From the NCBI RefSeq assembly GCF_026151205.1, contig NC_087073.1, positions 17,379,837-17,443,836 of the forward strand: a stretch of DNA of 64,000 nucleotides. The letters run 5' to 3'. The position numbers were made by a program, and so were the translations under genes. The number at the start of each line of letters is the position of its first letter. The stretch's first letter is position 1. The notes under the pieces are model-generated. The model searched no databases. It had not been told where the DNA came from and saw only the letters and a program-made list of their open reading frames with translations. Shown here one piece after another: positions 1 to 64,000 of this stretch. Origin of the DNA: Bolinopsis microptera (taxonomy: Eukaryota; Ctenophora; Tentaculata; Lobata; Bolinopsidae).

Positions 1-285
1 TTTCACCACAGTTGAGCCATGGTAGCATAATTCTGAAATAAGAATTATTTTTTAGCAATAGAACAGTACAGTGAAACAATGATGATGTTTTCTCTATGAA
101 ATATACACAATATTTGTAATCCTGAAACAAATTGAAAATAGATTTAATGCAGTTAAGATTAACCAGTGCAGATGGGGTTCAGATGTTGTAGATCATGCAA
201 ATAATTTGTTGGATTAACCAGATGCTTCTGAGCTCACAATTTTTATTGAAGGTTGTCAAATAAGTACTGTGGCGTAAGAAAGGCT
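1..285. other. AT-rich sequence with no recognised feature
   Basis: No coding exon, RNA gene or repeat shared with the rest of the window was recognised before the poly-G tract that opens duplicated block X1. Confidence 0.5.
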
Positions 286-783
286 GTGCGGCGGGGGGGG
301 GGGGGGGGGGGGAGGGGACCGGCCGGGCCAGGGCAGAGGCATCACCTTAAAGTGGCGCCAAATTATTGTTTGAATGTGGGACACTATTGAAAAAGATTTG
401 ATTTGATATATCCTCTAAAATCACCTAATTTGTCCAATTTTACATTTCTACTTTATGTCCAATTTTACATTTCTACTTTCTACCCCCACGCCGAAAAGGG
501 GGGGGCAGGGGTGCCAACATGTAACGTTACACCACTGTAAGTGTTATATGTTATTCTATTTTCTATAACATTTACCAGAAAAGGGGTGAAATCATAAACT
601 TTCTCATTTTGGTTCTTGAAATAGTGGTTTAAAGTTGTAAGTAAATCCTGGATGGCTTCAATAGGTTACCCGGCATCTGAAAAGCCCACTAAAGCATTCT
701 GTGGATTACTGAAAGCAGTAAAACTTGTAGCTTGTTCTAAATTACTTTTGCGGAAAAAGTGCCTTTTTCCCAACTGAAAACAA

Positions 784-1223
784 AAATTTTTTAAATAAAT
801 AAATAAATACAACATTTATAAACCGCCTTATAGCTAAATCATATAACTCGATATAATTTAATCCTGGAGATAAACTCCAGTGCTTTCTAAAGCGGCTCTT
901 ACATTAACTGAGCTTAGTTTAATTAAAAATTAGACATGACAAGTTCATTTTACCTATGTAAATGCAAAATCAATCAAATGCTAGAGAAAAGAAGTATGTT
1001 TTAAGTTTGGTCTTGAAAGATGTAACTGACTCAGCTGATCTTATGTCGTGGAAAACTAAGGTAAAAATAATCATTATCAAGACGTACATTTTTAAAACTT
1101 TGCTGCCTAGGAGATATCAACTCTTTTAAGTAAGGAGGAGCTATATTATTTAAACACTTGTAGTCAAGTAGGGCAATCTTAAAATCTATTCTAAATCTAA
1201 CTGGTAGAAAATGAACTTTCTTA
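784..1223 (-). mobile_element. 5'-truncated LINE 3' end, CR1/L2-type
   Basis: Minus-strand translation from about 1220 down reads KKVHFLPVRFRIDFKIAL, then YKCLNNIAPPYL, the familiar C-terminal tail of CR1/L2/Rex-type reverse transcriptases. After a stop at 1031 a further piece, AESVTSFKTKLKTYFFSL, matches the extreme C-terminus of the same families, so an internal part is missing. The 3' end carries a short (TTTA)n tail, seen on the plus strand as repeated AAAT at 790-807, as CR1/L2 elements often have. X2 lacks the whole segment (junction near 47287), which supports an insertion. The target duplication is at most a few A residues. It is inactive: no fingers or palm domain is present. Confidence 0.7.
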
Positions 1224-1332
1224 AATGCCAACAATAATGACCCAGACCACATCTATCAGATATTGGGAAATTGGTGAAATGGGTTGGCCTGAAAGATGGC
1301 ATAGTCCTATCCTTCGAATGCAGGAGGTCAAT

Positions 1333-2475
1333 ATATATATAAAATTATTCAAACAATATACACATAATATAGCAATGACCCTATATAAAATCAACCCTTT
1401 CAAAAAATTCCCTTATAATCAAAAATTACCCTTGGTGTTGTAGTTGGGCTTTTAGCCAGAACAAGTAGACAAGTAATACTCTGCTTTAACATACAACTCT
1501 AAGGGACCTAAATAGGGAATAGGCAATAGTCAGTATAATGTAATTAATATAGATAATAACATCACAACAACTTCCCCATTAAGTTCATTACTCTCTTCTT
1601 TCTTCTCAAAATTGAAACTGCACGCTAAATTCTACATGCACATGTAATGTTGTCGTGTGCGCGCTACAAATTAAAATAAAAAACATGAGCGCCTTCCATC
1701 GATTATCAAATAATAAAAAATGGCGGGAGAGATCTTCTCGAATAAACAATAATTAAGGCTGAAATAGATAAGGCAACATTAAGTCAGATAACGATTAAAA
1801 AGTTCAATTCTGTCATTATCTCAAATAAACTTTTAATTTCAAATAACGGAGTAGTTCGCTGTTTATTAGTCTCATGATTGAAATACTGATATCTGGATAT
1901 TATCCGGTTGGAAGAGACAAGGACAAGTGAAACAAGGAAGTTAGGAGTAAGGGCAAATTTTCGGCGTTAACGCCATCTTCAGGCTCAAATTATTTGTTAT
2001 ATAGTAGTGTTGAAAGTATTAAAACTTTTGGATAATATCCAGATATCAACTTTTAATTTCTCAAATTTAAACCTCAATTCACACAGGATAATGAGCCCTA
2101 AATATAAGATAACGAGCCCTCAAAAACCGTTTTACATTTTGAATCCCCGATAAAAACATTCATTTATAAAACTCTTAATTTCAAACAGTTACACACATGG
2201 TGTACCCAAATAATAAATCTGGTTCTCTGTATTACAATTACACAATTAAATTACGCATCTTGTTACTGAATTCTAATGATGGACAGGATCACCGTAAAAC
2301 TTAGTTTTCCTGTGTGTTCGTTCTGAGCGGCGAAGGGGAGGCACTGCGGCGGGAGGTGCCTGGGGGTCGGAGTCCGACCGTCGGACTCTGTCCGGGGACA
2401 GGGGACAAACGCCGGGTTCTGTACCTGTGCAGGTACAGTGTTCGTACTGGGTGTGGTAACATGATTTTCCGGAAG
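1333..2475 (-). mobile_element. Possible Ty3/gypsy-like LTR retrotransposon remnant
   Basis: X2 has only about 40 unrelated bases at the equivalent place, so this tract is specific to X1. On the minus strand a short reading frame (2273-2400) ends in PLRRSERTHRKTKFYGDPV. This resembles the basic C-terminal tail that closes Ty3/gypsy Pol proteins. Downstream on the same strand, about 760 bp from roughly 2196 to 1436 could be bounded as TG...CA and may be an LTR, but no second LTR, primer-binding site or clear polypurine tract was seen. It could also be an unrelated low-complexity ORF. The LTR limits are a guess. Confidence 0.3.
1888..2048. repeat. Inverted repeat hairpin of about 160 bp
   Basis: GATATCTGGATATTATCC near 1888-1906 is matched by its reverse complement near 2030-2048. 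The loop contains the short palindrome GGCGTTAACGCC. It could be a small MITE or part of an LTR; no target duplication was found. Confidence 0.5.
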
Positions 2476-2777
2476 CTGTATGTGTGTGCCGTAGGTAGGT
2501 CAAAACATTTCTTTGCTTGAGAGTCAAATAACCAGTGGCCTGAACTAACTAAAAAGTTTCATTGGCCTGAACTGGTTAAATGGTTTCATTGTAGAGAATA
2601 TTTATTTTTATCAAATCTTTAAAAACAACATCGTCCTGTCTTGCAGACTTGGTATTATCAATTATGCAATTAAGGGTTAGAGTTCGAATTAGAATCAAAT
2701 TGACACAGCAACACAATAAGAATAAAGCATAATTTTACGAAGCTTCAATCTGCTGTGCTCGACATTCAAATCAGTCA

Positions 2778-3130
2778 TTACTGGGCGGCGCTCAGCCTGT
2801 CATTCCGCCGAATCTTTATTCGGGCTGAGTGAATTACGACCTCCATTGCCCTGAAAAAAAGTGCGGATGCTCATTGGATGTTAGAACGCACGTGACTCGC
2901 ATTCACGTGATCGTTCAGAACCAATTACAGCCGCGCAAAAGAACACGTGCACGCCAACTACCAATAAGAAAGAAGTGACGTATGCGCTACAAGAGCCGCG
3001 CAATGAGTTAGATTGTAAAATCTGATCATTTGATTGTAAAATTGCACAAACGCGCCTATTTGCGCGTTTTAGAGGGTTCAATTACGCCAGGCTATGTTTA
3101 TGAACATAATAGCCTGGGGTCCCCAGGTAA
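2778..3130 (+). mobile_element. Long-form TTAC...GTAA MITE with 8-bp target duplication
   Basis: A 353-bp element starts TTACTGGGCGGCGCTCAGCC and ends GGTCCCCAGGTAA, flanked by ATCAGTCA on both sides (2770-2777 and 3131-3138). Block X2 keeps the unoccupied site (one ATCAGTCA at about 47712-47719), so this is a real insertion. The ends form a short imperfect inverted repeat (TTACTGGG / TTACCTGGGG). The interior has no coding capacity. A related long copy lies in reverse orientation at about 24325-24600. Confidence 0.85.
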
Positions 3131-3418
3131 ATCAGTCAAAAACATATAATCAATGATAGAGTAGTTCAAACAATATATAAATAATATGTAATATCACAAT
3201 GAGCCTAAATAAGAATAAACATCTGATATGAGTAAAAACACCTTCAAAACTGAGGAAAAAACCTTTATAGTAAAAAAGTCTTCGGCGGCGCGCGCTTCGC
3301 GCGCGAAAAGTGGCATGCAACGTATGTCAAATTCATATCTAAATCTGCTATTTTAATTGCACTTCCACTTTTCTAGTTTCACCCCTCTTTCATGTTTCAG
3401 TCAAAAACTGTTTATAAA

Positions 3419-3560
3419 TTACTCGGCGGCGCTCAGCCTGTCATTGTACCTAATTTCTATTATGATTATGCAATGAACATAAATATAATAGCCTGGGGTC
3501 CCTTGTATCACGTTACCTGAGGACCCCAGGCTATTATGTTCATTAACATAGCCTGGTGAG
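3419..3560 (+). mobile_element. TTAC-family MITE fragments, two overlapping ends
   Basis: TTACTCGGCGGCGCTCAGCC at 3419 opens one copy; a second end, TTACCTGAGGACCCCAGGC at 3513, lies in opposite orientation, so one copy seems to have landed in or beside another. The first half is shared with X2 (47983-48061); the second is not. Confidence 0.65.
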
Positions 3561-4975
3561 ACTGAACCCTCTAATACGCGCAGGTCTCTCGGACGGGCGC
3601 GTTTTTGCGCGTGGAATGCTGAGCGCGCAAAATATATGTTTTGTAATGATAATCGCATATCGGTAGACCTTTTAAAAGCAGTATGTGACAGAGTGGCAAC
3701 AAGCCGACAAGCGACATGTTGTAAGTTACTAGTGCGGTAGCGTTGTGATACTTTATGAAGTTTCTCATTTGTTTTGGTCAATTTGCAATTGCAATTGCAA
3801 TCCCGAACTTTGACGGATCAAAGGTTTCATGATGGTATAACTAGTATTACTATTACTGAATTGTTAATGATCACACGACAACTCGCCTAGCATTCCACAC
3901 CAAAAACGCGACCAATGTCATTCCACCATATTATATATCAATCGTGTTAAAGAACACAAAAGCCGGAGGTCTAAAGGTTAATACAATCAAGTGGAAAAAG
4001 GTGGTAGACATATCACAGAATTTATGTCAACTTTCATATTTTAATCATTTTATTACATAATTTAAAGATCATATTCTAATAATTTTATTACATAATTTAA
4101 AGAGAACGGTTAATAATGGAGTCATTCGTAAACTATTGACAAATAGCTATTCACGAGAGTGCTCAGTTCACAGTTGTCAGTGCTATAGCCAGTACCATTA
4201 CCAAATACACAAATCACTCAGAATATTTTCAGCTTTAACTTACCCGGGGACCCCGGGCTTTGTGTTCTCAAACACAGTAGTTATATTAATATTAGATTTT
4301 AGTAAATATGCTTGATTCATGACTGATACGTGTATGAAAACCTAAAACGGGGTCCCCAGGTACTCAATCGATTAGATATGTAAAAGATTCCGATACGAGG
4401 GATTATCATACCTCATGCTAGCTATGCATTTTCGTATGATACAGAATGACATTAACTGCGGAGCACCGTACTGAGTTTCTACAACAAGGTCTACACTAAA
4501 CTGAAACAGTAAACATGTGAAGATGATTGATCACTCAGTACTCGACCAACTGCACGTAGCATACTTTAACACGTACTACTTCAAGTAGTCCTTAGAGACT
4601 ATTAAAAATCTAAACCCAAATTAGAGTGTAGAACGTATGTTGAAAACCATTACCCGTACGACTACGACAAATTATACCAACATCCTTATTTGGTCATTAT
4701 AAAGAGGTTCATAAAAGGAAAACATATCCAAATAATTTTTTATCAATTAAGATAATTTTACGTTCATAAGGCTCAAAGAGTTTGTTGGCCTATTCTTGCT
4801 GCAAGGAGAGCTCTTCGCTCTAGAGGTAGGTCTTTATCAAACAAGGATTGTGGGACGAGCTTTTCAGTCAGGTCCATGTTTGCCTCTTCAGGACTGCCGT
4901 GGTGATGGCTGATACTATGTCCACACTCTTGTACCTTTGAAGACTCTGTAACAAACGGGTGTCGGCGGAGGCTGT
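3561..4975. other. No gene recognised; short MITE-end relics
   Basis: Only short relics are visible: a (CAATTG)n-like run at 3781-3800 and a pair of TTAC-family-like ends, TTACCCGGGGACCCCGGGC at 4240 and GGTCCCCAGGTA at 4351. The short ORFs here show no recognisable domain. Confidence 0.5.
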
Positions 4976-4977
4976 AG

Positions 4978-5640
4978 ATTCAAGGAAAGGAGCGCTGAAC
5001 CAAGCTCTCAAATAAACGAAGACAACAAAGTGAGCCATCTTCTGCACGTTTCTCTTCTTCGTACAGTGAATTGGTATCTAGTGAAGAAAAGCCATCTTCA
5101 TAATGTAGAATGTAGATGGACTTAGCCATCCATCTGGCATGGTGGTCAGCTCCAGGTCTTTGTATCTGGAAGACGTATCCTTTCTTCATATCTATGCTTT
5201 CTCTATGGATTAGTTTAGCAAGCTCTAGGAATTCCTTGTAATGTTCTGGGCTGGTTGTTGAGTTGACGGATGTGATTAATAAAGGATAGAATATCTCCTA
5301 CGTCGTTCCTTTAGCGCGTAGGGATATCGGGAAGGACGATGTTCTGCAGATCGATTCCCAGGAGGTCTTCATGATCTTGAAGAGGGTTACTTCGAGTGAT
5401 ATTGTGTCACCGAACAGTTGCTTGGAGGCAGATCCTCTTACAAGCTCCGCCTCCAGGACGTGATGTCTGCAGGCCATCCAGAGGATCTGTCGATTGAGGA
5501 CCTGCTGAAGAGAAGTACATGCTCTTTTGTGAACTCCAGTATTGGATGATGTCGTATCAAATCCAACGGCTATTATTTTATCTGCTAGGTCCGGTCGTCG
5601 AGAATCTTCTTCACTTTGTCTGCTTCGTCCTAGTCCTTTT
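4978..5640 (-). pseudogene. Broken ORF of a transposon-associated family (FDTTxSNTG / CRHHxxE)
   Basis: Reading the minus strand downward from about 5640 gives, in order, AVGFDTTSSNTGVHKGACT, then QQVLNRQILWMACRHHVLEAE, an internal stop near 5310, then MKKGYVFQIQRPGADHHARW and MAKSIYIL. I recall this set of motifs (FDTT.SNTG, CRHH..E, GA.HHARWM) from a family of uncharacterised, apparently transposon-borne proteins common in aquatic invertebrates. The spacing of the Asp, His and Glu motifs would suit an RNase H-fold transposase, but that is inference. Frameshifts upstream of 5640 and the in-frame stop show that it is dead. No terminal inverted repeats were found around it. Confidence 0.5.
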
Positions 5641-5699
5641 AGACTGGAGAGTAACTAGTCGTACAGATTGCGAGTATCTTGTTCTCCTCCTCTTGTACT

Positions 5700-6660
5700 A
5701 GGACCATAGCCAGTCTGTTTACTTTACTAAACCCTCCGAGGTCTGTTTTCGTCAAAATTTATCTGTCTGACATCAGAGGTAAAGTCTCTTTTTATCTTTG
5801 CTGCTTACTCTGATCGGACTGTGACAACGTTCAGTGGACTTTGAGAGGGAAAACTGCTTCATATCCCCGTGTCTCCACTGAGCAGTGAGATGCAGTGTCT
5901 CCTCAAACCGTCACTGAGGGAAAGAAAATAAGCTACTACGTGTGAAAATGAGGAGAAAATGTTCAACTTCTATCATGAAATTACCAAATTAACAAATCTG
6001 ATTCATTTCTAATCAAAGATGAATATGCAAGGCGGCTTTTAGTTTTAACAACCAGGGTTTAAGCCAGGAAGGATAGTTTTATTTTAAAATAATGTATACC
6101 TGATTTTTAGAGATACAACTGCAGCCAAGACTGATATCAAGACGATTGAACTCCGCAAATTTCTGGCCAGAAATAGATCATCTTTCATTATTGTAGATCA
6201 CCTCCTGAAAAATAGGTGTGCGTTTAGAAATCTATTTAGAATTTATAAGCTAAGTCTTATAATATTCCAGTTACGTGGGATGAGTTGCATGGGTACAAAT
6301 TGTCGGAAAAGTGATTGATTACGTAATATAAAGTGGTTATGTAATATACAAACAAACATAAACACAAATTCATGGGATAAGTGCGTGGCTGTATTAATTG
6401 ACGTTGAATGATCCATGTTACGTGTCATATGGAATGTGGTATCTTGAAAATTCCCAACACGTTTGGGATGTAAAATAAACTGTGTCCTTAACAGTGAACA
6501 TTCTTTTTAAATTTTTGACGGAAATTACCAGTAAGTGAAGAAAAAATAAAACATTGTAACCCAAATATCAACTACCGTCTTCAACCGGCGAAGTTTTCTT
6601 TCTCTTAGTAGGGGTGAGCGATTGAAGGGGTGATAGAGGTGGTAGCGTAACTAAGTCTAA
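5700..6660. other. No recognised feature
   Basis: AT-rich sequence with only short unsupported ORFs; no repeat shared with other parts of the window was noticed. Confidence 0.5.
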
Positions 6661-6669
6661 AGGGTCGAT

Positions 6670-8327
6670 CAGGAGGTGACCGGGACATGATTTTAGGCCT
6701 GACCGGGACCGGGACCGGGATACAAAATGTGACTTGACCGGGACCGGGACCGGGACTGAGATTATCAATTTACCGTGACCGGGACCAATAATTTCTGGGA
6801 TTTCTATCTTACCGGGACCGGGACCGGGACCAACAATCCAATTTTACCGGGATGACCGGGATGACCGGGACCAAAACTGGTATTCTCATATTGAAAGCTG
6901 CAACTTTCATTTACATTATAATTGAACAATTTGAATAAGTAATAACTAGAATATTAAATTAGAAAAAACTTTTAAAAAACCGTCAATATGGGGCATGGGC
7001 CTAATGTACTACACCAATAATGTTCATGTACTGATTACTCAAGTTCACCCTCATTCCTCATTCCTCAATCAATGATCCCTCAAATTATTCAACAGTTTCA
7101 TTCTCCAATTCCAATTGACAATTGGGCGTAGCCCGAGTTGAAAACTTGATGTTAGTTTGCACTTATGAGTTATGTAACGATATTAGTTACCTAAACTTGT
7201 TTAGCAATTTTAAACATTGTGTTATTTGGCTCAGAGGTTGTTTAAAGATGAAATTCACAATGAATGAAAGTAAAAACTTAAAATCACAGTGAATGAAATT
7301 ATGTGAAAGATCCCGGTCAAAATCCCGGCAAATTTGAGTGATTGACCGGGACCGGGACCGGGACCAAGAATCCTGAATTAACCGGGACGGGACCGGGACC
7401 GGGATCATAAATCAGCATTTGACCGGGACCGGGGGGGGTGATGCAACGTCAATTAATGTCAATTAATGTCAATTAATGTCAATTAATGTCAATTAATGTC
7501 AATGTCAGTTTTGCAAAATTTTGGAATACTGACATTAATTGACACGATATTTTTCGACCAGAGATTATGTAGTTCTACCATATTTTTAGCACTTTAGAAC
7601 GTTTATATCATCAATTTATTCACTACTTTCACATATGGAAATGTGAAATGTGAAAAATTCAGATCATTAAACAATAAAACTAAAATAAAACGGTTTTCCG
7701 AAATTTAATTTTCTTAAATGGGCGTGGCCATCCAAGGGCGTGGTTCTCAACATCATCAGAACTTAAAACCCACATTAAACGAAATGCCTTCATGACATTT
7801 ATATTTGAATAACGAATCTTAAACAGCTAACATTACTCCTTCATGCTAAAAAAGCCGATTCTAGATATTTTACCTGTATAAGAAACCAATAAAATATGGG
7901 CGTGGCCGGTGGGGACCGAAGATGGAAGAGTTGGAAGCTAAATTTTTTTTGGTGGTCTTTGAACCTCAGGATCAACAGATAAGAACATAATCATAATTAT
8001 TCAAGGACATTTTGTTTTTTTTGAACCGGTCTAACTTACATAGACGTGAATATCTATCGAATAATGATAATCTCAAATTTCAAGACAAATTAATGTCAAT
8101 TAATGTCAATTAATGTCAATTAATGTCAATTAATGTCAATTAATGTCAATTAATGTCAATGTCAGTTTGGGGTTTTTATGGAATACTGACATTAATTGAC
8201 GTTGCATCACCCCCGGACCGGGACCGCGACCGGGATGAAAAATGTGACTTGACCCGGTTGACCGGGACCGGGACCGGGATAGCTCAAAATTGCCAATCCC
8301 GGTACCGGGATTCCCGGTCACCTCCTG
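6670..8327. mobile_element. hAT-like non-autonomous inverted-repeat element rich in CCGGGA repeats
   Basis: Both ends read CAGGAGGTGACCGGGA (6670-6685 and its reverse complement, 8312-8327). They are flanked by a perfect 8-bp direct repeat, GGGTCGAT (6662-6669 and 8328-8335). CA-starting inverted repeats with an 8-bp duplication are the hallmark of hAT transposons. The interior consists of CCGGGA-type minisatellite arms (6690-6870, 7310-7433, 8215-8300) with no transposase gene, so the element would depend on one elsewhere. It is interrupted by a second element at 7434-8214; without it the element would be about 0.88 kb. ORFs read through the arms (VPVPVP or SRSRSR runs) are repeat artefacts. 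Confidence 0.85.
7434..8214. mobile_element. Nested inverted-repeat element with (GTCAATTAAT)n subterminal repeats
   Basis: Begins GGGGGTGATGCAACGTCAAT and ends with the reverse complement; the perfect terminal repeat extends to about 28 bp. Both ends carry a run of GTCAATTAAT units (about 5 on the left, 6-7 on the right) followed by GGAATACTGACATTAATTG. It sits inside the CCGGGA arms of the hAT-like element, with GGACCGGG on either side (7426-7433, 8215-8222). That could be an 8-bp target duplication, but the surrounding repeat has the same phase, so this is ambiguous. No coding capacity. Confidence 0.8.
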
Positions 8328-8444
8328 GGGTCGATCACTTTACCGTCTGTACGCGACAATTCACGTAACGTACTTAAATAATAGTTATTGACACGGTATT
8401 GTGTCGAATGATTTAGGGACAGTTCACATATTACGTAATCACCC

Positions 8445-8825
8445 TACGCGCGTGGGGTGGACTCCTGGGGTGGACTTTTATTCAGCGCGTATTTTGTAGC
8501 CTGTTCAACTTGACGTTTTGATTCGTTACTATCTCAATGTCACAGATACACAGAATGTGAGGTGATCATCTTAAAGAGAAACGTCTCAGCTTTCACCTGG
8601 TGTAAAGTTTATCTTTGTACTCAAAATATAGCTCGCTCAGTGTGCAATAGAAGTTGACAATACAATAACCACGTCTGCGACCGGTCGTCAGGTACCGGAG
8701 TGTTGCACAAAATTGGGTCCCTAAATTAAAATTCTATGACACAGTTACCATGCAGAAATGTCTGGAGTAACATTTGGTGAAAATTTGAAGGGTCTACTGT
8801 AAATATTGCAAAAGTTATTGAAAAC
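8445..8825 (+). repeat. Left arm of a large inverted repeat
   Basis: About 380 bp starting TACGCGCGTGGGGTGG are repeated in reverse complement at 14185-14567. The outer ~340 bp are almost identical and the match fades inward. The arms enclose 5.4 kb. No target duplication was found outside them. Confidence 0.85.
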
Positions 8826-8829
8826 AAAC

Positions 8830-9810
8830 TAGCTTAATCAGAAGTTTTTGGGAAAATTTCAAATTTTGTACGTAGTGGGGTCTACAGGGGTGGACTCTTG
8901 CGGCGCGCATCTGACGGAGTGGCTTTTTCAACAGCCGTCAGTACGGCCAATATCAGAGCACAAATTATTGTGAGTAAGACCTTAATGATCAGCTATGAAC
9001 CCCTCACTAGAGTAGTAACCGTATCTAAAAACAAGGAAATGTTATTCCGTCAAAGCTCAAATTTTTTACTCTTCTCAGTGCAGTTAGTGTTACTATGAAT
9101 GTACTAGCTAAGTATCGTTGATCGTAGCTGCATTACACAGTAGAAAGTAACCAAGGAAGACTGCTGATTAACGAAGCAATTTCAACGTGAACAGTTCCAA
9201 AATACATAATCATGGCGACGATAGTTCAACTTGAACCTTTATAGTTTTTACAGTCTAAAATCACAATAAAATCACGTGAACTGCAAATCACAAAATCAAA
9301 TCACTCAAATCTGATAGTCCCGTTACAGTACGCTTTCGTGACAACCTCAACGCTTAAAAAATAAATATTATCCAGTCTTGTGACCACCGATGGCCCTAAC
9401 TCTCCCTTGTCCGCGAGGAGCATCGTTGCGACCATGGGGTTTCAGTTCTTTGTTCTTCCCACTCGGCTTCGATAGATCGAATTGGCTGGAAGTCAATCTA
9501 TCAGAAAGACCTTTGTCGATCTCAGGGGCGTAGTAAATTGTGGATGTCGGAGTATAAAGCTTCCTGAAAAGATTGAGACATTCACTCGGTCTGTTGTAAA
9601 TATCAAATAGTCCTTGTAGGCAGAGATTTAACTTATGTTGGGTTTGATAACTAGAGAAGGCGATTTGATATTCATTGATAGTATAAGCATATAAGCATAA
9701 GTGATAAGTTTATATACCCTTTTTATGGTACCTCGAGGCTCGATATCTGTATTCAGTAATCATCACTAAAAATCTACTTATTAAATTTATTAACTAAACA
9801 AGTTAATGTA
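8830..9810. other. No gene recognised
   Basis: Contains a second loose match to the arm motif (GGGGTCTACAGGGGTGGACTC near 8877) but no convincing exon. Confidence 0.4.
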
Positions 9811-9813
9811 TTA

Positions 9814-9978
9814 CCGTCCTAGAGAGGTTTCCTGAGAATTTGAAGTCTCTGTAGGTTGCTGGCATGTCTACTAAGCTCTTCGATTGAGGAGTTTTGGACC
9901 CCTCGGCGGTCCAAATGATTTATAATGCTGTGGGCATTTTCAACATCTATCGAGGTAAACGCCCTCGCAGCATAACCT
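9814..9978 (-). CDS. Putative exon, function unknown
   Basis: On the minus strand a pyrimidine-rich acceptor, TTCTCTACAG, precedes an open stretch reading YAARAFTSIDVENAHSII, then a charged helical segment ending RLQILRKPL and a stop; a GTAATA donor-like site follows immediately. The sequence is leucine- and charge-rich with no family I recognise. It may belong with the proline/aspartate-rich start exon at 10930-11074 and the ankyrin exon at about 11467-11781 on the same strand, but the joins cannot be shown from sequence alone. Confidence 0.25.
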
Positions 9979-10439
9979 GTAGAGAATGAACATGTCATCA
10001 ATGTGAAGTTCAATGATAAAAATCAGAGTGGCCGATTTCAACGGGCAGAATTCTAATATCATGGCCATGGGGAATGGACTATTTTTTGTCGATTTTGCAA
10101 ACCAAACTGGCAAACGATTGTTGATTTTCGTCACTAGTCTAAAATGAATGCAAACGTTCGGCCGAACATTTACATGATTAGAAACTTACCGGTTTCTTTC
10201 GTTATTATGTACAGACATGGCCGGGCTTGGGTTCCGCATACGATATCTTCTATCAGATTAAAGTTGAACCCACACTTTGTACTGCTCGTGGGAGGAGGAA
10301 AGCAAACGGAGACCTTTTCCATGAGCATCTCGTGTAGTACCATCATCATGTCGATTCTGATATCAGCTGCAAAATTCGTCTATTACTAAATGCTAGCTTT
10401 TCGAACTTCGTATCTTGGAAATAACAACTTCTATGAAAG

Positions 10440-10440
<1 letters not shown>

Positions 10441-10509
<69 letters not shown>

Positions 10510-10770
10510 GATACACACACCCACAAACACATACAGACATAGACACACACACACAGAGACACAGACATACAGGCATACAGGCATAAACACAGACACAGAC
10601 GGACACACAGACAGACACACAGACAGACACAGTTACACACAGACAAGGACACACAGACACACACCCACAAACACATACAGACATAGACACACAGACACAG
10701 GCATAAACACAGACACACACAGACACAGACGGACACACAGACAGACACAGTACACACAGACACACACATA
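10441..10770. repeat. (CA)n microsatellite and degenerate ACAGACAC tract
   Basis: A pure CA run of about 64 bp grades into ACAGACAC/ACATACAGAC variants. Long ORFs on both strands (poly-His/Thr, or Cys/Val-rich) are by-products of the repeat. A weaker CA-rich tail extends to about 10900. Confidence 0.95.
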
Positions 10771-10929
10771 GTTCACTTCAGTGCACTACATTACAATTAC
10801 AGACACACGCAGTACAATCAGAGACACACACATGATACAAAGACAGACACAGACACAAACACACAGAGTACACTTCAGTACAATCACAGACGCAGGCACA
10901 AAGACATATACAAGAAGAGCAGATTGAAG

Positions 10930-11074
10930 TACCTTCATTTGCAGATGTTGACGCATTGATCTGCGGGATATGTTCTTCAGTCTGTAACTGATCATCTGCT
11001 AGAACTGTCTCATCTGGATCAACCGGAGGAGTATCTTCCGGCAGGAGTCTGAGTGGGTCTATCGGGACAGCCAT
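10930..11074 (-). CDS. Putative start exon of an unrecognised gene
   Basis: Opens with ATG at 11074 (MAVPIDPLRLLPEDTPPVD...) and stays open for 48 codons to a good donor (GAAG|GTACTT, plus-strand 10925-10930), just before the CA-rich tract. The product is acidic and proline-rich, with no recognisable domain. A pyrimidine-poor AG (AACAAGGTAG) lies 15 bases upstream of the ATG, so the exon could equally be internal. It lies between the ankyrin-type exon and the exon at 9814-9978, and the three may form one minus-strand gene. Confidence 0.3.
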
Positions 11075-11466
11075 GGATCGCTCTCCCTACCTTGTTGAAT
11101 TAAAGACAAAGGTCAACGACGGATGTCGCATGTTAGTCCTGTAACTAAATGTAATCCAAAATAGTGAATAAATAATTTTTACATCTGAACGATTGTATGT
11201 CTGAATGGTGATTTTTAATCAATGAACAAAAGTTCAGGATTTTACCTTCTGTTAAGCTGTTAGCAATGACTCTAGCACCCTCTCCCTACAAAACGACCAT
11301 ATCTCGGTCTGAAGCTTTAAACCGTCTTGCCTCAGCAGCCATCTAGCACAGTCGACCTGTCCTGTTAATTGTGTGATCATCAAGTTACCAAATTTAATCC
11401 TTCAATATTCAAATAATTGATTATTAGACAAAACAGAGTTTAGAGCTCGACGTATGCTTCAGGGTT

Positions 11467-11781
11467 TCACACTGTGCTGTAATCAAACGCATGACTAAAA
11501 CCTCTTGCTACTATTACCAATAAACCCATATTGTTAAGGCGGTCGAATGATTTACCTGAGTTGATCGCGTCCATGAAAGGGTTAAACTGCGTTCTGTCCA
11601 GCTTGTTAATGTCCGTTCCAGCAGCCAGCAGTGCCTCCGCCTCCGTCACTCTCCCTGCTTTGCATGGCCAGTGAAGCGTAGAGCTCCCCTCTAAGCTCTT
11701 TGACGATCCGACGAAGGATCCAGATTCCCTTCTTTTCTTTTGAGATTGCTTCAATTCTTCCTGGAGTATGCGGATTACCAT
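11467..11781 (-). CDS. Ankyrin-repeat-type exon
   Basis: The minus-strand frame contains SSTLHWPCKAGRVTEAEALL, AAGTDINKLD, then FNPFMDAINSGKS. This follows the ankyrin pattern TxLHxAxxxGxxxxxxxLLxxGxDxNxxDxxxxxPxxxA for about one and a half repeats. The N-terminal part (MVIRILQEELKQSQKKRRES) is a charged helix. Ankyrin repeats mediate protein-protein contacts and are usually intracellular. The true splice limits are unclear: a donor at ATGG|GTTTAT or TTG|GTAATA near 11515-11535 is likely, with the residues below it being intronic. A LINE fragment on the other strand begins about 60 bp upstream and may have disrupted the gene. Confidence 0.4.
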   Translation of the reverse strand: MVIRILQEELKQSQKKRRESGSFVGSSKSLEGSSTLHWPCKAGRVTEAEALLAAGTDINKLDRTQFNPFMDAINSGKSFDRLNNMGLLVIVARGFSHAFDYSTV

Positions 11782-11837
11782 TTATATACTTCCATACAGG
11801 GCGCGTGAACAATCAGCAATGAATAGCCAGCTGCTGT

Positions 11838-12530
11838 GGCATGCTAAATAGAATTAAAGATAACATTCCCACATCACTCCATAAAGATCTATATCACACT
11901 CTGTTTGAAAGCTATCTTGCATATGGTATAACTGTCTGGGGAGGGGCATCTAACAAAAAACTTGAACCTCTGTTCAAAGCACAGAAAATGTGTGCCCGCA
12001 TAATGTTTGGAGATAAAGAAGCATACTTGGATAAATTTAAAACTAGTGCACGATGCAGACCCTACGGGGAGCAAATCTTGGGCAAGGAATTCTACAGAAA
12101 GGAGCATACAAAACCCCTCTTCAACACTCATGAAATCATGAATGTGCATAATCTGTACTTCTACCATTGTATTAATGACATCTTCAAGGTCTTGAAATAT
12201 AGAACCCCTATATCACTATACTCCCTCTTTGAAACATCTGGCAGACTTGGCAAAGAGACCCTCATTCTCACACCTAAATCATCAGACAGCTACATATACA
12301 GAGCAGGGACAATATGGAATACAGTACGACAAAATCTCATGCTAACTACATTCACCTGTTATAAGCCCAATCACCTCAAATCATCCATAAGAATCACCAT
12401 CACTCACACTCAAAAGGAAGGAGAACCAAATGACTGGAACTTAGCCTTAAACAGCGTTCGACAAAATTCAAAAACTTTAAAATTGACCTTGCCTAGATTA
12501 CTTAAGCTTGAAAAAGCGGTAATATCTTAG
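11838..12530 (+). mobile_element. 5'-truncated LINE, C-terminal reverse transcriptase fragment (Jockey-like)
   Basis: A 229-codon open frame reads YHTLFESYLAYGITVWGG, LEPLFKAQKMCARIMFGD and KEAYLDKFKTSARCRPYG. This is the thumb and post-RT region typical of Jockey-like non-LTR elements. The frame opens with the element, lacks all catalytic RT motifs and ends at 12530. An AT-rich tract follows that may be its 3' UTR; the 3' end and target duplication were not located. It lies within the large 8.4-14.6 kb inverted repeat and is antisense to the ankyrin-type exon. Confidence 0.75.
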
Positions 12531-14184
12531 CGAAATATAACTTGCAGCAGCCCCATACCTTGTCATGAACATAATATCGAAACTACCTCTGTGATCACAT
12601 CTTTCTCTGGGTGCAAAATGAATATATATATAGGTTTATTAGTTTTATAGAAATTTAAAAGTTCTATAGAAATTTATTATATAAGGATTATAAACATTTT
12701 GTTTGTGTGTTTTGTGTTATGCATTTTTATACCTATTTTAGAAGAGATTTTTATAGAATGTTACAAGTGCAGTAGGGTCAGTTTCAGACGAATTAAGCAT
12801 AAATGACATCATTGCCATGTCTGAAGTGGTTTGTAAATGGGCCATTGTTAGCCCCAAGCGTTTTGGTCCCTCATTCCTGCCACTCAGCATTGCCTACTGT
12901 AAAGTAGAAATTTTTCTAAGATAATAGAGAAACTGACCTTGTCTCACTAAATTCAACCACTTACCATAATTAAAATACTAACAACCAAATAAAGTTTTTT
13001 AAATAATTATATACAATCACCAAAAATATTTCCTCAAGTTTACTTCTAGCTAACTAATTCGTGGTTTAAGCTCTTATTTTATTTATGATTAAAGGAATGT
13101 AAAATAAAACTTTTCGTTTCATTGAAAACTTTTCGTTTCATTGAATTATCAATTAATCAATCTAGTTTTTGAGTAGAAAGTCCACAGATTGTGATACATT
13201 GGATTTGATATTGGAAAAGACATAGCTTACCAAATACCTTTTCATGGGCTTTTTGGAGGACAGGGATGACTTATTCCTGCGTGCCATTACACCATAACTA
13301 TCTGCTGTAACAGCAAAAATTAGAATTATGTCGGACATAATTCTAAAAAATTGGAACATCGTAGTTAATCAGTGTGGTGCTAACAACAGAGAGCGATTTG
13401 AACGGTAGGCAATTTCATAAATTCCATTAACGCGATATAAGGATGATTGGAACAGGCTAAAATCTACTATGTAGCATTGATAACTGGCTATATCGCTGCA
13501 TTAAACGATAAAAGTATTGCTAACTATGGATATTCTAAGTGATCTAGGCAGAGGGGAACCGGCACAGCCAGATTGCGTTGTCTTCAGTGACTAAGTTTCA
13601 CGATAGTAAAATTGACCTTATTTATTTTTAAAAAGGATGCACAGTTCAAGCAATAAATCGATCAGCTGCTCATATGATATTTGCATTTAAAGGAGGGCCC
13701 AGTGCAGTGACAAGTAAGTCTGTTAAGGCAACATTTAGTTCTGAGATTAGCTGAGTCTTGACAAAGATAAGTTGAGTTTCGAGAAAGTGCACACGGATAA
13801 AGTTATCAAGTGAAAATGATAAGACTAAGTTAGGGTCCAGTCAACAGAATGGCAGCTGTAACAGAAACAGTTCATTGGATAGGGGAGTAGGGGATTATGA
13901 CGGAGTGAAGTTTATATAGCAGGGCAAACAAAAAACAACTGACAGCACTGAGCAAGTGAACTGGAAAATTGAGGAAGGGAAATAACTGTGGTTGTCAGCC
14001 CTTTCCGTAGCAATCAGGATTTCCCACGAGATCGATCAGGCAATCAGGATTTCCCACGAGACTGCTCCATCCGATGCGCGCACTTTTGTCACGTGACGGC
14101 CACGTGACGCTCAAATCGTTGTCACGTGGTACAGAAGGGAGTTTCCTAGAGCGTTGATCTCGACAAGAGGGAGTTTCTCACGGT
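12531..14184. other. No gene recognised
   Basis: Probably starts with the 3' UTR of the LINE fragment. A 65-codon minus-strand ORF (13162-13359) begins with a hydrophobic stretch (MSDIILIFAVTADSYG) that could pass for a signal peptide, but has no other support. A 20-bp duplication, CAATCAGGATTTCCCACGAG, occurs at 14012 and 14040. Confidence 0.4.
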
Positions 14185-14567
14185 TTATCTTCAATAACTA
14201 TCGCTATTTTTATAGTAGAGAGTTGAAACTTTCACCAAATGTTTCCCTAGACATTTCTGCATGGTAACTGTGTCATAGAATTTTAATTTAGGGACCCAAT
14301 TTTGTGCAACACTCCGGTACCTGACGACCGGTCGCAGACGTGGTTATTGTATTGTCAACTTCTATTGCACACTGAGCGAGCTATATTTTGAGTACAAAGA
14401 TAAACTTTACACCAGGTGAAAGCTGAGACGTTTCTCTTTAAGATGATCACCTCACATTCTGTGTATCTGTGACATTGAGATAGTAACGAATCAAAACGTC
14501 AAGTTGAACAGGCTACAAAATACGCGCTGAATAAAAGTCCACCCCAGGAGTCCACCCCACGCGCGTA
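14185..14567 (-). repeat. Right arm of the large inverted repeat
   Basis: Reverse complement of 8445-8825, ending CCACCCCACGCGCGTA at 14567. Identity is near complete from 14250 outward. Confidence 0.85.
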
Positions 14568-14855
14568 GCTGGTGGTAATTAGGTTATCACTATTGGCCAA
14601 TTCTTACACCTCCCCACCCCCACTACGTTATCAATTTTACAGATAGTATAGCTATTGTTATGTGTCATAATAACACTAGCGTAATCTAAATCATTTGATG
14701 ATTTGAAACCCCCGCCCTGCCCCATCGGCTGATCGGCACGCCCGAGAGCGCGGTAAAATATAGAAATATATGCTGAAGTGAGTGTGGTTTATATAAAACT
14801 TTCGGATACATTTTATGAATGAATTTGTGCGTGACTATAAAATTATGGCATGACT

Positions 14856-15116
14856 AGAGCCGCGCACACGTGCCAGCTACCACACATTTGAAACTTATTC
14901 TTACAATAACACTAATTACAGTGGAATGTGTAATGTCAAATGGGAGCGGTGTGAACAGAGCTGAGTGTAGCCGTGTGTACGGAGGAGCTGTATTAAGTGT
15001 CATCTAAGAAGATAATATGCCATTATTCCGTTTTATTAATATTACAGTATTTGGCGACTGGCTGGCCGATGGTGCTGTGTATCTTTTGGAAGGACAATAC
15101 AAGGTCAGCAATATAA
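14856..15116 (+). repeat. 260-bp segment duplicated at 18984-19243
   Basis: Direct repeat starting GAGCCGCGC and running to AAGGTCAGCAATATAA. The last ~25 bp match the RTE-like element (GGTCAGCAATATAAC). At 18984 the match continues into that element, here it does not, so this copy is truncated. Confidence 0.85.
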
Positions 15117-17747
15117 AGTATATCCCCGGGTCAAAATCGGAAAAAATTAGAATATTTATATTCTTCGTTAAGATTTACATGATGAACTATATTTTTCGCT
15201 TAGATTCGCAAGATAAGCCTGTTTTAGGACTAGTACATGGATTTACATCCAAATTGGTCAAAAATTGGCTGAGTTATGAGCTTTAAAAAATATGCCCACA
15301 TTTGGGCATACGATTTTGCCCAAATTTGCTTTTGCCTAAATTCGATCAAACTTCAATATTTTTTAATGAGACTAACTCTATGTGAAAGATATACCTCAGT
15401 GTTTGTTGAATATAGTGATTACTAAGTAAAAAGACCTCTATGAAAAAAATTGGGAAAATTGCACATAATATTATCTCGGTTCGGAATACTAGCCAAAATT
15501 ATGACTTTATTAAAATTGAAATAACTCTATCAGTTTTCAATATTTTTGCAAGAACTTTTTGGAATCGATTAAGAATTGCATTTCAAGCTTATTGTGCCGG
15601 CAAAAATTGTTGATGTAGGCCTCCAAGGAGATATCCGGGTCAAAATCGGAAAAAATCCTATATTTTAATATACTTTAATATGGTTGCCCCCCCCCCCCCC
15701 CCCCCAATGTTTGAGTGACACACTAACTATGCAGTTTTACCTGTTTAGAGGGGTTTTCAAAGAAAGTTTTAGTTCCCAAAGTCCGTCTCAAATACCAAAA
15801 GCAAAACTACCAGTACCATAAGCTTTAAACCTGGGATATCACTAATTTTACAAATAATAACATAATATCGAGTATGGAGGCCGGAGGGGTTAGAGGATGG
15901 TATTAAACTAAAAGTATAACAGCTAGGCTGTAATAATATCCAAGATTGTCAGAAAATATCGTCTAATCAAGCCAGAAAAGTTTGGTAACTTATCGACTAT
16001 CGAGTAATCGCACGTACGACAGGTTTCTCGTTTATCTCACCAAAAACTTCAGCAGCTTTTTTTCTCATCGTCAGATTCACTTATTCCATACGTAATGACC
16101 CTCCTGCTTCTATATCGTCCTCTTCAGCTTCTGTCTTTACTGCTCTCTCCGCGGCCATCTGTAAATGGGGGGTTGTAAAAAGATAAAAAATGTAGTATAC
16201 AGTTTTCAGCCAATCAGAAGACAGAATGAATCAAACGGTTTTTCTTTCCAAACTGATCGCTTGTTCAGGTTAGACGATACGAAATTTCAGTGGCCTTTTA
16301 CTCCCAAGTTATAGACATATTTCATTAAAAACACTGTTTGTGGCTCTCGCAAGCTGATCTGCAAATTTTATAGCAAACTTAATATTGTGATAGTGAATAT
16401 TTTACCTTGAGCGGGCCCGTCACAGTTGACAAAAAGAAGTATCTCGACGAGGGAGCTGGGAGAGATAGAACTTAGCTAAAATGATAGGGAAAGGGTTAAA
16501 CAAAGTTTTGAAAACATTAAAAACGAAATAAGCAGCATTAATAACAAACATGATGAGCCATAATCAGAGTAACACACCACGTAACCAATTGCCATGGTTA
16601 CGCGCAAGTTGAAGTAACACAGTTACGATAGATATTGATATAATTTCATAAATATAGCCGAAAAGAAAGACAAGTAAGTATTTTAGTTGAGGTTATGATA
16701 TGTTAAAGAGTAAAAGGTTTTGCAATTCAGCTGGCTGCCAAAATCAGCGGTCAATCCAAAGATAGATTTTAGTGACGATCGTATAATAAACTACATCGTC
16801 ACTAAAATCTCATTATATGTAACTACTGACAGTTCTGCCCGACAGTTCCGCCCAATCTAGATCAATTGCTTCCATGGGATGATGCGACGAATCAAAACAA
16901 AGTTTTAAAAACAACCTTTCGTTGGTTGTACGTAAATCCGGACCTCTGTCAAGGAGCTGGTCGGATCCACACTTGCCGGTGAGGAACAATTACTGAAAAC
17001 TGTCATGATATTTCACTTTCACTGCTTTTTACTAAAAAATGGCTTAATTTGCATGATTTTAATCCCATCCACCCTATTGTTACTAGTAACATAGATTACT
17101 ATTAAAAATATAGGTAGAGTGAATGGGTTCAGCCACAGACCTCAAATTACATTGCCCGTATGCATGGAAACGAGTCATCTTTAAGCAATTCTAAGTAGTT
17201 TTGTATGTATCATCGCGTCTGGATCTGTCAGCATTGATTTACTTTAGCATATTATGACGTTTATACTTGTCCGGCTAAACACGGCTTTGTATAGATACGA
17301 TAGGAAGTCTGTCTCATTAGGAAGAACTAATAAGAATTATTAAGAACTCATGCAGACAATTTTTAGAAGTGCAGCAACGTGTGTCAAGGTGTGCTACAAA
17401 TAGAAATTATCATTGTCAGGTATATTACAGCAGCTTCCTGTCTTTTAGCTTTATTTTCTAAGAATTGCTACGATGTTGCTAGGGGACCACTATGGCGTTA
17501 CAATGGTGTTGCTGTGGTGTTGCTAAGGTACCCTTCAGCTCTGTTCAGACCATAAGTTGCTTTTAAAAGGTCAAATAAATATACTCATGGGTTTACTTTT
17601 AGGAAGTTTCTGGAGTCAAAGAAATAACAACACAGATTTTGGCTGAATTTGCTTGAACTTATTCAAAACAATTCATTTCGGCGTCCGGACTCTACGGCTT
17701 GAGACACTCTTAAATGCACTCGCTGTTTACATTTGAAAGTTTGCATG
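15117..17747. other. No gene recognised; poly-C tract
   Basis: AT-rich. A poly-C run of about 19 bases lies at 15687-15705. TATCCCCGGGTCAAAATCGG at 15120 recurs as a near-copy at 15631. No supported exon. Confidence 0.5.
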
Positions 17748-18828
17748 ATATTAACGACCCAGGAATATCTATAATGTATAGTACAGTATGACTATCGTTT
17801 TCAGATAAGTTCAACCCGCTATGTGTTCAAATCAGTGTTTCATTTCATCGGCTGTATCATAGGTCAAGATAAATATTTCTTGATGAGATAAAAGCTTACT
17901 TTCGAAGAACATTTCCTGTAACCATGGGCACCCTCATTTGATATGGAATTCTATCTATTTTGATCGAAAATATGAAACAAATATTTCCCGCCGTAGAGTC
18001 CTAGTCTCTACTGCGCCGCCGTAGAGTCTTACGTCGTTGAGTCTCACACCCTATAAGAGTACCGGTAACCGGTACCATCGTTTAGATGGATACAGGCACC
18101 CTGGGGATCTCCAAATAATATGTAGATGGGCTGAAATCATTGGATGATGATTAATCACTCTACACTCGACTGTCACGTGACTTTTGAAACCTGTTCTCTA
18201 GGTGGCCATGAATAACCCTATAATCTGATTCCAACCCTAATCCAACCCAATCTCTAACAAAAGCATATGCCTAAACCCTAACCCTTTAGAGCGAGATATT
18301 TGACCAATTTCCTTATATAATGGACATATCACGTGATCAAGACAGCTATTCGCCAATATCTCGCCAGGGGAGCATTTTAATGTCATGAGGGGTGATTCGG
18401 AATCAGCGTTCCAACTGTCGGGGGGCTTTTTAGAAAAATCTTGAAGGTTGACTGTAGAGTGGTTTAGCACGCTCGGCAACCATTCACCCTACATATATTG
18501 TCAATAATAATAAACATTCATCAGTAGTTATAGGGTGTTAGAGATCATAATGATACAAATTAAACCATTTTTTGATTAAACAAAGCAAAAAACGGCCCTT
18601 CGTAAACAGGCGGGGAAGTGAGTGATTTGAACAAAGTTACCGTACCATAAGTCGAAAACTAAAAGTGATGGCAAATCCTCGAAAGAGGTGTTTGATCACC
18701 AAACACTGTGCAGATATTAGGAAAATATATTATTATTATCTGTATCAGGTATTCTTATAAACCAGAGGGCAATGAGATCTGGCGTCTCTTGATTCTCTAT
18801 AGCGGTTTTCGACTAATAGTTACTGTTA
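17748..18828 (+). repeat. 1.08-kb direct duplication, copy 1 (copy 2 at 19377-20461)
   Basis: Nearly identical to 19377-20461, from TTAACGACCC(A/G)GGAATATC to TAGT(T)TACTGTTAA. Contains ACCGGTAACCGGTACC and a TIR element with telomere-like CCCTAACCC (18152-18466). The ORF at 18237-18479 is not conserved as coding and is not credited. Confidence 0.9.
18152..18466 (+). mobile_element. Non-autonomous TIR element with internal CCCTAA motifs
   Basis: Ends read TTAATCACTCTACACTCGAC and, in reverse complement, TAAACCACTCTACAGTC, an imperfect inverted repeat of about 17 bp. The interior carries CCCTAATCC, AACCCTAACCC and a CACGTGATC motif. Related copies lie at 19781-20097 and, inverted and larger, at 48600-49045; internal parts recur near 37053-37470 and 49319-49560. 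No ORF. Confidence 0.6.
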
Positions 18829-18990
18829 AAAAAGAACAACGAAGGACCACTAAATAAATGAAGTAATGTGCACGCCAGTAAACGATATCCCTCACCTTCT
18901 TCCTGAGTCAGGGGTCTGTTGCCATAGCAACGAGGGAAGAAGAGCGGCAGCGGTTAGGGGTGGGTTTTGCAATGGTTAATGATGAGCCGC
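18829..18990 (+). repeat. Continuation of the 17.7-kb duplication (partner 21453-21605)
   Basis: AAAGAACAACGAAGGACCAC to GCAATGGTTAATGAT is contiguous with copy 1 here, but in copy 2 it is separated from its neighbour by about 990 bp (20463-21452). Confidence 0.85.
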
Positions 18991-19243
18991 GCGCACGTGC
19001 CAGCTACCACACATTTGAAAATTATTCTTACAGTAACGCTAATTACAGTGGAATGTGTAATGTCAAATGGGAGCGGTGTGAACAGAGCTGAGTGTAGCCG
19101 TGTGTACGGAGGAGCTGTATTAAGTGTCATCTAAGAAGATAATATGCCATTATTCCGTTTTATTAATATTACAGTATTTGGCGACTGGCTGGCCGATGGT
19201 GCTGTGTATCTTTTGGAAGGGCAATACAAGGTCAGCAATATAA
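18984..19243 (+). repeat. Second copy of the 260-bp segment (14856-15116)
   Basis: Same orientation as the copy at 14856, and joined directly to an RTE-like retroelement fragment on its right. Confidence 0.85.
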
Positions 19244-19362
19244 CTTTGTATGGTAGCCTACCAAGCCTGTCAAACAAGCAACGAATCAGGAGATTAGAAA
19301 TGGCGGGACACTGCATTTAACATCCTGAGCTACTTGCCAGTGACTTAGTGCAGTGTTATGGG
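19228..19362 (+). mobile_element. RTE-like retrotransposon 3' fragment
   Basis: Translates as KVSNITLYGSLPSLSNKQ, RIRRLEMAGHCI, stop, HPELLASDLV, matching the C-terminus of the longer RTE-like element at 42159-43911. The in-frame stop and missing 3' tail mark it as dead. Confidence 0.75.
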
Positions 19363-19376
19363 ATCTTAACATAGGA

Positions 19377-20461
19377 TATTAACGACCCGGGAATATCTAT
19401 AATGTATAGTACAGTATAACTATCGTTTTCAGATAAGTTCAACCCGCTGATATGTGTTCAAATCAGTGTTTCATTTCATCGGCTGTATCATAGGTCAAGA
19501 TAAATATTTCTTGATGTGATAAAAGCTTACTTTCGAAGAACATTTCCTGTAACCATGGGCACCCTAATTTGATATGGAATTCTATCTATTTTGATCGAAA
19601 ATATGAAACAAATATTTCCCGCCGTAGAGTCCTAGTCTCTACTGCGCCGCCGTAGAGTCTTACGTCGTTGAGTCTCACACCCTATAAGAGTACCGGTAAC
19701 CGGTACCATCGTTTAGATGGATACAGGCACCCTGGGTATCTCCAAATAATATGTAGATGGCTGAAATCATTGGATGATGATTAATCACTCTACACTCGAC
19801 TGTCACGTGACTTTTGAAACCTGTTCTCTAGGTGGCCATGAATAACCCTATAATCTGATTCCAACCCTAATCCAACCCAATCTCTAACAAAAGCATATGC
19901 CAAAACCCTAACCCTTTAGAACGAGATATTTGAACAATTTCATTATATAATGGACATATCACGTGATCAAGACAGCTATTCGCCAATATCTCGCCAGGGG
20001 AGCATTTTAATGTCATGAGGGGTGATTCGGAATCAGCGTTCCAACTGTCGGGGGGGCTTTTTAGAAAAATCTTGAAGGTTGACTGTAGAGTGATTTAGCA
20101 CGCTCGGCAACCATTCACCCTACATATATTGTCAATAATAATAAACATTCATCAGTAGTTATAGGGTGTTAGAGATCATAATGATACAAATTAAACCATT
20201 TTTTGATTAAACAAAGCAAAAAACGGCCCTTCGTAAACAGGCGGGGAAGTGAGTGATTTGAACAAAGTTACCGTACCATAAGTCGAAAACTAAAAGTGAT
20301 GGCAAATCCTCGAAAGAGGTGTTTGATCACCAAACACTGTGGCAGATATTTGGAAAATATATTATTATTATCTGTATCAGGTATTCTTATAAACCAGAGG
20401 GCAATGAGATCTGGCGTCTCTTGATTCACTATAGCGGTTTTCGACTAATAGTTTACTGTTA
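19377..20461 (+). repeat. 1.08-kb direct duplication, copy 2
   Basis: Partner of 17748-18828, with scattered single-base differences and small indels. The TIR element is repeated at 19781-20097. Confidence 0.9.
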
Positions 20462-20462
20462 A

Positions 20463-21452
20463 CAATGTAGGGTCAGTGAATAATAAGTCTTAAATCCTTA
20501 AAAATTGATCGGGAAATTAAATATTTATCTTAGATTACATAACATTTTCGTAGACTAAAATATTTAAAGATACCTTAGTATTACTGCATACTGTAAATTG
20601 ATTAAAATGTCCTCGCCTACTAGTTTGCCTGGGAAACAGGCTGGGACTGTCATCGAACTGCGGGCGAAACGGCCGTTTTCGTGGAGTGAAAATACTAAAA
20701 CATGCCGTGAAATGGTACAAAAACTAAGGTTTTTGTTTTCTGTTTCGACCCAGCCCGTCTATAAGCTCGTTGACAGTCTCAGCTATTTTTTGTATCACGT
20801 GAAAGTTGCATCCTGGGAATTGGATTTTGAACGTGGTCGGGACAGATTATCCCGGTATGGACCGGTTTGGTTTCCTTAGTGATTTAGGGTTTAGGAATTT
20901 TCTAGTTATTTGTCGAAATAGAAGATTAGAAAAAGATATCTTTGGATTTCTGTACATGACTACTTTCACTATTGATTTTTTGCAAACCTCGAAATTAAAA
21001 GCCTATTAGTTGTTCTGTAGATCTAATGATTCCAAGTTTACTCCCGTTTAATTCTCCACATGAACTAGTGAGTTAATTGGTTCATAGTTATGAATCGTCA
21101 AATACTCGTGAAATATCCGTGTAGTGGAGCATTTGGACAGGGCCATTTACTTTGTACTCAGGTCACAACAGAGATATTTTAGAGGTTCATCGGCTCACTC
21201 TTGAGTGTCGTTCATGTAGAATCATTTTATAGACCAGCTTGTGTTTTGGTCAAATCTATGAATCTGAGTGCACGTATTCCATAATACTCTCGAGACCTTT
21301 AATTCGAGGGGGATTTCCCTCCCACTCTAATGTAGCCGTCCAGCTCGTAATAACAAACTCATGACGAAACATTAGCTAATAATGGAATTAAATAATTAGC
21401 AAACACCTAGACCCCTAGACGATCAGCCAAGCAGCCAGGGCTGCGCTACAAC
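20463..21452. mobile_element. Probable 990-bp insertion splitting duplication copy 2
   Basis: Copy 1 runs uninterrupted (CTGTTAAAAAAGAACAACG) where copy 2 is split. The insert's ends are weakly inverted (TGTAGGGTCAG left; TGTAGCGCAGC in reverse complement of the right). No ORF with recognisable homology. The short ORFs at 20535-21009 lack support. Confidence 0.45.
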
Positions 21453-21605
21453 AAAGAACAACGAAGGACCACTAAATAACTGAAGTAATGTGCACGCCAG
21501 TAAACGATATCCCTCACCTTCTTCCTGGGTCAGGGGTCTGTTGCCATAGCAACGAGGGAAGAAGAGCGGCAGCGGTTAGGGTGGGGTTTTGCAATGGTTA
21601 ATGAT
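21453..21605 (+). repeat. Displaced end of duplication copy 2
   Basis: Matches 18829-18990. Confidence 0.85.
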
Positions 21606-21606
21606 T

Positions 21607-24250
21607 TACCGAAGTTTGCTAAAAACGTCGGTGAATAGTATTCTATGTCATAAACAGCCAATGATCAGCTATAATAGTACGGTTTATTTTACACGGTGAC
21701 TCGTTCTACTTGAAACTGTCTCAATGGTAACAGAGTTTAAAATGTTCTTACTCTTAGTCTTAGTCTTACAGGAGATCTACACGGTGAATGTAAGTGGGTC
21801 TGGGAATCTATGGCGTAAGACTCTACGGTGGAAAACTTTACGGTGGTGCCGTACAAAAAACAACAGGTGTAAAAAACAGGACTATTAGGTGGCAAAGTCT
21901 ATAATCAGGCATGAGATAGTAAGATAAAGAACTTAAGAAATAATGCGAGCAAACAAATGTTATATTTTTTTATCGATATTGATAAATTGGCAGGTGTCCC
22001 TCATTAAATTTATGAGTTACAGGAGTTGCAAGAGTGGCAAATTCGAATTCGAAACAATAAATTTGGATTAAACAGTTGTTTGCCTAAAATTTGTGACAAA
22101 GAACAGGCAAGGGGATATACAAGGATTTCTAAAGTTATGATATTACACGATATAAATTGTGTCAGTGATCACAAACGCCTGTCCTATCCCAGGTAAATAT
22201 CAATATATAATCAGGTACTAGATAGTAAGAAATAATGCGAGCTCTCAGCATATATCTCAGAGTCAGTATCACTATCGAAATATATTGTGGATTGTACGAC
22301 TGAAAGATGAAGTTTATTAAATTCCGAGACAAAATATTTAACGGCAGCTTCCTGAGAACAGAACACGGGGATTTGAAACTTAAAACACACGAGATAGCCG
22401 GAACCAGTACAAATGAGTGAAGCTATATTTTAACTAATTATTCTTAGAAGACTGTTTATGGTTTAGTTGACTCTGAGATCAAACCTTCACTACAAGAGGC
22501 TTCGTCATAAAAGTAAAAGTTGAAAGTATACGTGATCCTGATGCAATAACAGATATATTGAACGTTCAAATCATTTACACCTACGCTAAAAACTTGTCCA
22601 CCAACACTGTACAAACTACAAAAATATTTGATTGGCAGACGGATAGATAAAGAACGAATTATGAACTATAGACCACAGAGTGATCGTTGAATATCATAAA
22701 AGAACGGCACAAGTGCACAACACACAAAGGCGATCTGAACTGATATGGAAGTTAGACCTAGGCAAAATTGAAAGAATCGCACTAACTGGGGCCGCGCTCA
22801 GCCTGTCATTCCGCTAATCTCTATTAATGAACATAATAGCCTGGGGTCCTCAGGGTAAAAGCAAGCACTGATAACAGAAACAAAGAATCATATTTCACTT
22901 GTGTTGTTCCGTTGACCAAAACAAGTGCTAACAGACTAGATGGTTGATGAAATAAGCCTCTTGACTCCCATTGTGTGAAATTACTAACACTAGCAGTAAC
23001 CGGTGTTTCTTTAAGGTGGGGGTCAAGAGACATTAGACAATAACACACGGAATTAAAGAGGAATTAAAGAGGAATTAAAGAGGAATTAAAGAGGAATTAA
23101 ACAGGAATTAAACAGGAATTTAAGATGAAATTACCAAGGAGAACACTAACGAACTCGTCTTGGCTATACATCAATTAGAAAATGTTATTTATCAAATTTG
23201 AGATTTTTACACAAGCCCATTTAGATGAGCTATACAATACTCTGTAAAAGATAACATAATATAGAATGTAATTGTCTGGGAGGATGACTGTAAAATTTGG
23301 GAAAAAAAGTATCCTGTGGTTAAACAAAGCACAGATACTAACAGAAACAAATCAAACGTTTGGTTTGATCCACATTCCACACTACTGATATGTGAGATCA
23401 GACACAACAAATTATGACGCTCTCAAAGCATTTCACAATAAAGGATAATGTATAATATAGATTAACTCCCGATTTCAATTCAGGGAGACTAATCTATTCT
23501 TGCAAAAATGTTAAAACAAACTAAATATTTTTACAACATCTAGGATTAAGGACAAAGTGACTAATATAGAGTACGAGAACACATGATTTCCATCACAATG
23601 CAATCTATTAAATAAGTAATAACTAGGATTAAATATCTTAATCCATCATCAAAGATTGTACAGTATGAATATCAGACCATTAAAGTGTTTTCTACGATCC
23701 AATTCAGAATTTGGACACTAACTGTCAAGGAAAAAGGTGCAGGGCAGAACTAATCTATAGATCACATCTAAGAGATTTCTTTCGATCACAGGGCCTTCTT
23801 TGAAAACGACAAAAAGTAGCCGGGCCCGAACAGGCAGTCCGAAAGAAATAAAAACTATAACAAACAGACAGTATAATGGTCAACATCAATCTGACATATT
23901 TTGTTCCTTCTAGTACCCTGAACCTCTTGATTTGGATTTAAGTAACACGACCTTAGTTCGGAAATTTAATTCAAATGCATAGCATGAGTATATAAAAGAA
24001 AATCTTCAGATATAACTGCAAACTGATTGACAAACTAAACCATCCCTCATCAGAGTGGTAGTCATGACAGGACCATGTTTACTTTGATATTAAGTAAAGC
24101 TAACATCTTTCGCTAGGGTCTTTAAACGAAGTAAATGTCGGGCAGCTAAATATAAACAAGTGTAGACAACTGGACGATTTTTTAAAATGTCGTAACGAGC
24201 AAGAAAAGGTCATCAAAATATATTTTAACTACAGGAACAACATAAACATG
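21607..24250. other. No gene recognised; minisatellite and one MITE
   Basis: Besides the MITE at 22783-22857, holds an 11-bp minisatellite (GAATTAAAGAG, about 7 units, 23050-23122). Short ORFs are unsupported. Confidence 0.5.
22783..22857 (+). mobile_element. Short-form TTAC...GTAA MITE
   Basis: Contains GGGGCCGCGCTCAGCCTGTC, AACATAATAGCCTGGGGTCC and ends CAGGGTAA. The left terminus is degraded (AACTGGGG) and no target duplication is evident. Confidence 0.7.
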
Positions 24251-24324
24251 AAGGAGGGTACCGATGTAACTGTGCAGTGTGATAACACGAGGTGCAGTGA
24301 GCAGCACATCACTGATGACACTCA

Positions 24325-24600
24325 TATCGCTCGATTTTACAATCCAATAATCAAATTTTACAATCTAACTCATCGCGCGGCTCCTCTAGCTAATACGTTT
24401 ACTTTTCTCCAATTGGCAGTTTGCGTGCACGTGTCTTTTTCTGAGGCCCCAATTGGTTCTAAATGATCACGTGAATGCTGGTCACGCGCACATCAACTTC
24501 CAATGAGCGTACTGCCATTTTTTCTGAGGCGATGGAGGTCGTAAATCACTCAGCCCGAATATAGATTTGGCGGAATGACAGGCTGAGCGCGGCCCAGTAA
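24325..24600 (-). mobile_element. Long-form TTAC-family MITE, reverse orientation
   Basis: Ends GGCTGAGCGCGGCCCAGTAA at 24600. Reading the minus strand, it parallels the 353-bp copy at 2778-3130, including the CACGTGA and TTGTAAAAT motifs. Its far end is not clean. Confidence 0.6.
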
Positions 24601-24636
24601 GTATCACGTTGCGACCCCCACGGTCGTTTCAATATG

Positions 24637-24700
24637 TTACCTGGGGACCTCAGGCTATTATGTTCATAAACATATAGAATAGAGATTAGGCGGAATGACA
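24637..24700 (-). mobile_element. Left half of a MITE split by a 7.4-kb insertion
   Basis: TTACCTGGGGACCTCAGGC through CGGAATGACA is the standard family sequence; the expected continuation (GGCTGAGCGCGGCCCAGTAA) resumes only at 32153. Confidence 0.8.
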
Positions 24701-26048
24701 TAGTAGAGGCTCTTACGGGCAAATATCGCACTTCTCTGCTAGAGCTCTGGGACTTCTTTTAGGGTTCTTATATGATAGAATGGAGTGTACTGAACACTCT
24801 GACGGTATCGGGAACCTTCTAGAGCCTTCAGAAGCTGTGTTGTGAGCACTTTACTGCCAAAACTTCGGACATCTACAGACACCGGAATATCGACTAAAAA
24901 TTTTTTCTGAGTTGTTCCCCTAATTTCTCTTAGGTTGCTTAAGCCCCAGAAAGTGTCAGATCGTCTAAATATTGCTCTATTCCGGAGTTAGAGACCTCGA
25001 AAATTTCGACCTCGTAGAACGTGTTGCGCGTCGTATGTATGTTTACAATGAAAAAAGTGCACTTAAATCTGATTCGGTTGCGGCGCGTGACGTATATTGC
25101 TCAAAAGCGCATTACTGCGCCAGAAACCTCGTGGTACCGTAACACTGTAGAAATAGATAATCACAAGAGACACAATAAAAGTATCATCACTATGCAAAGT
25201 TAATGTTAAAATGATACAATAGCCCTGCTTTAACAGATTAATCCACATAAACACTATATTTCTACAGATGCCACCGATCAGTAAATCGAACATAGCTGAT
25301 AGAATTCGTTTCTACATTGAAAGATTTCTTTTCTGATCTCCTTATATTATGAAGTGCTGTCTTTGTTAAAGTGTTATCATCTCTATCCGCATCTATTGTT
25401 GCGGCAAGATTAGATACGATTCTGCTGTCGAAACAAACTCGTCTTACCGACATTGTCTTTCTGAAAACTGATGTGATCAGATTAAACATTGCTGGAGTTT
25501 GCAGCGTTCTCAGATAAATTAGAGCGTCACATTAGTCATTGTACTTAAGCTTCGGGTCAGACACGAGGTACAGTTCTGGTAAAACATTCTCCTGCTCCAG
25601 TTAAAAGGTCCGTACAGCGTCAATACCTGCACTCATTAATGCAGCATTGGTGTTGTCGTGCGTGGACACGTGTCTTTCCATTTTAAAACCTGCCTTAGAG
25701 ACAGGTTTTAAACTTACAGCTTCAGATAATTTACCCTTCAATTGTTTCACACCCTCGAGTTGCTGTACCTCAAAAACGACATGTTTTGTGATATCTACCT
25801 AGCTTGCTATAGAGGATATTTTCCGAGACTCTCAGGGGTTAAGAACAGGGCACTTGTTCATGTGCGAATCAGGAATTAAGATCGATGTTGCACAGATCCT
25901 GACGATTTCTGTAGATGACCACAGATAGTATGTTTGCGAAATCGACGAAGAAACTTTATCTTTTCTTGAATCATACTATCCTTTTTCGTTTCTAACGTCT
26001 AGGGAAATTCGTATTGTTAAAGAAGAATAACCTCTCATACTCTTAAAA

Positions 26049-26315
26049 TTAAATCGAGATAATATGTATAATAATTATATTGCGAGCAAAATTTTCACAC
26101 AAACCTGTTTCAACCTGGGCATATGAAACACAAGTCTCAGTCCATTTCAAACAAATCAACATCTGGTCCACTTGATTGGGAACTAATGAAGATAGTCTCC
26201 CACATTTTCTTAGTTCGAGTTCGAGGAGGTGACAAAGGCGGGACTTTTTCCACTTGGATGCAATAGCTTCTTCAATCTTCATCACAAGAGGATTCGTCAA
26301 TTTCAGAAACAGCAC
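26049..26315 (-). CDS. Hypothetical ORF within the 7.4-kb element
   Basis: 88 codons, MLFLKLTNPLVMKIEEAI... with several cysteines and a coding-like mix (LCHLLELELRKCGRLSS, LICLKWTETCVSYAQVETG). A pyrimidine-rich stretch upstream could be an acceptor. No family recognised. It might be an exon of the element's own gene or chance. Confidence 0.2.
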   Translation of the reverse strand: MLFLKLTNPLVMKIEEAIASKWKKSRLCHLLELELRKCGRLSSLVPNQVDQMLICLKWTETCVSYAQVETGLCENFARNIIIIHIISI

Positions 26316-27071
26316 TGTACACCTGTAAATACTTTATTACTTCCACATTTATATCAACAGTATCATATCACATAAGTTTGAGATCGTACAAGTGTTATAT
26401 CATTTTAAAAGTTTGCAAATCCGATAGAAATGGATTAAAAATTACTACTCGCTGTCTATTTACCTTTGAATAATAATGTTTTTAAATGTTAGTAAAACAG
26501 GAGGAAACCACTCACCCTGTTATAGTTTGTCTTTACATAGTTAAGACACTGAATACACAAAAAAGAGGTTTGCTTTGGTGAGCACAACCCAGGATTGATC
26601 TTCTACAGCAGGGCGAGGAATTCTCTAGACTGTTTTGTCATTCGTTTCACTTTCAGAGCGGAAGAAAACTGTTTCATTAAAATTTTTATTTTATCTTTAT
26701 TTCTATTCGGGTACAGATACAGCACTCTGAAAATTGATGAATGGTCACATTTTTGTATACCCTACGGCAAAAGTCTTATGTCTGTGGTAAAAGAATGATA
26801 TTCTTTAAATAGTTTTTCATTAAAGCCTAAACTTAACTTCTACCAATTCAAAATTGTTTACGTCGGTCTCCCCTCCTTGAGCCACTTTTCACATAGCTAT
26901 TGAGTATAAATCACTCTAGCACAAGCGATTTCAAACCCCCTCCCCTAGGGTGGATTAGGTTATATGTGAACTGTGCTCTAGTGCATGACTGAGTTTACAT
27001 TATGCAGAGCATGCAAAGTTTTGATGTTTCATAAACTTATGAATAAAGTTTAAAAATCGTGACATAAAAGG

Positions 27072-27255
27072 CAGTGGTCGACCGGTGCCCCGGCCAAAAT
27101 CACAACCCTTAGCCCTTCCCGGCCCCGGCCAAAAATTGGGCAATTCGCCGGGGGTAAACCCCGGCCCCGGCCAATTCTCAGTGGGTCAGCCCCGGCCCCG
27201 GCTATATTGGGGCTTCCCCGGCCCCGGTCAGAATCCTGCCCCCGGTCGACCACTG
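27072..27255. mobile_element. hAT-like MITE of 184 bp rich in CCCCGGCC
   Basis: Ends CAGTGGTCGACCGG and its reverse complement. Flanks ATAAAAGG (27064-27071) and ATAAAAAG (27256-27263) match at 7 of 8 positions. CAGTG-type ends with an 8-bp duplication fit the hAT superfamily. The interior is CCCCGGCC minisatellite without coding capacity, built like the larger CCGGGA-filled element at 6670-8327. Confidence 0.8.
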
Positions 27256-28204
27256 ATAAAAAGTTAACGTCACTGGATTTGTCCAAAAGCGAGAGAAAGA
27301 ACTGAGAAAGCACTTATATACGTCACCACCAGAGGGCCTAGAGAGGTTATCTTTGTCTGTTTAATTGAATATTGAGTATATAATATATGAGATTTAAGAT
27401 GAACATGATAGATATAACGTCCAAATTCTAAAGTTCCACCAAAATTGAGTCACATTAAACTTGGTTAACACAACAATTTTAGTTCTTCATTATAGTAGGT
27501 GATTTGACATAATGAAGTGTAGACTAAATTATTATTTATAATAATTACCTGTCGGAGGGATTTAAGTGTTCCTTTGAAAAGTACTTTCTGGAAGGTTGAG
27601 AGCTTTCCATACATCCAGAAAGCCAAATTTGGATTTGTCCTTCTTTTCGGGCATATGCATTCTTTGATATGATGCCTTGTACATTTTGAAACCCTGCAGT
27701 TATCATTATTCAATGCTTATAGTGCCTATAAGGGGTTAGGGGTCGTTCACATAATATTGTGTAATTGCAATATAGTAAGGTTACTGTACATTTCCAACCC
27801 TTTGTCATGTATATCACAACAGATGATGTTAAAAGCATCATAATATTATGATACAGTTTTACAGTTTTTTGTTACGTGTTGATAATCTAGCTCTTATCTC
27901 TATTTTATCGCTACATAACAACTGCCATTTTGCTGGTACTGTGTTTTTTACTTTATACAAGTACAAGTAAACGATGGAGGAAATGGATACTCTTTAAAGA
28001 TTGTCAGTTTATTCTACCTACATTACTGAAGAGTATGAGGTCTATAACGGTTGGATCACTGAACTCGCGGAAGCTACGAACTGTTAGTGACAATAAATCT
28101 GAGTTTTCAGTGAAGTCAGTTTCAGTAAAACATTTGTAATTTGTATTCTGCGTATCAGACTACCGATAATCATGTAAGTACGTTTCTTGATAACAAGAAA
28201 GATA

Positions 28205-28795
28205 TGGAGAGTTGAAGAGCGATCTTATCCGATCGCAAAGTACTGTTATCAAGCTGCAGGCTGAACTTCTGGAAACTAAATCGAAGCAGTTGGAATCCGT
28301 GCACTCCACCGTCAAGAACCGCCGTTCAAGACACTGTCCAAGCTGAGTTGAAGTCATACAGTCAAGCTGTGACTAAAAATGCACCTGTGCTTGCAGAAGA
28401 GGAGTTTAAAAAAGGGGTGTACAGAATGCCTGTATCGAAGAGGAACGCAGTAGGAATGTGCTCATATTTGGTTTGAAGGAGACTGATGAAGAGGAACTGT
28501 GCAATAAAGTTACCGTGATTTTTCAGCAGATTGAAGAAAAACCACGTTTTGAAGCTATCTGGGTTGGGAGAAAATCAGCCAACAAGACGAGACCAGTCAA
28601 AGTTTTCGCTAGGTAATTCTAGACTTAACCGTTCATCAGATATTAGTAAATGCCAAAAAGCTGAGACTGTGTGAAGATCATAAGACTGTTTTTCATCTCT
28701 CCAGATCGATCACCTGAAGATCGAGCTATCCATCATCGGTTGGTCTTGGAAATGAAACAGATAGCCAAAGCAGGCATGGCTCCACCGTGTAGGTT
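28205..28795 (+). pseudogene. LINE ORF1 remnant (coiled coil plus RRM-like region)
   Basis: With several frameshifts, the plus strand reads a coiled-coil-like ELKSDLIRSQSTVIKLQAEL, then IEEERSRNVLIFGLKETDEE, EAIWVGRKSANKTRPVKV and ISPDRSPEDRAIHHRLVLEM. This is the layout of ORF1 proteins of CR1/Jockey-type LINEs, which bind element RNA. At least three frame changes (near 28320, 28415 and 28610-28690) kill it. No ORF2 follows; the sequence is cut by the fold-back element at 28803. Confidence 0.7.
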
Positions 28796-28802
28796 CGGGT
28801 CA

Positions 28803-29251
28803 CAGGAGGGGCTAAGTGCAAAGAAACTGCTGCTCACTGCTGCTCACTGCTGCTCAGTGCAAAGAAACTGCTGCACACTGCTGACTCACTGGATGCTCAC
28901 TGCTGCTCACTGCTACTAACTGCTACTAACTGCTGCTCACTGCTGCTGTCAGTGAGCAGCAGTGAGCAGCAGTGAGCAGCAGTGAGCAGCAGTGAGCAGC
29001 AGTGAGCAGCAGTTAGCAGCAGTTAGCAGCAGTTATATGCGTGTCTTTACTGCACAACGCACGCCGCGCGCAACTGCTACTCACTGCTGCTCACTGCTGC
29101 TCACTGCTGCTATGGGAACGCGCGCGACAGCAGCAGTGAGCAGCAGTGAGCAGCCGTGAGCAGCAGTGAGCAGCAGTGAGCAGCAGTTAGTAGCAGTGAG
29201 CAGGCAGTGAGCAGCAGTTAGCAGTAGTTTCTTTGCACTTAGCCCCTCCTG
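28803..29251. mobile_element. Fold-back element built from CAGCAGTGAG repeats
   Basis: Perfect 26-bp terminal inverted repeats start CAGGAGGGGCTAAGTGCAAA (28803-28828 and 29226-29251). Inside, long arms of tandem CTGCTCACTG and then CAGCAGTGAG units face each other around a GC-rich centre (CACGCCGCGCGC), so either strand could fold into large hairpins. The CAGG start suggests hAT ancestry; the flanking 8-mers (TCGGGTCA / TGGGGTGG) match only partly. ORFs such as repeated LLTAAH are repeat artefacts. Confidence 0.75.
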
Positions 29252-29425
29252 TGGGGTGGGTGCGCACCCACCCAAAGGATGTTGCAACCCACCCAAACGA
29301 TTTGAAAATCTTCACACAAAAATTGTCAAATTTTGTATAAACTAAGGGTCAATTGACTTCTGTAATCAATTGAGACTGTTTTGGAGATATTAAAATACCG
29401 TTAGGAGAGTAAAATTCCAAAATTA

Positions 29426-29474
29426 GGGGGGGGGGGGGGCTTCACAACCCCCCCCCCCCCCCCCCCCCCCCCCC
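29426..29474. repeat. Poly-G / poly-C mirror tract
   Basis: G14, an 8-base spacer (CTTCACAA), then C27. The two runs can pair as a hairpin or form a G-quadruplex. The tract is assembly-prone. Confidence 0.95.
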
Positions 29475-29635
29475 GTGCGCCAAGCTGCACCCCACCCAAA
29501 GATTTTGAGCTGGAGTCATGCCTGAGCCAAAGAAGACACAAAAAAACATTATTATATCAGAAGTGGTAATATTTGTAGTGAGGACAAGATGTTAGAGAGT
29601 GATACATAATAATGAGTGACATACGTCCCATAAGT

Positions 29636-29945
29636 ATCTCATGGAAGGACAAAGTCAGCAATATAACTTTGTATGGTAGTCTACCAAGGCTGTCAAACAA
29701 GTTACGAAGCAGGAGACTAAAAATGGCAGGACACTGCATCAGACATCCTGAGCTACTTGCCAGTGATTTAGTCTTATGGAAACCTATGCATGGTAGAGCA
29801 CAGCAAGGCCGACCAAGACAAAGCTACTTGTCTATGTTACTGAAGCAAATTGGGACAAACTCAAAAGAGGAACTGTGAACCCTGATGCGGGACAGGGATA
29901 TATGGAGGGGGTTATCTGGCGTAGATCGGACTTAGTTCCGACAAA
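29636..29945 (+). mobile_element. RTE-like retrotransposon 3' end
   Basis: Reads WKDKVSNITLYGSLPRLSNK, SRRLKMAGHCIRHPELLASD and RPRQSYLSMLLKQIGTNSKE, then a stop (a point change; the frame would otherwise continue to GVDRT). It ends in GACTTAGTTCCGACAAAG followed by TAG and TTTCA repeats, the same 3' terminus as the element at 42159. It is severely 5'-truncated. Confidence 0.8.
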
Positions 29946-30255
29946 GTAGTAGTATTTCATTTCATTTCATTAATAACCTGCATCGTTTAAAAGTTGATTG
30001 ATGAAGTTTCAATAAACAGGGCGTCGTTCAACTCCACTCATTTCGTTCCAAGCTGGAATGTAGTATTGTTTAGTATAGGTTTGTTCATGTACCTCTCATC
30101 ATCAAAAGGTTTCAACTTATACAGCATCGATAACATCATCTAAAAAAAGCTGTTTGAACAGCTTAAGATTCAGTTAAAATTACATTATTCAGATACAGTT
30201 TGCGAAATGAAACATTGTCAGCCTGTATTTAATTAATTATAATAATTATGGTAAT

Positions 30256-30450
30256 TTAGCTAAAAATCAAACCATTTGAGTTTTCATTGTTATCAAAATA
30301 ATGTCGATCTAAATTCTTCTTAATCTGCATGGCTGTGAGCGGATCGAAGTCTTTTAACAAACCACGCAAGCTTCTTTCATCAGGAAGATTCTTGAAGTGA
30401 TCCGCATGTACACAGAGAACTGTCTTAGCTAGTTCTGGGTCCATAAACAT
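30256..30450 (-). CDS. Hypothetical ORF within the 7.4-kb element
   Basis: 64 codons with coding-like composition (MFMDPELAKTVLCVHADHF, LPDERSLRGLLKDFDPLTAM). The sequence is helical and charged. No domain assigned. It could be an exon of the host element or of a captured gene; splice sites are not convincing. Confidence 0.2.
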   Translation of the reverse strand: MFMDPELAKTVLCVHADHFKNLPDERSLRGLLKDFDPLTAMQIKKNLDRHYFDNNENSNGLIFS

Positions 30451-30702
30451 GTCACCTTCTTTCTAATGGTGATTGTCAAGTTTGTTCAGCAACATAATTC
30501 AGAATTACAGAAATTATTTGAATCTACTAGAGATGAAATGGCTTAAATAACTTGGCAATAGATGTAACTAAACAATACATATTGTAGTATGACTACTTCT
30601 TTGAAACAATCAAAGAACGGGGGAGCTAAGGGAATGATTGCTCAAAACGAATGATATCTTCATGAATTCAATGCAGCATCTATACATTTATTCGAAATTA
30701 GT

Positions 30703-31250
30703 GATGGCTGAGGGGGTTTAAGTCAGGCATTCCTGCCATTTACTCTACTACTATTTATAAATTCAAAATCATGTTAAGAAGATAGCAGCAACTAATCTAT
30801 ATTATTTACCGTGCTCTATTTTATGTGTAAATTAGTGATGGCTGAGGGGGTTTAAGTCAGGCATTCCTCACATTTACTCTACTACTATTTATAAATTCAA
30901 AATCATGTTAAGAAGATAGCAGCAACTAATCTATATTATTTACCGTGCTCTATTTTATGTGTACTGAAGAGTGCCTTTACAATATTCCACTTTGTCGTGT
31001 AGATTTCCTCCATATCCAACAGGCAACACTGAATGAGTGATGGATGAGGGGGTTTAAGTCAGGTGTTCCTGACATGTATTCAAAATTGCATTGAGAAGAT
31101 AGCAGTAACTAATCTATATTATTTACAGTGCTCTATTTATGTACTGAAGGGTACCTTTACAATATTTCAGTTTGTGGTAGGGGTCCTCCACATCCAACAG
31201 GTAACACGGAATGAGTGATGGATGAGGGGGTTTAAGTCAGGCATTCTTGT
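30703..31250 (+). repeat. Four irregular tandem copies of a ~130-200 bp unit
   Basis: GAGGGGGTTTAAGTCAGG recurs at about 30712, 30844, 31047 and 31226. Each of the first three is followed by AAGATAGCAG(C/T)AACTAATC. The spacing varies (about 131, 203 and 178 bp). Confidence 0.85.
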
Positions 31251-31259
31251 CAAAAGATC

Positions 31260-32129
31260 TTCAATTAATCTTGTAAGGGTACCACACAGTAGACATTATA
31301 TTGTTGATTGTGAACCAAAAGTTTATTCATACCCACAATCGATAAATTATAAATCCAAATAGTCATATAAGCAATGCAATACTAAATTTGTGAAATTGTA
31401 TTAACAAAAGGTAATCAGTCAAGTAAAGGTATCTCAACAATGTAACATTGAAGTATTAGAAATGGCACTCTACTATTATAAAACACTTTACTGTACTGTA
31501 TTAAACAATATTAAATGAAATTAAGCCAGAGAAGGCATGAACTTCAGAAAAGGACAAAACACTAACGGTACAAAAACTTAAATGAGTTTCAGGGAAGGGT
31601 TACTAAAATTTTACGGTAGCGCTCGATTTTATTCAAAAATTTTCAAAGTGCTCAGCACCACGAAAAATATAATTTTTTCTTCCGTTTTCAAAACTTGTTT
31701 TGACGCTGAAAAACTATCAAATAGTATTGTTGAACAGTATTAAAACACTTTGTGGGCAAAAATATTTCATTATGGATGTATAAAGAGCCGAAAAAATTTA
31801 GCGCGCAAAAAAACATTTTTTTTGGGAGGTTTTTTAAAATTTTGACCGGGTAAACTCTTAGGTGTGCTTATTATATTGGTATTAGCTAGTGCGGCAAATA
31901 AAAATGTACAAGAAACCAAAATATCTAAGCTTTTTCATTGAATTAACCTGTCGAAATTTCTAAAAAACCTCAAAAAATGGCCATTTTTGGGGCCAAAAAA
32001 CGGTTTTTTTCAAAATAAAACCAGGTAACCCCCATTTTAAAACACTTCTAACCACTTTTAATCGATTCTACGGTCAAAAATACGTCTTTTAAGATGGGTC
32101 TGGTGATTTTAGTGTATCGAGCAGACAAA
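31260..32129. other. No gene recognised
   Basis: AT-rich inner flank of the right terminal inverted repeat. Confidence 0.5.
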
Positions 32130-32152
32130 GCCCGTAAGAGCCTCTACTAACA

Positions 32153-32172
32153 GGCTGAGCGCGGCCCAGTAA
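32153..32172 (-). mobile_element. Right half of the MITE split at 24700
   Basis: GGCTGAGCGCGGCCCAGTAA completes the family consensus after the ACA duplication. Confidence 0.8.
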
Positions 32173-32817
32173 TTTTCACCTAACCATGTGCTTTCGCGCC
32201 ACTTTGGGCGCGCTTGTTTCACAAGTCAAGAAAAGCACCTATCCACGAACCCCAATGGGAAGGTTCGTGCGCGCGCGCAGTGCTGACAACAGCGTCTATG
32301 TATCGCAGGTAGTCTTGGCACTTCTCCCTCCACTATGCAGTAACCACTTTTCAGGTACTTATTATAGTGCACAGTGACAGTGTATAGGGGTTAATTAGGT
32401 ATGAACTACAGTACAGCTCAACAGCTGTACTTACACCTACATTCACAAGCATGCAAGCTCACCTGGTCCAATGAGCGGGAAACGGAGTAAAAGGTCTGGT
32501 GACGTCATAGTCACGTGACCTCATAGGCTCATAATCACGTGACCTCAGACCCAATCAATGATCAATTAGGTTCGGGCATGGTCAGCCCCCTGTCACCTGA
32601 TCTTGAGGTGACGTACGACACCTCGTTTACGCAATCAATGTCTGAAAGGCTACACACGTCGCATATGATCGAGGACAAAAGCGCGAGAAATTTTGGCACC
32701 ACTGTAGAGTGGTGCCAAAATCGTTGGGTGGGTTGATGGCTATAGAGCCCTTTTTACCGCCGTGAGGCGGGTGCGCGCTACTGCAAGCGCAAGGGCTCTG
32801 GATAGAGCAACAGTAAT
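32173..32817 (-). mobile_element. TTGCTCTA-family element, inverted relative to 49563-50183
   Basis: About 640 bp from TTCACCTAACCATGTGC to GGGCTCTGGATAGAGCAA match the reverse complement of 49563-50183. Short ORFs in both copies (e.g. SADNSVYVSQVVLALLPP here) are conserved only because the DNA is. Contains CACGTGAC and GTGACGTCATAGTCACG motifs. Confidence 0.75.
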
Positions 32818-33034
32818 TCAATATGGTGAACCTTTATCGTCCTGACGATACAGGGGAGCCACGCACTATTGACCATTGTTAATGATCTGGCCCGGCGCGC
32901 GCTACTTCGTAGCACTTGCCATCGAGAAGAAAACGGCGCGCGCTACTTCGAAGAAATTTAGACGAGTAACATCCGTCAACACGTACTTTTGCGTGGCGGG
33001 TCATACGACGTATGACAAGGGGTCCCCAGGTAAA

Positions 33035-33370
33035 TTAAATTTATCACAGCAAGTTTTGCAAACATTTTTTGCCGGCGCATAGGATTTTCAGACGTCGACA
33101 GTCATGAAACAAATATTTGACAATTATTGCCCGTTACACAAGCAATTTTCTTTTTATCTGTAATCTGTGAGAGAAGCAACTGTGCCGCCTTTAGCGGTCG
33201 CGCGCTATTGCAAGCGAGAGGGCCGGCTTTGGTTACAGGTTAGAACTAAAAATAACGTAGCTTGACGCGACGGGTGATACTCGTTTAAATTTATTCGAAG
33301 TATCTATAGTGCGCGCCGCTTTTTTATTAAAATATTATGACCCGAGGCAAGAGCTACAAAGTAGCGTGTG
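33035..33370 (+). repeat. 335-bp segment repeated at 48066-48408
   Basis: Direct repeat containing TTTTTTGCCGGCGCA, GGATTTTCAGACGTCGACAG and GCAAGCGAGAGGGC. Contains GC-rich hairpins typical of the local element families. Confidence 0.8.
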
Positions 33371-33488
33371 CGCTGGGTCAGTTCATTAACAATGGACAAT
33401 ACAAAATATAAAAAACAATAACATAGGAAGTTTTAGTCAGTTTTAGTTAAAGTATAGCCTTGTACGCACGCCGCGCTCTACTATATAC

Positions 33489-36400
33489 ATAGTTGTGGAC
33501 ACAACAAGAAAATTGAAAATAATCTTGTGCGAGGGTAAGGACCCAGATGTCGTTTCTAACCCAAATAAACTTTAAGGAGGCTTCTCATCAGTAGCCGCAC
33601 CTCCGTACTCGGTTTCTGAACTGGAATTCTATGGGCTTCCAGACGGCCAGACCGAGTATTACCATCCCATCCTTCTAGAGTTCATCACAAGTAGCACCCA
33701 CCTTGAAGATCTTTGACACCCAGACACACCCCATTGGCGAACAAACTTTGGATATAATCTTACATGCTCCCGAAGGAATCCCTGGTTTATGGTCTTTCTC
33801 ATCGTCACCAGCACTTTCACTAGGTCACCAGCTCTTTCACTGAAGTCATCAGCCCTTTCACTGAAGTCATCAGATGTGACTCTGATCAACGGTATAGTTG
33901 TGGACACAACAAGAAAATTGAAAATAATCTTGTGCGAGGGTAAGGACCCAGATGTCGTTTCTAACCCAAATAAACTTTAAGGAGGCTTCTCATCAGTAGC
34001 CGCACCTCCGTACTCGGTTTCTGAACTGGAATTCTATGGGCTTCCAGACGGCCAGACCGAGTATTACCATCCCATCCTTCTAGAGTTCATCACAAGTAGC
34101 ACCCACCTTGAAGATCTTTGACACCCAGACACACCCCATTGGCGAACAAACTTTGGATATAATCTTACATGCTCCCGAAGGAATCCCTGGTTTATGGTCT
34201 TTCTCATCGTCACCAGCACTTTCACTAGGTCACCAGCTCTTTCACTGAAGTCATCAGCCCTTTCACTGAAGTCATCAGATGTGACTCTGATCAACGGTAT
34301 AGTTGTGGACACAACAAGAAAATTGAAAATAATCTTGTGCGAGGGTAAGGACCCAGATGTCGTTTCTAACCCAAATAAACTTTAAGGAGGCTTCTCATCA
34401 GTAGCCGCACCTCCGTACTCGGTTTCTGAACTGGAATTCTATGGGCTTCCAGACGGCCAGACCGAGTATTACCATCCCATCCTTCTAGAGTTCATCACAA
34501 GTAGCACCCACCTTGAAGATCTTTGACACCCAGACACACCCCATTGGCGAACAAACTTTGGATATAATCTTACATGCTCCCGAAGGAATCCCTGGTTTAT
34601 GGTCTTTCTCATCGTCACCAGCACTTTCACTAGGTCACCAGCTCTTTCACTGAAGTCATCAGCCCTTTCACTGAAGTCATCAGATGTGACTCTGATCAAC
34701 GGTATAGTTGTGGACACAACAAGAAAATTGAAAATAATCTTGTGCGAGGGTAAGGACCCAGATGTCGTTTCTAACCCAAATAAACTTTAAGGAGGCTTCT
34801 CATCAGTAGCCGCACCTCCGTACTCGGTTTCTGAACTGGAATTCTATGGGCTTCCAGACGGCCAGACCGAGTATTACCATCCCATCCTTCTAGAGTTCAT
34901 CACAAGTAGCACCCACCTTGAAGATCTTTGACACCCAGACACACCCCATTGGCGAACAAACTTTGGATATAATCTTACATGCTCCCGAAGGAATCCCTGG
35001 TTTATGGTCTTTCTCATCGTCACCAGCACTTTCACTAGGTCACCAGCTCTTTCACTGAAGTCATCAGCCCTTTCACTGAAGTCATCAGATGTGACTCTGA
35101 TCAACGGTATAGTTGTGGACACAACAAGAAAATTGAAAATAATCTTGTGCGAGGGTAAGGACCCAGATGTCGTTTCTAACCCAAATAAACTTTAAGGAGG
35201 CTTCTCATCAGTAGCCGCACCTCCGTACTCGGTTTCTGAACTGGAATTCTATGGGCTTCCAGACGGCCAGACCGAGTATTACCATCCCATCCTTCTAGAG
35301 TTCATCACAAGTAGCACCCACCTTGAAGATCTTTGACACCCAGACACACCCCATTGGCGAACAAACTTTGGATATAATCTTACATGCTCCCGAAGGAATC
35401 CCTGGTTTATGGTCTTTCTCATCGTCACCAGCACTTTCACTAGGTCACCAGCTCTTTCACTGAAGTCATCAGCCCTTTCACTGAAGTCATCAGATGTGAC
35501 TCTGATCAACGGTATAGTTGTGGACACAACAAGAAAATTGAAAATAATCTTGTGCGAGGGTAAGGACCCAGATGTCGTTTCTAACCCAAATAAACTTTAA
35601 GGAGGCTTCTCATCAGTAGCCGCACCTCCGTACTCGGTTTCTGAACTGGAATTCTATGGGCTTCCAGACGGCCAGACCGAGTATTACCATCCCATCCTTC
35701 TAGAGTTCATCACAAGTAGCACCCACCTTGAAGATCTTTGACACCCAGACACACCCCATTGGCGAACAAACTTTGGATATAATCTTACATGCTCCCGAAG
35801 GAATCCCTGGTTTATGGTCTTTCTCATCGTCACCAGCACTTTCACTAGGTCACCAGCTCTTTCACTGAAGTCATCAGCCCTTTCACTGAAGTCATCAGAT
35901 GTGACTCTGATCAACGGTATAGTTGTGGACACAACAAGAAAATTGAAAATAATCTTGTGCGAGGGTAAGGACCCAGATGTCGTTTCTAACCCAAATAAAC
36001 TTTAAGGAGGCTTCTCATCAGTAGCCGCACCTCCGTACTCGGTTTCTGAACTGGAATTCTATGGGCTTCCAGACGGCCAGACCGAGTATTACCATCCCAT
36101 CCTTCTAGAGTTCATCACAAGTAGCACCCACCTTGAAGATCTTTGACACCCAGACACACCCCATTGGCGAACAAACTTTGGATATAATCTTACATGCTCC
36201 CGAAGGAATCCCTGGTTTATGGTCTTTCTCATCGTCACCAGCACTTTCACTAGGTCACCAGCTCTTTCACTGAAGTCATCAGCCCTTTCACTGAAGTCAT
36301 CAGATGTGACTCTGATCAACGGTATAGTTGTGGACACAACAAGAAAATTGAAAATAATCTTGTGCGAGGGTAAGGACCCAGATGTCGTTTCTAACCCAAA

Positions 36401-36662
36401 TAAACTTTAAGGAGGCTTCTCATCAGTAGCCGCACCTCCGTACTCGGTTTCTGAACTGGAATTCTATGGGCTTCCAGACGGCCAGACCGAGTATTACCAT
36501 CCCATCCTTCTAGAGTTCATCACAAGTAGCACCCACCTTGAAGATCTTTGACACCCAGACACACCCCATTGGCGAACAAACTTTGGATATAATCTTACAT
36601 GCTCCCGAAGGAATCCCTGGTTTATGGTCTTTCTCATCGTCACCAGCACTTTCACTAGGTCA
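33489..36662. repeat. Satellite array, 405-bp unit, 7.8 copies
   Basis: The unit repeats at exactly 405 bp from ATAGTTGTGGAC to CACTAGGTCA, with no difference between copies noticed by eye. Each unit contains shorter ~21-bp subrepeats (CTTTCACTGAAGTCATCAG and variants). 405 is divisible by 3, so the same short ORFs recur in each unit (82 codons minus, 63 codons plus, and a start-less plus frame reading YSVSELEFYGLPDGQTEYYH), but each unit has stops in every frame, so no read-through protein exists. The flanks do not share the repeat. It could be a young satellite, a rolling-circle or unequal-exchange product, or a tandem copy of a former exon. Confidence 0.95.
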
Positions 36663-37052
36663 ATAATACAACGACAATTAAATAACTAGTTGTAGGTTTA
36701 CAACATACCAGGCCGGCCGGACGCGCGCCGAGTTGGACTCGTCGACGGTCCTTCCAATATATGGAACAAATATTTTACGAGTATCACCCATTAAATAACT
36801 AGCACACATATTGCGGTCGATCGGAGGACGTACAAGAAAGATTTAAAAAAAAAAATTTTCCGCAATTTTTGATTTCCAGCATTTTCATTTGGTTTTATTA
36901 ATTAGTGTAGGGCCGGAATTTTTTACATAATACGTAATCACTTTTTAAACCATTTTTTCCTCCACTGTTATACTTGGCGGCCCACTCAGCTTCATAGTCC
37001 TTACTCGGTCGCGCTCAGCCTGTCATTCCGCCTTATCACTTATCTCTATAGA
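36663..37052. other. Intervening sequence with MITE end fragment
   Basis: No gene. A TTAC-family end (TTACTCGGTCGCGCTCAGCC) lies at 37001-37033. GGTTTACAACATACCAGGCC at 36697 has a related copy near 37820. Confidence 0.5.
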
Positions 37053-37223
37053 TTATTCGAAACCCTAACCCTTTTATAATCTGACCTTAAACCTAACCCT
37101 ATACCCAATCCCTTAATAACAAAAGGATATAATGCCGAAACCCTAATGTAACCCTGCCTAACGTCAACGAGAAATTTCGTATCACGTTGCGACCCCCACG
37201 GTCGTTTCACTACAGGGGGAGCC

Positions 37224-37302
37224 TTACTGGTCCGCGCTCAGCCTGTCATTCCGCCAAATCTTTATTCGTTAATGAACATAACAGCCTGGGGTCATCAGGT
37301 AA
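37224..37302 (+). mobile_element. Short-form TTAC...GTAA MITE with 8-bp target duplication
   Basis: 79 bp, TTACTGGTCCGCGCTCAGCC to CATCAGGTAA, flanked by GGGGAGCC on both sides (37216-37223 and 37303-37310). It lies within a larger segment that copy B lacks. Confidence 0.85.
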
Positions 37303-38519
37303 GGGGAGCCGCGCACTTCGTGCGCGGCGGGTCATACAACGTATGACAAGAAAAATTATAGTTATACCAACTTTCTTATATGGTTCTTATATGGTTATAA
37401 TTATATATCACGTGATCAATTAAGAAGTTGTTCGCCGATATCTTGCCAGGGGAGTTTTTTAACCCTATGTTAAAATACATTGATTCAAATTGGTTTATGT
37501 AGCGCAATGCACTTCTGGGCCGCGCCGCGCATCTTCTCTTGACCATTGTAAATGATTTGGCCCGGCGCGCACTACTTCGTAGCACTTGCCGTCGGGCCAG
37601 ACCATAGAAAAACGTAGAGTTTTACTCCACATTTTCACATAGCCATGTGCCTACGCGTACTGCGTGACGCGCTTGCTACGTGACGCGCTTGTTACTGCAA
37701 GCGAGAGGGCTCTGGTTAGAGCAACTCCACATTTATGGAGTAAATCAGACATTGGCTGCGCCCTATGTCACGTGACGTACGCGCGCAACCAATTACAAGG
37801 CCAGAATTTGATCACGCTTGTAGGTTTACAACCTAACAGGACGCGCGCCGAGTTGGACTCGTCGACGAACAGATATTTTACTAGTATCACCCGTTAAGAT
37901 CACGCTCAAAGTGAGAAGAAAGCGGCGCGCGCTACTTCGAAGAAATTTAGACGAGTAACATCAGTCAAATCTTCTTGCAACCACATATGCAGATTGGCGA
38001 GATGCGAAGGATTGACATCGTGAATCAAAATTGGTTTCAACTGTCGGGCGCTATACTGATACAAAAATCTAATGTAGAGTGCTCAGGAAACCTTTCTGGC
38101 TGGGGTCTATTTCCGAAAGTAAAAGAGATATAGAGACTTTGCTCCCGGTTTTTTCAAAATGTTCGTCTCGTAAATTTTAAGTTAGCTCCCCAGTCAGCAC
38201 AATTTGGGAAAACATAGATTTTGAGTTATCCAGAAAAGTCTTATTTATATTTTGGGCCAAATAAAAGTGGGTATGTAAGTAATACAAGTATTTTAATTCA
38301 GTGTATTTTGTACGCTGATTCCGAATCACACTGAGTATGACGTATGTGCTATGATTATTTTTGTCACGTGACAGGCTAGTAAAACTAAAACTTTGGTTGG
38401 AGCGAGTTACTAATACTGTGAAAGATAAAAAATCGTAGGTACAAATATAACGCAACTTTCCAGCGATCTGTCCACTGCTTAGTAATGACGTAACGAGAGG
38501 CAGGGTCGGTTAAATCAGT

Positions 38520-39593
38520 TCAACCAGGGATGTATGGCAGCCTATCTTCGTACGACAGAAAATAAAAGGCTTCCAGATCACAGATCGGTACAGCAAAATA
38601 ACGAAAATGGTTACTGACCCTATCCGGCTGTCAAGGTCACTGATTGCTGATGCCGACTTTGCTGACGACCTTGCTCTTATGACAGATAGTGTTGCGGAGG
38701 CACAAGATTTCCTCAGGAGTCTGGAACTGGCCGCCAACTCAGTTGGACTTCACCTCAACGAGGGAAAACTAAGTACATGGGAATCAACATAAGAGATGAT
38801 GATAACCCGTCTCTGGTTGCTGGGAGCTGGAAGACCATTAAGAAAGTCGATGACTTTGTATACTTGGGTAGTAGAATGAAGAGTTCAGAGAAGGACTTCG
38901 AAGTGAGGAAAACTAAGGTATGGGGAGCGTGTCACCAGATGAAGTTTGTATGGAAGTCGGATATGCGTAGAGATCTCAAGATACGACTGTTCCTGGCTAC
39001 AGTTGAGTCCATTTTATTGTATGGCTCTGAAACATGGACTGTCAGCCAGACCGTCGCAAAACGTATTGATGGATGTTATACGAGAATGCTGAGGATGGCA
39101 CTTAACATAGACTGGAAAACGCGGCAGACTAACGCCAAGGTATATGGACACCTCATCAGAGCATCTGATAAGATAGCTGAACGGAGGATGAGACTTGCAG
39201 GTCATCTAGCCAGACATGAAGAACTTCTGAGTCATCAACTTCTCTTCTGGGAACCCCTTCAAGGACATCGTCGTAGGGGATCGAAGACCACACCTCACAT
39301 ATATTGACATGTGGCTTGACGACAGCAAGGAGATTAACAAACTCATGCTGGATAGACAGTTTTGGAAAAAAAAACTATCTCTGTTCGGACGTTGAAGCCG
39401 CCCTAAGTCGAAGAGTAAGTCGAGTTACCTTTTTGTTTGTTTATGATACAGTTTTTTTGGCATCACTTTTAAAAATACCTAAAAGTAAAACGTAGTGTAA
39501 AACGTTCAATTTCTCCTCAAGTATAAGTAGAAATTCTGAAATTGTCAACAATCAGAAAATATCTTTGAGTACTCCAACAGTTACTTCTTTTCT
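38520..39593 (+). mobile_element. Second LINE family fragment, copy A (palm to C-terminus, broken)
   Basis: After a degenerate start, the frame reads SRSLIADADFADDLALMTDS (RT motif C, FADD), then LAANSVGLHLNEGK, VDDFVYLGSRMKSSEKDF, LYGSETWTVSQTVAKRIDG and RRMRLAGHLARHEELLSH. These are the palm, thumb and C-terminal segments of an RTE/CR1-like reverse transcriptase, different in sequence from the element at 42159. Frame changes lie at about 38770 and 39300. The last is shared with copy B (50860-51763), so it predates the duplication. Its 3' side abuts the CCP stub at 39594, so its arrival may have removed the 3' end of the receptor gene. Confidence 0.75.
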
Positions 39594-39606
39594 GGAACAT
39601 CAGCTC
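39594..39606 (-). pseudogene. CCP exon stub (copy A)
   Basis: GGAACATCAGCTC followed by an acceptor-like CTGAAA matches the 5' end of the CCP exon at 41039-41230, and homology continues into the upstream intron (GAAAGTCTTGACATCAATA). The rest of the exon is missing, replaced by the LINE fragment. Confidence 0.6.
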
Positions 39607-39716
39607 CTGAAAAAGGTTGATCACTGACGATGAAAGTCTTGACATCAATAATTGTCAAATTTACCCAAATCCCTACGCAAATTTGGCCTTGATGTTTTTT
39701 ATCTTAAAGGGGTTAC

Positions 39717-40169
39717 CTATGTAATATGAGTCAGATGCTGTATGGGTAATTGGTAAATAGATTGTGTTTGCTTCTCGTCCGTAATATGTAGCCCATGTGG
39801 TACTATATTCTGGATTGTCGCATATCTCCGAGGACGCAGCCACTTCTAAAACCATTTTCCCATTGCAGTATACTTTTATTGTTTTGCCACGCTTACTGAT
39901 CATCCAGGTCCTTTGTTGGTCTGCAGGCAAACTTACTGGGAAACTGGTGTAGTAACGCATACACTCCCCTAGCAGGTACTTAACCGAGTAGGTGGATACA
40001 AACCAGATATAGAATGATCCAGCCTGGTATAGGTCTGTATCATAAAACCATATCTTAATGTTTTGTCTATTTCCTAAAAAACTAATCGAAGTTGTCATAT
40101 GCAGATACGAAGTCTCCAAGTTAGCATCGAGGAATCTTTCTCGTATCACGGGATTCCAGGTATCATGCT
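39717..40169 (-). CDS. Receptor-like gene copy A: ~151-aa extracellular module exon
   Basis: A symmetric phase 1-1 exon (acceptor TATTTCAG, donor ATAG|GTAACC) encoding 151 residues. Landmarks in order: TWNPVIRERFLDANLETSYL, IKIWFYDTDLYQAGSFYIWF, WMISKRGKTIKVYCNGKMVL, TTWATYYGREAN, TASDSYYIG. The W.I.....I.V.CN...VLE...TW......I......TASD.Y pattern recalls a poorly characterised module in multi-domain secreted proteins of tunicates and amphioxus, distantly like the farnesoic-acid O-methyltransferase domain (a carbohydrate-binding-like beta fold). That assignment is from memory and tentative. It follows the SRCR exon at 40473-40796 in transcript order. Reading past the donor gives a stop 14 codons later. 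Confidence 0.7.
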
Positions 40170-40472
40170 CTGAAATATAGATTATTAATAAGAAGTGAAC
40201 TTTCAGATATCTCACAAAAAGTTAGACTTTAAATCCTTGTCTTGGATGTAAAATGTAAGAGAGTCAGTAATTATTCATTCAATTTTATTTTTGAACGAGC
40301 AGTTCATTTGTGATGAAATTAAATCTGGTAGTGTAAATAGTCCAATAAGAAGCCCAATACTTTCTTAATAAGACTGGAATTATATATTTCATACGAACCA
40401 GTAAATGTCTTATTTTGTACAGAATCCTATAATCTAATTTTTATACAAGCAGAATTTCAGCAATCAACTCAC

Positions 40473-40796
40473 CAATTCCCTGGCACTGAAGAAATACATC
40501 TTTACTGTGATCACAGTTGTGAGACCATGAATAAGAGCATGAACTCCATTCACCACTGTTACAAAACACATCATCCATAGCAATGGTTCGATCATCTTGC
40601 ATTTTCCATTTGTCAGTAGAAGTCCAACTTATTTGACCACTGTACCCCATCCCACGACAAATAGCATTGGCAGAGTTGTTGCTGAAATCGTCGTTACAAA
40701 CTGTTCCCTCATTGACTATCAGTAATCCTCGTACTCCCACACCAACGTCTCTACCTTTCCAATCTATCAGACTAAAATCTGCATCAGGTGTCGTTA
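40473..40796 (-). CDS. Receptor-like gene copy A: SRCR domain exon
   Basis: Encodes an SRCR domain: DFSLIDWKGRDVGVGVRGLL, NEGTVCNDDFSNNSANAICR, GMGYSGQISW, MDDVFCNSGEWSSCSYSW, NCDHSKDVFLQCQG. It has six cysteines and the family signatures G.VC.D.F, A..ICR.MGY, D.V.C, W..C.Y....C.H..DV.L.C. SRCR domains bind proteins or microbial ligands in animal immune receptors. The donor is ATTG|GTGAGT. The limit given uses the acceptor CACTTTCAG|TA. The equivalent exon at 54349-54711 uses an acceptor 45 bp further upstream (TTGCAG), which here reads GGCAA, so the splice site has shifted or an acceptor further upstream (GGTAG near 40850) is used. Confidence 0.8.
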
Positions 40797-41038
40797 CTGA
40801 AAGTGTTACAAATCTTGTTACATAATACTTCAAGTTTGCCATTACGGCTACCAGATCGATACAGCAATATAACGAATATACTTGATTGGTATAACTCTTC
40901 CTACTTATAGCCATCTCCGTACAACATACAAATTTTCAATTGTGTATCACTATGATTCTTCAGAAATATTTGTAAAAACGTCTACTTGTGGGAGTACCTA
41001 TAACTGTTTATCCATACTAACAGTTTACTTCTACTTAC

Positions 41039-41230
41039 ATGAACACTTTGGCTCAGTCACAAAATAGAATTGCGTATATTGATGACATGTGATTTCAGTG
41101 TCCCCAAATTGATGGTATCCATCCTCACATCGGAGAATAACCTTTGTTCCATTGAGTACTGGAAAGTCACTGCTTGCCACAATGTTGCTCCATTTAGCAT
41201 CTAGTCCAGTGCATTTTGGAACATCAGTTC
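41039..41230 (-). CDS. Receptor-like gene copy A: CCP/Sushi domain exon
   Basis: A 64-codon phase 1-1 exon (acceptor CTTGTTCAG, donor TCAT|GTAAGT). It reads TDVPKCTGLDAKWSNIVASS, NGTKVILRCEDGYHQFGD and TEITCHQYTQFYF, then PKCS. The four cysteines and the C.DGY turn are those of a complement control protein module. The usual Trp between Cys3 and Cys4 is replaced by aromatic Phe/Tyr residues. CCP modules serve adhesion and complement-type binding. It lies between the two ~151-aa/SRCR pairs. Confidence 0.8.
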
Positions 41231-41321
41231 CTGAACAAGTTTTGATCAATGAAAGTCTTGACATCAATAATTGTCATATTTGCTCGAATCTCTATATAAA
41301 TTTGACCTTCATGTTTTTTAC

Positions 41322-41777
41322 CTATGTAATATGAGTCTGAAGCTGTGTGGGTAATTGGGAAGTAGATTGCGTTTGCTTCTCGTCCGTAATATGTAGCCCA
41401 TGTGGTACTATATGCTGGATTGTCGCATATTTTTGAGGATGCAGCGACTTCCAAAACCATTTTCCCATTGCAGTATACTTTTGTCGTTTTGCCACGCTTA
41501 CTGATCATCCAGGTCTTTTCTGGGTCTGCTGGCAATCTTACTGGGAAACTGGTGTAGTAACGCATACACTCCCCTAGCAGGTACTTAACCGAGTAGGTGG
41601 ATACAAACCAGATATAGAATGATCCAGCCTGGTATAGGTCTGTATCATAAAACCATATCTTAATGTTTTGTCTATTTCCCACAGAACTACTAGAATTAGT
41701 TTTCATATGCAGATACACAGTCTCCAAGTTAGCACTGAGGAATCTTTCTCGTATCACGGGATTCCAGGTATCATACT
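41322..41777 (-). CDS. Receptor-like gene copy A: second ~151-aa module exon
   Basis: 152 codons, phase 1-1, close paralogue of 39717-40169 (differences include SSSSVGNRQ for SISFLGNRQ, PEKTWMISK for QQRTWMISK, and NPAYSTTW for NPEYSTTW). All landmark residues (IWFYDTDLYQAG, VYCNGKMVLEV, TASDSYYIG) are kept and the exon is intact, although the SRCR exon just upstream in the transcript is destroyed. Confidence 0.7.
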
Positions 41778-41875
41778 CTGAAATATAGATTATTAATAAA
41801 TTTCAAAGCACTCACAGAAAGTAATAGTAATCTTTGTAGCGACCTAAATTATTGAAAGGAAAGGATAGTCAATAA

Positions 41876-41935
41876 AGTTTCAAATTGTATATATATATAT
41901 ACAATTTGAAACTATATATATATATATATATACTT
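41876..41935. repeat. Intronic AT palindrome
   Basis: AGTTTCAAATTG, TA repeat, CAATTTGAAACT, followed by a further (TA)n run. It can extrude as a cruciform. The matching intron in copy B has it at 54181-54231. Confidence 0.85.
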
Positions 41936-42046
41936 AAATATTATAAGCATATAGATGAACCGTGCCAGATATTTTATAAATTTCTTATTCCTACAGAATC
42001 CACTAATCTAATTTTCGAAATAGTAAAATTTCAGTAATCAACTCAC

Positions 42047-44172
42047 CAACCCCCTCGCATTGAAGAAATACATCTTTACTGTGATCACAGTTGTGAGACC
42101 ATGAATACGAACATGAGCTCCATTCACCAGTGTTACAAGACACATCATCCATAACAATACTACTACTACTACTATGTCGGAGCTAAGTCCGATCTACGCC
42201 AGAAAACCCCCTCCATATATCCCTGTCCCGCATCAGGGTTCGCAGTTCCTCTTTAGAGTTTGTCCCAACTTCCTTCAGTAACATAGACAAGTAGCTTTGT
42301 CTTGGTCGGCCTTGCTGTGCTCTACCGTGCGTAGGTTCCCATAAGACTAAATCACTGGCAAGTAGCTCAGGATGTCGGATGCAGTGTCCCGCCATTTTTA
42401 ATCTCCTGCTTCGTAACTTGTTTGACAGCCTTGGGAGGCTACCATACAAAGTTATATTGCTGACCTTGTCCTTCCATGAGATACCCAGCACCATACGCAA
42501 CATCTTTGTGTATGTCCCGTCCAAACTTTTCTCTTGAGCCTTTGTCAGTGTCCAGGTTTCTGATCCGTAGAGCAGTACTGATTCACAAGCCGCTATGAAC
42601 AATCTAATCTTTAGGCTCTTTGAGAGTTTGGATTTCCAGATATCCTTCAGTCTATGTAGGGCACCCCACGCTTTTCCCTTTCTAACCCTTATCTCCCTAT
42701 CTGTGCTCTCAATCCAGGAGCCTAAGTAGATGAAATCATCTACATTTTCTATGGCTTCCCCGGATCGACTTTGTAGGTCGCTTGATCGATCCTCCATATT
42801 CAGTGTCATGACCTTGGTCTTGCCTTCGTTTATGTGTAGTCCCACGCTTGCTGCCGCCGATTCTACTCTGAGCAGGAACTCGTTAGCCTTGTCCATGTCC
42901 TCAGATATAAGTGCTATATCATCTGCAAAGTCCACATCGGTGATGATCTTGGGCCCCACTCTTCTGCTTTTTCTACGTTCGAGGGTGAGTCCAAGTCGCT
43001 CCGCATCATCGCCTATGGCTTGCCTCATACAGTAGTCGATGACTATTGCAAAGAGGTAAGGTGCTAAGGTATCACCCTGTAACACACCTGCAAGTATCTC
43101 GAACAATTCAGTTTCTCCGTCTGGAGTTAGGACTTTGGCCATTGTCTTCTCGTACATGAGCCGTATAAGCTGCACGATTTTGACTGGAATGCCGTAAGCT
43201 TCTAGAATCTTTAGCATTTTCCCACGATGTACACTGTCGAAAGCCTTCTTAAAGTCTATAAATGTCAGAACAGCTGGCAGTTTCCGACTCTTGACACCCT
43301 CTATAAGACGTCTCAGTACCAATATCTGTTGAGTTGTTGACCTTCCTGGTCTGAATCCATTCTGGTTTCTACGCAGAATTGTCTCGATTTCTGGCTTCAA
43401 CCGGTTTAGAACCATCTTGTTTAGAGACTTGGCAACTAGGGATGACAAGCTTATTCCCCGATAGTTCATTGGTTCGCTAAGGTCGCCCTTCTTTGGAATT
43501 GGTATGATGTTGGCAGTTGACCATTGGTCTGGTTTCTCACCTTTCAATAGAGCATTGTTACAGAAGTCTAAGACAATTTGATCAAGGTCGCATCGTTTTA
43601 AGACTTCTGGGGCTATGTTGTCGTCACCCCATGCTTTCCCTTCCTTTATGCTGGACTTTGCTTTCCTGTACTCATCCAACGTAAACGGTTCTGTTCCGAT
43701 ATTCAGAGGTGGGTGGACTGGATCAATATCCTCTTCCGCGTTCTCTACCGTCGGTGGTGAGCCGAGAAGAGTAGCAAAATAGTCCTTCCATTTCTGAACC
43801 CTTTCCGTTGGTGAGTTTCCCTTGATTTTGCCAGTATATGATGGAGCTTTACCTGTGATCTTGTTGATCATGGTCCAGCTTTTAGCATGTCTGCCCTGCC
43901 AACTTGCTTCCTCCATAACAATGGGTCGGTCATCTTGCATTTTCCATCTATTAGCTGAAGTCCAACTAATTTGACCACTGTACCCCATCCTACGACAAAT
44001 AGCATTGGCAGAGTTGTTGCTGAAATCGTCGTTACAAACTGTTCCCTCATTGACTATCAGTAATCCTCGTACTCCCACACCAACGTCTCTACCTTTCCAA
44101 TCTATCAGACTAAAATCTGCATCAGGTGTTGTTATTGAATGTGTTACAAATCCTGACATAATACTTTAAGTC
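42047..44172 (-). pseudogene. SRCR exon of copy A disrupted by an RTE-like retrotransposon
   Basis: The 5' two-thirds of the SRCR domain (DFSLIDWKGRDVGVGVRGLL ... WKMQDDRPIVME) end at 43912. The final third (DDVSCNTGEWSSCSYSWSHN, CDHSKDVFLQCEG) resumes at 42148 and runs to the donor at 42047. Between them lies a retroelement (42159-43911) flanked by an 11-bp target duplication. Near the acceptor, a G insertion and a 2-bp deletion relative to copy B shift the frame if TTGCAG (44173) is used. From an internal Met (44159) the SRCR part runs in frame into the reverse transcriptase, giving a 658-codon chimeric ORF. Whether anything is expressed is unknown. Confidence 0.9.
42159..43911 (-). mobile_element. 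RTE-like non-LTR retrotransposon, 5'-truncated, RT intact
   Basis: 1753 bp, flanked by TCCATAACAAT at 42148-42158 and 43912-43922. The frame (residues 84-658 of the chimeric ORF) lacks the N-terminal endonuclease but keeps the RT motifs: NYRGISLSSLVAKSLNK, QNGFRPGRSTTQQ, FIDFKKAFDSVHR (catalytic Asp), GVLQGDTLAPYLF, DVDFADDIALIS (FADD), GLHINEGKTKVM and IYLGSWIE. The C-terminal LYGSETWTL and MAGHCIRHPELLASDLVLWE segments are typical of RTE-like elements. The 3' end is a (TAG)n tail. 5' truncation, short target duplications and a simple-repeat tail fit target-primed reverse transcription. The intact frame suggests a recent insertion. Relatives lie at 19228 and 29636. Confidence 0.9.
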
Positions 44173-44713
44173 CTGCAACTGTAACGTTTACATTAATCAA
44201 TGTTACTCACGCTGCTGTTACCTTAATAATTTTTGTCATAATCCGATTAAAAAACATAATAAATGATTAAAATATTGATTTTAATGCTTGATAACCCCTC
44301 CACTTGTACAATGCCACTTTTAATCCTCTGTGGCCATTTTCTAAGTGCAAATCACAAAACATCACTGAACAACAATCCACTGGACTAAAAACCACCGTAC
44401 AATAACTTTGAAGGACAACACATCACAATGGGGTACTATGATTCTCAGACCATGGATTCTGTGCATTCATAGAGCATCTTCATCTGTTCATTATGCTGAT
44501 TCCGGGAAGCATTCTTAGGCGAGAATTAGGGGCTCAATTATAGGGGCTCAATTATAGGGGCTCAATTATGGGCTGTCATTCATAAACTGTCTCCTCATAT
44601 TCAATTTCTTATCTCTAAAATGTAAAAATGGTATATCAGATTTATGTGGATGTCAACTATCATTTTAATCGAAGTTCTTATTGGTATTTATAATGGTCAG
44701 ACTAAAAACTCAC
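44173..44713. other. Intron of copy A with exon-deletion scar
   Basis: Matches copy B introns, but the Ig exon found at 55152-55442 is absent (junction near 44631-44640). GGGGCTCAATTATA is repeated three times at 44530-44575, against once in copy B. Confidence 0.8.
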
Positions 44714-44993
44714 CATAGACGTTGAGTGACACAAGCGTCTCAGAGGGTTTTGATGAAGGGTACCGTCCAGATGTAACCACACAAGTGTACTCCGTATCCT
44801 CTATGTGGGTTGATAACTGTCAGGGTGGAGATCTGATATTACACGATCAGTTCCCCTTCAGTATTGATCCGCCTACTGTTTGGTTTCCCTTGGTCCCAAC
44901 CTCACTGAAGCTTTTGCTTCTAATCCCGTGACTTTACAGGAGAGGACAGTTTTCCTTTACCGTTATAAGCGTCTTTGTGTATCGGTATTACAT
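44714..44993 (-). pseudogene. Frameshifted Ig exon of copy A
   Basis: Aligns along its length with the intact Ig exon 55547-55819 but is 280 bp against 273. Several 1-2 bp insertions (around 44800, 44836, 44870-44900 and 44950) destroy the frame. Splice-like ends are kept (ACTCAC on the low side, CTACAAA on the high side). It would encode the Ig domain nearest the SRCR exon once the neighbouring exon was deleted. Confidence 0.85.
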
Positions 44994-45150
44994 CTACAAA
45001 TCAATGAAAATTAGACTTTGTTCACATCGAAACATGTCTCTGGCTACTACTACCAAAAATATTTTATTTTTGAAGATTTGAATCCTTCGATCCCTCTTTT
45101 ATTGAATTATTCACTCAGCCTAACAAAAAAGTTTATCGATAAAAAATATA

Positions 45151-45965
45151 ATTTTATCAGGATATGTAATACATAATTACATATTATAATATACGTATAC
45201 ATATATTTATTATTTTAACTTAGAATACTTACTAAAAACTTTCGAGCTCACCGCCGTTTTCTGGTCTATTACTGTATTAATTGATCCTGAAAATGAAAGT
45301 CTGAACATGACGTATTTATTATATTATTTATGTGTTGTTATAAATAACACAAAGTTATTAGTTACATTCCATTGCTTCACTATAGTAATCAGCCACACGT
45401 ACAAAATATATTCGAATAAATTATGCTATAAATATCATAAGGACTATGATTTGATAGAAAGAAAGCTTTTATTCTACTGCAATCTTGGAATTAATTTTAC
45501 TTAAACTTACAGTTTTCGTAAAAATTACGCGAGAAATTTACGGACAGTAATTCTATTGAAAGTGTGGAATTTAACCTCGAATCAAGAATTTCTGAAAATG
45601 AATAATTTTTTTTTTTTTGAATTTTTTTGCTTTGGTTGATTACATTTTTCACTCTATAGGTCCTGCTGTAGGAAGCCATGTGTAGTGTCTGGGTAAATTT
45701 CTAAAGCGAATCGTAAAAGACGATGCAACTTGAACACTGTCAGCTAGAGTGGAGAAAAGTCTATGGATAAAGTTTGATGTACTGAGAGGTCCAGATAATA
45801 GACCTCCTTGGTATTTTCTGTAAATAGTTGAAAAGGCGTGACTTAAGTTACCGAAATTTATCTTTATAATATGTAAATATATATGATTTAAATTATGAGG
45901 AATATTGCTGTTTGACGGAGCCACGATTGACGAATTGGCGCAATTGGCCCAGGAATATAATGCAG
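45151..45965. other. No recognised feature
   Basis: AT-rich, with a poly-T stretch near 45608. Homology to copy B has faded, and no Ig array corresponding to 56042-64000 is present. Confidence 0.5.
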
Positions 45966-45976
45966 GGGGGGGGGGT

Positions 45977-46025
<49 letters not shown>

Positions 46026-46053
46026 GGGGGGGGTGGGGGGGGGGGGGGGAGGG
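45966..46053. repeat. Poly-G tract of about 85 bp
   Basis: Almost pure G with a few T interruptions. Start of block X2. Poly-Gly and poly-Pro ORFs here are artefacts; the true length is likely uncertain. Confidence 0.95.
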
Positions 46054-46437
46054 GACCGGCCGGGCCAGGGCAGAGGCATCACCTTAAAGTGGCGCCAAAT
46101 TATTGTTTGAATGTGGGACACTATTGAAAAAGATTTGATTTGATATATCCTCTAAAATCACCTAATTTGTCCAATTTTACATTTCTACTTTATGTCCAAT
46201 TTTACATTTCTACTTTCTACCCCCACGCCGAAAAGGGGGGGGCAGGGGTGCCAACATGTAACGTTACACCACTGTAAGTGTTATATGTTATTCTATTTTC
46301 TATCACATTGACCAGAAAAGGGGTGAAATCATAAACTTTCTCCTTTTGGTTCTTGAAATAGTGGTTTAAAGTTGTAAGTAAATCCTGGATGGCTTCAATA
46401 GGTTACCCGGCATCTGAAAAGCCCACTAAAGCATTCT

Positions 46438-47188
46438 TTTTTTTTTTTTTTTTTGAGAGGCTGGGCCATGATAGCCCACGAGAGGATAGCATTGAGATGC
46501 TCTGCCTACCTCTGGGGTGTGGCAACCTTGGGGAAGGTTGCCGGTGAGATCAGAGTGATTGATGGAGGGTGGTGTAGGATGTTATATGAGTCAAAATGAT
46601 ACGCTTAAATGCCGGCTGGGTTTGGAAGAGTAACGAGACGAGACAGCACATGAGATAATACTTTAAGTCACCCCGGTCTGATCCAGCTTTTCCGGCACAA
46701 TTAAGCGTTTGGTGCGGTTTGTGAAATTGACAATTGTGGTGATGTGTTGGTTGTCGAATATGTCATTGACAGAGAGGTAGTAGTCCTGGAAATATTGACC
46801 TCTAATTTGGGCAATAGCCGGACACTGTCCAAGGAAGTGTGAGACAGTTTCCTCTCCGTCCCCGCACATAGGACAAGCACTGGTGTTTGATTTGCAAATG
46901 GTGTGAAGGTGTTTATTTAGGCCGCAGTGACCCGTGATGAGGTGAACTGCAGTTCTGTAATCTTGTCTGTTGTTGCTGAGTGTAGTGTTGAGGTTTTTGA
47001 TGATTTTGGCATGCTTGTGGCCGAGTGTCAGTTTGGTGTGTCTGGGACCGTCAGTTGACCAAGTTTCCTGATTCAGTCTGTTGACTTTGTTGTCGATTTG
47101 ACGCTTGATGTAGGATTGTGGAATTGGACACCTCAAAGTGGATTCGCTGATAGTGCCAAGCTTGGCCAGCTCATCTGCTTTTTCGTTC
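46438..47188 (-). mobile_element. 5'-truncated LINE with RNase H C-terminus (Jockey/I-type)
   Basis: Flanked by a perfect 16-bp duplication, CCCACTAAAGCATTCT (46422-46437 and 47189-47204). X1 keeps the empty site at 685-700. The minus-strand frame from 47187 to 46663 starts within an RNase H motif (GNEKADELAKLG) and ends with a zinc-finger-like CPMCGDGEETVSHFLGQCP. A ~210-bp 3' UTR and a poly-A tail (T run 46438-46454 on the plus strand) follow. An RNase H domain after RT is a mark of I/Jockey-group LINEs. The ORF annotated upstream of 47188 is target sequence, not element. Confidence 0.9.
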
Positions 47189-47982
47189 CCCACTAAAGCA
47201 TTCTGTGGATTACTGAAAGCAGTGAAACTTGTAGCTTGTTCTAAATTACTTTTGCGGAAAAAGTGCCTTTTTCCCAACTGAAAACAAATGCCAACAATAA
47301 TGACCCAGACCACATCTATCAGATATTGGGAAATTGGTGAAATGGGTTGGCCTGAAAGATGGCATAGTCCTATTCTTCGAATGCAGGAGGTCAATTGTGG
47401 TCGCCACTTCTTTTGGACTAAACCATGTGTACATGTGTGCCGTAGGTAGGTCAAGACATTTCTTTGCTGGAGTCAAATAACCAGTGGCCTGAACTAAGTA
47501 AAAAGTTCCATTGGCCTGAACTGGATAAATGGTTTCATTGTAGAGAATATTTATTTTTATCAAATCTTTAAAAACAACATCGTCCTGTCTTGCAGACTTG
47601 GTATTATGCAATTTAGGGTTAGAGTTCGAATTAGAATCAAATTGACACAGCAACACAATAAGAATAAAGCATAATTTTAAGAAACTTCAATCTGCTGTGC
47701 TCGATATTCAAATCAGTCAAAAACATATAATCAATGATAGAGTAGTTCAAACAGTATATATATATAATAAATAATATGTAATATCACAATGAGCCTATAT
47801 AAAAGTAAAAATCTGAGTAAAAACCCCTTCAAAACTGAAGAAAATTCATAAAAACCTTTATAGTAAAAGTAGCCAAATGACAATCAATGCACTGGCTCTA
47901 AATCTATATCTAAATCTGCTATTTTAATTGCACTACCACTTTTTGTTTTCACCCCTCTTTCAGTTAAAAACTGTTCATAAAT

Positions 47983-48061
47983 TACTTGGCGGCGCTCAGC
48001 CTGTCATTGCATCTAATCTCTATTATGATTATGAACATAAATATAATAGCCTGGGGTCCCC
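47983..48061 (+). mobile_element. TTAC-family MITE fragment in X2
   Basis: TTACTTGGCGGCGCTCAGCC to AATAGCCTGGGGTCCCC. The right terminus is missing. Same insertion as the copy at 3419, so it predates the X1/X2 duplication. Confidence 0.7.
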
Positions 48062-48065
48062 GAGT

Positions 48066-48408
48066 CAATTAAATCTATCACAGCTATTCTAGCTTCGCAA
48101 ACATTTTTTGCCGGCGCACAGGATTTTCAGACGTCGACAGTCTTGAAACAAATTTTTGACAATTATTGCCCGTTACACGAGCTTTTCTTTTTATCTGTAA
48201 TCTGCATGAGAGAAGCAACTGTGCCGCCTTCGGCGGTCGCGCGTTACTGCAAGCGAGAGGGCTCTGGTTAGAGCAATAGTTAGAGCAACACAATAACTTA
48301 GCTTGACGGATGATACTCATTTAAATTTATTCGAAGTATCTATAGTGCGCGCCGCTTTCTTATCAAAATATTATGACCCGAGGCAAGTGCTACAAAGTAG
48401 CGTGTGCG
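48066..48408 (+). repeat. Copy of segment 33035-33370
   Basis: Direct repeat with a few indels, ending at GTAGCGTGTGCG, where a MITE follows. Confidence 0.8.
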
Positions 48409-48485
48409 TTACCTGGGGACCTCAGGCTATTATGTTCATAAACATAGAGATTCGGCGGAATGACAGGCTGAGCGCGGCCCAGTAA
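48409..48485 (-). mobile_element. Short-form TTAC...GTAA MITE
   Basis: 77 bp, TTACCTGGGGACCTCAGGC to GGCTGAGCGCGGCCCAGTAA. No clean target duplication; a partial second end (GCTGAGCGCCGCCGAGTAA) follows directly, suggesting tandem or nested insertion. Confidence 0.8.
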
Positions 48486-48599
48486 GCTGAGCGCCGCCGA
48501 GTAACTCCATAGTTTGTAGTATAGTATTAAACATAGCTATTTTCTCAAAATTACACTAGTGTCATTTACATGGAAACCCCCTTTTCCTTCCGAGCGTGC

Positions 48600-49045
48600 T
48601 AAATCACTCTACAGTCGATCTTCGAGATTGTTCTAAAAGGGCCCCCGATGGTTGTAACCAACTTCAATCGATGTATTTTCGGACGCTGATTCCGAATCAC
48701 CCCCCATGACATAGGGTTAAAATGCTTTCCTGACGAGATATTGGCGAAAAACTTGCTGTATCGATCACGTGATATGACCGTATAAGGAAGTTAGTCTAAT
48801 TTCTCGTTAAGGTTAGGGTTTTAGCATATGTTTTTGTTAAGGATTGGGTTAGGGTTAGGGTTATGATTTACCTGGGGACCTCAGGCTATCATGTTCATTA
48901 ACATAGAGATTCGGCGGAATGACAGGCTGAGCGCGGCCCAGTAAGGTTATGATCAGATTAGAGGGTTAGGGTTTCGAAAAGTTGTTCAGAACCAGCTAGA
49001 GAACGGGTTAAAAAGTTACGTGACAGTCGAGTGTAGAGTGATTAA
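48600..49045 (-). mobile_element. TIR element with CCCTAA motifs, inverted copy, split by a MITE
   Basis: Ends TAAATCACTCTACAGTCGA and, reversed, TTAATCACTCTACACTCGAC. Related to 18152-18466 and 19781-20097. A 77-bp MITE (48868-48944) sits in its TTAGGG-like tract. Confidence 0.6.
48868..48944 (-). mobile_element. Short-form TTAC...GTAA MITE inside a TTAGGG-like tract
   Basis: 77 bp, flanked by GGTTATGAT (48859-48867 and 48945-48953), a 9-bp match consistent with the 8-bp duplication seen at other copies plus one chance base. Confidence 0.85.
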
Positions 49046-49562
49046 TCATCATCCTTTTCTTTCCCCCCCCCCCCTCTGCACCCTCGGTTGATTAAGTATT
49101 ATGTAAACTTTCCGAATGATGATTAAATTAATTAACTGTTAACGGGTAACGTACGTGATAACTGGTGCTCTTAAAATATTTGTTTCAAATATTAGTCAAA
49201 TTAACTCGGCGCGCGTTTTGTTTTTTGTTAGGTTTTAAACCTACAAATGATTAATCACTCTATACTTGACTGTGATCACGTAACTTTTTCAACTTGTTCT
49301 CTTACTGGCCCTGAACGACTATTCGAAACCCTAACCCTTTTATAATCTGACCTCAAACCTAACCCTATACCCAATCCCTTAATAACAAAAGCATATAAAT
49401 ATAATGCTGAAACCCTAACGTAACCCTGCCTAACGTCAACGAGAAATTATAGTTATACAAACTTTCTTATATGGTTATTATATGGTTATATATCACGTGA
49501 TCAATTAAAAAGTTTTTCGCCGATATCTTGCAAGGGGAGCTTTTTAACCCTATGTTAAAATA

Positions 49563-50183
49563 TTGCTCTATCCAGATCCCTTGCGCTTGCAGTAGCGCGC
49601 GCCCGCCTCACGGCGGTAAAAAAGGCTCTAGCCACCAACCCACCCAAAGATTTTGGCACCACTTATATGGGGTGCCAAAATTTCCCGCGCTTTTGTCCTC
49701 ATATGCAACGTGTGTAGCCTTTCAGACATTGATTGCGTAAACGAGGTGTCGTACGTCACCTAAAGATCGGGTGACAGGGGGCTGACCATGCCCAAACCTA
49801 ATTGATCATTGATTGGGTCTGAGGTCACGTAATTATGAGACTATGAGGTCACGTGACTATGACGTCACCAGACCTTGTCTTCCGTTTCCCGCTCATTGGA
49901 CCAGGTGAGCTTGCATGCTTGTGAATGTAGGTGTAAGTACAGCTGTACTTTAGTTTATACCTAATTAACCCCTATACACTGTCACTATGCACTATAGAAA
50001 CCTGAAAAGTGGTTACTGCATACTGGAGGGAGAAGTGCCAAGACTACCTGCGCTACATAGACGCTGTTGTCAGCACTGCACGCGCGCGAAAGAACCTTCC
50101 CATCGGGGTTCGTGGATAGGTGCTTTTCTTGACTTGTGAAACAAGCGCGCCCGAAGTGGCGCGAAAGCACATGGTTAGGTGAA
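49563..50183 (+). mobile_element. TTGCTCTA-family element with 8-bp target duplication
   Basis: 621 bp, TTGCTCTATCCAGATCCC to CATGGTTAGGTGAA, flanked by TTAAAATA on both sides (49555-49562 and 50184-50191). Copy A has the empty site (ATGTTAAAATACATTG, near 37469). Inverted relative at 32173-32817; the end motif GGCTCTGGTTAGAGCAA also occurs near 37709 and 48260. The two ends show almost no inverted repeat. The 99-codon ORF inside has no recognisable domain. Confidence 0.8.
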
Positions 50184-50859
50184 TTAAAATACATCGATTC
50201 AAATTGGTTTTTGTAGCGCAATGCACTATATTGGGCCGCGCCGCGCATCTTCTCGCAGATCGGCGAGATGCGAAGGATTGACATCGTGAATCAAAATTTC
50301 AGTTTCAAGTTCAACTGTCGCGTCGGGCGCTATACAAAAATCAAGTGTAGAGTGCTCAGGAAACCTTACTGGCTGGGGTCTATTTCCGAAAGTAAAATAG
50401 ATATAGAGACTAGTTCGCTTCCGGTTTTTTCAAAATGTTCGTCTCGTAAATTTAAAGTTTGCTCCCCTGTCAGCACAATTTGGGAAAACGTAGATTTTGA
50501 CTTTTGAGTTATCCAGAAAAGTCTTATTTTGGGCCAAATAAAAGTGGGTATGTAAGTAATACAAGTATTTTAATTCAGTGTATTTTGTACGCTGATTCCG
50601 AATCACACCCTATGAGTATGTGCTATGAGTATGACGCATGCAGTGTAAAATACTTCCCAGGAGAGTTATGAGCAAAAACTATTTTGTCACGTGACAGGCT
50701 AGTAAAACTAAAACTTTGGTTGGAGCGAGTTACTAATACTGTGAAAGATAACAAATCGTAGGTACAAATATAACGCAACTTTCCAGCGATCTGTCCACTG
50801 CTTCGTAATGACTTAACGAGGGGCACCGGGCAGGGTCGGTTAAATCACTTCAACCAGGG

Positions 50860-51763
50860 ATGTATGGCAGCCTATCTTCGTACGACAGAAAATAAAAGGC
50901 TTCCAGATCACAGATCGGTACAGCAAAATAACTAAAATGGTTACTGACGCTATCCGGCTGTCAAGGTCACTGATGCCGACTTTGCTGACGACCTTGCTCT
51001 TATGACAGATAGTGTTGCGGAGGCACAAGATTTCCTCAGGAGTCTGGAACTGGCCGCCAACTTCGGAGAAGGACTTCGAAGTGAGGAAAACTAAGGCATG
51101 GGGAGCGTGTCACCAGATGAAGCTTGTACGGAAGTCGGATACGCGTAGAGATCTCAAGATACGACTGTTCCTGGCTACAGTTGAGTCCATCCTACTGTAT
51201 GGCTCTGAAACATGGACTTTCAGCCAGACCCTCGTAAAACGTATTGATGGATTTTATACGAGAATGCTGAGGATGGCACTTAACTGGAAAGAGCGGCAGA
51301 CTAACGCCAAGGTATATGGACACCTCATCAGAGCATCTGATAAGATAGCTGAACGGAGGATGAGACTTGCAGGTCATCTAGCCAGACATGAAGAACTTCT
51401 GAGTCATCAACTTCTCTTCTGGGAACCCCTTCAAGGACATCGTCGTATGGGATCGAAGACCACACCTCACATATATTGACATGTGGCTTGACGACAGCAA
51501 GGAGATTAACAAACTCATGCTGGATAGACAGATTTGGAAAAAAACTATCTCTGTTCGGACGTTGAAGCCGCCCTAAGTCGAAGAGTAAGTCGAGTTACTT
51601 TTTTGTTTGTTTTTGATACAGTTCTTTTGGAATCACTTTTTAAAATACCTAAAAGTAAAACGTAGTGTAAAACGTTCAATTTCTCCTCAAGTATAAGTAG
51701 AAATTCTGAAATTGTCAACAATCAGAAAATATGTTTGAGTACTCCAACAGCTACTTCTTTTCT
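50860..51763 (+). mobile_element. Second LINE family fragment, copy B
   Basis: Same as 38520-39593, with a 7-bp deletion before FADD and a ~120-bp deletion near 51060 (between the palm and thumb parts). The residual frame reads WGACHQMKLVRKSD, LYGSETWTFSQTL and RRMRLAGHLARHEE. Confidence 0.75.
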
Positions 51764-51776
51764 GGAACTTCAGCTC
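51764..51776 (-). pseudogene. CCP exon stub (copy B)
   Basis: GGAACTTCAGCTC plus upstream intron homology, the same truncation point as in copy A, so the loss predates the duplication. Confidence 0.6.
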
Positions 51777-51886
51777 CTGAAATAGGTTGATCACTGACGA
51801 TGAAAGTCTTGACATCAATACTTGTCAAATTTACTCAAATCTCTACGCAAATTTGGCCTTCATGTTTTTTATCTTAAAGGGGTTAC

Positions 51887-52339
51887 CTATGTAATATGAG
51901 TCAGATGCTGTATGGGTAATTGGTAAATAGATTGTGTTTGCTTCTCGTCCGTAATATGTAGCCCATGTGGTACTATATTCTGGATTGTCGCATATCTCCG
52001 AGGACGCAGCCACTTCTAAAACCATTTTCCCATTGCAGTATACTTTTATTGTTTTGCCTCGCTTACTGATCATCCAGGTCCTTTGTTGGTCTGCAGGTAA
52101 ACTTACTGGGAAACTGGTGTAGTAACGCATACACTCCCCTATCAGGTACTTAACCGAGTAGGTGGATACAAACCAGATATAGAATGATCCAGCCTGGTAT
52201 AGGTCTGTATCATAAAACCATATCTTAATGTTTTGTCTATTTCCTACAAAACTAATCGAAGTTGTCATATGCAGATACGAAGTCTCCAAGTTAGCATCGA
52301 GGAATCTTTCTCGTATCACGGGATTCCAGGTATCATGCT
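51887..52339 (-). CDS. Receptor-like gene copy B: last ~151-aa module exon
   Basis: 151 codons, phase 1-1. Differs from its copy A counterpart (39717-40169) by only a few residues (SFVGNRQ for SFLGNRQ; LIGECMRYY for LLGECMRYY). It is the last complete exon recognisable on the 3' side. The following CCP exon is only a stub, so the gene's true terminus (membrane anchor or stop exon) is not visible. Reading through the donor gives NPFKIKNMKAKFA and a stop. Confidence 0.75.
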
Positions 52340-52641
52340 CTGAAATATAGATTATTAATAAGAAGTGAACTTTCAGATATCTCACAAAAAGTTAGACTTT
52401 AAATTCTTATCTTGGATGTAAAATGTAAGAGAGTCAGCAATCATTCATTCAATTTTATTTTTGAACGAGCAGTTCATTTGTAATGAAATTAAATCTGGTA
52501 GTGTAAATAGTCCAATAAGAAGCCCAATATTTTCTTAATAAGACTGGAATTATATATTTCATACGAACCAGTAAATGTCTTATTTTGTACAGAATTCAAT
52601 AATCTAATTTTATACAAGCAGAATTTCAGTAATCAACTCAC

Positions 52642-52965
52642 CGATTCCCTGGCACTGAAGAAATACATCTTTACTGTGATCACAGTTGTGAGACCATGAA
52701 TAAGAGCATGAACTCCATTCACCACTGTTACAAAATACATCATCCATAGCAATGGTGCGATCATCTTGCATTTTCCATTTGTCAGTAGAAGTCCAACTAA
52801 TTTGACCACTGTACCCCATCCTACGACAAATAGCATTGGCAGAGTTGTTGCTGAAATCATCATTACAAACTGTTCCCTCATTGACTATCAGTAATCCTCG
52901 TACTCCCACACCAACGTCTCTACCTTTCCAATCTATCAGACTAAAATCTGCATCAGGTGTCGTTA
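52642..52965 (-). CDS. Receptor-like gene copy B: second SRCR exon
   Basis: Encodes DADFSLIDWKGRDVGVGVRG through NCDHSKDVFLQCQG with all six cysteines. Near-identical to 40473-40796. Donor ATCG|GTGAGT. As in copy A, the upstream TTGCAG acceptor position reads GGCAA, so the 5' limit (CTTTCAG|TA, or an acceptor about 60-70 bp further upstream) is uncertain. Starting at CTTTCAG would lose the first beta strand (FVTLSV). Confidence 0.8.
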
Positions 52966-53207
52966 CTGAAAGTGTTACAAATCTTGTTACATAATACTTC
53001 AATTTTGCCATTACGGCTACCAGATCGATACAGCAATATAACAAATATACTTGATTGGTATAACTCTTCCTACTTATAGCCATCTCCGTACAACATACAA
53101 ATTTTCAATTGTGTATCACTATAATTCTTCAGAAATATTTGTAAAAACGTCTTCTTGTGGGAGTACCTATAACTGTTTATCCATACTAACAGTTTACTTC
53201 TACTTAC

Positions 53208-53399
53208 ATGAACACTTAGGCTCAGTCACAAAATAGAACTGCGTATATTGATGACATGTGATTTCACTGTCCCCAAATTGATGGTATCCATCCTCACATC
53301 GGAGAATAACCTTTGTTCCATTGAGTACTGGAAAGTCACTGCTTGCCACAATGTTGCTCCACTTAGCATCTAGTCCAGTGCATTTTGGAACATCAGTTC
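53208..53399 (-). CDS. Receptor-like gene copy B: CCP/Sushi exon
   Basis: 64 codons, with a single residue difference noticed from copy A (GDSEITC for GDTEITC). Four cysteines retained. It separates the two SRCR/~151-aa pairs. Confidence 0.8.
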
Positions 53400-53492
53400 C
53401 TGAACAATTTTTGATCAGTGAAAGTCTTGACATCAATAATTTTCATATATTTACTCGAATCTCTATATAAATTTGACCTTTATGTTTTTTAC

Positions 53493-53948
53493 CTATGTAA
53501 TATAATTCTGAAGCTGTGTGGGTAATTGGGAAAAAGATTGCGTTTGCTTCTCGTCCGTAATATGTAGCCCATGTGGTACTATATTCTGGATTGTCGCATA
53601 TCTCCGAGGACGCAGCCACTTCCAAAACTATTTTTCCATTGCAGTATACTTTTGTGGTTTTGCCACGCTTACTGATCATCCAGGTCCTTTGTTGGTCTGC
53701 AGGCAAACTTACTGGGAAACTGGTGTAGTAACGCATACACTCCCCTAGCAGGTACTTAACCGAGTAGGTGGATACAAACCAGATATAGAATGATCCGGCC
53801 TGGTATAGGTCTGTATCATAAAACCATATCTTAATGTTTTTTCTATTTCCCACAGAACTACTAGAATTAGTTTTCATATGCAGATACAAAGTCTCCAAGT
53901 TAGCACTGAGGAATGTTTCTCGTATCACGGGATTCCAGGTATCATACT
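53493..53948 (-). CDS. Receptor-like gene copy B: first ~151-aa module exon
   Basis: 152 codons, phase 1-1. Closest to 41322-41777 but with some residues shared with the other module copy (QQRTWMISK, NPEYSTTW), suggesting gene conversion between modules. C-terminal landmark altered to TASELYYIG. Confidence 0.75.
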
Positions 53949-54180
53949 CTGAAATATAGATTATTAATAACTTTCAAAGCACTCACAGAAAGTAATACCT
54001 TATCTTGGATGTAAAATGTAAGAGAGTCTGTAATCATTCATTTAATTTTATCTTTGAACGAGCAGTTCCTTTGTAATAAAATAAAATTCTATTCGATATT
54101 GTAAATACTTCAACAAAAAGCTCAATGCTTATTTTTCTTTGTAGCGACCTAAATTATTGAAAGGAAAGGATAATCAATAA

Positions 54181-54231
54181 AGTTTCAAATTGTATATATA
54201 TATACAATTTGAAACTATATATATATACTTA
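54181..54231. repeat. Intronic AT palindrome
   Basis: Counterpart of 41876-41935 with a shorter TA core. Confidence 0.85.
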
Positions 54232-54348
54232 AATATTATAAGCATATATAGATGAACCGTGCCAGATATTTTATTCGATAAATTTCTTATTCCTACAGAA
54301 TCCACTAATCTAATTTTCAAAATAGCAAAATTTCAGTAATCAACTCAC

Positions 54349-54711
54349 CAACCCCCTCGCATTGAAGAAATACATCTTTACTGTGATCACAGTTGTGAGT
54401 CCATGAATACGAACATGAACTCCATCCAGCAGTGTTACAAGAAACATCATCCATAGTAATGGGTCGGTCACCTTGCATTTTCCATCTATTAGCTGAAGTC
54501 CAACTAATTTGACCACTGTACCCCATCCTACGACAAATAGAATTGGCAGAGTTGTTACTGAAATCGTCGTTACAAACTGTTCCCTCATTGACTATCAGTA
54601 ATCCTCGTACTCCCACACCAACGTCTCTACCTTTCCAATCTATCAGACTAAAATCTGCATCAGGTGTCGTTATTGAAAGTGTTACAAATCCTGTTACATA
54701 ATACTTCAAGT
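54349..54711 (-). CDS. Receptor-like gene copy B: first SRCR exon (uninterrupted)
   Basis: 121 codons, phase 1-1, acceptor AGTTGCAG, donor GTTG|GTGAGT. Full SRCR domain including the first strand (VTGFVTLSITTPDADFSL), VCNDDF, ICRRMGY, VSCNTAGWSSCSYSW and NCDHSKDVFLQCEG. This is the intact counterpart of the retroelement-split exon at 42047-44172. It connects the Ig region to the SRCR/module/CCP region. Confidence 0.85.
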
Positions 54712-55151
54712 CTGCAACTGATAACGTTACAATTAATTAATGTTACTCTCGCTGCTGGAAACTTAATTCGATTTTTCGTCACAATCGATTAATAAACATG
54801 ATAAATGATTAAATATTAAGTTTGATGTTTGATAACCCCTCCACTTGTACAATGCACTTTAATACGCTGTGCCATTTTCTAAAGCAAATCACCGGACAAA
54901 ACATCACTAAACAACAAATCACTGGACTAAAAACCACCGGAAAATAAATTGCTGGACAACACATCACAGTGGTACTATGATCTCAGACCATGCATTTTGT
55001 GCATTCATAGAGCATCTTCATCCGTTCATTACGCTGATTCCGGGAAGCATTCTTAGGCGAGCATTAGGGGCTCAATTATGGGCTGTCATTCATAAACTGT
55101 CTCCTCATATTCAATTTCTTATCTCTAAAATGTAAAATTGGTATAACTCAC

Positions 55152-55442
55152 CGTATACATAAAGGTGGACTTCAAAATCCTCCTTGTCTGATTCAGTGTT
55201 TTGGAGTGAGGACACAGTGCAAGTGTACGTTTTATTAGAAGTGACAGCTGCTGATTTTACAGTCAGAGTTCCTGTTTGACTGTTGGAGACAGAATCATAG
55301 GATCCTGAACTTGGCACGTATTTGTCGTCACCATCATCAAATCCAGTCCATTCAATGGACATTTCCTTGGTTATTCCCTTTATTTTGCAAGCGAGTGATG
55401 TTTCTGTGTTAATGAGTACTCCCTTGCTTGATACCTCTGTGG
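55152..55442 (-). CDS. Receptor-like gene copy B: divergent Ig exon, SRCR-proximal
   Basis: 97 codons, phase 1-1, strong acceptor TTCCTCCCTGCTCAG, donor TACG|GTGAGT. Reads TSLACKIKGITKEMSIEWTG (Cys...Trp), GTLTVKSAAVTSNKTYTCTV (Y.C) and FEVHLYVYG, a canonical Ig fold outline. It is clearly distinct in sequence from the 20-unit array but shares the ...VYG exon end. Copy A has lost it. Confidence 0.85.
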
Positions 55443-55546
55443 CTGAGCAGGGAGGAATATCAGATTTATGTGGATTGTAAGTAAATGTAAATGTCATGTA
55501 TCGTAGTTCTTAATTGGTATTTATAATGGTCAGACTAAAAACTCAC

Positions 55547-55819
55547 CATAGACGTTGAGTGACACAAGCGTCTCAGAGGGTTTCGACAATGGGTTCCGTC
55601 CAGATGAAACCACACAAGTGTACTCCGTATCCTCTTGTGGGCTGATAACTGTCAGGGTGGAGATCTGAGTATTACCGATAAGTTCCCCTTCAGTTGATCC
55701 GTCTACTGTTTGGTTTCCTTTGGTCCAACTCACTGTAGCTTTTGCTTCTAATCCCGTGACTTTACAGGAGAGAACTGTTTCTTTACCGTTATAAGCATCT
55801 TTGTGTGTCGGTGTTACAT
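55547..55819 (-). CDS. Receptor-like gene copy B: second divergent Ig exon
   Basis: 91 codons, phase 1-1, acceptor GATTTGTAG, donor TATG|GTGAGT. Reads KETVLSCKVTGLEAKATVSW, then STLTVISPQEDTEYTCVVSS and LVSLNVYG. Intermediate between 55152-55442 and the array units. Its counterpart in copy A (44714-44993) is frameshifted. Confidence 0.85.
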
Positions 55820-56041
55820 CTACAAATCAATGCAAATTAGAATTCGTTTACATCGAAACATGGCTCTGGCTACTAAAAATAGTATAATTTTAAAGATTTG
55901 AATCCTTCGATCCCTCTTCTATTAACTGTTAAAAAAGTAAGTTATCGTAAAGCATTTTGAAGTTTGGTAGTAAGATATAAATTCGTACTGATCTTAGAAA
56001 AACTTTAGTGCAAGATTATTGTAAACATTTAAAGAACATAC

Positions 56042-56332
56042 CATAAACGTTAAGATTGACGGTTGTATCCGAGTGGCTCGAAGCAGGTAAAGAACCGGAA
56101 GTCACTCTGCAAGTGTAGGCAGTATCTTCATTCACAAGAGTCCCGTCTACAGCAAGAGTTGATGTTTGTGTCCCTCCAGAATGGCTTCCTTGGACAGGGG
56201 TGAACTTTTCAGCTGGAACTGGTCCTGTACTAGTTCGCCAGGTCACTGTTGCAGTTTCTGCCAATCCAGTGATAACACAGGATATTGTTGAATCAGAGCC
56301 TTTCTTCGCTTCTTTGTTTACTGATTCAACGT
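56042..56332 (-). CDS. Ig array unit 1 (most 3', most divergent)
   Basis: 97 codons. Private changes: EAKKGSDSTISC where the others have EVKKGSDTTISC, GLAETATV and SLPASSHSD. Cys (ISC), Trp (TVTW) and Y.C (AYTC) are kept. The acceptor reads TATCTCAG. Being the boundary unit it probably escapes most exchange. Confidence 0.85.
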
Positions 56333-56441
56333 CTGAGATAAGTTATCGTAAAGAATTTTGAAGTTTGACTGTAAGTATAAATTCAATCTCAAATTATCAA
56401 AACTGTAGTGCAAGAATATTGTAAACATTTAAAGAACATAC

Positions 56442-56732
56442 CATAAACGTTAAGATTAACGGTGGTATCCGAATGTCTGGAATCAGGTAAAGAACCGGAA
56501 GTCACTCTGCAAGTGTAGGCAGTATCTTCATTCACAAGAGTCCCGTCTACAGCAAGAGTTGATGTTTGTGTCTCTCCAGAATGGCTTCCTTGGACAGGGG
56601 TGAACTTTTCAGCTGGAACTGGTTTTGTACTAGTTCGCCAGGTCACTGTTGCAGTTTCTGCCAATCCAGTGATAACACAGGATATTGTTGTATTTGAGCC
56701 TTTCTTCACTTCTTTGTTTACTGATTCAACGT
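56442..56732 (-). CDS. Ig array unit 2
   Basis: Variant residues: GSNTTISC, GLAETATV (shared with unit 1), STKPVPAEKF (unique Lys), GETQTST, SLPDSRHSD. Confidence 0.85.
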
Positions 56733-56841
56733 CTGAAGTAGGTTATCGTAAAGAATTTTGAAGTTTGACTGTAAGTATAAATTCAATCTCAAATTATCAA
56801 AACTGTAGTGCAAGAATATTGTAAACATTTAAAGAACATAC

Positions 56842-57132
56842 CATAAACGTTAAGATTAACGGTGGTATCCGAATGTCTGGAATCAGGTAAAGAACCGGAA
56901 GTCACTCTGCAAGTGTAGGCAGTATCTTCATTCACAAGAGTCCCGTCTACAGCAAGAGTTGATGTTTGTGTCTCTCCAGAATGGCTTCCTTGGACAGGGG
57001 TGAACTTTTCAGCTGGAACTGGTCCTGTACTAGTTCGCCAGGTCACTGTTGCTGTTTCTGTCAATCCAGTGATAACACAGGATATTGTTGTATCTGAGCC
57101 TTTCTTCACTTCTTTGTTTACTGATTCAACGT
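56842..57132 (-). CDS. Ig array unit 3
   Basis: GLTETATV, STGPVPAEKF, GETQTST, SLPDSRHSD. The 3' part is like unit 2 and the 5' part like the rest of the array, suggesting a recombinant. Confidence 0.85.
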
Positions 57133-57241
57133 CTGAAGTAGGTTATTGTAAAGCATTTTGAAGTATGACTGTAAGTATAAATTCAATCTCAAATAATCAA
57201 AACTGTAGTGCAAGATTATTGTAAAAATTTAAAGAACATAC

Positions 57242-57532
57242 CATAAACGTTAAGATTGACGGTGGTATCCGAATGGGTGGAATCAGGTAAAGAACCGGAA
57301 GTCATTCTGCAAGTGTAGGCAGTATCTTCATTCACAAGAGTCCTGTCTACAGCAAGAGTTGATGTTTGTGTCCCTCCAGAATGGCTTCCTTGGACAGGGG
57401 TGAACTTTTCAGCTGGAACTGGTCCTGTACTAGTTCGCCAGGTCACTGTTGCTGTTTCTGTCAATCCAGTGATAACACAGGATATTGTTGTATCTGAGCC
57501 TTTCTTCACTTCTTTGTTTACTGATTCAACGT
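57242..57532 (-). CDS. Ig array unit 4
   Basis: STGPVPAEKF, GGTQTST, AVDRTLV, CRMTSG (unique Met), STHSD. Counterpart of unit 10. Confidence 0.85.
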
Positions 57533-57641
57533 CTGAAGTAGGTTATTGTAAAGCATTTTGAAGTATGACTGTAAGTATAAATTCAATCTCAAATAATCAA
57601 AACTGTAGTGCAAGATTATTGTAAAAATTTAAAGAACATAC

Positions 57642-57932
57642 CATAAACGTTAAGATTGACTGTGGTATCCGAATGGGTGGAATCAGGTAAAGAACCGGAA
57701 GTCACTCTGCAAGTGTAGGCAGTATCTTCATTCACAAGAGTCCCGTTTACAGCAAGAGTTGATGTTTGTGTCTCTCCAGAATGGCTTCCTTGCACAGGGG
57801 TGAACTTTTCAGCCGGAACTGGTCTTGTACTAGTTCGCCAAGTCACTGTTGCTGTTTCTGTCAATCCAGTGATAACACAGGATATTGTTGTATCTGAGCC
57901 TTTCTTCACTTCTTTGTTTACTGATTCAACGT
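57642..57932 (-). CDS. Ig array unit 5
   Basis: STRPVPAEKF, GETQTST, AVNGTLV (creates an N-G-T glycosylation sequon), STHSD. Counterpart of unit 11. Confidence 0.85.
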
Positions 57933-58046
57933 CTGAAGTAGGTCATTGTAAAGCATTTTGAAGTTTGACTGTAAGTATAAATTCAATCTCAAATTGATGA
58001 AACTGTAGTTCAAGATTATTGTAAACAAATATATTAAAGAACATAC

Positions 58047-58337
58047 CATAAACGTTAAGATTGACAGTGGTATCCGAATGGCTGGAATCAGGTAAAGAAC
58101 CGGAAGTCACTCTGCAAGTGTAGGCAGTATCTTCATTCACAAGAGTCCCGTCTACAGCAAGAGTCGATGTTTGTGTCCCTCCAGAATGGCTTCCTTGGAC
58201 AGGGGTGAACTTTTCAGCTGGAACTGGTCCTGTACTAGTTCGCCAGGTCACTGTTGCTGTTTCTGTCAATCCAGTGATAACACAGGATATTGTTGTATCT
58301 GAGCCTTTCTTCACTTCTTTGTTTACTGATTCAACGT
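58047..58337 (-). CDS. Ig array unit 6
   Basis: STGPVPAEKF, GGTQTST, AVDGTLV, SSHSD. The downstream intron is 5 bp longer than usual. Counterpart of unit 12. Confidence 0.85.
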
Positions 58338-58446
58338 CTGAAGTAGGTTATTGTAAAGCATTTTGAAGTTTGACTGTAAGTATAAATTCAGTCTCAAATT
58401 ATTGAATCTGGAGTGCAAGATTATTGTAAAAATTTAAAGAACATAC

Positions 58447-58737
58447 CATAAACGTTAAGATTGACGGTGGTATCCGAATGGCTGGAATCAGGTAAAGAAC
58501 CATAAGTCACTCTGCAAGTGTAGGCAGTATCTTCATTCACAAGAGTCCCGTCTACAGCAAGAGTTGATGTTTGTGTCCCTCCAGAATGGCTTCCTTGGAC
58601 AGGGGTGAACTTTTCAGCCGGAACTGGTCTTGTACTAGTTCGCCAGGTCACTGTTGCTGTTTCTGTCAATCCAGTGATAACACAGGATATTGTTGTATCT
58701 GAGCCTTTCTTCACTTCTTTGTTTACTGATTCAACGT
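58447..58737 (-). CDS. Ig array unit 7
   Basis: STRPVPAEKF, AVDGTLV, CRVTYG (Tyr for Ser), SSHSD. Counterpart of unit 13. Confidence 0.85.
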
Positions 58738-58846
58738 CTGAAGTAGGTTATTGTACAGCATTTTGAAGTTTGACTGTAAGTATAAATTCAGTCTCAAATT
58801 ATTGAATCTGTAGTGCAAGATTATTGTAAAAATTTAAAGAACATAC

Positions 58847-59137
58847 CATAAACGTTAAGATTGACGGTGGTATCCGAATGGCTGGAATCAGGTAAAGAAC
58901 CAGAAGTCACTCTGCAAGTGTAGGCAGTATCTTCATTCACAAGAGTCCCGTCTACAGCAAGAGTTGATGTTTGTGTCCCTCCAGAATGGCTTCCTTGGAC
59001 AGGGGTGAACTTTTCAGCTGGAACTGGTCCTGTACTAGTGCGCCAGGTCACTGTTGCTGTTTCTGTCAATCCAGTGATAACACAGGATATTGTTGTATCT
59101 GAGCCTTTCTTCACTTCTTTGTTTACTGATTCAACGT
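58847..59137 (-). CDS. Ig array unit 8
   Basis: Consensus protein: STGPVPAEKF, GGT, AVDGTLV, RVTSG, SSHSD. Confidence 0.85.
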
Positions 59138-59246
59138 CTGAAGTAGGTTATTGTAAAGCATTTTGAAGTTTGACTGTAAGAATGAATTCAATCTCAAATT
59201 ATCGAAACTGTATTGCAAGATTATTGTAAACATTTAAAGAACATAC

Positions 59247-59537
59247 CATAAACGTTAAGATTGACAGTGGTATCCGAATGGCTGGAATCAGGTAAAGAAC
59301 CAGAAGTCACTCTGCAAGTGTAGGCAGTATCTTCATTCACAAGAGTCCCGTCTACAGCAAGAGTTGATGTTTGTGTCCCTCCAGAATGGCTTCCTTGGAC
59401 AGGGGTGAACTTTTCAGCTGGAACTGGTCCTGTACTAGTGCGCCAGGTCACTGTTGCTGTTTCTGTCAATCCAGTGATAACACAGGATATTGTTGTATCT
59501 GAGCCTTTCTTCACTTCTTTGTTTACTGATTCAACGT
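59247..59537 (-). CDS. Ig array unit 9
   Basis: Exon protein same as unit 8. Differs mainly in silent bases and intron. Confidence 0.85.
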
Positions 59538-59646
59538 CTGAAGTAGGTTATTGTAAAGCATTTTGAAGTATGACTGTAAGTATAAATTCAATCTCAAATA
59601 ATCAAAACTGTAGTGCAAGATTATTGTAAAAATTTAAAGAACATAC

Positions 59647-59937
59647 CATAAACGTTAAGATTGACGGTGGTATCCGAATGGGTGGAATCAGGTAAAGAAC
59701 CGGAAGTCACTCTGCAAGTGTAGGCAGTATCTTCATTCACAAGAGTCCTGTCTACAGCAAGAGTTGATGTTTGTGTCCCTCCAGAATGGCTTCCTTGGAC
59801 AGGGGTGAACTTTTCAGCTGGAACTGGTCCTGTACTAGTTCGCCAGGTCACTGTTGCTGTTTCTGTCAATCCAGTGATAACACAGGATATTGTTGTATCT
59901 GAGCCTTTCTTCACTTCTTTGTTTACTGATTCAACGT
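59647..59937 (-). CDS. Ig array unit 10
   Basis: STGPVPAEKF, AVDRTLV, CRVTSG, STHSD. Differs from unit 4 only by Val for Met. Confidence 0.85.
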
Positions 59938-60046
59938 CTGAAGTAGGTTATTGTAAAGCATTTTGAAGTTTGACTGTAAGTATAAATTCAATCTCAAATA
60001 ATCAAAACTGTAGTGCAAGATTATTGTAAAAATTTAAAGAACATAC

Positions 60047-60337
60047 CATAAACGTTAAGATTGACGGTGGTATCCGAATGGGTGGAATCAGGTAAAGAAC
60101 CGGAAGTCACTCTGCAAGTGTAGGCAGTATCTTCATTCACAAGAGTCCCGTTTACAGCAAGAGTTGATGTTTGTGTCTCTCCAGAATGGCTTCCTTGGAC
60201 AGGGGTGAACTTTTCAGCCGGAACTGGTCTTGTACTAGTTCGCCAAGTCACTGTTGCTGTTTCTGTCAATCCAGTGATAACACAGGATATTGTTGTATCT
60301 GAGCCTTTCTTCACTTCTTTGTTTACTGATTCAACGT
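60047..60337 (-). CDS. Ig array unit 11
   Basis: STRPVPAEKF, GETQTST, AVNGTLV sequon, STHSD; exon protein as unit 5. Confidence 0.85.
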
Positions 60338-60451
60338 CTGAAGTAGGTCATTGTAAAGCATTTTGAAGTTTGACTGTAAGTATAAATTCAATCTCAAATT
60401 GATGAAACCTTAGTTCAAGATTATTGTAAACATATATATTAAAGAACATAC

Positions 60452-60742
60452 CATAAACGTTAAGATTGACAGTGGTATCCGAATGGCTGGAATCAGGTAA
60501 AGAACCGGAAGTCACTCTGCAAGTGTAGGCAGTATCTTCATTCACAAGAGTCCCGTCTACAGCAAGAGTCGATGTTTGTGTCCCTCCAGAATGGCTTCCT
60601 TGGACAGGGGTGAACTTTTCAGCTGGAACTGGTCCTGTACTAGTTCGCCAGGTCACTGTTGCTGTTTCTGTCAATCCAGTGATAACACAGGATATTGTTG
60701 TATCTGAGCCTTTCTTCACTTCTTTGTTTACTGATTCAACGT
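60452..60742 (-). CDS. Ig array unit 12
   Basis: Exon protein as unit 6, with the same elongated downstream intron. Confidence 0.85.
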
Positions 60743-60851
60743 CTGAAGTAGGTTATTGTAAAGCATTTTGAAGTTTGACTGTAAGTATAAATTCAGTCTC
60801 AAATTATTGAATCTGTAGTGCAAGATTATTGTAAAAACTTAAAGAACATAC

Positions 60852-61142
60852 CATAAACGTTAAGATTGACGGTGGTATCCGAATGGCTGGAATCAGGTAA
60901 AGAACCATAAGTCACTCTGCAAGTGTAGGCAGTATCTTCATTCACAAGAGTCCCGTCTACAGCAAGAGTTGATGTTTGTGTCCCTCCAGAATGGCTTCCT
61001 TGGACAGGGGTGAACTTTTCAGCCGGAACTGGTCTTGTACTAGTTCGCCAGGTCACTGTTGCTGTTTCTGTCAATCCAGTGATAACACAGGATATTGTTG
61101 TATCTGAGCCTTTCTTCACTTCTTTGTTTACTGATTCAACGT
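60852..61142 (-). CDS. Ig array unit 13
   Basis: STRPVPAEKF, CRVTYG; exon protein as unit 7. Confidence 0.85.
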
Positions 61143-61251
61143 CTGAAGTAGGTTATTGTACAGCATTTTGAAGTTTGACTGTAAGTATAAATTCAGTCTC
61201 AAATTATTGAATCTGTAGTGCAAGATTATTGTAAAAATTTAAAGAACATAC

Positions 61252-61542
61252 CATAAACGTTAAGATTGACGGTGGTATCCGAATGGCTGGAATCAGGTAA
61301 AGAACCATAAGTCACTCTGCAAGTGTAGGCAGTATCTTCATTCACAAGAGTCCCGTCTACAGCAAGAGTTGATGTTTGTGTCCCTCCAGAATGGCTTCCT
61401 TGGACAGCGGTGAACTTTTCAACTGGAACTGATCCTGTAGTAGTTCGCCAGGTCACTGTTGCTGTTTCTGTCAATCCAGTGATAACACAGGATATTGTTG
61501 TATCTGAGCCTTTCTTCACTTCTTTGTTTACTGATTCAACGT
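61252..61542 (-). CDS. Ig array unit 14
   Basis: TTGSVPVEKFTAV in place of STGPVPAEKFTPV, plus CRVTYG. The most divergent loop variant. The intron on its upstream side (61543-61651) carries a private GTATGTTATCG variant shared only with unit 18. Confidence 0.85.
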
Positions 61543-61651
61543 CTGAAGTATGTTATCGTAAAGCATTTTAAAGTTTGACTGTAAGCATAAATTCGATCTT
61601 AAATTATCAAAACTGTATTGCAAGATTATTGTAAAAATTTAAAGAACATAC

Positions 61652-61942
61652 CATAAACGTTAAGATTAACGGTGGTATCCGAATGGCTGGAATCAGGTAA
61701 AGAACCGGAAGTCACTCTGCAAGTGTAGGCAGTATCTTCATTCACAAGAGTCCCGTCTACAGCAAGAGTTGATGTTTGTGTCCCTCCAGAATGGCTTCCT
61801 TGGACAGGGGTGAACTTTTCAGCTGGAACTGGTCCTGTACTAGTGCGCCAGGTCACTGTTGCTGTTTCTGTCAATCCAGTGATAACACAGGATATTGTTG
61901 TATCTGAGCCTTTCTTCACTTCTTTGTTTACTGATTCAACGT
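61652..61942 (-). CDS. Ig array unit 15
   Basis: Consensus protein (GP, GGT, VDGT, TSG, SSHSD). Counterpart of unit 19. Confidence 0.85.
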
Positions 61943-62051
61943 CTGAAGTAGGTTATTGTAAAGCATTTTGAAGTTTGACTGTAAGAATAAATTCAATCTC
62001 AAATTATGGAAACTGTATTGCAAGATTATTGTAAAAATTTAAAGAACATAC

Positions 62052-62342
62052 CATAAACGTTAAGATTGACAGTGGTATCCGAATGGCTGGAATCAGGTAA
62101 AGAACCGGAAGTCACTCTGCAAGTGTAGGCAGTATCTTCATTCACAAGAGTCCCGTCTACAGCAAGAGTCGATGTTTGTGTCCCTCCAGAATGGCTTCCT
62201 TGGACAGGGGTGAACTTTTCAGCTGGAACTGGTCCTGTACTAGTTCGCCAGGTCACTGTTGCTGTTTCTGTCAATCCAGTGATAACACAGGATATTGTTG
62301 TATCTGAGCCTTTCTTCACTTCTTTGTTTACTGATTCAACGT
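62052..62342 (-). CDS. Ig array unit 16
   Basis: Consensus protein. Counterpart of unit 20. Confidence 0.85.
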
Positions 62343-62451
62343 CTGAAGTAGGTTATTGTAAAGCATTTTGAAGTTTGACTGTAAGTATAAATTCAGTCTC
62401 AAATTATTGAATCTGTAGTGCAAGATTATTGTAAAAATTTAAAGAACATAC

Positions 62452-62742
62452 CATAAACGTTAAGATTAACGGTGGTATCCGAATGGCTGGAATCAGGTAA
62501 AGAACCGGAAGTCACTCTGCAAGTGTAGGCAGTATCTTCATTCACAAGAGTCCCGTCTACAGCAAGAGTTGATGTTTGTGTCCCTCCAGAATGGCTTCCT
62601 TGGACAGGGGTGAACTTTTCAGCCGGAACTGGTCTTGTACTAGTTCGCCAGGTCACTGTTGCTGTTTCTGTCAATCCAGTGATAACACAGGATATTGTTG
62701 TATCTGAGCCTTTCTTCACTTCTTTGTTTACTGATTCAACGT
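62452..62742 (-). CDS. Ig array unit 17
   Basis: STRPVPAEKF with CRVTSG. Resembles units 7/13 except for the Ser at the TYG/TSG site. Confidence 0.85.
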
Positions 62743-62851
62743 CTGAAGTAGGTTATTGTACAGCATTTTGAAGTTTGACTGTAAGTATAAATTCAGTCTC
62801 AAATTATTGAATCTGTAGTGCAAGATTATTGTAAAAATTTAATGAACATAC

Positions 62852-63142
62852 CATAAACGTTAAGATTGACGGTGGTATCCGAATGGCTGGAATCAGGTAA
62901 AGAACCATAAGTCACTCTGCAAGTGTAGGCAGTATCTTCATTCACAAGAGTCCCGTCTACAGCAAGAGTTGATGTTTGTGTCCCTCCAGAATGGCTTCCT
63001 TGGACAGCGGTGAACTTTTCAACTGGAACTGATCCTGTAGTAGTTCGCCAGGTCACTGTTGCTGTTTCTGTCAATCCAGTGATAACACAGGATATTGTTG
63101 TATCTGAGCCTTTCTTCACTTCTTTGTTTACTGATTCAACGT
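62852..63142 (-). CDS. Ig array unit 18
   Basis: TTGSVPVEKFTAV and CRVTYG; exon protein as unit 14. Confidence 0.85.
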
Positions 63143-63251
63143 CTGAAGTATGTTATCGTAAAGCATTTTAAAGTTTGACTGTAAGCATAAATTCGATCTT
63201 AAATTATCAAAACTGTATTGCAAGATTATTGTAAAAATTTAAAGAACATAC

Positions 63252-63542
63252 CATAAACGTTAAGATTAACGGTGGTATCCGAATGGCTGGAATCAGGTAA
63301 AGAACCGGAAGTCACTCTGCAAGTGTAGGCAGTATCTTCATTCACAAGAGTCCCGTCTACAGCAAAAGTTGATGTTTGTGTCCCTCCAGAATGGCTTCCT
63401 TGGACAGGGGTGAACTTTTCAGCTGGAACTGGTCCTGTACTAGTGCGCCAGGTCACTGTTGCTGTTTCTGTCAATCCAGTGATAACACAGGATATTGTTG
63501 TATCTGAGCCTTTCTTCACTTCTTTGTTTACTGATTCAACGT
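63252..63542 (-). CDS. Ig array unit 19
   Basis: Consensus except STFAVDGT (Phe for Leu). Confidence 0.85.
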
Positions 63543-63651
63543 CTGAAGTAGGTTATTGTAAAGCATTTTGAAGTTTGACTGTAAGAATAAATTCAATCTC
63601 AAATTATGGAAACTGTATTGCAAGATTATTGTAAAAATTTAAAGAACATAC

Positions 63652-63942
63652 CATAAACGTTAAGATTGACAGTGGTATCCGAATGGCTGGAATCAGGTAA
63701 AGAACCGGAAGTCACTCTGCAAGTGTAGGCAGTATCTTCATTCACAAGAGTCCCGTCTACAGCAAGAGTCGATGTTTGTGTCCCTCCAGAATGGCTTCCT
63801 TGGACAGGGGTGAACTTTTCAGCTGGAACTGGTCCTGTACTAGTTCGCCAGGTCACTGTTGCTGTTTCTGTCAATCCAGTGATAACACAGGATATTGTTG
63901 TATCTGAGCCTTTCTTCACTTCTTTGTTTACTGATTCAACGT
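63652..63942 (-). CDS. Ig array unit 20 (last complete unit in window)
   Basis: Consensus protein. The window ends 58 bp into the intron beyond it, whose sequence again matches array introns, so at least one further unit is expected. Confidence 0.85.
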
Positions 63943-64000
63943 CTGAAGTAGGTTATTGTAAAGCATTTTGAAGTTTGACTGTAAGTATAAATTCAGTCTC

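What the first reader, a model, noticed from the sequence alone, without database searches (positions are those of the whole stretch)
51764..64000. Multi-domain receptor candidate: (Ig)n-Ig-Ig-SRCR-module-CCP-SRCR-module
All complete exons on the minus strand share phase 1-1 and good splice sites, and the domains are those used in invertebrate immune and adhesion proteins. I know of no named protein with this exact order. A role in non-self or allo-recognition is inference from the domain set, tandem paralogues and fast exon turnover.
Basis: partly seen in the sequence, partly recalled or inferred. Interest (0 to 1): 0.85.

Follow-up and report, generated by a model that had tools for sequence, protein, structure and literature searches.

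The report
Comb-jelly protein with repeated Ig domains
A comb-jelly gene joins a long array of at least twenty near-identical immunoglobulin exons to a scavenger-receptor tail carrying an uncatalogued domain; it looks like a real, probably secreted recognition or adhesion protein, not a proven receptor or self/non-self gene.

Summary
The minus strand carries 20 array Ig exons (291 nt each), two further Ig exons, then SRCR, M, CCP, SRCR, M and a short stop exon; 27 of 27 complete exons are phase 1-1 with AG/GT sites.

The locus matches Bolinopsis microptera LOC134826857 (P0002). That public model joins an upstream CUB domain to Ig-Ig-SRCR-M. It puts Ig and SRCR in one gene, but skips the 20-Ig array and stops before CCP-SRCR-M.

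Related array units (84-93% mean identity) occur in four other B. microptera models: P0010, P0011, P0012 (with SRCR) and P0014 (an adhesion GPCR). Tail replacement changes are rarer than silent ones (pN/pS 0.25, p=3e-5); the array signal is weaker (p=0.03).

No transmembrane segment was found, so "receptor" is unproven; allorecognition has no positive support. Best reading: a secreted modular scavenger/adhesion protein with an Ig stalk grown by block duplication. The order and M are new to me; the kind is known. Transcripts crossing the array are the missing test.

The parts
56042..63942 (-). Array of 20 Ig exons (291 nt each; 17 introns of 109 nt and two of 114), reading towards lower coordinates; continues beyond 64000
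   Evidence: 20 of 20 open, phase 1-1, AG/GT; Pfam Ig for the two units tested; AF2 Ig fold of one unit, mean pLDDT 83.3
55547..55819 (-). IgB exon (first non-array Ig; residues 144-234 of P0002)
55152..55442 (-). IgA exon (closest hit among the 18 fetched proteins, its own locus aside: an Ig of P0013, 43%)
54349..54654 (-). SRCR1 exon with the acceptor used by the public model (alternative acceptor, same phase: 54711); 6 cysteines
53493..53948 (-). M1 exon, uncatalogued ~150-aa domain
53208..53399 (-). CCP (Sushi) exon, 4 cysteines
52642..52947 (-). SRCR2 exon (boundary set by analogy with SRCR1; alternative acceptor 53016); 6 cysteines
51887..52339 (-). M2 exon
51751..51776 (-). Terminal exon (AEVPEKK, stop TAG); looks like a truncated second CCP exon; the paralogue has GADVPEKK with TAA
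39581..45286 (-). Broken paralogue: linker exon (45286-45233), IgB with stops/frameshifts, no IgA exon found, SRCR1 split by an inserted reverse-transcriptase element, then M-CCP-SRCR-M still open; no Ig array. The duplicated stretch continues to 38884

Best explanation
The feature is the 3' part of one ctenophore gene (matching Bolinopsis microptera LOC134826857). Order: CUB (upstream, outside the window), linker, at least 20 near-identical I-set-like Ig, IgB, IgA, SRCR, M, CCP, SRCR, M, stop. Shown: exons, phases, domains, array turnover by block duplication, silent changes outnumbering replacement ones per site in the tail, related arrays in four other models of the species. Inferred: the array exons are spliced in, at least in some transcripts; the product is secreted or matrix-bound; the Ig array is a stalk whose length changes by unequal crossing-over; and the SRCR/M/CCP end (with the CUB end) binds ligands, as SRCR proteins of the DMBT1/CD163 type do, for microbe trapping or cell/matrix adhesion in the jelly. 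Most likely function: a soluble or matrix-bound pattern-recognition/adhesion protein.
For: 27 of 27 exons in phase 1-1 with AG/GT. P0002, the public protein of this locus, joins CUB + IgB + IgA + SRCR1 + M1. Its CUB is not in the window, so it should lie upstream, and the gene then spans the array. In the paralogue a 54-nt exon matching the P0002 linker sits directly before IgB; in the finding's copy array-type sequence fills that place and ends inside the 222-bp intron before IgB. Four tail exons against the paralogue: pN 0.016, pS 0.062, p=3e-5. Array: mean difference 0.024 in exons, 0.063 in introns (variable sites 32 of 291 and 23 of 109, p=0.014); 14 silent changes on 73.7 sites, 19 replacement changes on 214.3, p=0.03. 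Public models splice 22, 20 (plus a partial one) and 16 such Ig in P0010, P0011, P0012, the last with SRCR. Class evidence: in Mnemiopsis 12 SRCR genes were differentially expressed after a second Vibrio exposure, 8 of them up (PMC11797021, passages seen).
Against: The public model of this very gene skips the whole array and ends by reading into the intron after M1, so inclusion of the array and of CCP-SRCR2-M2 has no transcript support here. The array signal is weak and its copies are not independent. Against the paralogue, exons as a whole are hardly less different than introns (38 of 1476 against 23 of 742 sites, 2.6% and 3.1%). The P0002 model shows no hydrophobic start, so secretion is inferred from the domains alone. 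In Mnemiopsis none of the candidate immune genes changed at the first Vibrio exposure. No direct functional data. M's closest relative (P0003) ends in a membrane anchor and a cytoplasmic tail, which fits a receptor better than a secreted protein.
Confidence: 0.6

Rival explanations
1. The array is not part of the mature product: the expressed protein is the short public model (CUB-Ig-Ig-SRCR-M), and the 20 exons lie in its intron as an unused or rarely used cassette. Because every exon is phase 1-1, skipping keeps the frame.
For: P0002 joins the linker straight to IgB; the broken paralogue shows an array-free arrangement.
Against: 20 of 20 exons open with intact splice sites; replacement changes rarer per site than silent ones; other models of the species have arrays spliced in. 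Short reads from near-identical exons map ambiguously, so a model can lose them (inference).
Confidence: 0.22
2. A membrane receptor: a further exon, missed here, adds a transmembrane segment and a cytoplasmic tail.
For: P0003, the only other one of 18 fetched proteins with M, is SRCR x3 - M - a long hydrophobic segment (21-residue mean 3.1) - a tail with a PPxY-like motif (motif read by eye). P0013 and P0014 carry related Ig on seven-helix receptors. One stretch about 4 kb downstream (near 47.8 kb) reaches a mean of 2.2.
Against: Both copies stop right after M2 (TAG and TAA); the P0003 tail has no tblastn hit in the window beyond low-complexity and chance ones; the 2.2 stretch lies beyond sequence that by eye is retroelement and was not examined for splice sites; elsewhere in 51750-45300 the other two frames reach at most 1.8.
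Confidence: 0.1
3. Allorecognition or individually diversified non-self receptor.
For: Ig array with recent turnover and a paralogue; 9 of 19 replacement changes fall in two loops (18 of 97 residues; binomial p=0.004, loops chosen after seeing the data).
Against: Copies are 96.3% alike; replacement changes are not significantly more loop-bound than silent ones (9 of 19 against 4 of 14, p=0.31); pN/pS below 1; quoted Mnemiopsis grafts held for days (PMC10309991, passages).
Confidence: 0.03
4. A decaying locus with no working product.
For: The neighbouring copy is broken, CCP2 looks truncated, and overall exon and intron divergence between the copies is similar.
Against: The copy in the finding has no stop or frameshift in 27 exons and replacement changes in the tail are a quarter as frequent per site as silent ones.
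Confidence: 0.05

Closest known systems
B. microptera P0002 (LOC134826857, public model)
   Same: Same locus: IgA, SRCR1 (from its acceptor on) and M1 identical, IgB identical but for the splice-junction residue, in one protein
   Different: Adds an upstream CUB; lacks the array, CCP, SRCR2 and M2
B. microptera P0012 (named 'basement membrane-specific heparan sulfate proteoglycan core protein-like')
   Same: 16 Ig of the same array unit (83.8% mean identity) with SRCR domains in one model
   Different: SRCR first, then Ig; no M or CUB hit; contig of another length (20.8 Mb)
B. microptera P0014 (adhesion GPCR: GPS + 7tm_2, pentaxin; HRM and LDLa only below cut-off)
   Same: 3 Ig of the same unit, 92.6% mean identity to this array
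   Different: Seven-helix receptor; no SRCR or M hit; contig of another length (16.3 Mb)
B. microptera P0003
   Same: SRCR followed by M (29% identical); among 18 fetched proteins M is found only here and in P0002
   Different: Three SRCR, no Ig hit; ends in a hydrophobic segment and tail
DMBT1 / CD163 type SRCR proteins
   Same: SRCR domains with 6 cysteines; among the best sequence matches to solved structures (5e-22 to CD163, 2e-12 to DMBT1)
   Different: No Ig array or M (recalled for the human proteins)
Mnemiopsis leidyi SRCR repertoire (PMC11797021)
   Same: 55 SRCR genes, some with CUB or Ig; CCP is listed in the legend of the SRCR panel
   Different: In the 12 of 23 passages shown, this order, M and a homogenised Ig array were not mentioned; figures and supplements not seen

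Membership tests
SRCR superfamily, group A | Pfam SRCR domain above cut-off | tested here: met
   PF00530 46.9 and 48.3 bits against a cut-off of 26.1
SRCR superfamily, group A | Six conserved cysteines (group definition recalled) | tested here: met
   6 cysteines in each of SRCR1 and SRCR2
Immunoglobulin superfamily | Ig fold with two core cysteines and tryptophan | tested here: met
   Pfam Ig families above cut-off for IgA, IgB and both array units tested; C18, C74, W31 invariant in the 7 aligned; AF2 model pLDDT 83.3, Foldseek matches to MyBP-C, NCAM and titin Ig, E from 2.5e-5
CCP/Sushi | Pfam Sushi above cut-off and four cysteines | tested here: met
   23.6 bits against 20.7; 4 cysteines
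Cell-surface receptor | Transmembrane segment or anchor | tested here: not met
   Within the window's part of the gene: maximum 19-residue hydropathy 1.0 in 2749 aa, against 3.1 (21 residues) for the segment of P0003. The 5' end is outside the window
Allorecognition locus | Polymorphism that controls graft or fusion outcome | not testable with these tools
   No population or graft data for this locus
Mutually exclusive exon array (Dscam type) | Diverged exon variants, one chosen per transcript | tested here: inconclusive
   Copies are near-identical, which does not fit; splicing itself could not be tested
Known domain family for M | Match to a Pfam family or a solved structure | tested here: not met
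   Best Pfam E 0.14 (PF06439, 2 of 5 members), best PDB E 1.2 and 1.7; AF2 model unusable (pLDDT 39.8)

The most novel reading that the evidence does not exclude
A self-contained 400-bp, phase 1-1 Ig exon unit spreads between unrelated genes of a ctenophore (SRCR proteins, adhesion GPCRs, giant Ig proteins) on at least three chromosomes and is then amplified in place, giving ectodomains whose length varies between individuals and can be trimmed by splicing; the M domain is a ctenophore invention serving as the ligand-binding partner of SRCR.
Probability: 0.15. Interest if true: 0.75.

Novelty: new variant of a known kind. Interest (0 to 1): 0.5.

Why it matters
Ctenophores are placed as sister to other animals in recent work (PMC10232365, search listing only), so their recognition proteins bear on what early animal immunity and adhesion looked like. 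Here one Ig exon unit is shared, at 84-93% mean protein identity, by SRCR-bearing proteins and an adhesion GPCR of one species and is homogenised within arrays, a clear case for studying exon shuffling and array growth. M is an uncatalogued extracellular domain beside SRCR. The public annotation left the array out of this gene, so giant Ig proteins of this kind may be under-counted.

Tried and rejected
Structure of M from a five-row alignment: pLDDT 39.8, not used further. Weak Pfam leads for M (PF06439 E 0.14, SoxZ E 0.16) were not taken as evidence. A search with the M region of P0003 (residues 322-490) found only P0003 itself among 85 candidates. Papers: SRCR + CCP + Ig + allorecognition + invertebrate found none; ctenophore + allorecognition + fusion, Mnemiopsis + allorecognition, and a wider one gave listings, of which PMC10309991 (five passages) was used and PMC12912722 (one passage) held nothing relevant. 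The listings showed no paper on Ig exon arrays in ctenophores; (no ctenophore term) listed Dscam, Sp185/333 and mucin papers, not opened. PMC10855680: three passages seen. Loop clustering of array changes was rejected as evidence of diversification. My first SRCR exon starts (54711 and 53016) were set aside for the acceptor of the public model; the selection count still used the longer SRCR2 exon (373 of 375 nt aligned), so up to 69 of its bases may be intron. A first hydropathy scan skipped ahead after each hit and was replaced.

Each accepts only proteins of 0.55-1.75 times the query length; one search scored only the 7989 candidates sharing most words. The absence of M elsewhere is therefore not proven.
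Full report
Observation. Read on the minus strand, the region holds 20 array Ig exons from 63942 to 56042, each 291 nt with introns of 109 (17) or 114 nt (2), then IgB, IgA, SRCR1, M1, CCP, SRCR2, M2 and a 26-nt terminal exon ending in a stop at 51751. All 27 complete exons have AG/GT sites, lengths divisible by three and phase 1-1. Pfam finds Ig, SRCR and Sushi in the stretches tested; M has no family. The array runs off the window end, so 20 is a minimum. The translation is 2749 aa plus stop.

Identity. A protein search returned P0002, 'uncharacterized protein LOC134826857 [Bolinopsis microptera]', identical over IgA, SRCR1 and M1 and over IgB except the splice-junction residue. It carries a CUB domain (4.8e-27) with no match in the window beyond a short linker-like exon of the paralogue, so the CUB should lie upstream. 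The public model thus spans the array but skips it, starts SRCR1 at an acceptor 57 nt further in than my first model, and ends by reading into the intron after M1. That the window comes from this species is inferred from the match; the genome tool did not complete (8 tries).

One gene or two. For one gene: P0002 joins Ig and SRCR exons; order, strand and phase are continuous; in the broken paralogue a 54-nt exon matching the P0002 linker lies just before IgB, so the array occupies one intron of that arrangement. The intron between the last array Ig and IgB is 222 bp; its first part is array-type sequence (to about 55935) and the rest is not. In the related model P0011 the array is followed by an IgB-like stretch (41% over 34 residues against 44% over 32 for the array unit; better E-value for IgB; weak). 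Against: no transcript seen here crosses the array.

Is the array coding? Twenty of twenty copies are open. Mean pairwise difference is 0.024 in exons and 0.063 in the 17 introns of 109 nt (the two of 114 nt left out of this count). There are 14 silent changes on 73.7 sites and 19 replacement changes on 214.3 sites (p=0.03); variable sites are 32 of 291 in exons and 23 of 109 in introns (p=0.014). The copies share history, so this is supportive only. Ig1-4 and Ig5-8 differ at 0, 1, 0 and 3 sites, Ig8-11 and Ig14-17 at 0, 0, 2 and 1: growth by blocks of several units. For the tail, four exons compared with the paralogue give 19 silent changes on 304.5 sites and 18 replacement changes on 1156.5 (ratio 0.25, p=3e-5). 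By exon (silent, replacement): M1 9, 13; CCP 3, 1; SRCR2 5, 2; M2 2, 2. Against this, total exon divergence (38 of 1476) is hardly lower than intron divergence (23 of 742), so silent sites look faster than introns here. Since the paralogue is now broken, the signal reflects selection before that or on this copy.

Relatives. With a 2749-aa query restricted to residues 1844-2465, nine proteins passed. Four B. microptera models carry the same unit: P0010 (22 copies), P0011 (20 whole and a partial one), P0012 (16, with SRCR) and P0014 (3, on an adhesion GPCR); mean identity to this array, over units of exactly 97 residues (22, 19, 16 and 3), is 84.6, 91.2, 83.8 and 92.6%. P0013, another adhesion GPCR (F5/8C, 19 Ig by my profile, GPS, 7tm_2), has diverged Ig; apart from its own locus IgA is closest to one of these (43%). 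In a tree of 102 Ig rows, group labels need 13 changes against a mean of 61.8 for shuffled labels (near-copies alone make labels cluster); 41 of 82 inner branches are drawn open, and window units do not form one clean group (Ig20 sits with a P0014 unit, Ig3/Ig7 with a P0011 unit, both unstarred). A Mnemiopsis protein of 4706 aa (P0017) has many Ig, only distantly alike.

M. About 150 residues, three cysteines in M1 and M2, after an SRCR in both of the proteins that have it among the 18 fetched (P0002, P0003). No significant Pfam or PDB match and no usable fold. In P0003 it sits between three SRCR and a hydrophobic segment with a 21-residue mean of 3.1.

Tail. SRCR-M-CCP appears doubled: the stretches around SRCR are 90% and around M 87% alike, and the terminal exon starts like CCP but stops after eight residues; the paralogue ends alike with a different stop codon. 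SRCR sequences match CD163 best and DMBT1 well among solved structures, and the acidic stretch after the first cysteine is partly kept (CNDDF against CDDNF); metal binding is inference. No transmembrane-like stretch lies in the translated part; downstream, one reading frame reaches a mean of 2.2 near 47.8 kb, about 4 kb past the stop.

Mechanism. Shown: architecture, turnover, skew against replacement changes in the tail. Inferred: secretion (the P0002 start is not hydrophobic), Ig stalk, ligand binding by the SRCR/M and CUB ends. In Mnemiopsis, 12 SRCR genes (of 55 found) were differentially expressed after a second Vibrio exposure, 8 of them upwards, and none of the candidate genes after the first (PMC11797021, passages seen); this makes a defence role plausible for the class, not shown for this gene. 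Allorecognition is disfavoured by the near-identity of the copies and, weakly, by quoted grafts in Mnemiopsis (PMC10309991, passages seen).

Verdict. A real gene with an unusual domain order, an uncatalogued domain and a homogenised Ig exon array shared between genes of a ctenophore. It is a new variant of known SRCR/Ig multidomain proteins, not a new kind of system. That the order is not in print rests on the paper searches only.

Noticed in passing
window, about 42160-43915: A reverse-transcriptase element with a long open frame (42183-44165, which also covers part of SRCR1) is inserted in SRCR1 of the broken paralogue; both flanks share an 11-base repeat and it ends in a (TAG)n tail, so the insertion looks recent (identified by eye).
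   Followed up: partly
window 33489-36662: 405-bp tandem repeat, 7.8 copies at 100% matches, with stops in all six frames of the unit; a very young satellite-like array or an assembly effect.
   Followed up: partly
window 17747-18829 and 19375-20462: Local direct duplication, 98.3% identical.
   Followed up: no
window 45965-46054: 90-base G run (91% matches), possibly a sequencing or assembly weak spot.
   Followed up: no
window 28817-29228: Cluster of 10-bp minisatellites (ACTGCTGCTC) in both orientations.
   Followed up: no
window 11823-12530 (+), 46663-47472 (-) and 51006-51479 (+): Fragments that look like non-LTR retroelement reverse transcriptase or RNase H by eye; not searched.
   Followed up: no
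P0010, P0011, P0012, P0013 (database proteins): Automatic names such as 'mucin-22-like', 'titin-like' and 'basement membrane-specific heparan sulfate proteoglycan core protein-like' hide one shared or related Ig-array family.
   Followed up: yes

What the first reader, a model, noticed from the sequence alone, without database searches (positions are those of the whole stretch)
56042..64000. At least 20 near-identical, frame-neutral Ig exons in tandem
Seen: 291-bp exons with a full Cys-Trp-Tyr.Cys Ig signature, identical phase 1-1 junctions and ~110-bp conserved introns, repeated every 400-405 bp and running off the window. Known: symmetric phase 1 exons are the classic substrate for exon duplication and for in-frame skipping. 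Inferred: the gene either makes a very long Ig rod or has a pool of interchangeable Ig exons, with copy number likely to vary between individuals. This is the best candidate for an undescribed system here.
Basis: partly seen in the sequence, partly recalled or inferred. Interest (0 to 1): 0.9.

Follow-up and report, generated by a model that had tools for sequence, protein, structure and literature searches.

The report
Tandem Ig-exon arrays in a ctenophore
A comb-jelly gene carries 25 nearly identical, intact immunoglobulin-domain exons in a row, one of about a dozen such arrays seen in this genome, which most likely encode very long, length-changeable extracellular rod proteins of unknown role.

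Summary
On the minus strand, 20 complete 291-bp Ig exons lie at 56042-63942, all open, phase 1-1. Five more follow outside the window, so the array is finite: 25 units. The genome is a ctenophore's, probably Bolinopsis microptera. Matching exons lie on five large contigs; a 21-base diagnostic pattern has 278 exact matches, its reversed control none. In 13 stretches examined, 172 of 187 units are intact. Between-array dN/dS is 0.06-0.25 (15 pairs); within this array exons differ 2.6%, introns 7.9%. These are selected coding exons, not satellite DNA. Near-identical units recur at offsets of four and six units, the footprint of unequal exchange. Ig, SRCR, Sushi and unassigned domains follow. Best reading: serial splicing into a long extracellular Ig rod whose length is free to change, working like DMBT1 or LPA domain arrays. 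A Dscam-like exon pool is disfavoured: 25 units encode only 13 proteins. Transcripts and copy-number variation could not be tested. New variant of a known kind.

The parts
56042..63942 (-). 20 complete 291-bp Ig exons (units U25 to U06 in sense order) with 109/114-bp introns; continues outside the window to 25 units, ending 1,942 bp past the window edge
55547..55819 (-). divergent Ig exon directly 3' of the array (273 bp, phase 1-1), about 42% identical to the unit
55152..55442 (-). second divergent Ig exon (291 bp, phase 1-1)
54349..54690 (-). SRCR exon (proposed boundaries, phase 1-1)
   Evidence: Pfam PF00530 1.3e-12; candidate splice sites
53446..53948 (-). unassigned ~150-aa domain, first copy (exon starts 53948, phase 1; 3' end of the exon not fixed, range runs to the end of the open frame)
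   Evidence: no Pfam match, no PDB match for the family profile
53208..53399 (-). Sushi exon (192 bp, proposed boundaries, phase 1-1)
   Evidence: Pfam PF00084 6.7e-05, 23.6 bits vs cut-off 20.7
52642..52965 (-). second SRCR exon (324 bp, proposed boundaries, phase 1-1)
   Evidence: reading frame, splice sites; not itself scanned with Pfam, by eye near-identical in protein sequence to the SRCR at 54349-54690
51843..52339 (-). unassigned ~150-aa domain, second copy, proposed terminal exon with stop codon at 51843-51845; the C-terminal tail and stop are shared by paralogous copies
55923..55938 (.). boundary, inside the intron 5' of the first divergent Ig exon, where homology to two paralogous copies of the 3' half ends (55938 vs the 73-77 kb copy, 55923 vs the 38-45 kb copy); TRF starts the array at 55935

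Best explanation
This is part of a protein-coding ctenophore gene (probably Bolinopsis microptera). It has 25 near-identical symmetric Ig exons, preceded by three divergent Ig-like exons and followed by Ig-Ig-SRCR-(unassigned domain)-Sushi-SRCR-(unassigned domain). Most likely all units are spliced in series: each adds exactly 97 residues in frame, so the 25 exons give about 2,425 residues of Ig rod in an extracellular protein. Unequal exchange between misaligned units adds or removes whole blocks without breaking the frame, keeps the units alike and lets rod length drift. The job of the rod is probably to space out or multiply the binding surfaces of a secreted or surface adhesive/scavenger-type molecule. 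Shown: exons, frame, splice-site consensus, purifying selection, block duplication, neighbouring domains. Inferred: serial splicing, one gene across array and flanks, extracellular location, length polymorphism and function.
For: All 25 units are open and phase 1-1. 136 of 137 introns between neighbouring intact units in 12 arrays are GT-AG, one is GC-AG. pN/pS is 0.40 within the array and 0.19-0.49 between it and the 11 other arrays; dN/dS is 0.06-0.25, median 0.17, over the 15 pairs of six array consensuses (the other six arrays, mostly close relatives of these, were left out of that count). 172 of 187 units in 13 stretches are intact, against 30% stop-free after random substitution at 10.7% divergence. 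Exon difference 2.6% vs intron 7.9%. Near-exact copies at offsets of four and six units. Flanking exons lie on the same strand and have phase-1 candidate boundaries where both were found. SRCR, Sushi and (nearby) CUB matches and two Cys per unit point to an extracellular protein. A signal-peptide-like first exon with a phase-1 donor lies upstream of the neighbouring paralogue, at 79697 extended. AlphaFold's best model has seven strands and mean pLDDT 80.6 (the other four 62-73).
Against: No transcript was available, so serial joining is not shown. No convincing signal peptide or TM segment was found for this gene: the strict scan gave no signal-peptide candidate between 66 and 73.5 kb and no TM-like segment at 36-52 kb; a relaxed scan of 66.6-73.6 kb listed nine candidates, none with a consensus phase-1 donor that I trust. 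The published B. microptera assembly is long-read with gap closing and pilon polishing (passages), so unit number and homogeneity may be partly assembly effects. 15 of 187 units elsewhere are broken or partial, and the stretches were picked from the strongest listed matches, which favours intact units. The predicted fold has no PDB match at E <= 0.001; many of the weak matches are Ig constant-type domains. Within single arrays pN/pS runs from 0.20 to 0.95, so selection inside some arrays is not clear.
Confidence: 0.72

Rival explanations
1. Alternative-exon pool: one or a few of the 25 exons are chosen per transcript, as in arthropod Dscam, to diversify a recognition domain.
For: Symmetric phase-1 exons allow any subset; the array is bounded by other Ig exons in the same phase; 24 of 96 residues vary somewhere in the array.
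Against: 25 units give 13 distinct proteins and 17 distinct DNA sequences, so choice would add little. Selection is purifying between arrays. Between the consensus intron and three flanking introns no Watson-Crick run exceeds shuffles; one wobble-allowed 13-nt run with the 5' intron is reached by 5 of 60 shuffles. Dscam paralogous exons by contrast showed no sign of gene conversion (PMC3236188, abstract).
Confidence: 0.1
2. Serial rod, but with frequent in-frame skipping or length choice, so that one gene makes a ladder of rod lengths.
For: Every exon is exactly 97 codons and frame-neutral; introns are much alike, so skipping would be tolerated.
Against: Nothing seen here shows skipping; splice sites are nearly uniform.
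Confidence: 0.12
3. Non-functional amplification: a coding exon captured in a satellite-like array, open only because it is young.
For: Block duplications and identical units show recent amplification; some arrays hold broken units, 6 of 11 in L017; pN/pS within several arrays is 0.5-0.95.
Against: Purifying selection between arrays, conserved splice sites, introns diverging faster than exons; consensus dS of 0.14-0.47 between arrays leaves time for decay that has mostly not happened.
Confidence: 0.04
4. Assembly artefact: unit number and near-identity were produced by long-read misassembly or short-read polishing.
For: The published B. microptera assembly used gap closing and pilon polishing (passages); a perfect 405-bp repeat elsewhere in the window looks suspicious.
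Against: Units differ individually in exon and intron, with coherent higher-order blocks; similar arrays with other intron lengths lie on other contigs.
Confidence: 0.05

Closest known systems
DMBT1 / gp340 / salivary agglutinin (human)
   Same: Large secreted protein with tandemly arrayed domain units; copy number changes in single SRCR units (CNV2) and in a 4-SRCR block (CNV1), 7-20 domains per molecule, high recurrent mutation (PMC4851238, passages). SRCR exons (and a CUB exon nearby) also occur here.
   Different: In DMBT1 the repeated unit is SRCR; here it is an Ig domain and the SRCR domains are single. The ZP domain was not looked for. Variation between individuals is untested here.
LPA (apolipoprotein(a)) kringle IV type 2 repeats
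   Same: Domain-coding repeats inside one gene that give many protein sizes (PMC6314250, start of abstract in the listing).
   Different: Kringle rather than Ig; 5.6-kb repeat instead of about 400 bp; one gene rather than many arrays.
Arthropod Dscam variable Ig exons
   Different: Dscam exons are mutually exclusive, with no sign of gene conversion between them (same abstract); here units are homogenised and no mutual-exclusion signal was found in a limited test.
Titin/obscurin-type giant Ig proteins
   Same: Long runs of Ig domains acting as a rod (recalled).
   Different: Here the neighbours are SRCR and Sushi; PMC12198301 reports absence of connectitin in ctenophores (passages).
SRCR genes with Ig domains in Mnemiopsis leidyi
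   Same: SRCR combined with Ig reported in another ctenophore; 55 SRCR genes, 12 of them changed on Vibrio re-exposure (PMC11797021, passages).
   Different: No tandem array of near-identical Ig exons is mentioned in the passages read; orthology not testable here.

Membership tests
Immunoglobulin superfamily domain | Significant match to an Ig profile with Cys-Trp-Cys core | tested here: met
   C1-set and I-set over their cut-offs; C18, W31, C74 invariant in 25 units; AF2 best model pLDDT 80.6, seven strands; Foldseek only weak, no E <= 0.001
Dscam-like alternative exon cluster | Diversified paralogous exons | tested here: not met
   13 distinct proteins among 25; pN/pS 0.40 in the array
Dscam-like alternative exon cluster | Docking/selector RNA pairing | tested here: inconclusive
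   Only three flanking introns tested, against base-shuffled controls: no Watson-Crick run above shuffles; one wobble run reached by 5 of 60
Dscam-like alternative exon cluster | Mutually exclusive inclusion in transcripts | not testable with these tools
   no transcripts held
DMBT1-like domain array (works like) | Tandem frame-neutral near-identical domain exons with block duplication | tested here: met
DMBT1-like domain array (works like) | Copy-number polymorphism between individuals | not testable with these tools
   one assembly only
DMBT1 family (membership) | Array made of SRCR domains | tested here: not met
   array unit is Ig
Titin/obscurin family | Intracellular, with kinase/SH3/RhoGEF domains (recalled) | tested here: inconclusive
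   SRCR, Sushi and CUB neighbours argue against; kinase not searched in the flanks
Hydractinia Alr-type allorecognition receptors | Transmembrane Ig receptor with polymorphic ectodomain and signalling tail (recalled) | tested here: inconclusive
   strict scan found no TM-like segment at 36-52 kb and a stop follows the last domain in three copies; polymorphism not testable

The most novel reading that the evidence does not exclude
Ctenophores carry a genome-wide system of Ig-rod genes (arrays on five chromosome-size contigs, at least 278 units) whose rod length is continually reset by in-frame block duplication and loss, so individuals differ in rod lengths. The rods are joined to SRCR and other candidate ligand-binding domains, giving a length- or avidity-polymorphic recognition or adhesion repertoire without diversifying the Ig sequence itself.
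Probability: 0.3. Interest if true: 0.82.

Novelty: new variant of a known kind. Interest (0 to 1): 0.62.

Why it matters
It would add an Ig-based version of the frame-neutral domain-array mechanism known from DMBT1 and LPA in an early-branching animal lineage, repeated across chromosomes and homogenised within groups of arrays while the protein stays under purifying selection. Iso-Seq reads were used to annotate the published Bolinopsis genome (PMC10232365, passage), so serial versus alternative use could be answered directly. If rod lengths vary between individuals, ctenophores would have a fast-evolving extracellular repertoire that standard annotation and short reads tend to miss.

Tried and rejected
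Organism: searches of G000 for Cellulose_synt (PF03552) and COX1 (PF00115) found nothing, so my first guess (tunicate) got no support, though an exon-by-exon miss shows no absence; the glutamate-receptor route gave the ctenophore answer.

The unassigned domain: from memory I first called it 'FAMeT-like' (notes). Pfam gives no match for any of three versions, PDB none for a five-sequence profile, and AlphaFold failed (pLDDT 33), so the name is withdrawn.

Single giant gene from 79.7 kb to 39.7 kb: considered after the signal-peptide-like exon was found; set aside because three copies of the last exon share a tail and stop codon, which fits tandem paralogues better.

Loop-biased variation (a hint of recognition) was not found: 17 of 52 strand, 4 of 9 helix and 13 of 35 other positions vary between array consensuses.

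Monophyly of each array: only 4 of 12 arrays (C11b, C13b, C4a, C4c) are clean clades; C11a/c/d, C13a/c and C2/C7 intermix, and C4b is scattered (midpoint-rooted FastTree of 109 distinct units). Homogenisation is therefore by groups of arrays, not strictly per array, and C4b (9.4% internal difference) is an exception.

Fold search: no PDB match at E <= 0.001. Second haplotype of this array: not seen, but the rows listed there hold no C2 place at all, so this says nothing.

Mended on checking: I had first written the offset-six block as U12-U17 ~ U18-U23; the matrix bears out U13-U16 ~ U19-U22 only.
Full report
WHAT WAS CHECKED. The window is G000:C2:17379837-17443836 of a 264.65-Mb genome in 232 contigs. 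Reading 55,000-64,000 and extracting exons gives 20 units of exactly 291 bp, 56042-56332 to 63652-63942, all on the minus strand, all open, all with the same split-codon (phase 1) junctions. TRF finds the same array at 20.1 copies of period 400, 96% matches. Fetching the next 20 kb shows five more units and then the end: 25 units, the last (5'-most) at 65652-65942 in extended coordinates, where 64001 is the first base past the window. One further Ig exon at 55.5-55.8 kb is only about 42% identical and was not counted as a unit.

THE UNIT. The 96-residue core has two Cys and the Trp and Tyr of an Ig domain, invariant in the 25 units. Pfam: C1-set 27.3 bits (cut-off 21), I-set 25.5 (23.7), Ig_3 27.4 (below its 30). 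phmmer against PDB gives 841 matches at E <= 1, best 4.4e-05; the 60 shown are mostly antibody chains matched in their constant part, with a few insect Ig receptors. AlphaFold2 on nine window sequences gives a best model of mean pLDDT 80.6 with seven strands, but Foldseek finds nothing at E <= 0.001, so the fold rests on sequence more than on the model.

WHOSE GENOME. The first half of the ligand-binding domain of an uninterrupted glutamate-receptor frame in G000 scores 106.9 bits with ML032222a iGluR, 82 with 4zdm ('Glutamate receptor kainate-like protein') and 58.3 or less with all others of the 60 shown. That ML032222a is from Mnemiopsis leidyi, and 4zdm from another ctenophore, is recalled. 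The published Bolinopsis microptera assembly is 265 Mb with 13 chromosomes and 38.5% GC, but with 346 scaffolds against 232 contigs here; the Mnemiopsis chromosome assembly is 248 Mb (table passage in PMC11797021; assembly methods in passages of PMC10232365). I take the organism as a ctenophore (firm) and as B. microptera (likely; the scaffold count does not fit exactly).

A GENOME-WIDE FAMILY. A DNA search with one unit gives 385 matches, those listed being on C4, C7, C11 and C13. A protein search gave 813 first-look candidates; the 150 scored and listed lie on C2, C4, C7, C11 and C13 and none shows an internal stop. These contigs are 16-23 Mb long. A 21-base degenerate pattern for Glu-Asp-Thr-Ala-Tyr-Thr-Cys has 278 exact matches (88 forward, 190 reverse); the reversed control has none (only about 100 places are listed). 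I fetched 12 further stretches with arrays, chosen from the strongest listed matches. Periods differ: about 400 bp on C2, C7 and C4, 454 and 466 on C13, 472 and 428-458 on C11.

ARE THEY REAL EXONS? In 13 stretches (this array included) 172 of 187 units are intact (two of them with a codon inserted) and 15 broken or partial; three Ig copies under 60% identity were left out. For the 154 full-length ungapped units used, 136 of 137 introns between neighbours are GT-AG and one is GC-AG. pN/pS is 0.40 within this array and 0.19-0.49 between it and the 11 others. On consensuses of six of the twelve arrays, dN/dS is 0.06-0.25, median 0.17, in 15 pairs. Random substitution at 10.7% would leave 30% of units stop-free. 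Within the array, exons differ by 2.6% and introns by 7.9%. Against this, within single arrays pN/pS runs from 0.20 to 0.95, on few differences. Together this shows selected coding exons at the level of the family.

HOW THE ARRAY GROWS. Neighbouring units are not the most alike (mean 6.9 exon differences at lag 1, no identical pair of 24); identical exon pairs occur only at lags 4 (4 of 21), 6 (2 of 19), 8 (4 of 17) and 10 (1 of 15) among lags 1-12. U03-U06, U07-U10 and U11-U14 are near-copies (0-3 exon differences per pair; introns 0-2 except the last intron of the third block), and U13-U16 match U19-U22 (0-2 differences). That is the pattern expected of unequal exchange of multi-unit blocks. 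Human DMBT1 shows the same logic, with a 4-domain block as a multi-allelic CNV, 7-20 domains per molecule and a high mutation rate (passages of PMC4851238). A tree of 109 distinct units shows that homogenisation acts within groups of arrays: C11a/c/d, C13a/b/c and C2/C7/C4c cluster (support 1.0, 0.99, 0.75); C11b, C13b, C4a and C4c are single clades; C4b is scattered.

THE GENE AROUND IT. Sense direction is right to left. 5' of the array lie three more Ig-like exons (66.3-67.7 kb extended), with phase-1 candidate boundaries where found; their Pfam support is weak (one without a match, two with Ig_3 below its cut-off). 3' of it come Ig 55547-55819, Ig 55152-55442, SRCR 54349-54690, an unassigned ~150-aa domain, Sushi 53208-53399, SRCR 52642-52965 and a second copy of the unassigned domain ending in a stop at 51843-51845. 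The same 3' half exists twice more: a neighbour at 73.3-77.4 kb (91-93% identical, but lacking about 180 bp of its first SRCR exon), and a damaged copy at 38.2-45.1 kb. A signal-peptide-like first exon lies upstream of the neighbour at 79697. Tails and stops of the last exon are shared by the three C2 copies, and similar tails occur on C3. In the neighbour, the stretch 5' of its first Ig exon holds no array unit but an SRCR-like frame (77416-77796, no Pfam match) and an SRCR exon (78.5-78.9 kb); homology to this gene stops at 55938 inside the intron, so array and 3' half meet within an intron. No TM-like segment was found at 36-52 kb by a strict scan, and this gene's own first exon was not identified. 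Other arrays also lie near SRCR (C7, C11b) or the unassigned domain (C13a, C13c); whether these are in the same genes is not shown.

SERIAL OR ALTERNATIVE? Against a Dscam-like pool: the units encode 13 proteins among 25, selection is purifying between arrays, and the consensus intron has no Watson-Crick run with three flanking introns above 60 shuffles each; one wobble run of 13 with the 5' intron is reached by 5 of 60. These are indirect; cDNA decides. My reading is serial splicing, giving about 2,425 residues of Ig rod. What it binds is open. Some SRCR genes respond to Vibrio re-exposure in Mnemiopsis (PMC11797021, passages), and an Ig domain occurs among colloblast candidate genes (PMC6278862, passage); both are leads, not tests.

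IN PRINT? Those aimed at ctenophores with Ig or related terms (also 21 and 63) listed no paper whose title or abstract start describes such arrays; some searches looked for precedents. PMC11797021 (passages) reports SRCR genes with Ig domains in Mnemiopsis. The main texts of PMC13231562 and PMC11184263 hold no 'immunoglobulin' or 'SRCR', and that of PMC10232365 no 'immunoglobulin'. Most subscription papers and all supplements were out of reach, so absence from print is not shown.

Noticed in passing
33489-36662: 405-bp unit repeated 7.8 times with seven complete copies 100% identical and no reading frame much over 100 codons; either a very young satellite or a gap-closing artefact of the assembly.
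   Followed up: partly
51843-53948 and G000-wide: An unassigned ~150-aa domain with conserved Trp/Cys positions: no match in Pfam or PDB, yet 328 first-look candidates and 150 scored matches across the genome. Could be a ctenophore-expanded domain worth a family model.
   Followed up: partly
42186-44165: SRCR frame of the damaged third paralogue runs directly into a reverse-transcriptase-like frame, as if broken by an insertion.
   Followed up: no
L003-L006 (C1, C8, C9, C12): Four glutamate-receptor matches lie in uninterrupted frames of 917-970 aa, so several of the 32 iGluR matches look intronless.
   Followed up: no
L015, L017 (C11:20.71-20.81 Mb): Several C11 Ig arrays lie about 17-110 kb from the end of the 20.83-Mb contig, perhaps subtelomeric.
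   Followed up: no
L017: Array stretch with 6 of 11 units broken by frameshift or stop: decaying array or sequencing error.
   Followed up: no
28817-29228: Blocks of a 10-bp minisatellite (ACTGCTGCTC) alternating with its reverse complement.
   Followed up: no
45965-46054: 90-bp run of G with 91% matches.
   Followed up: no
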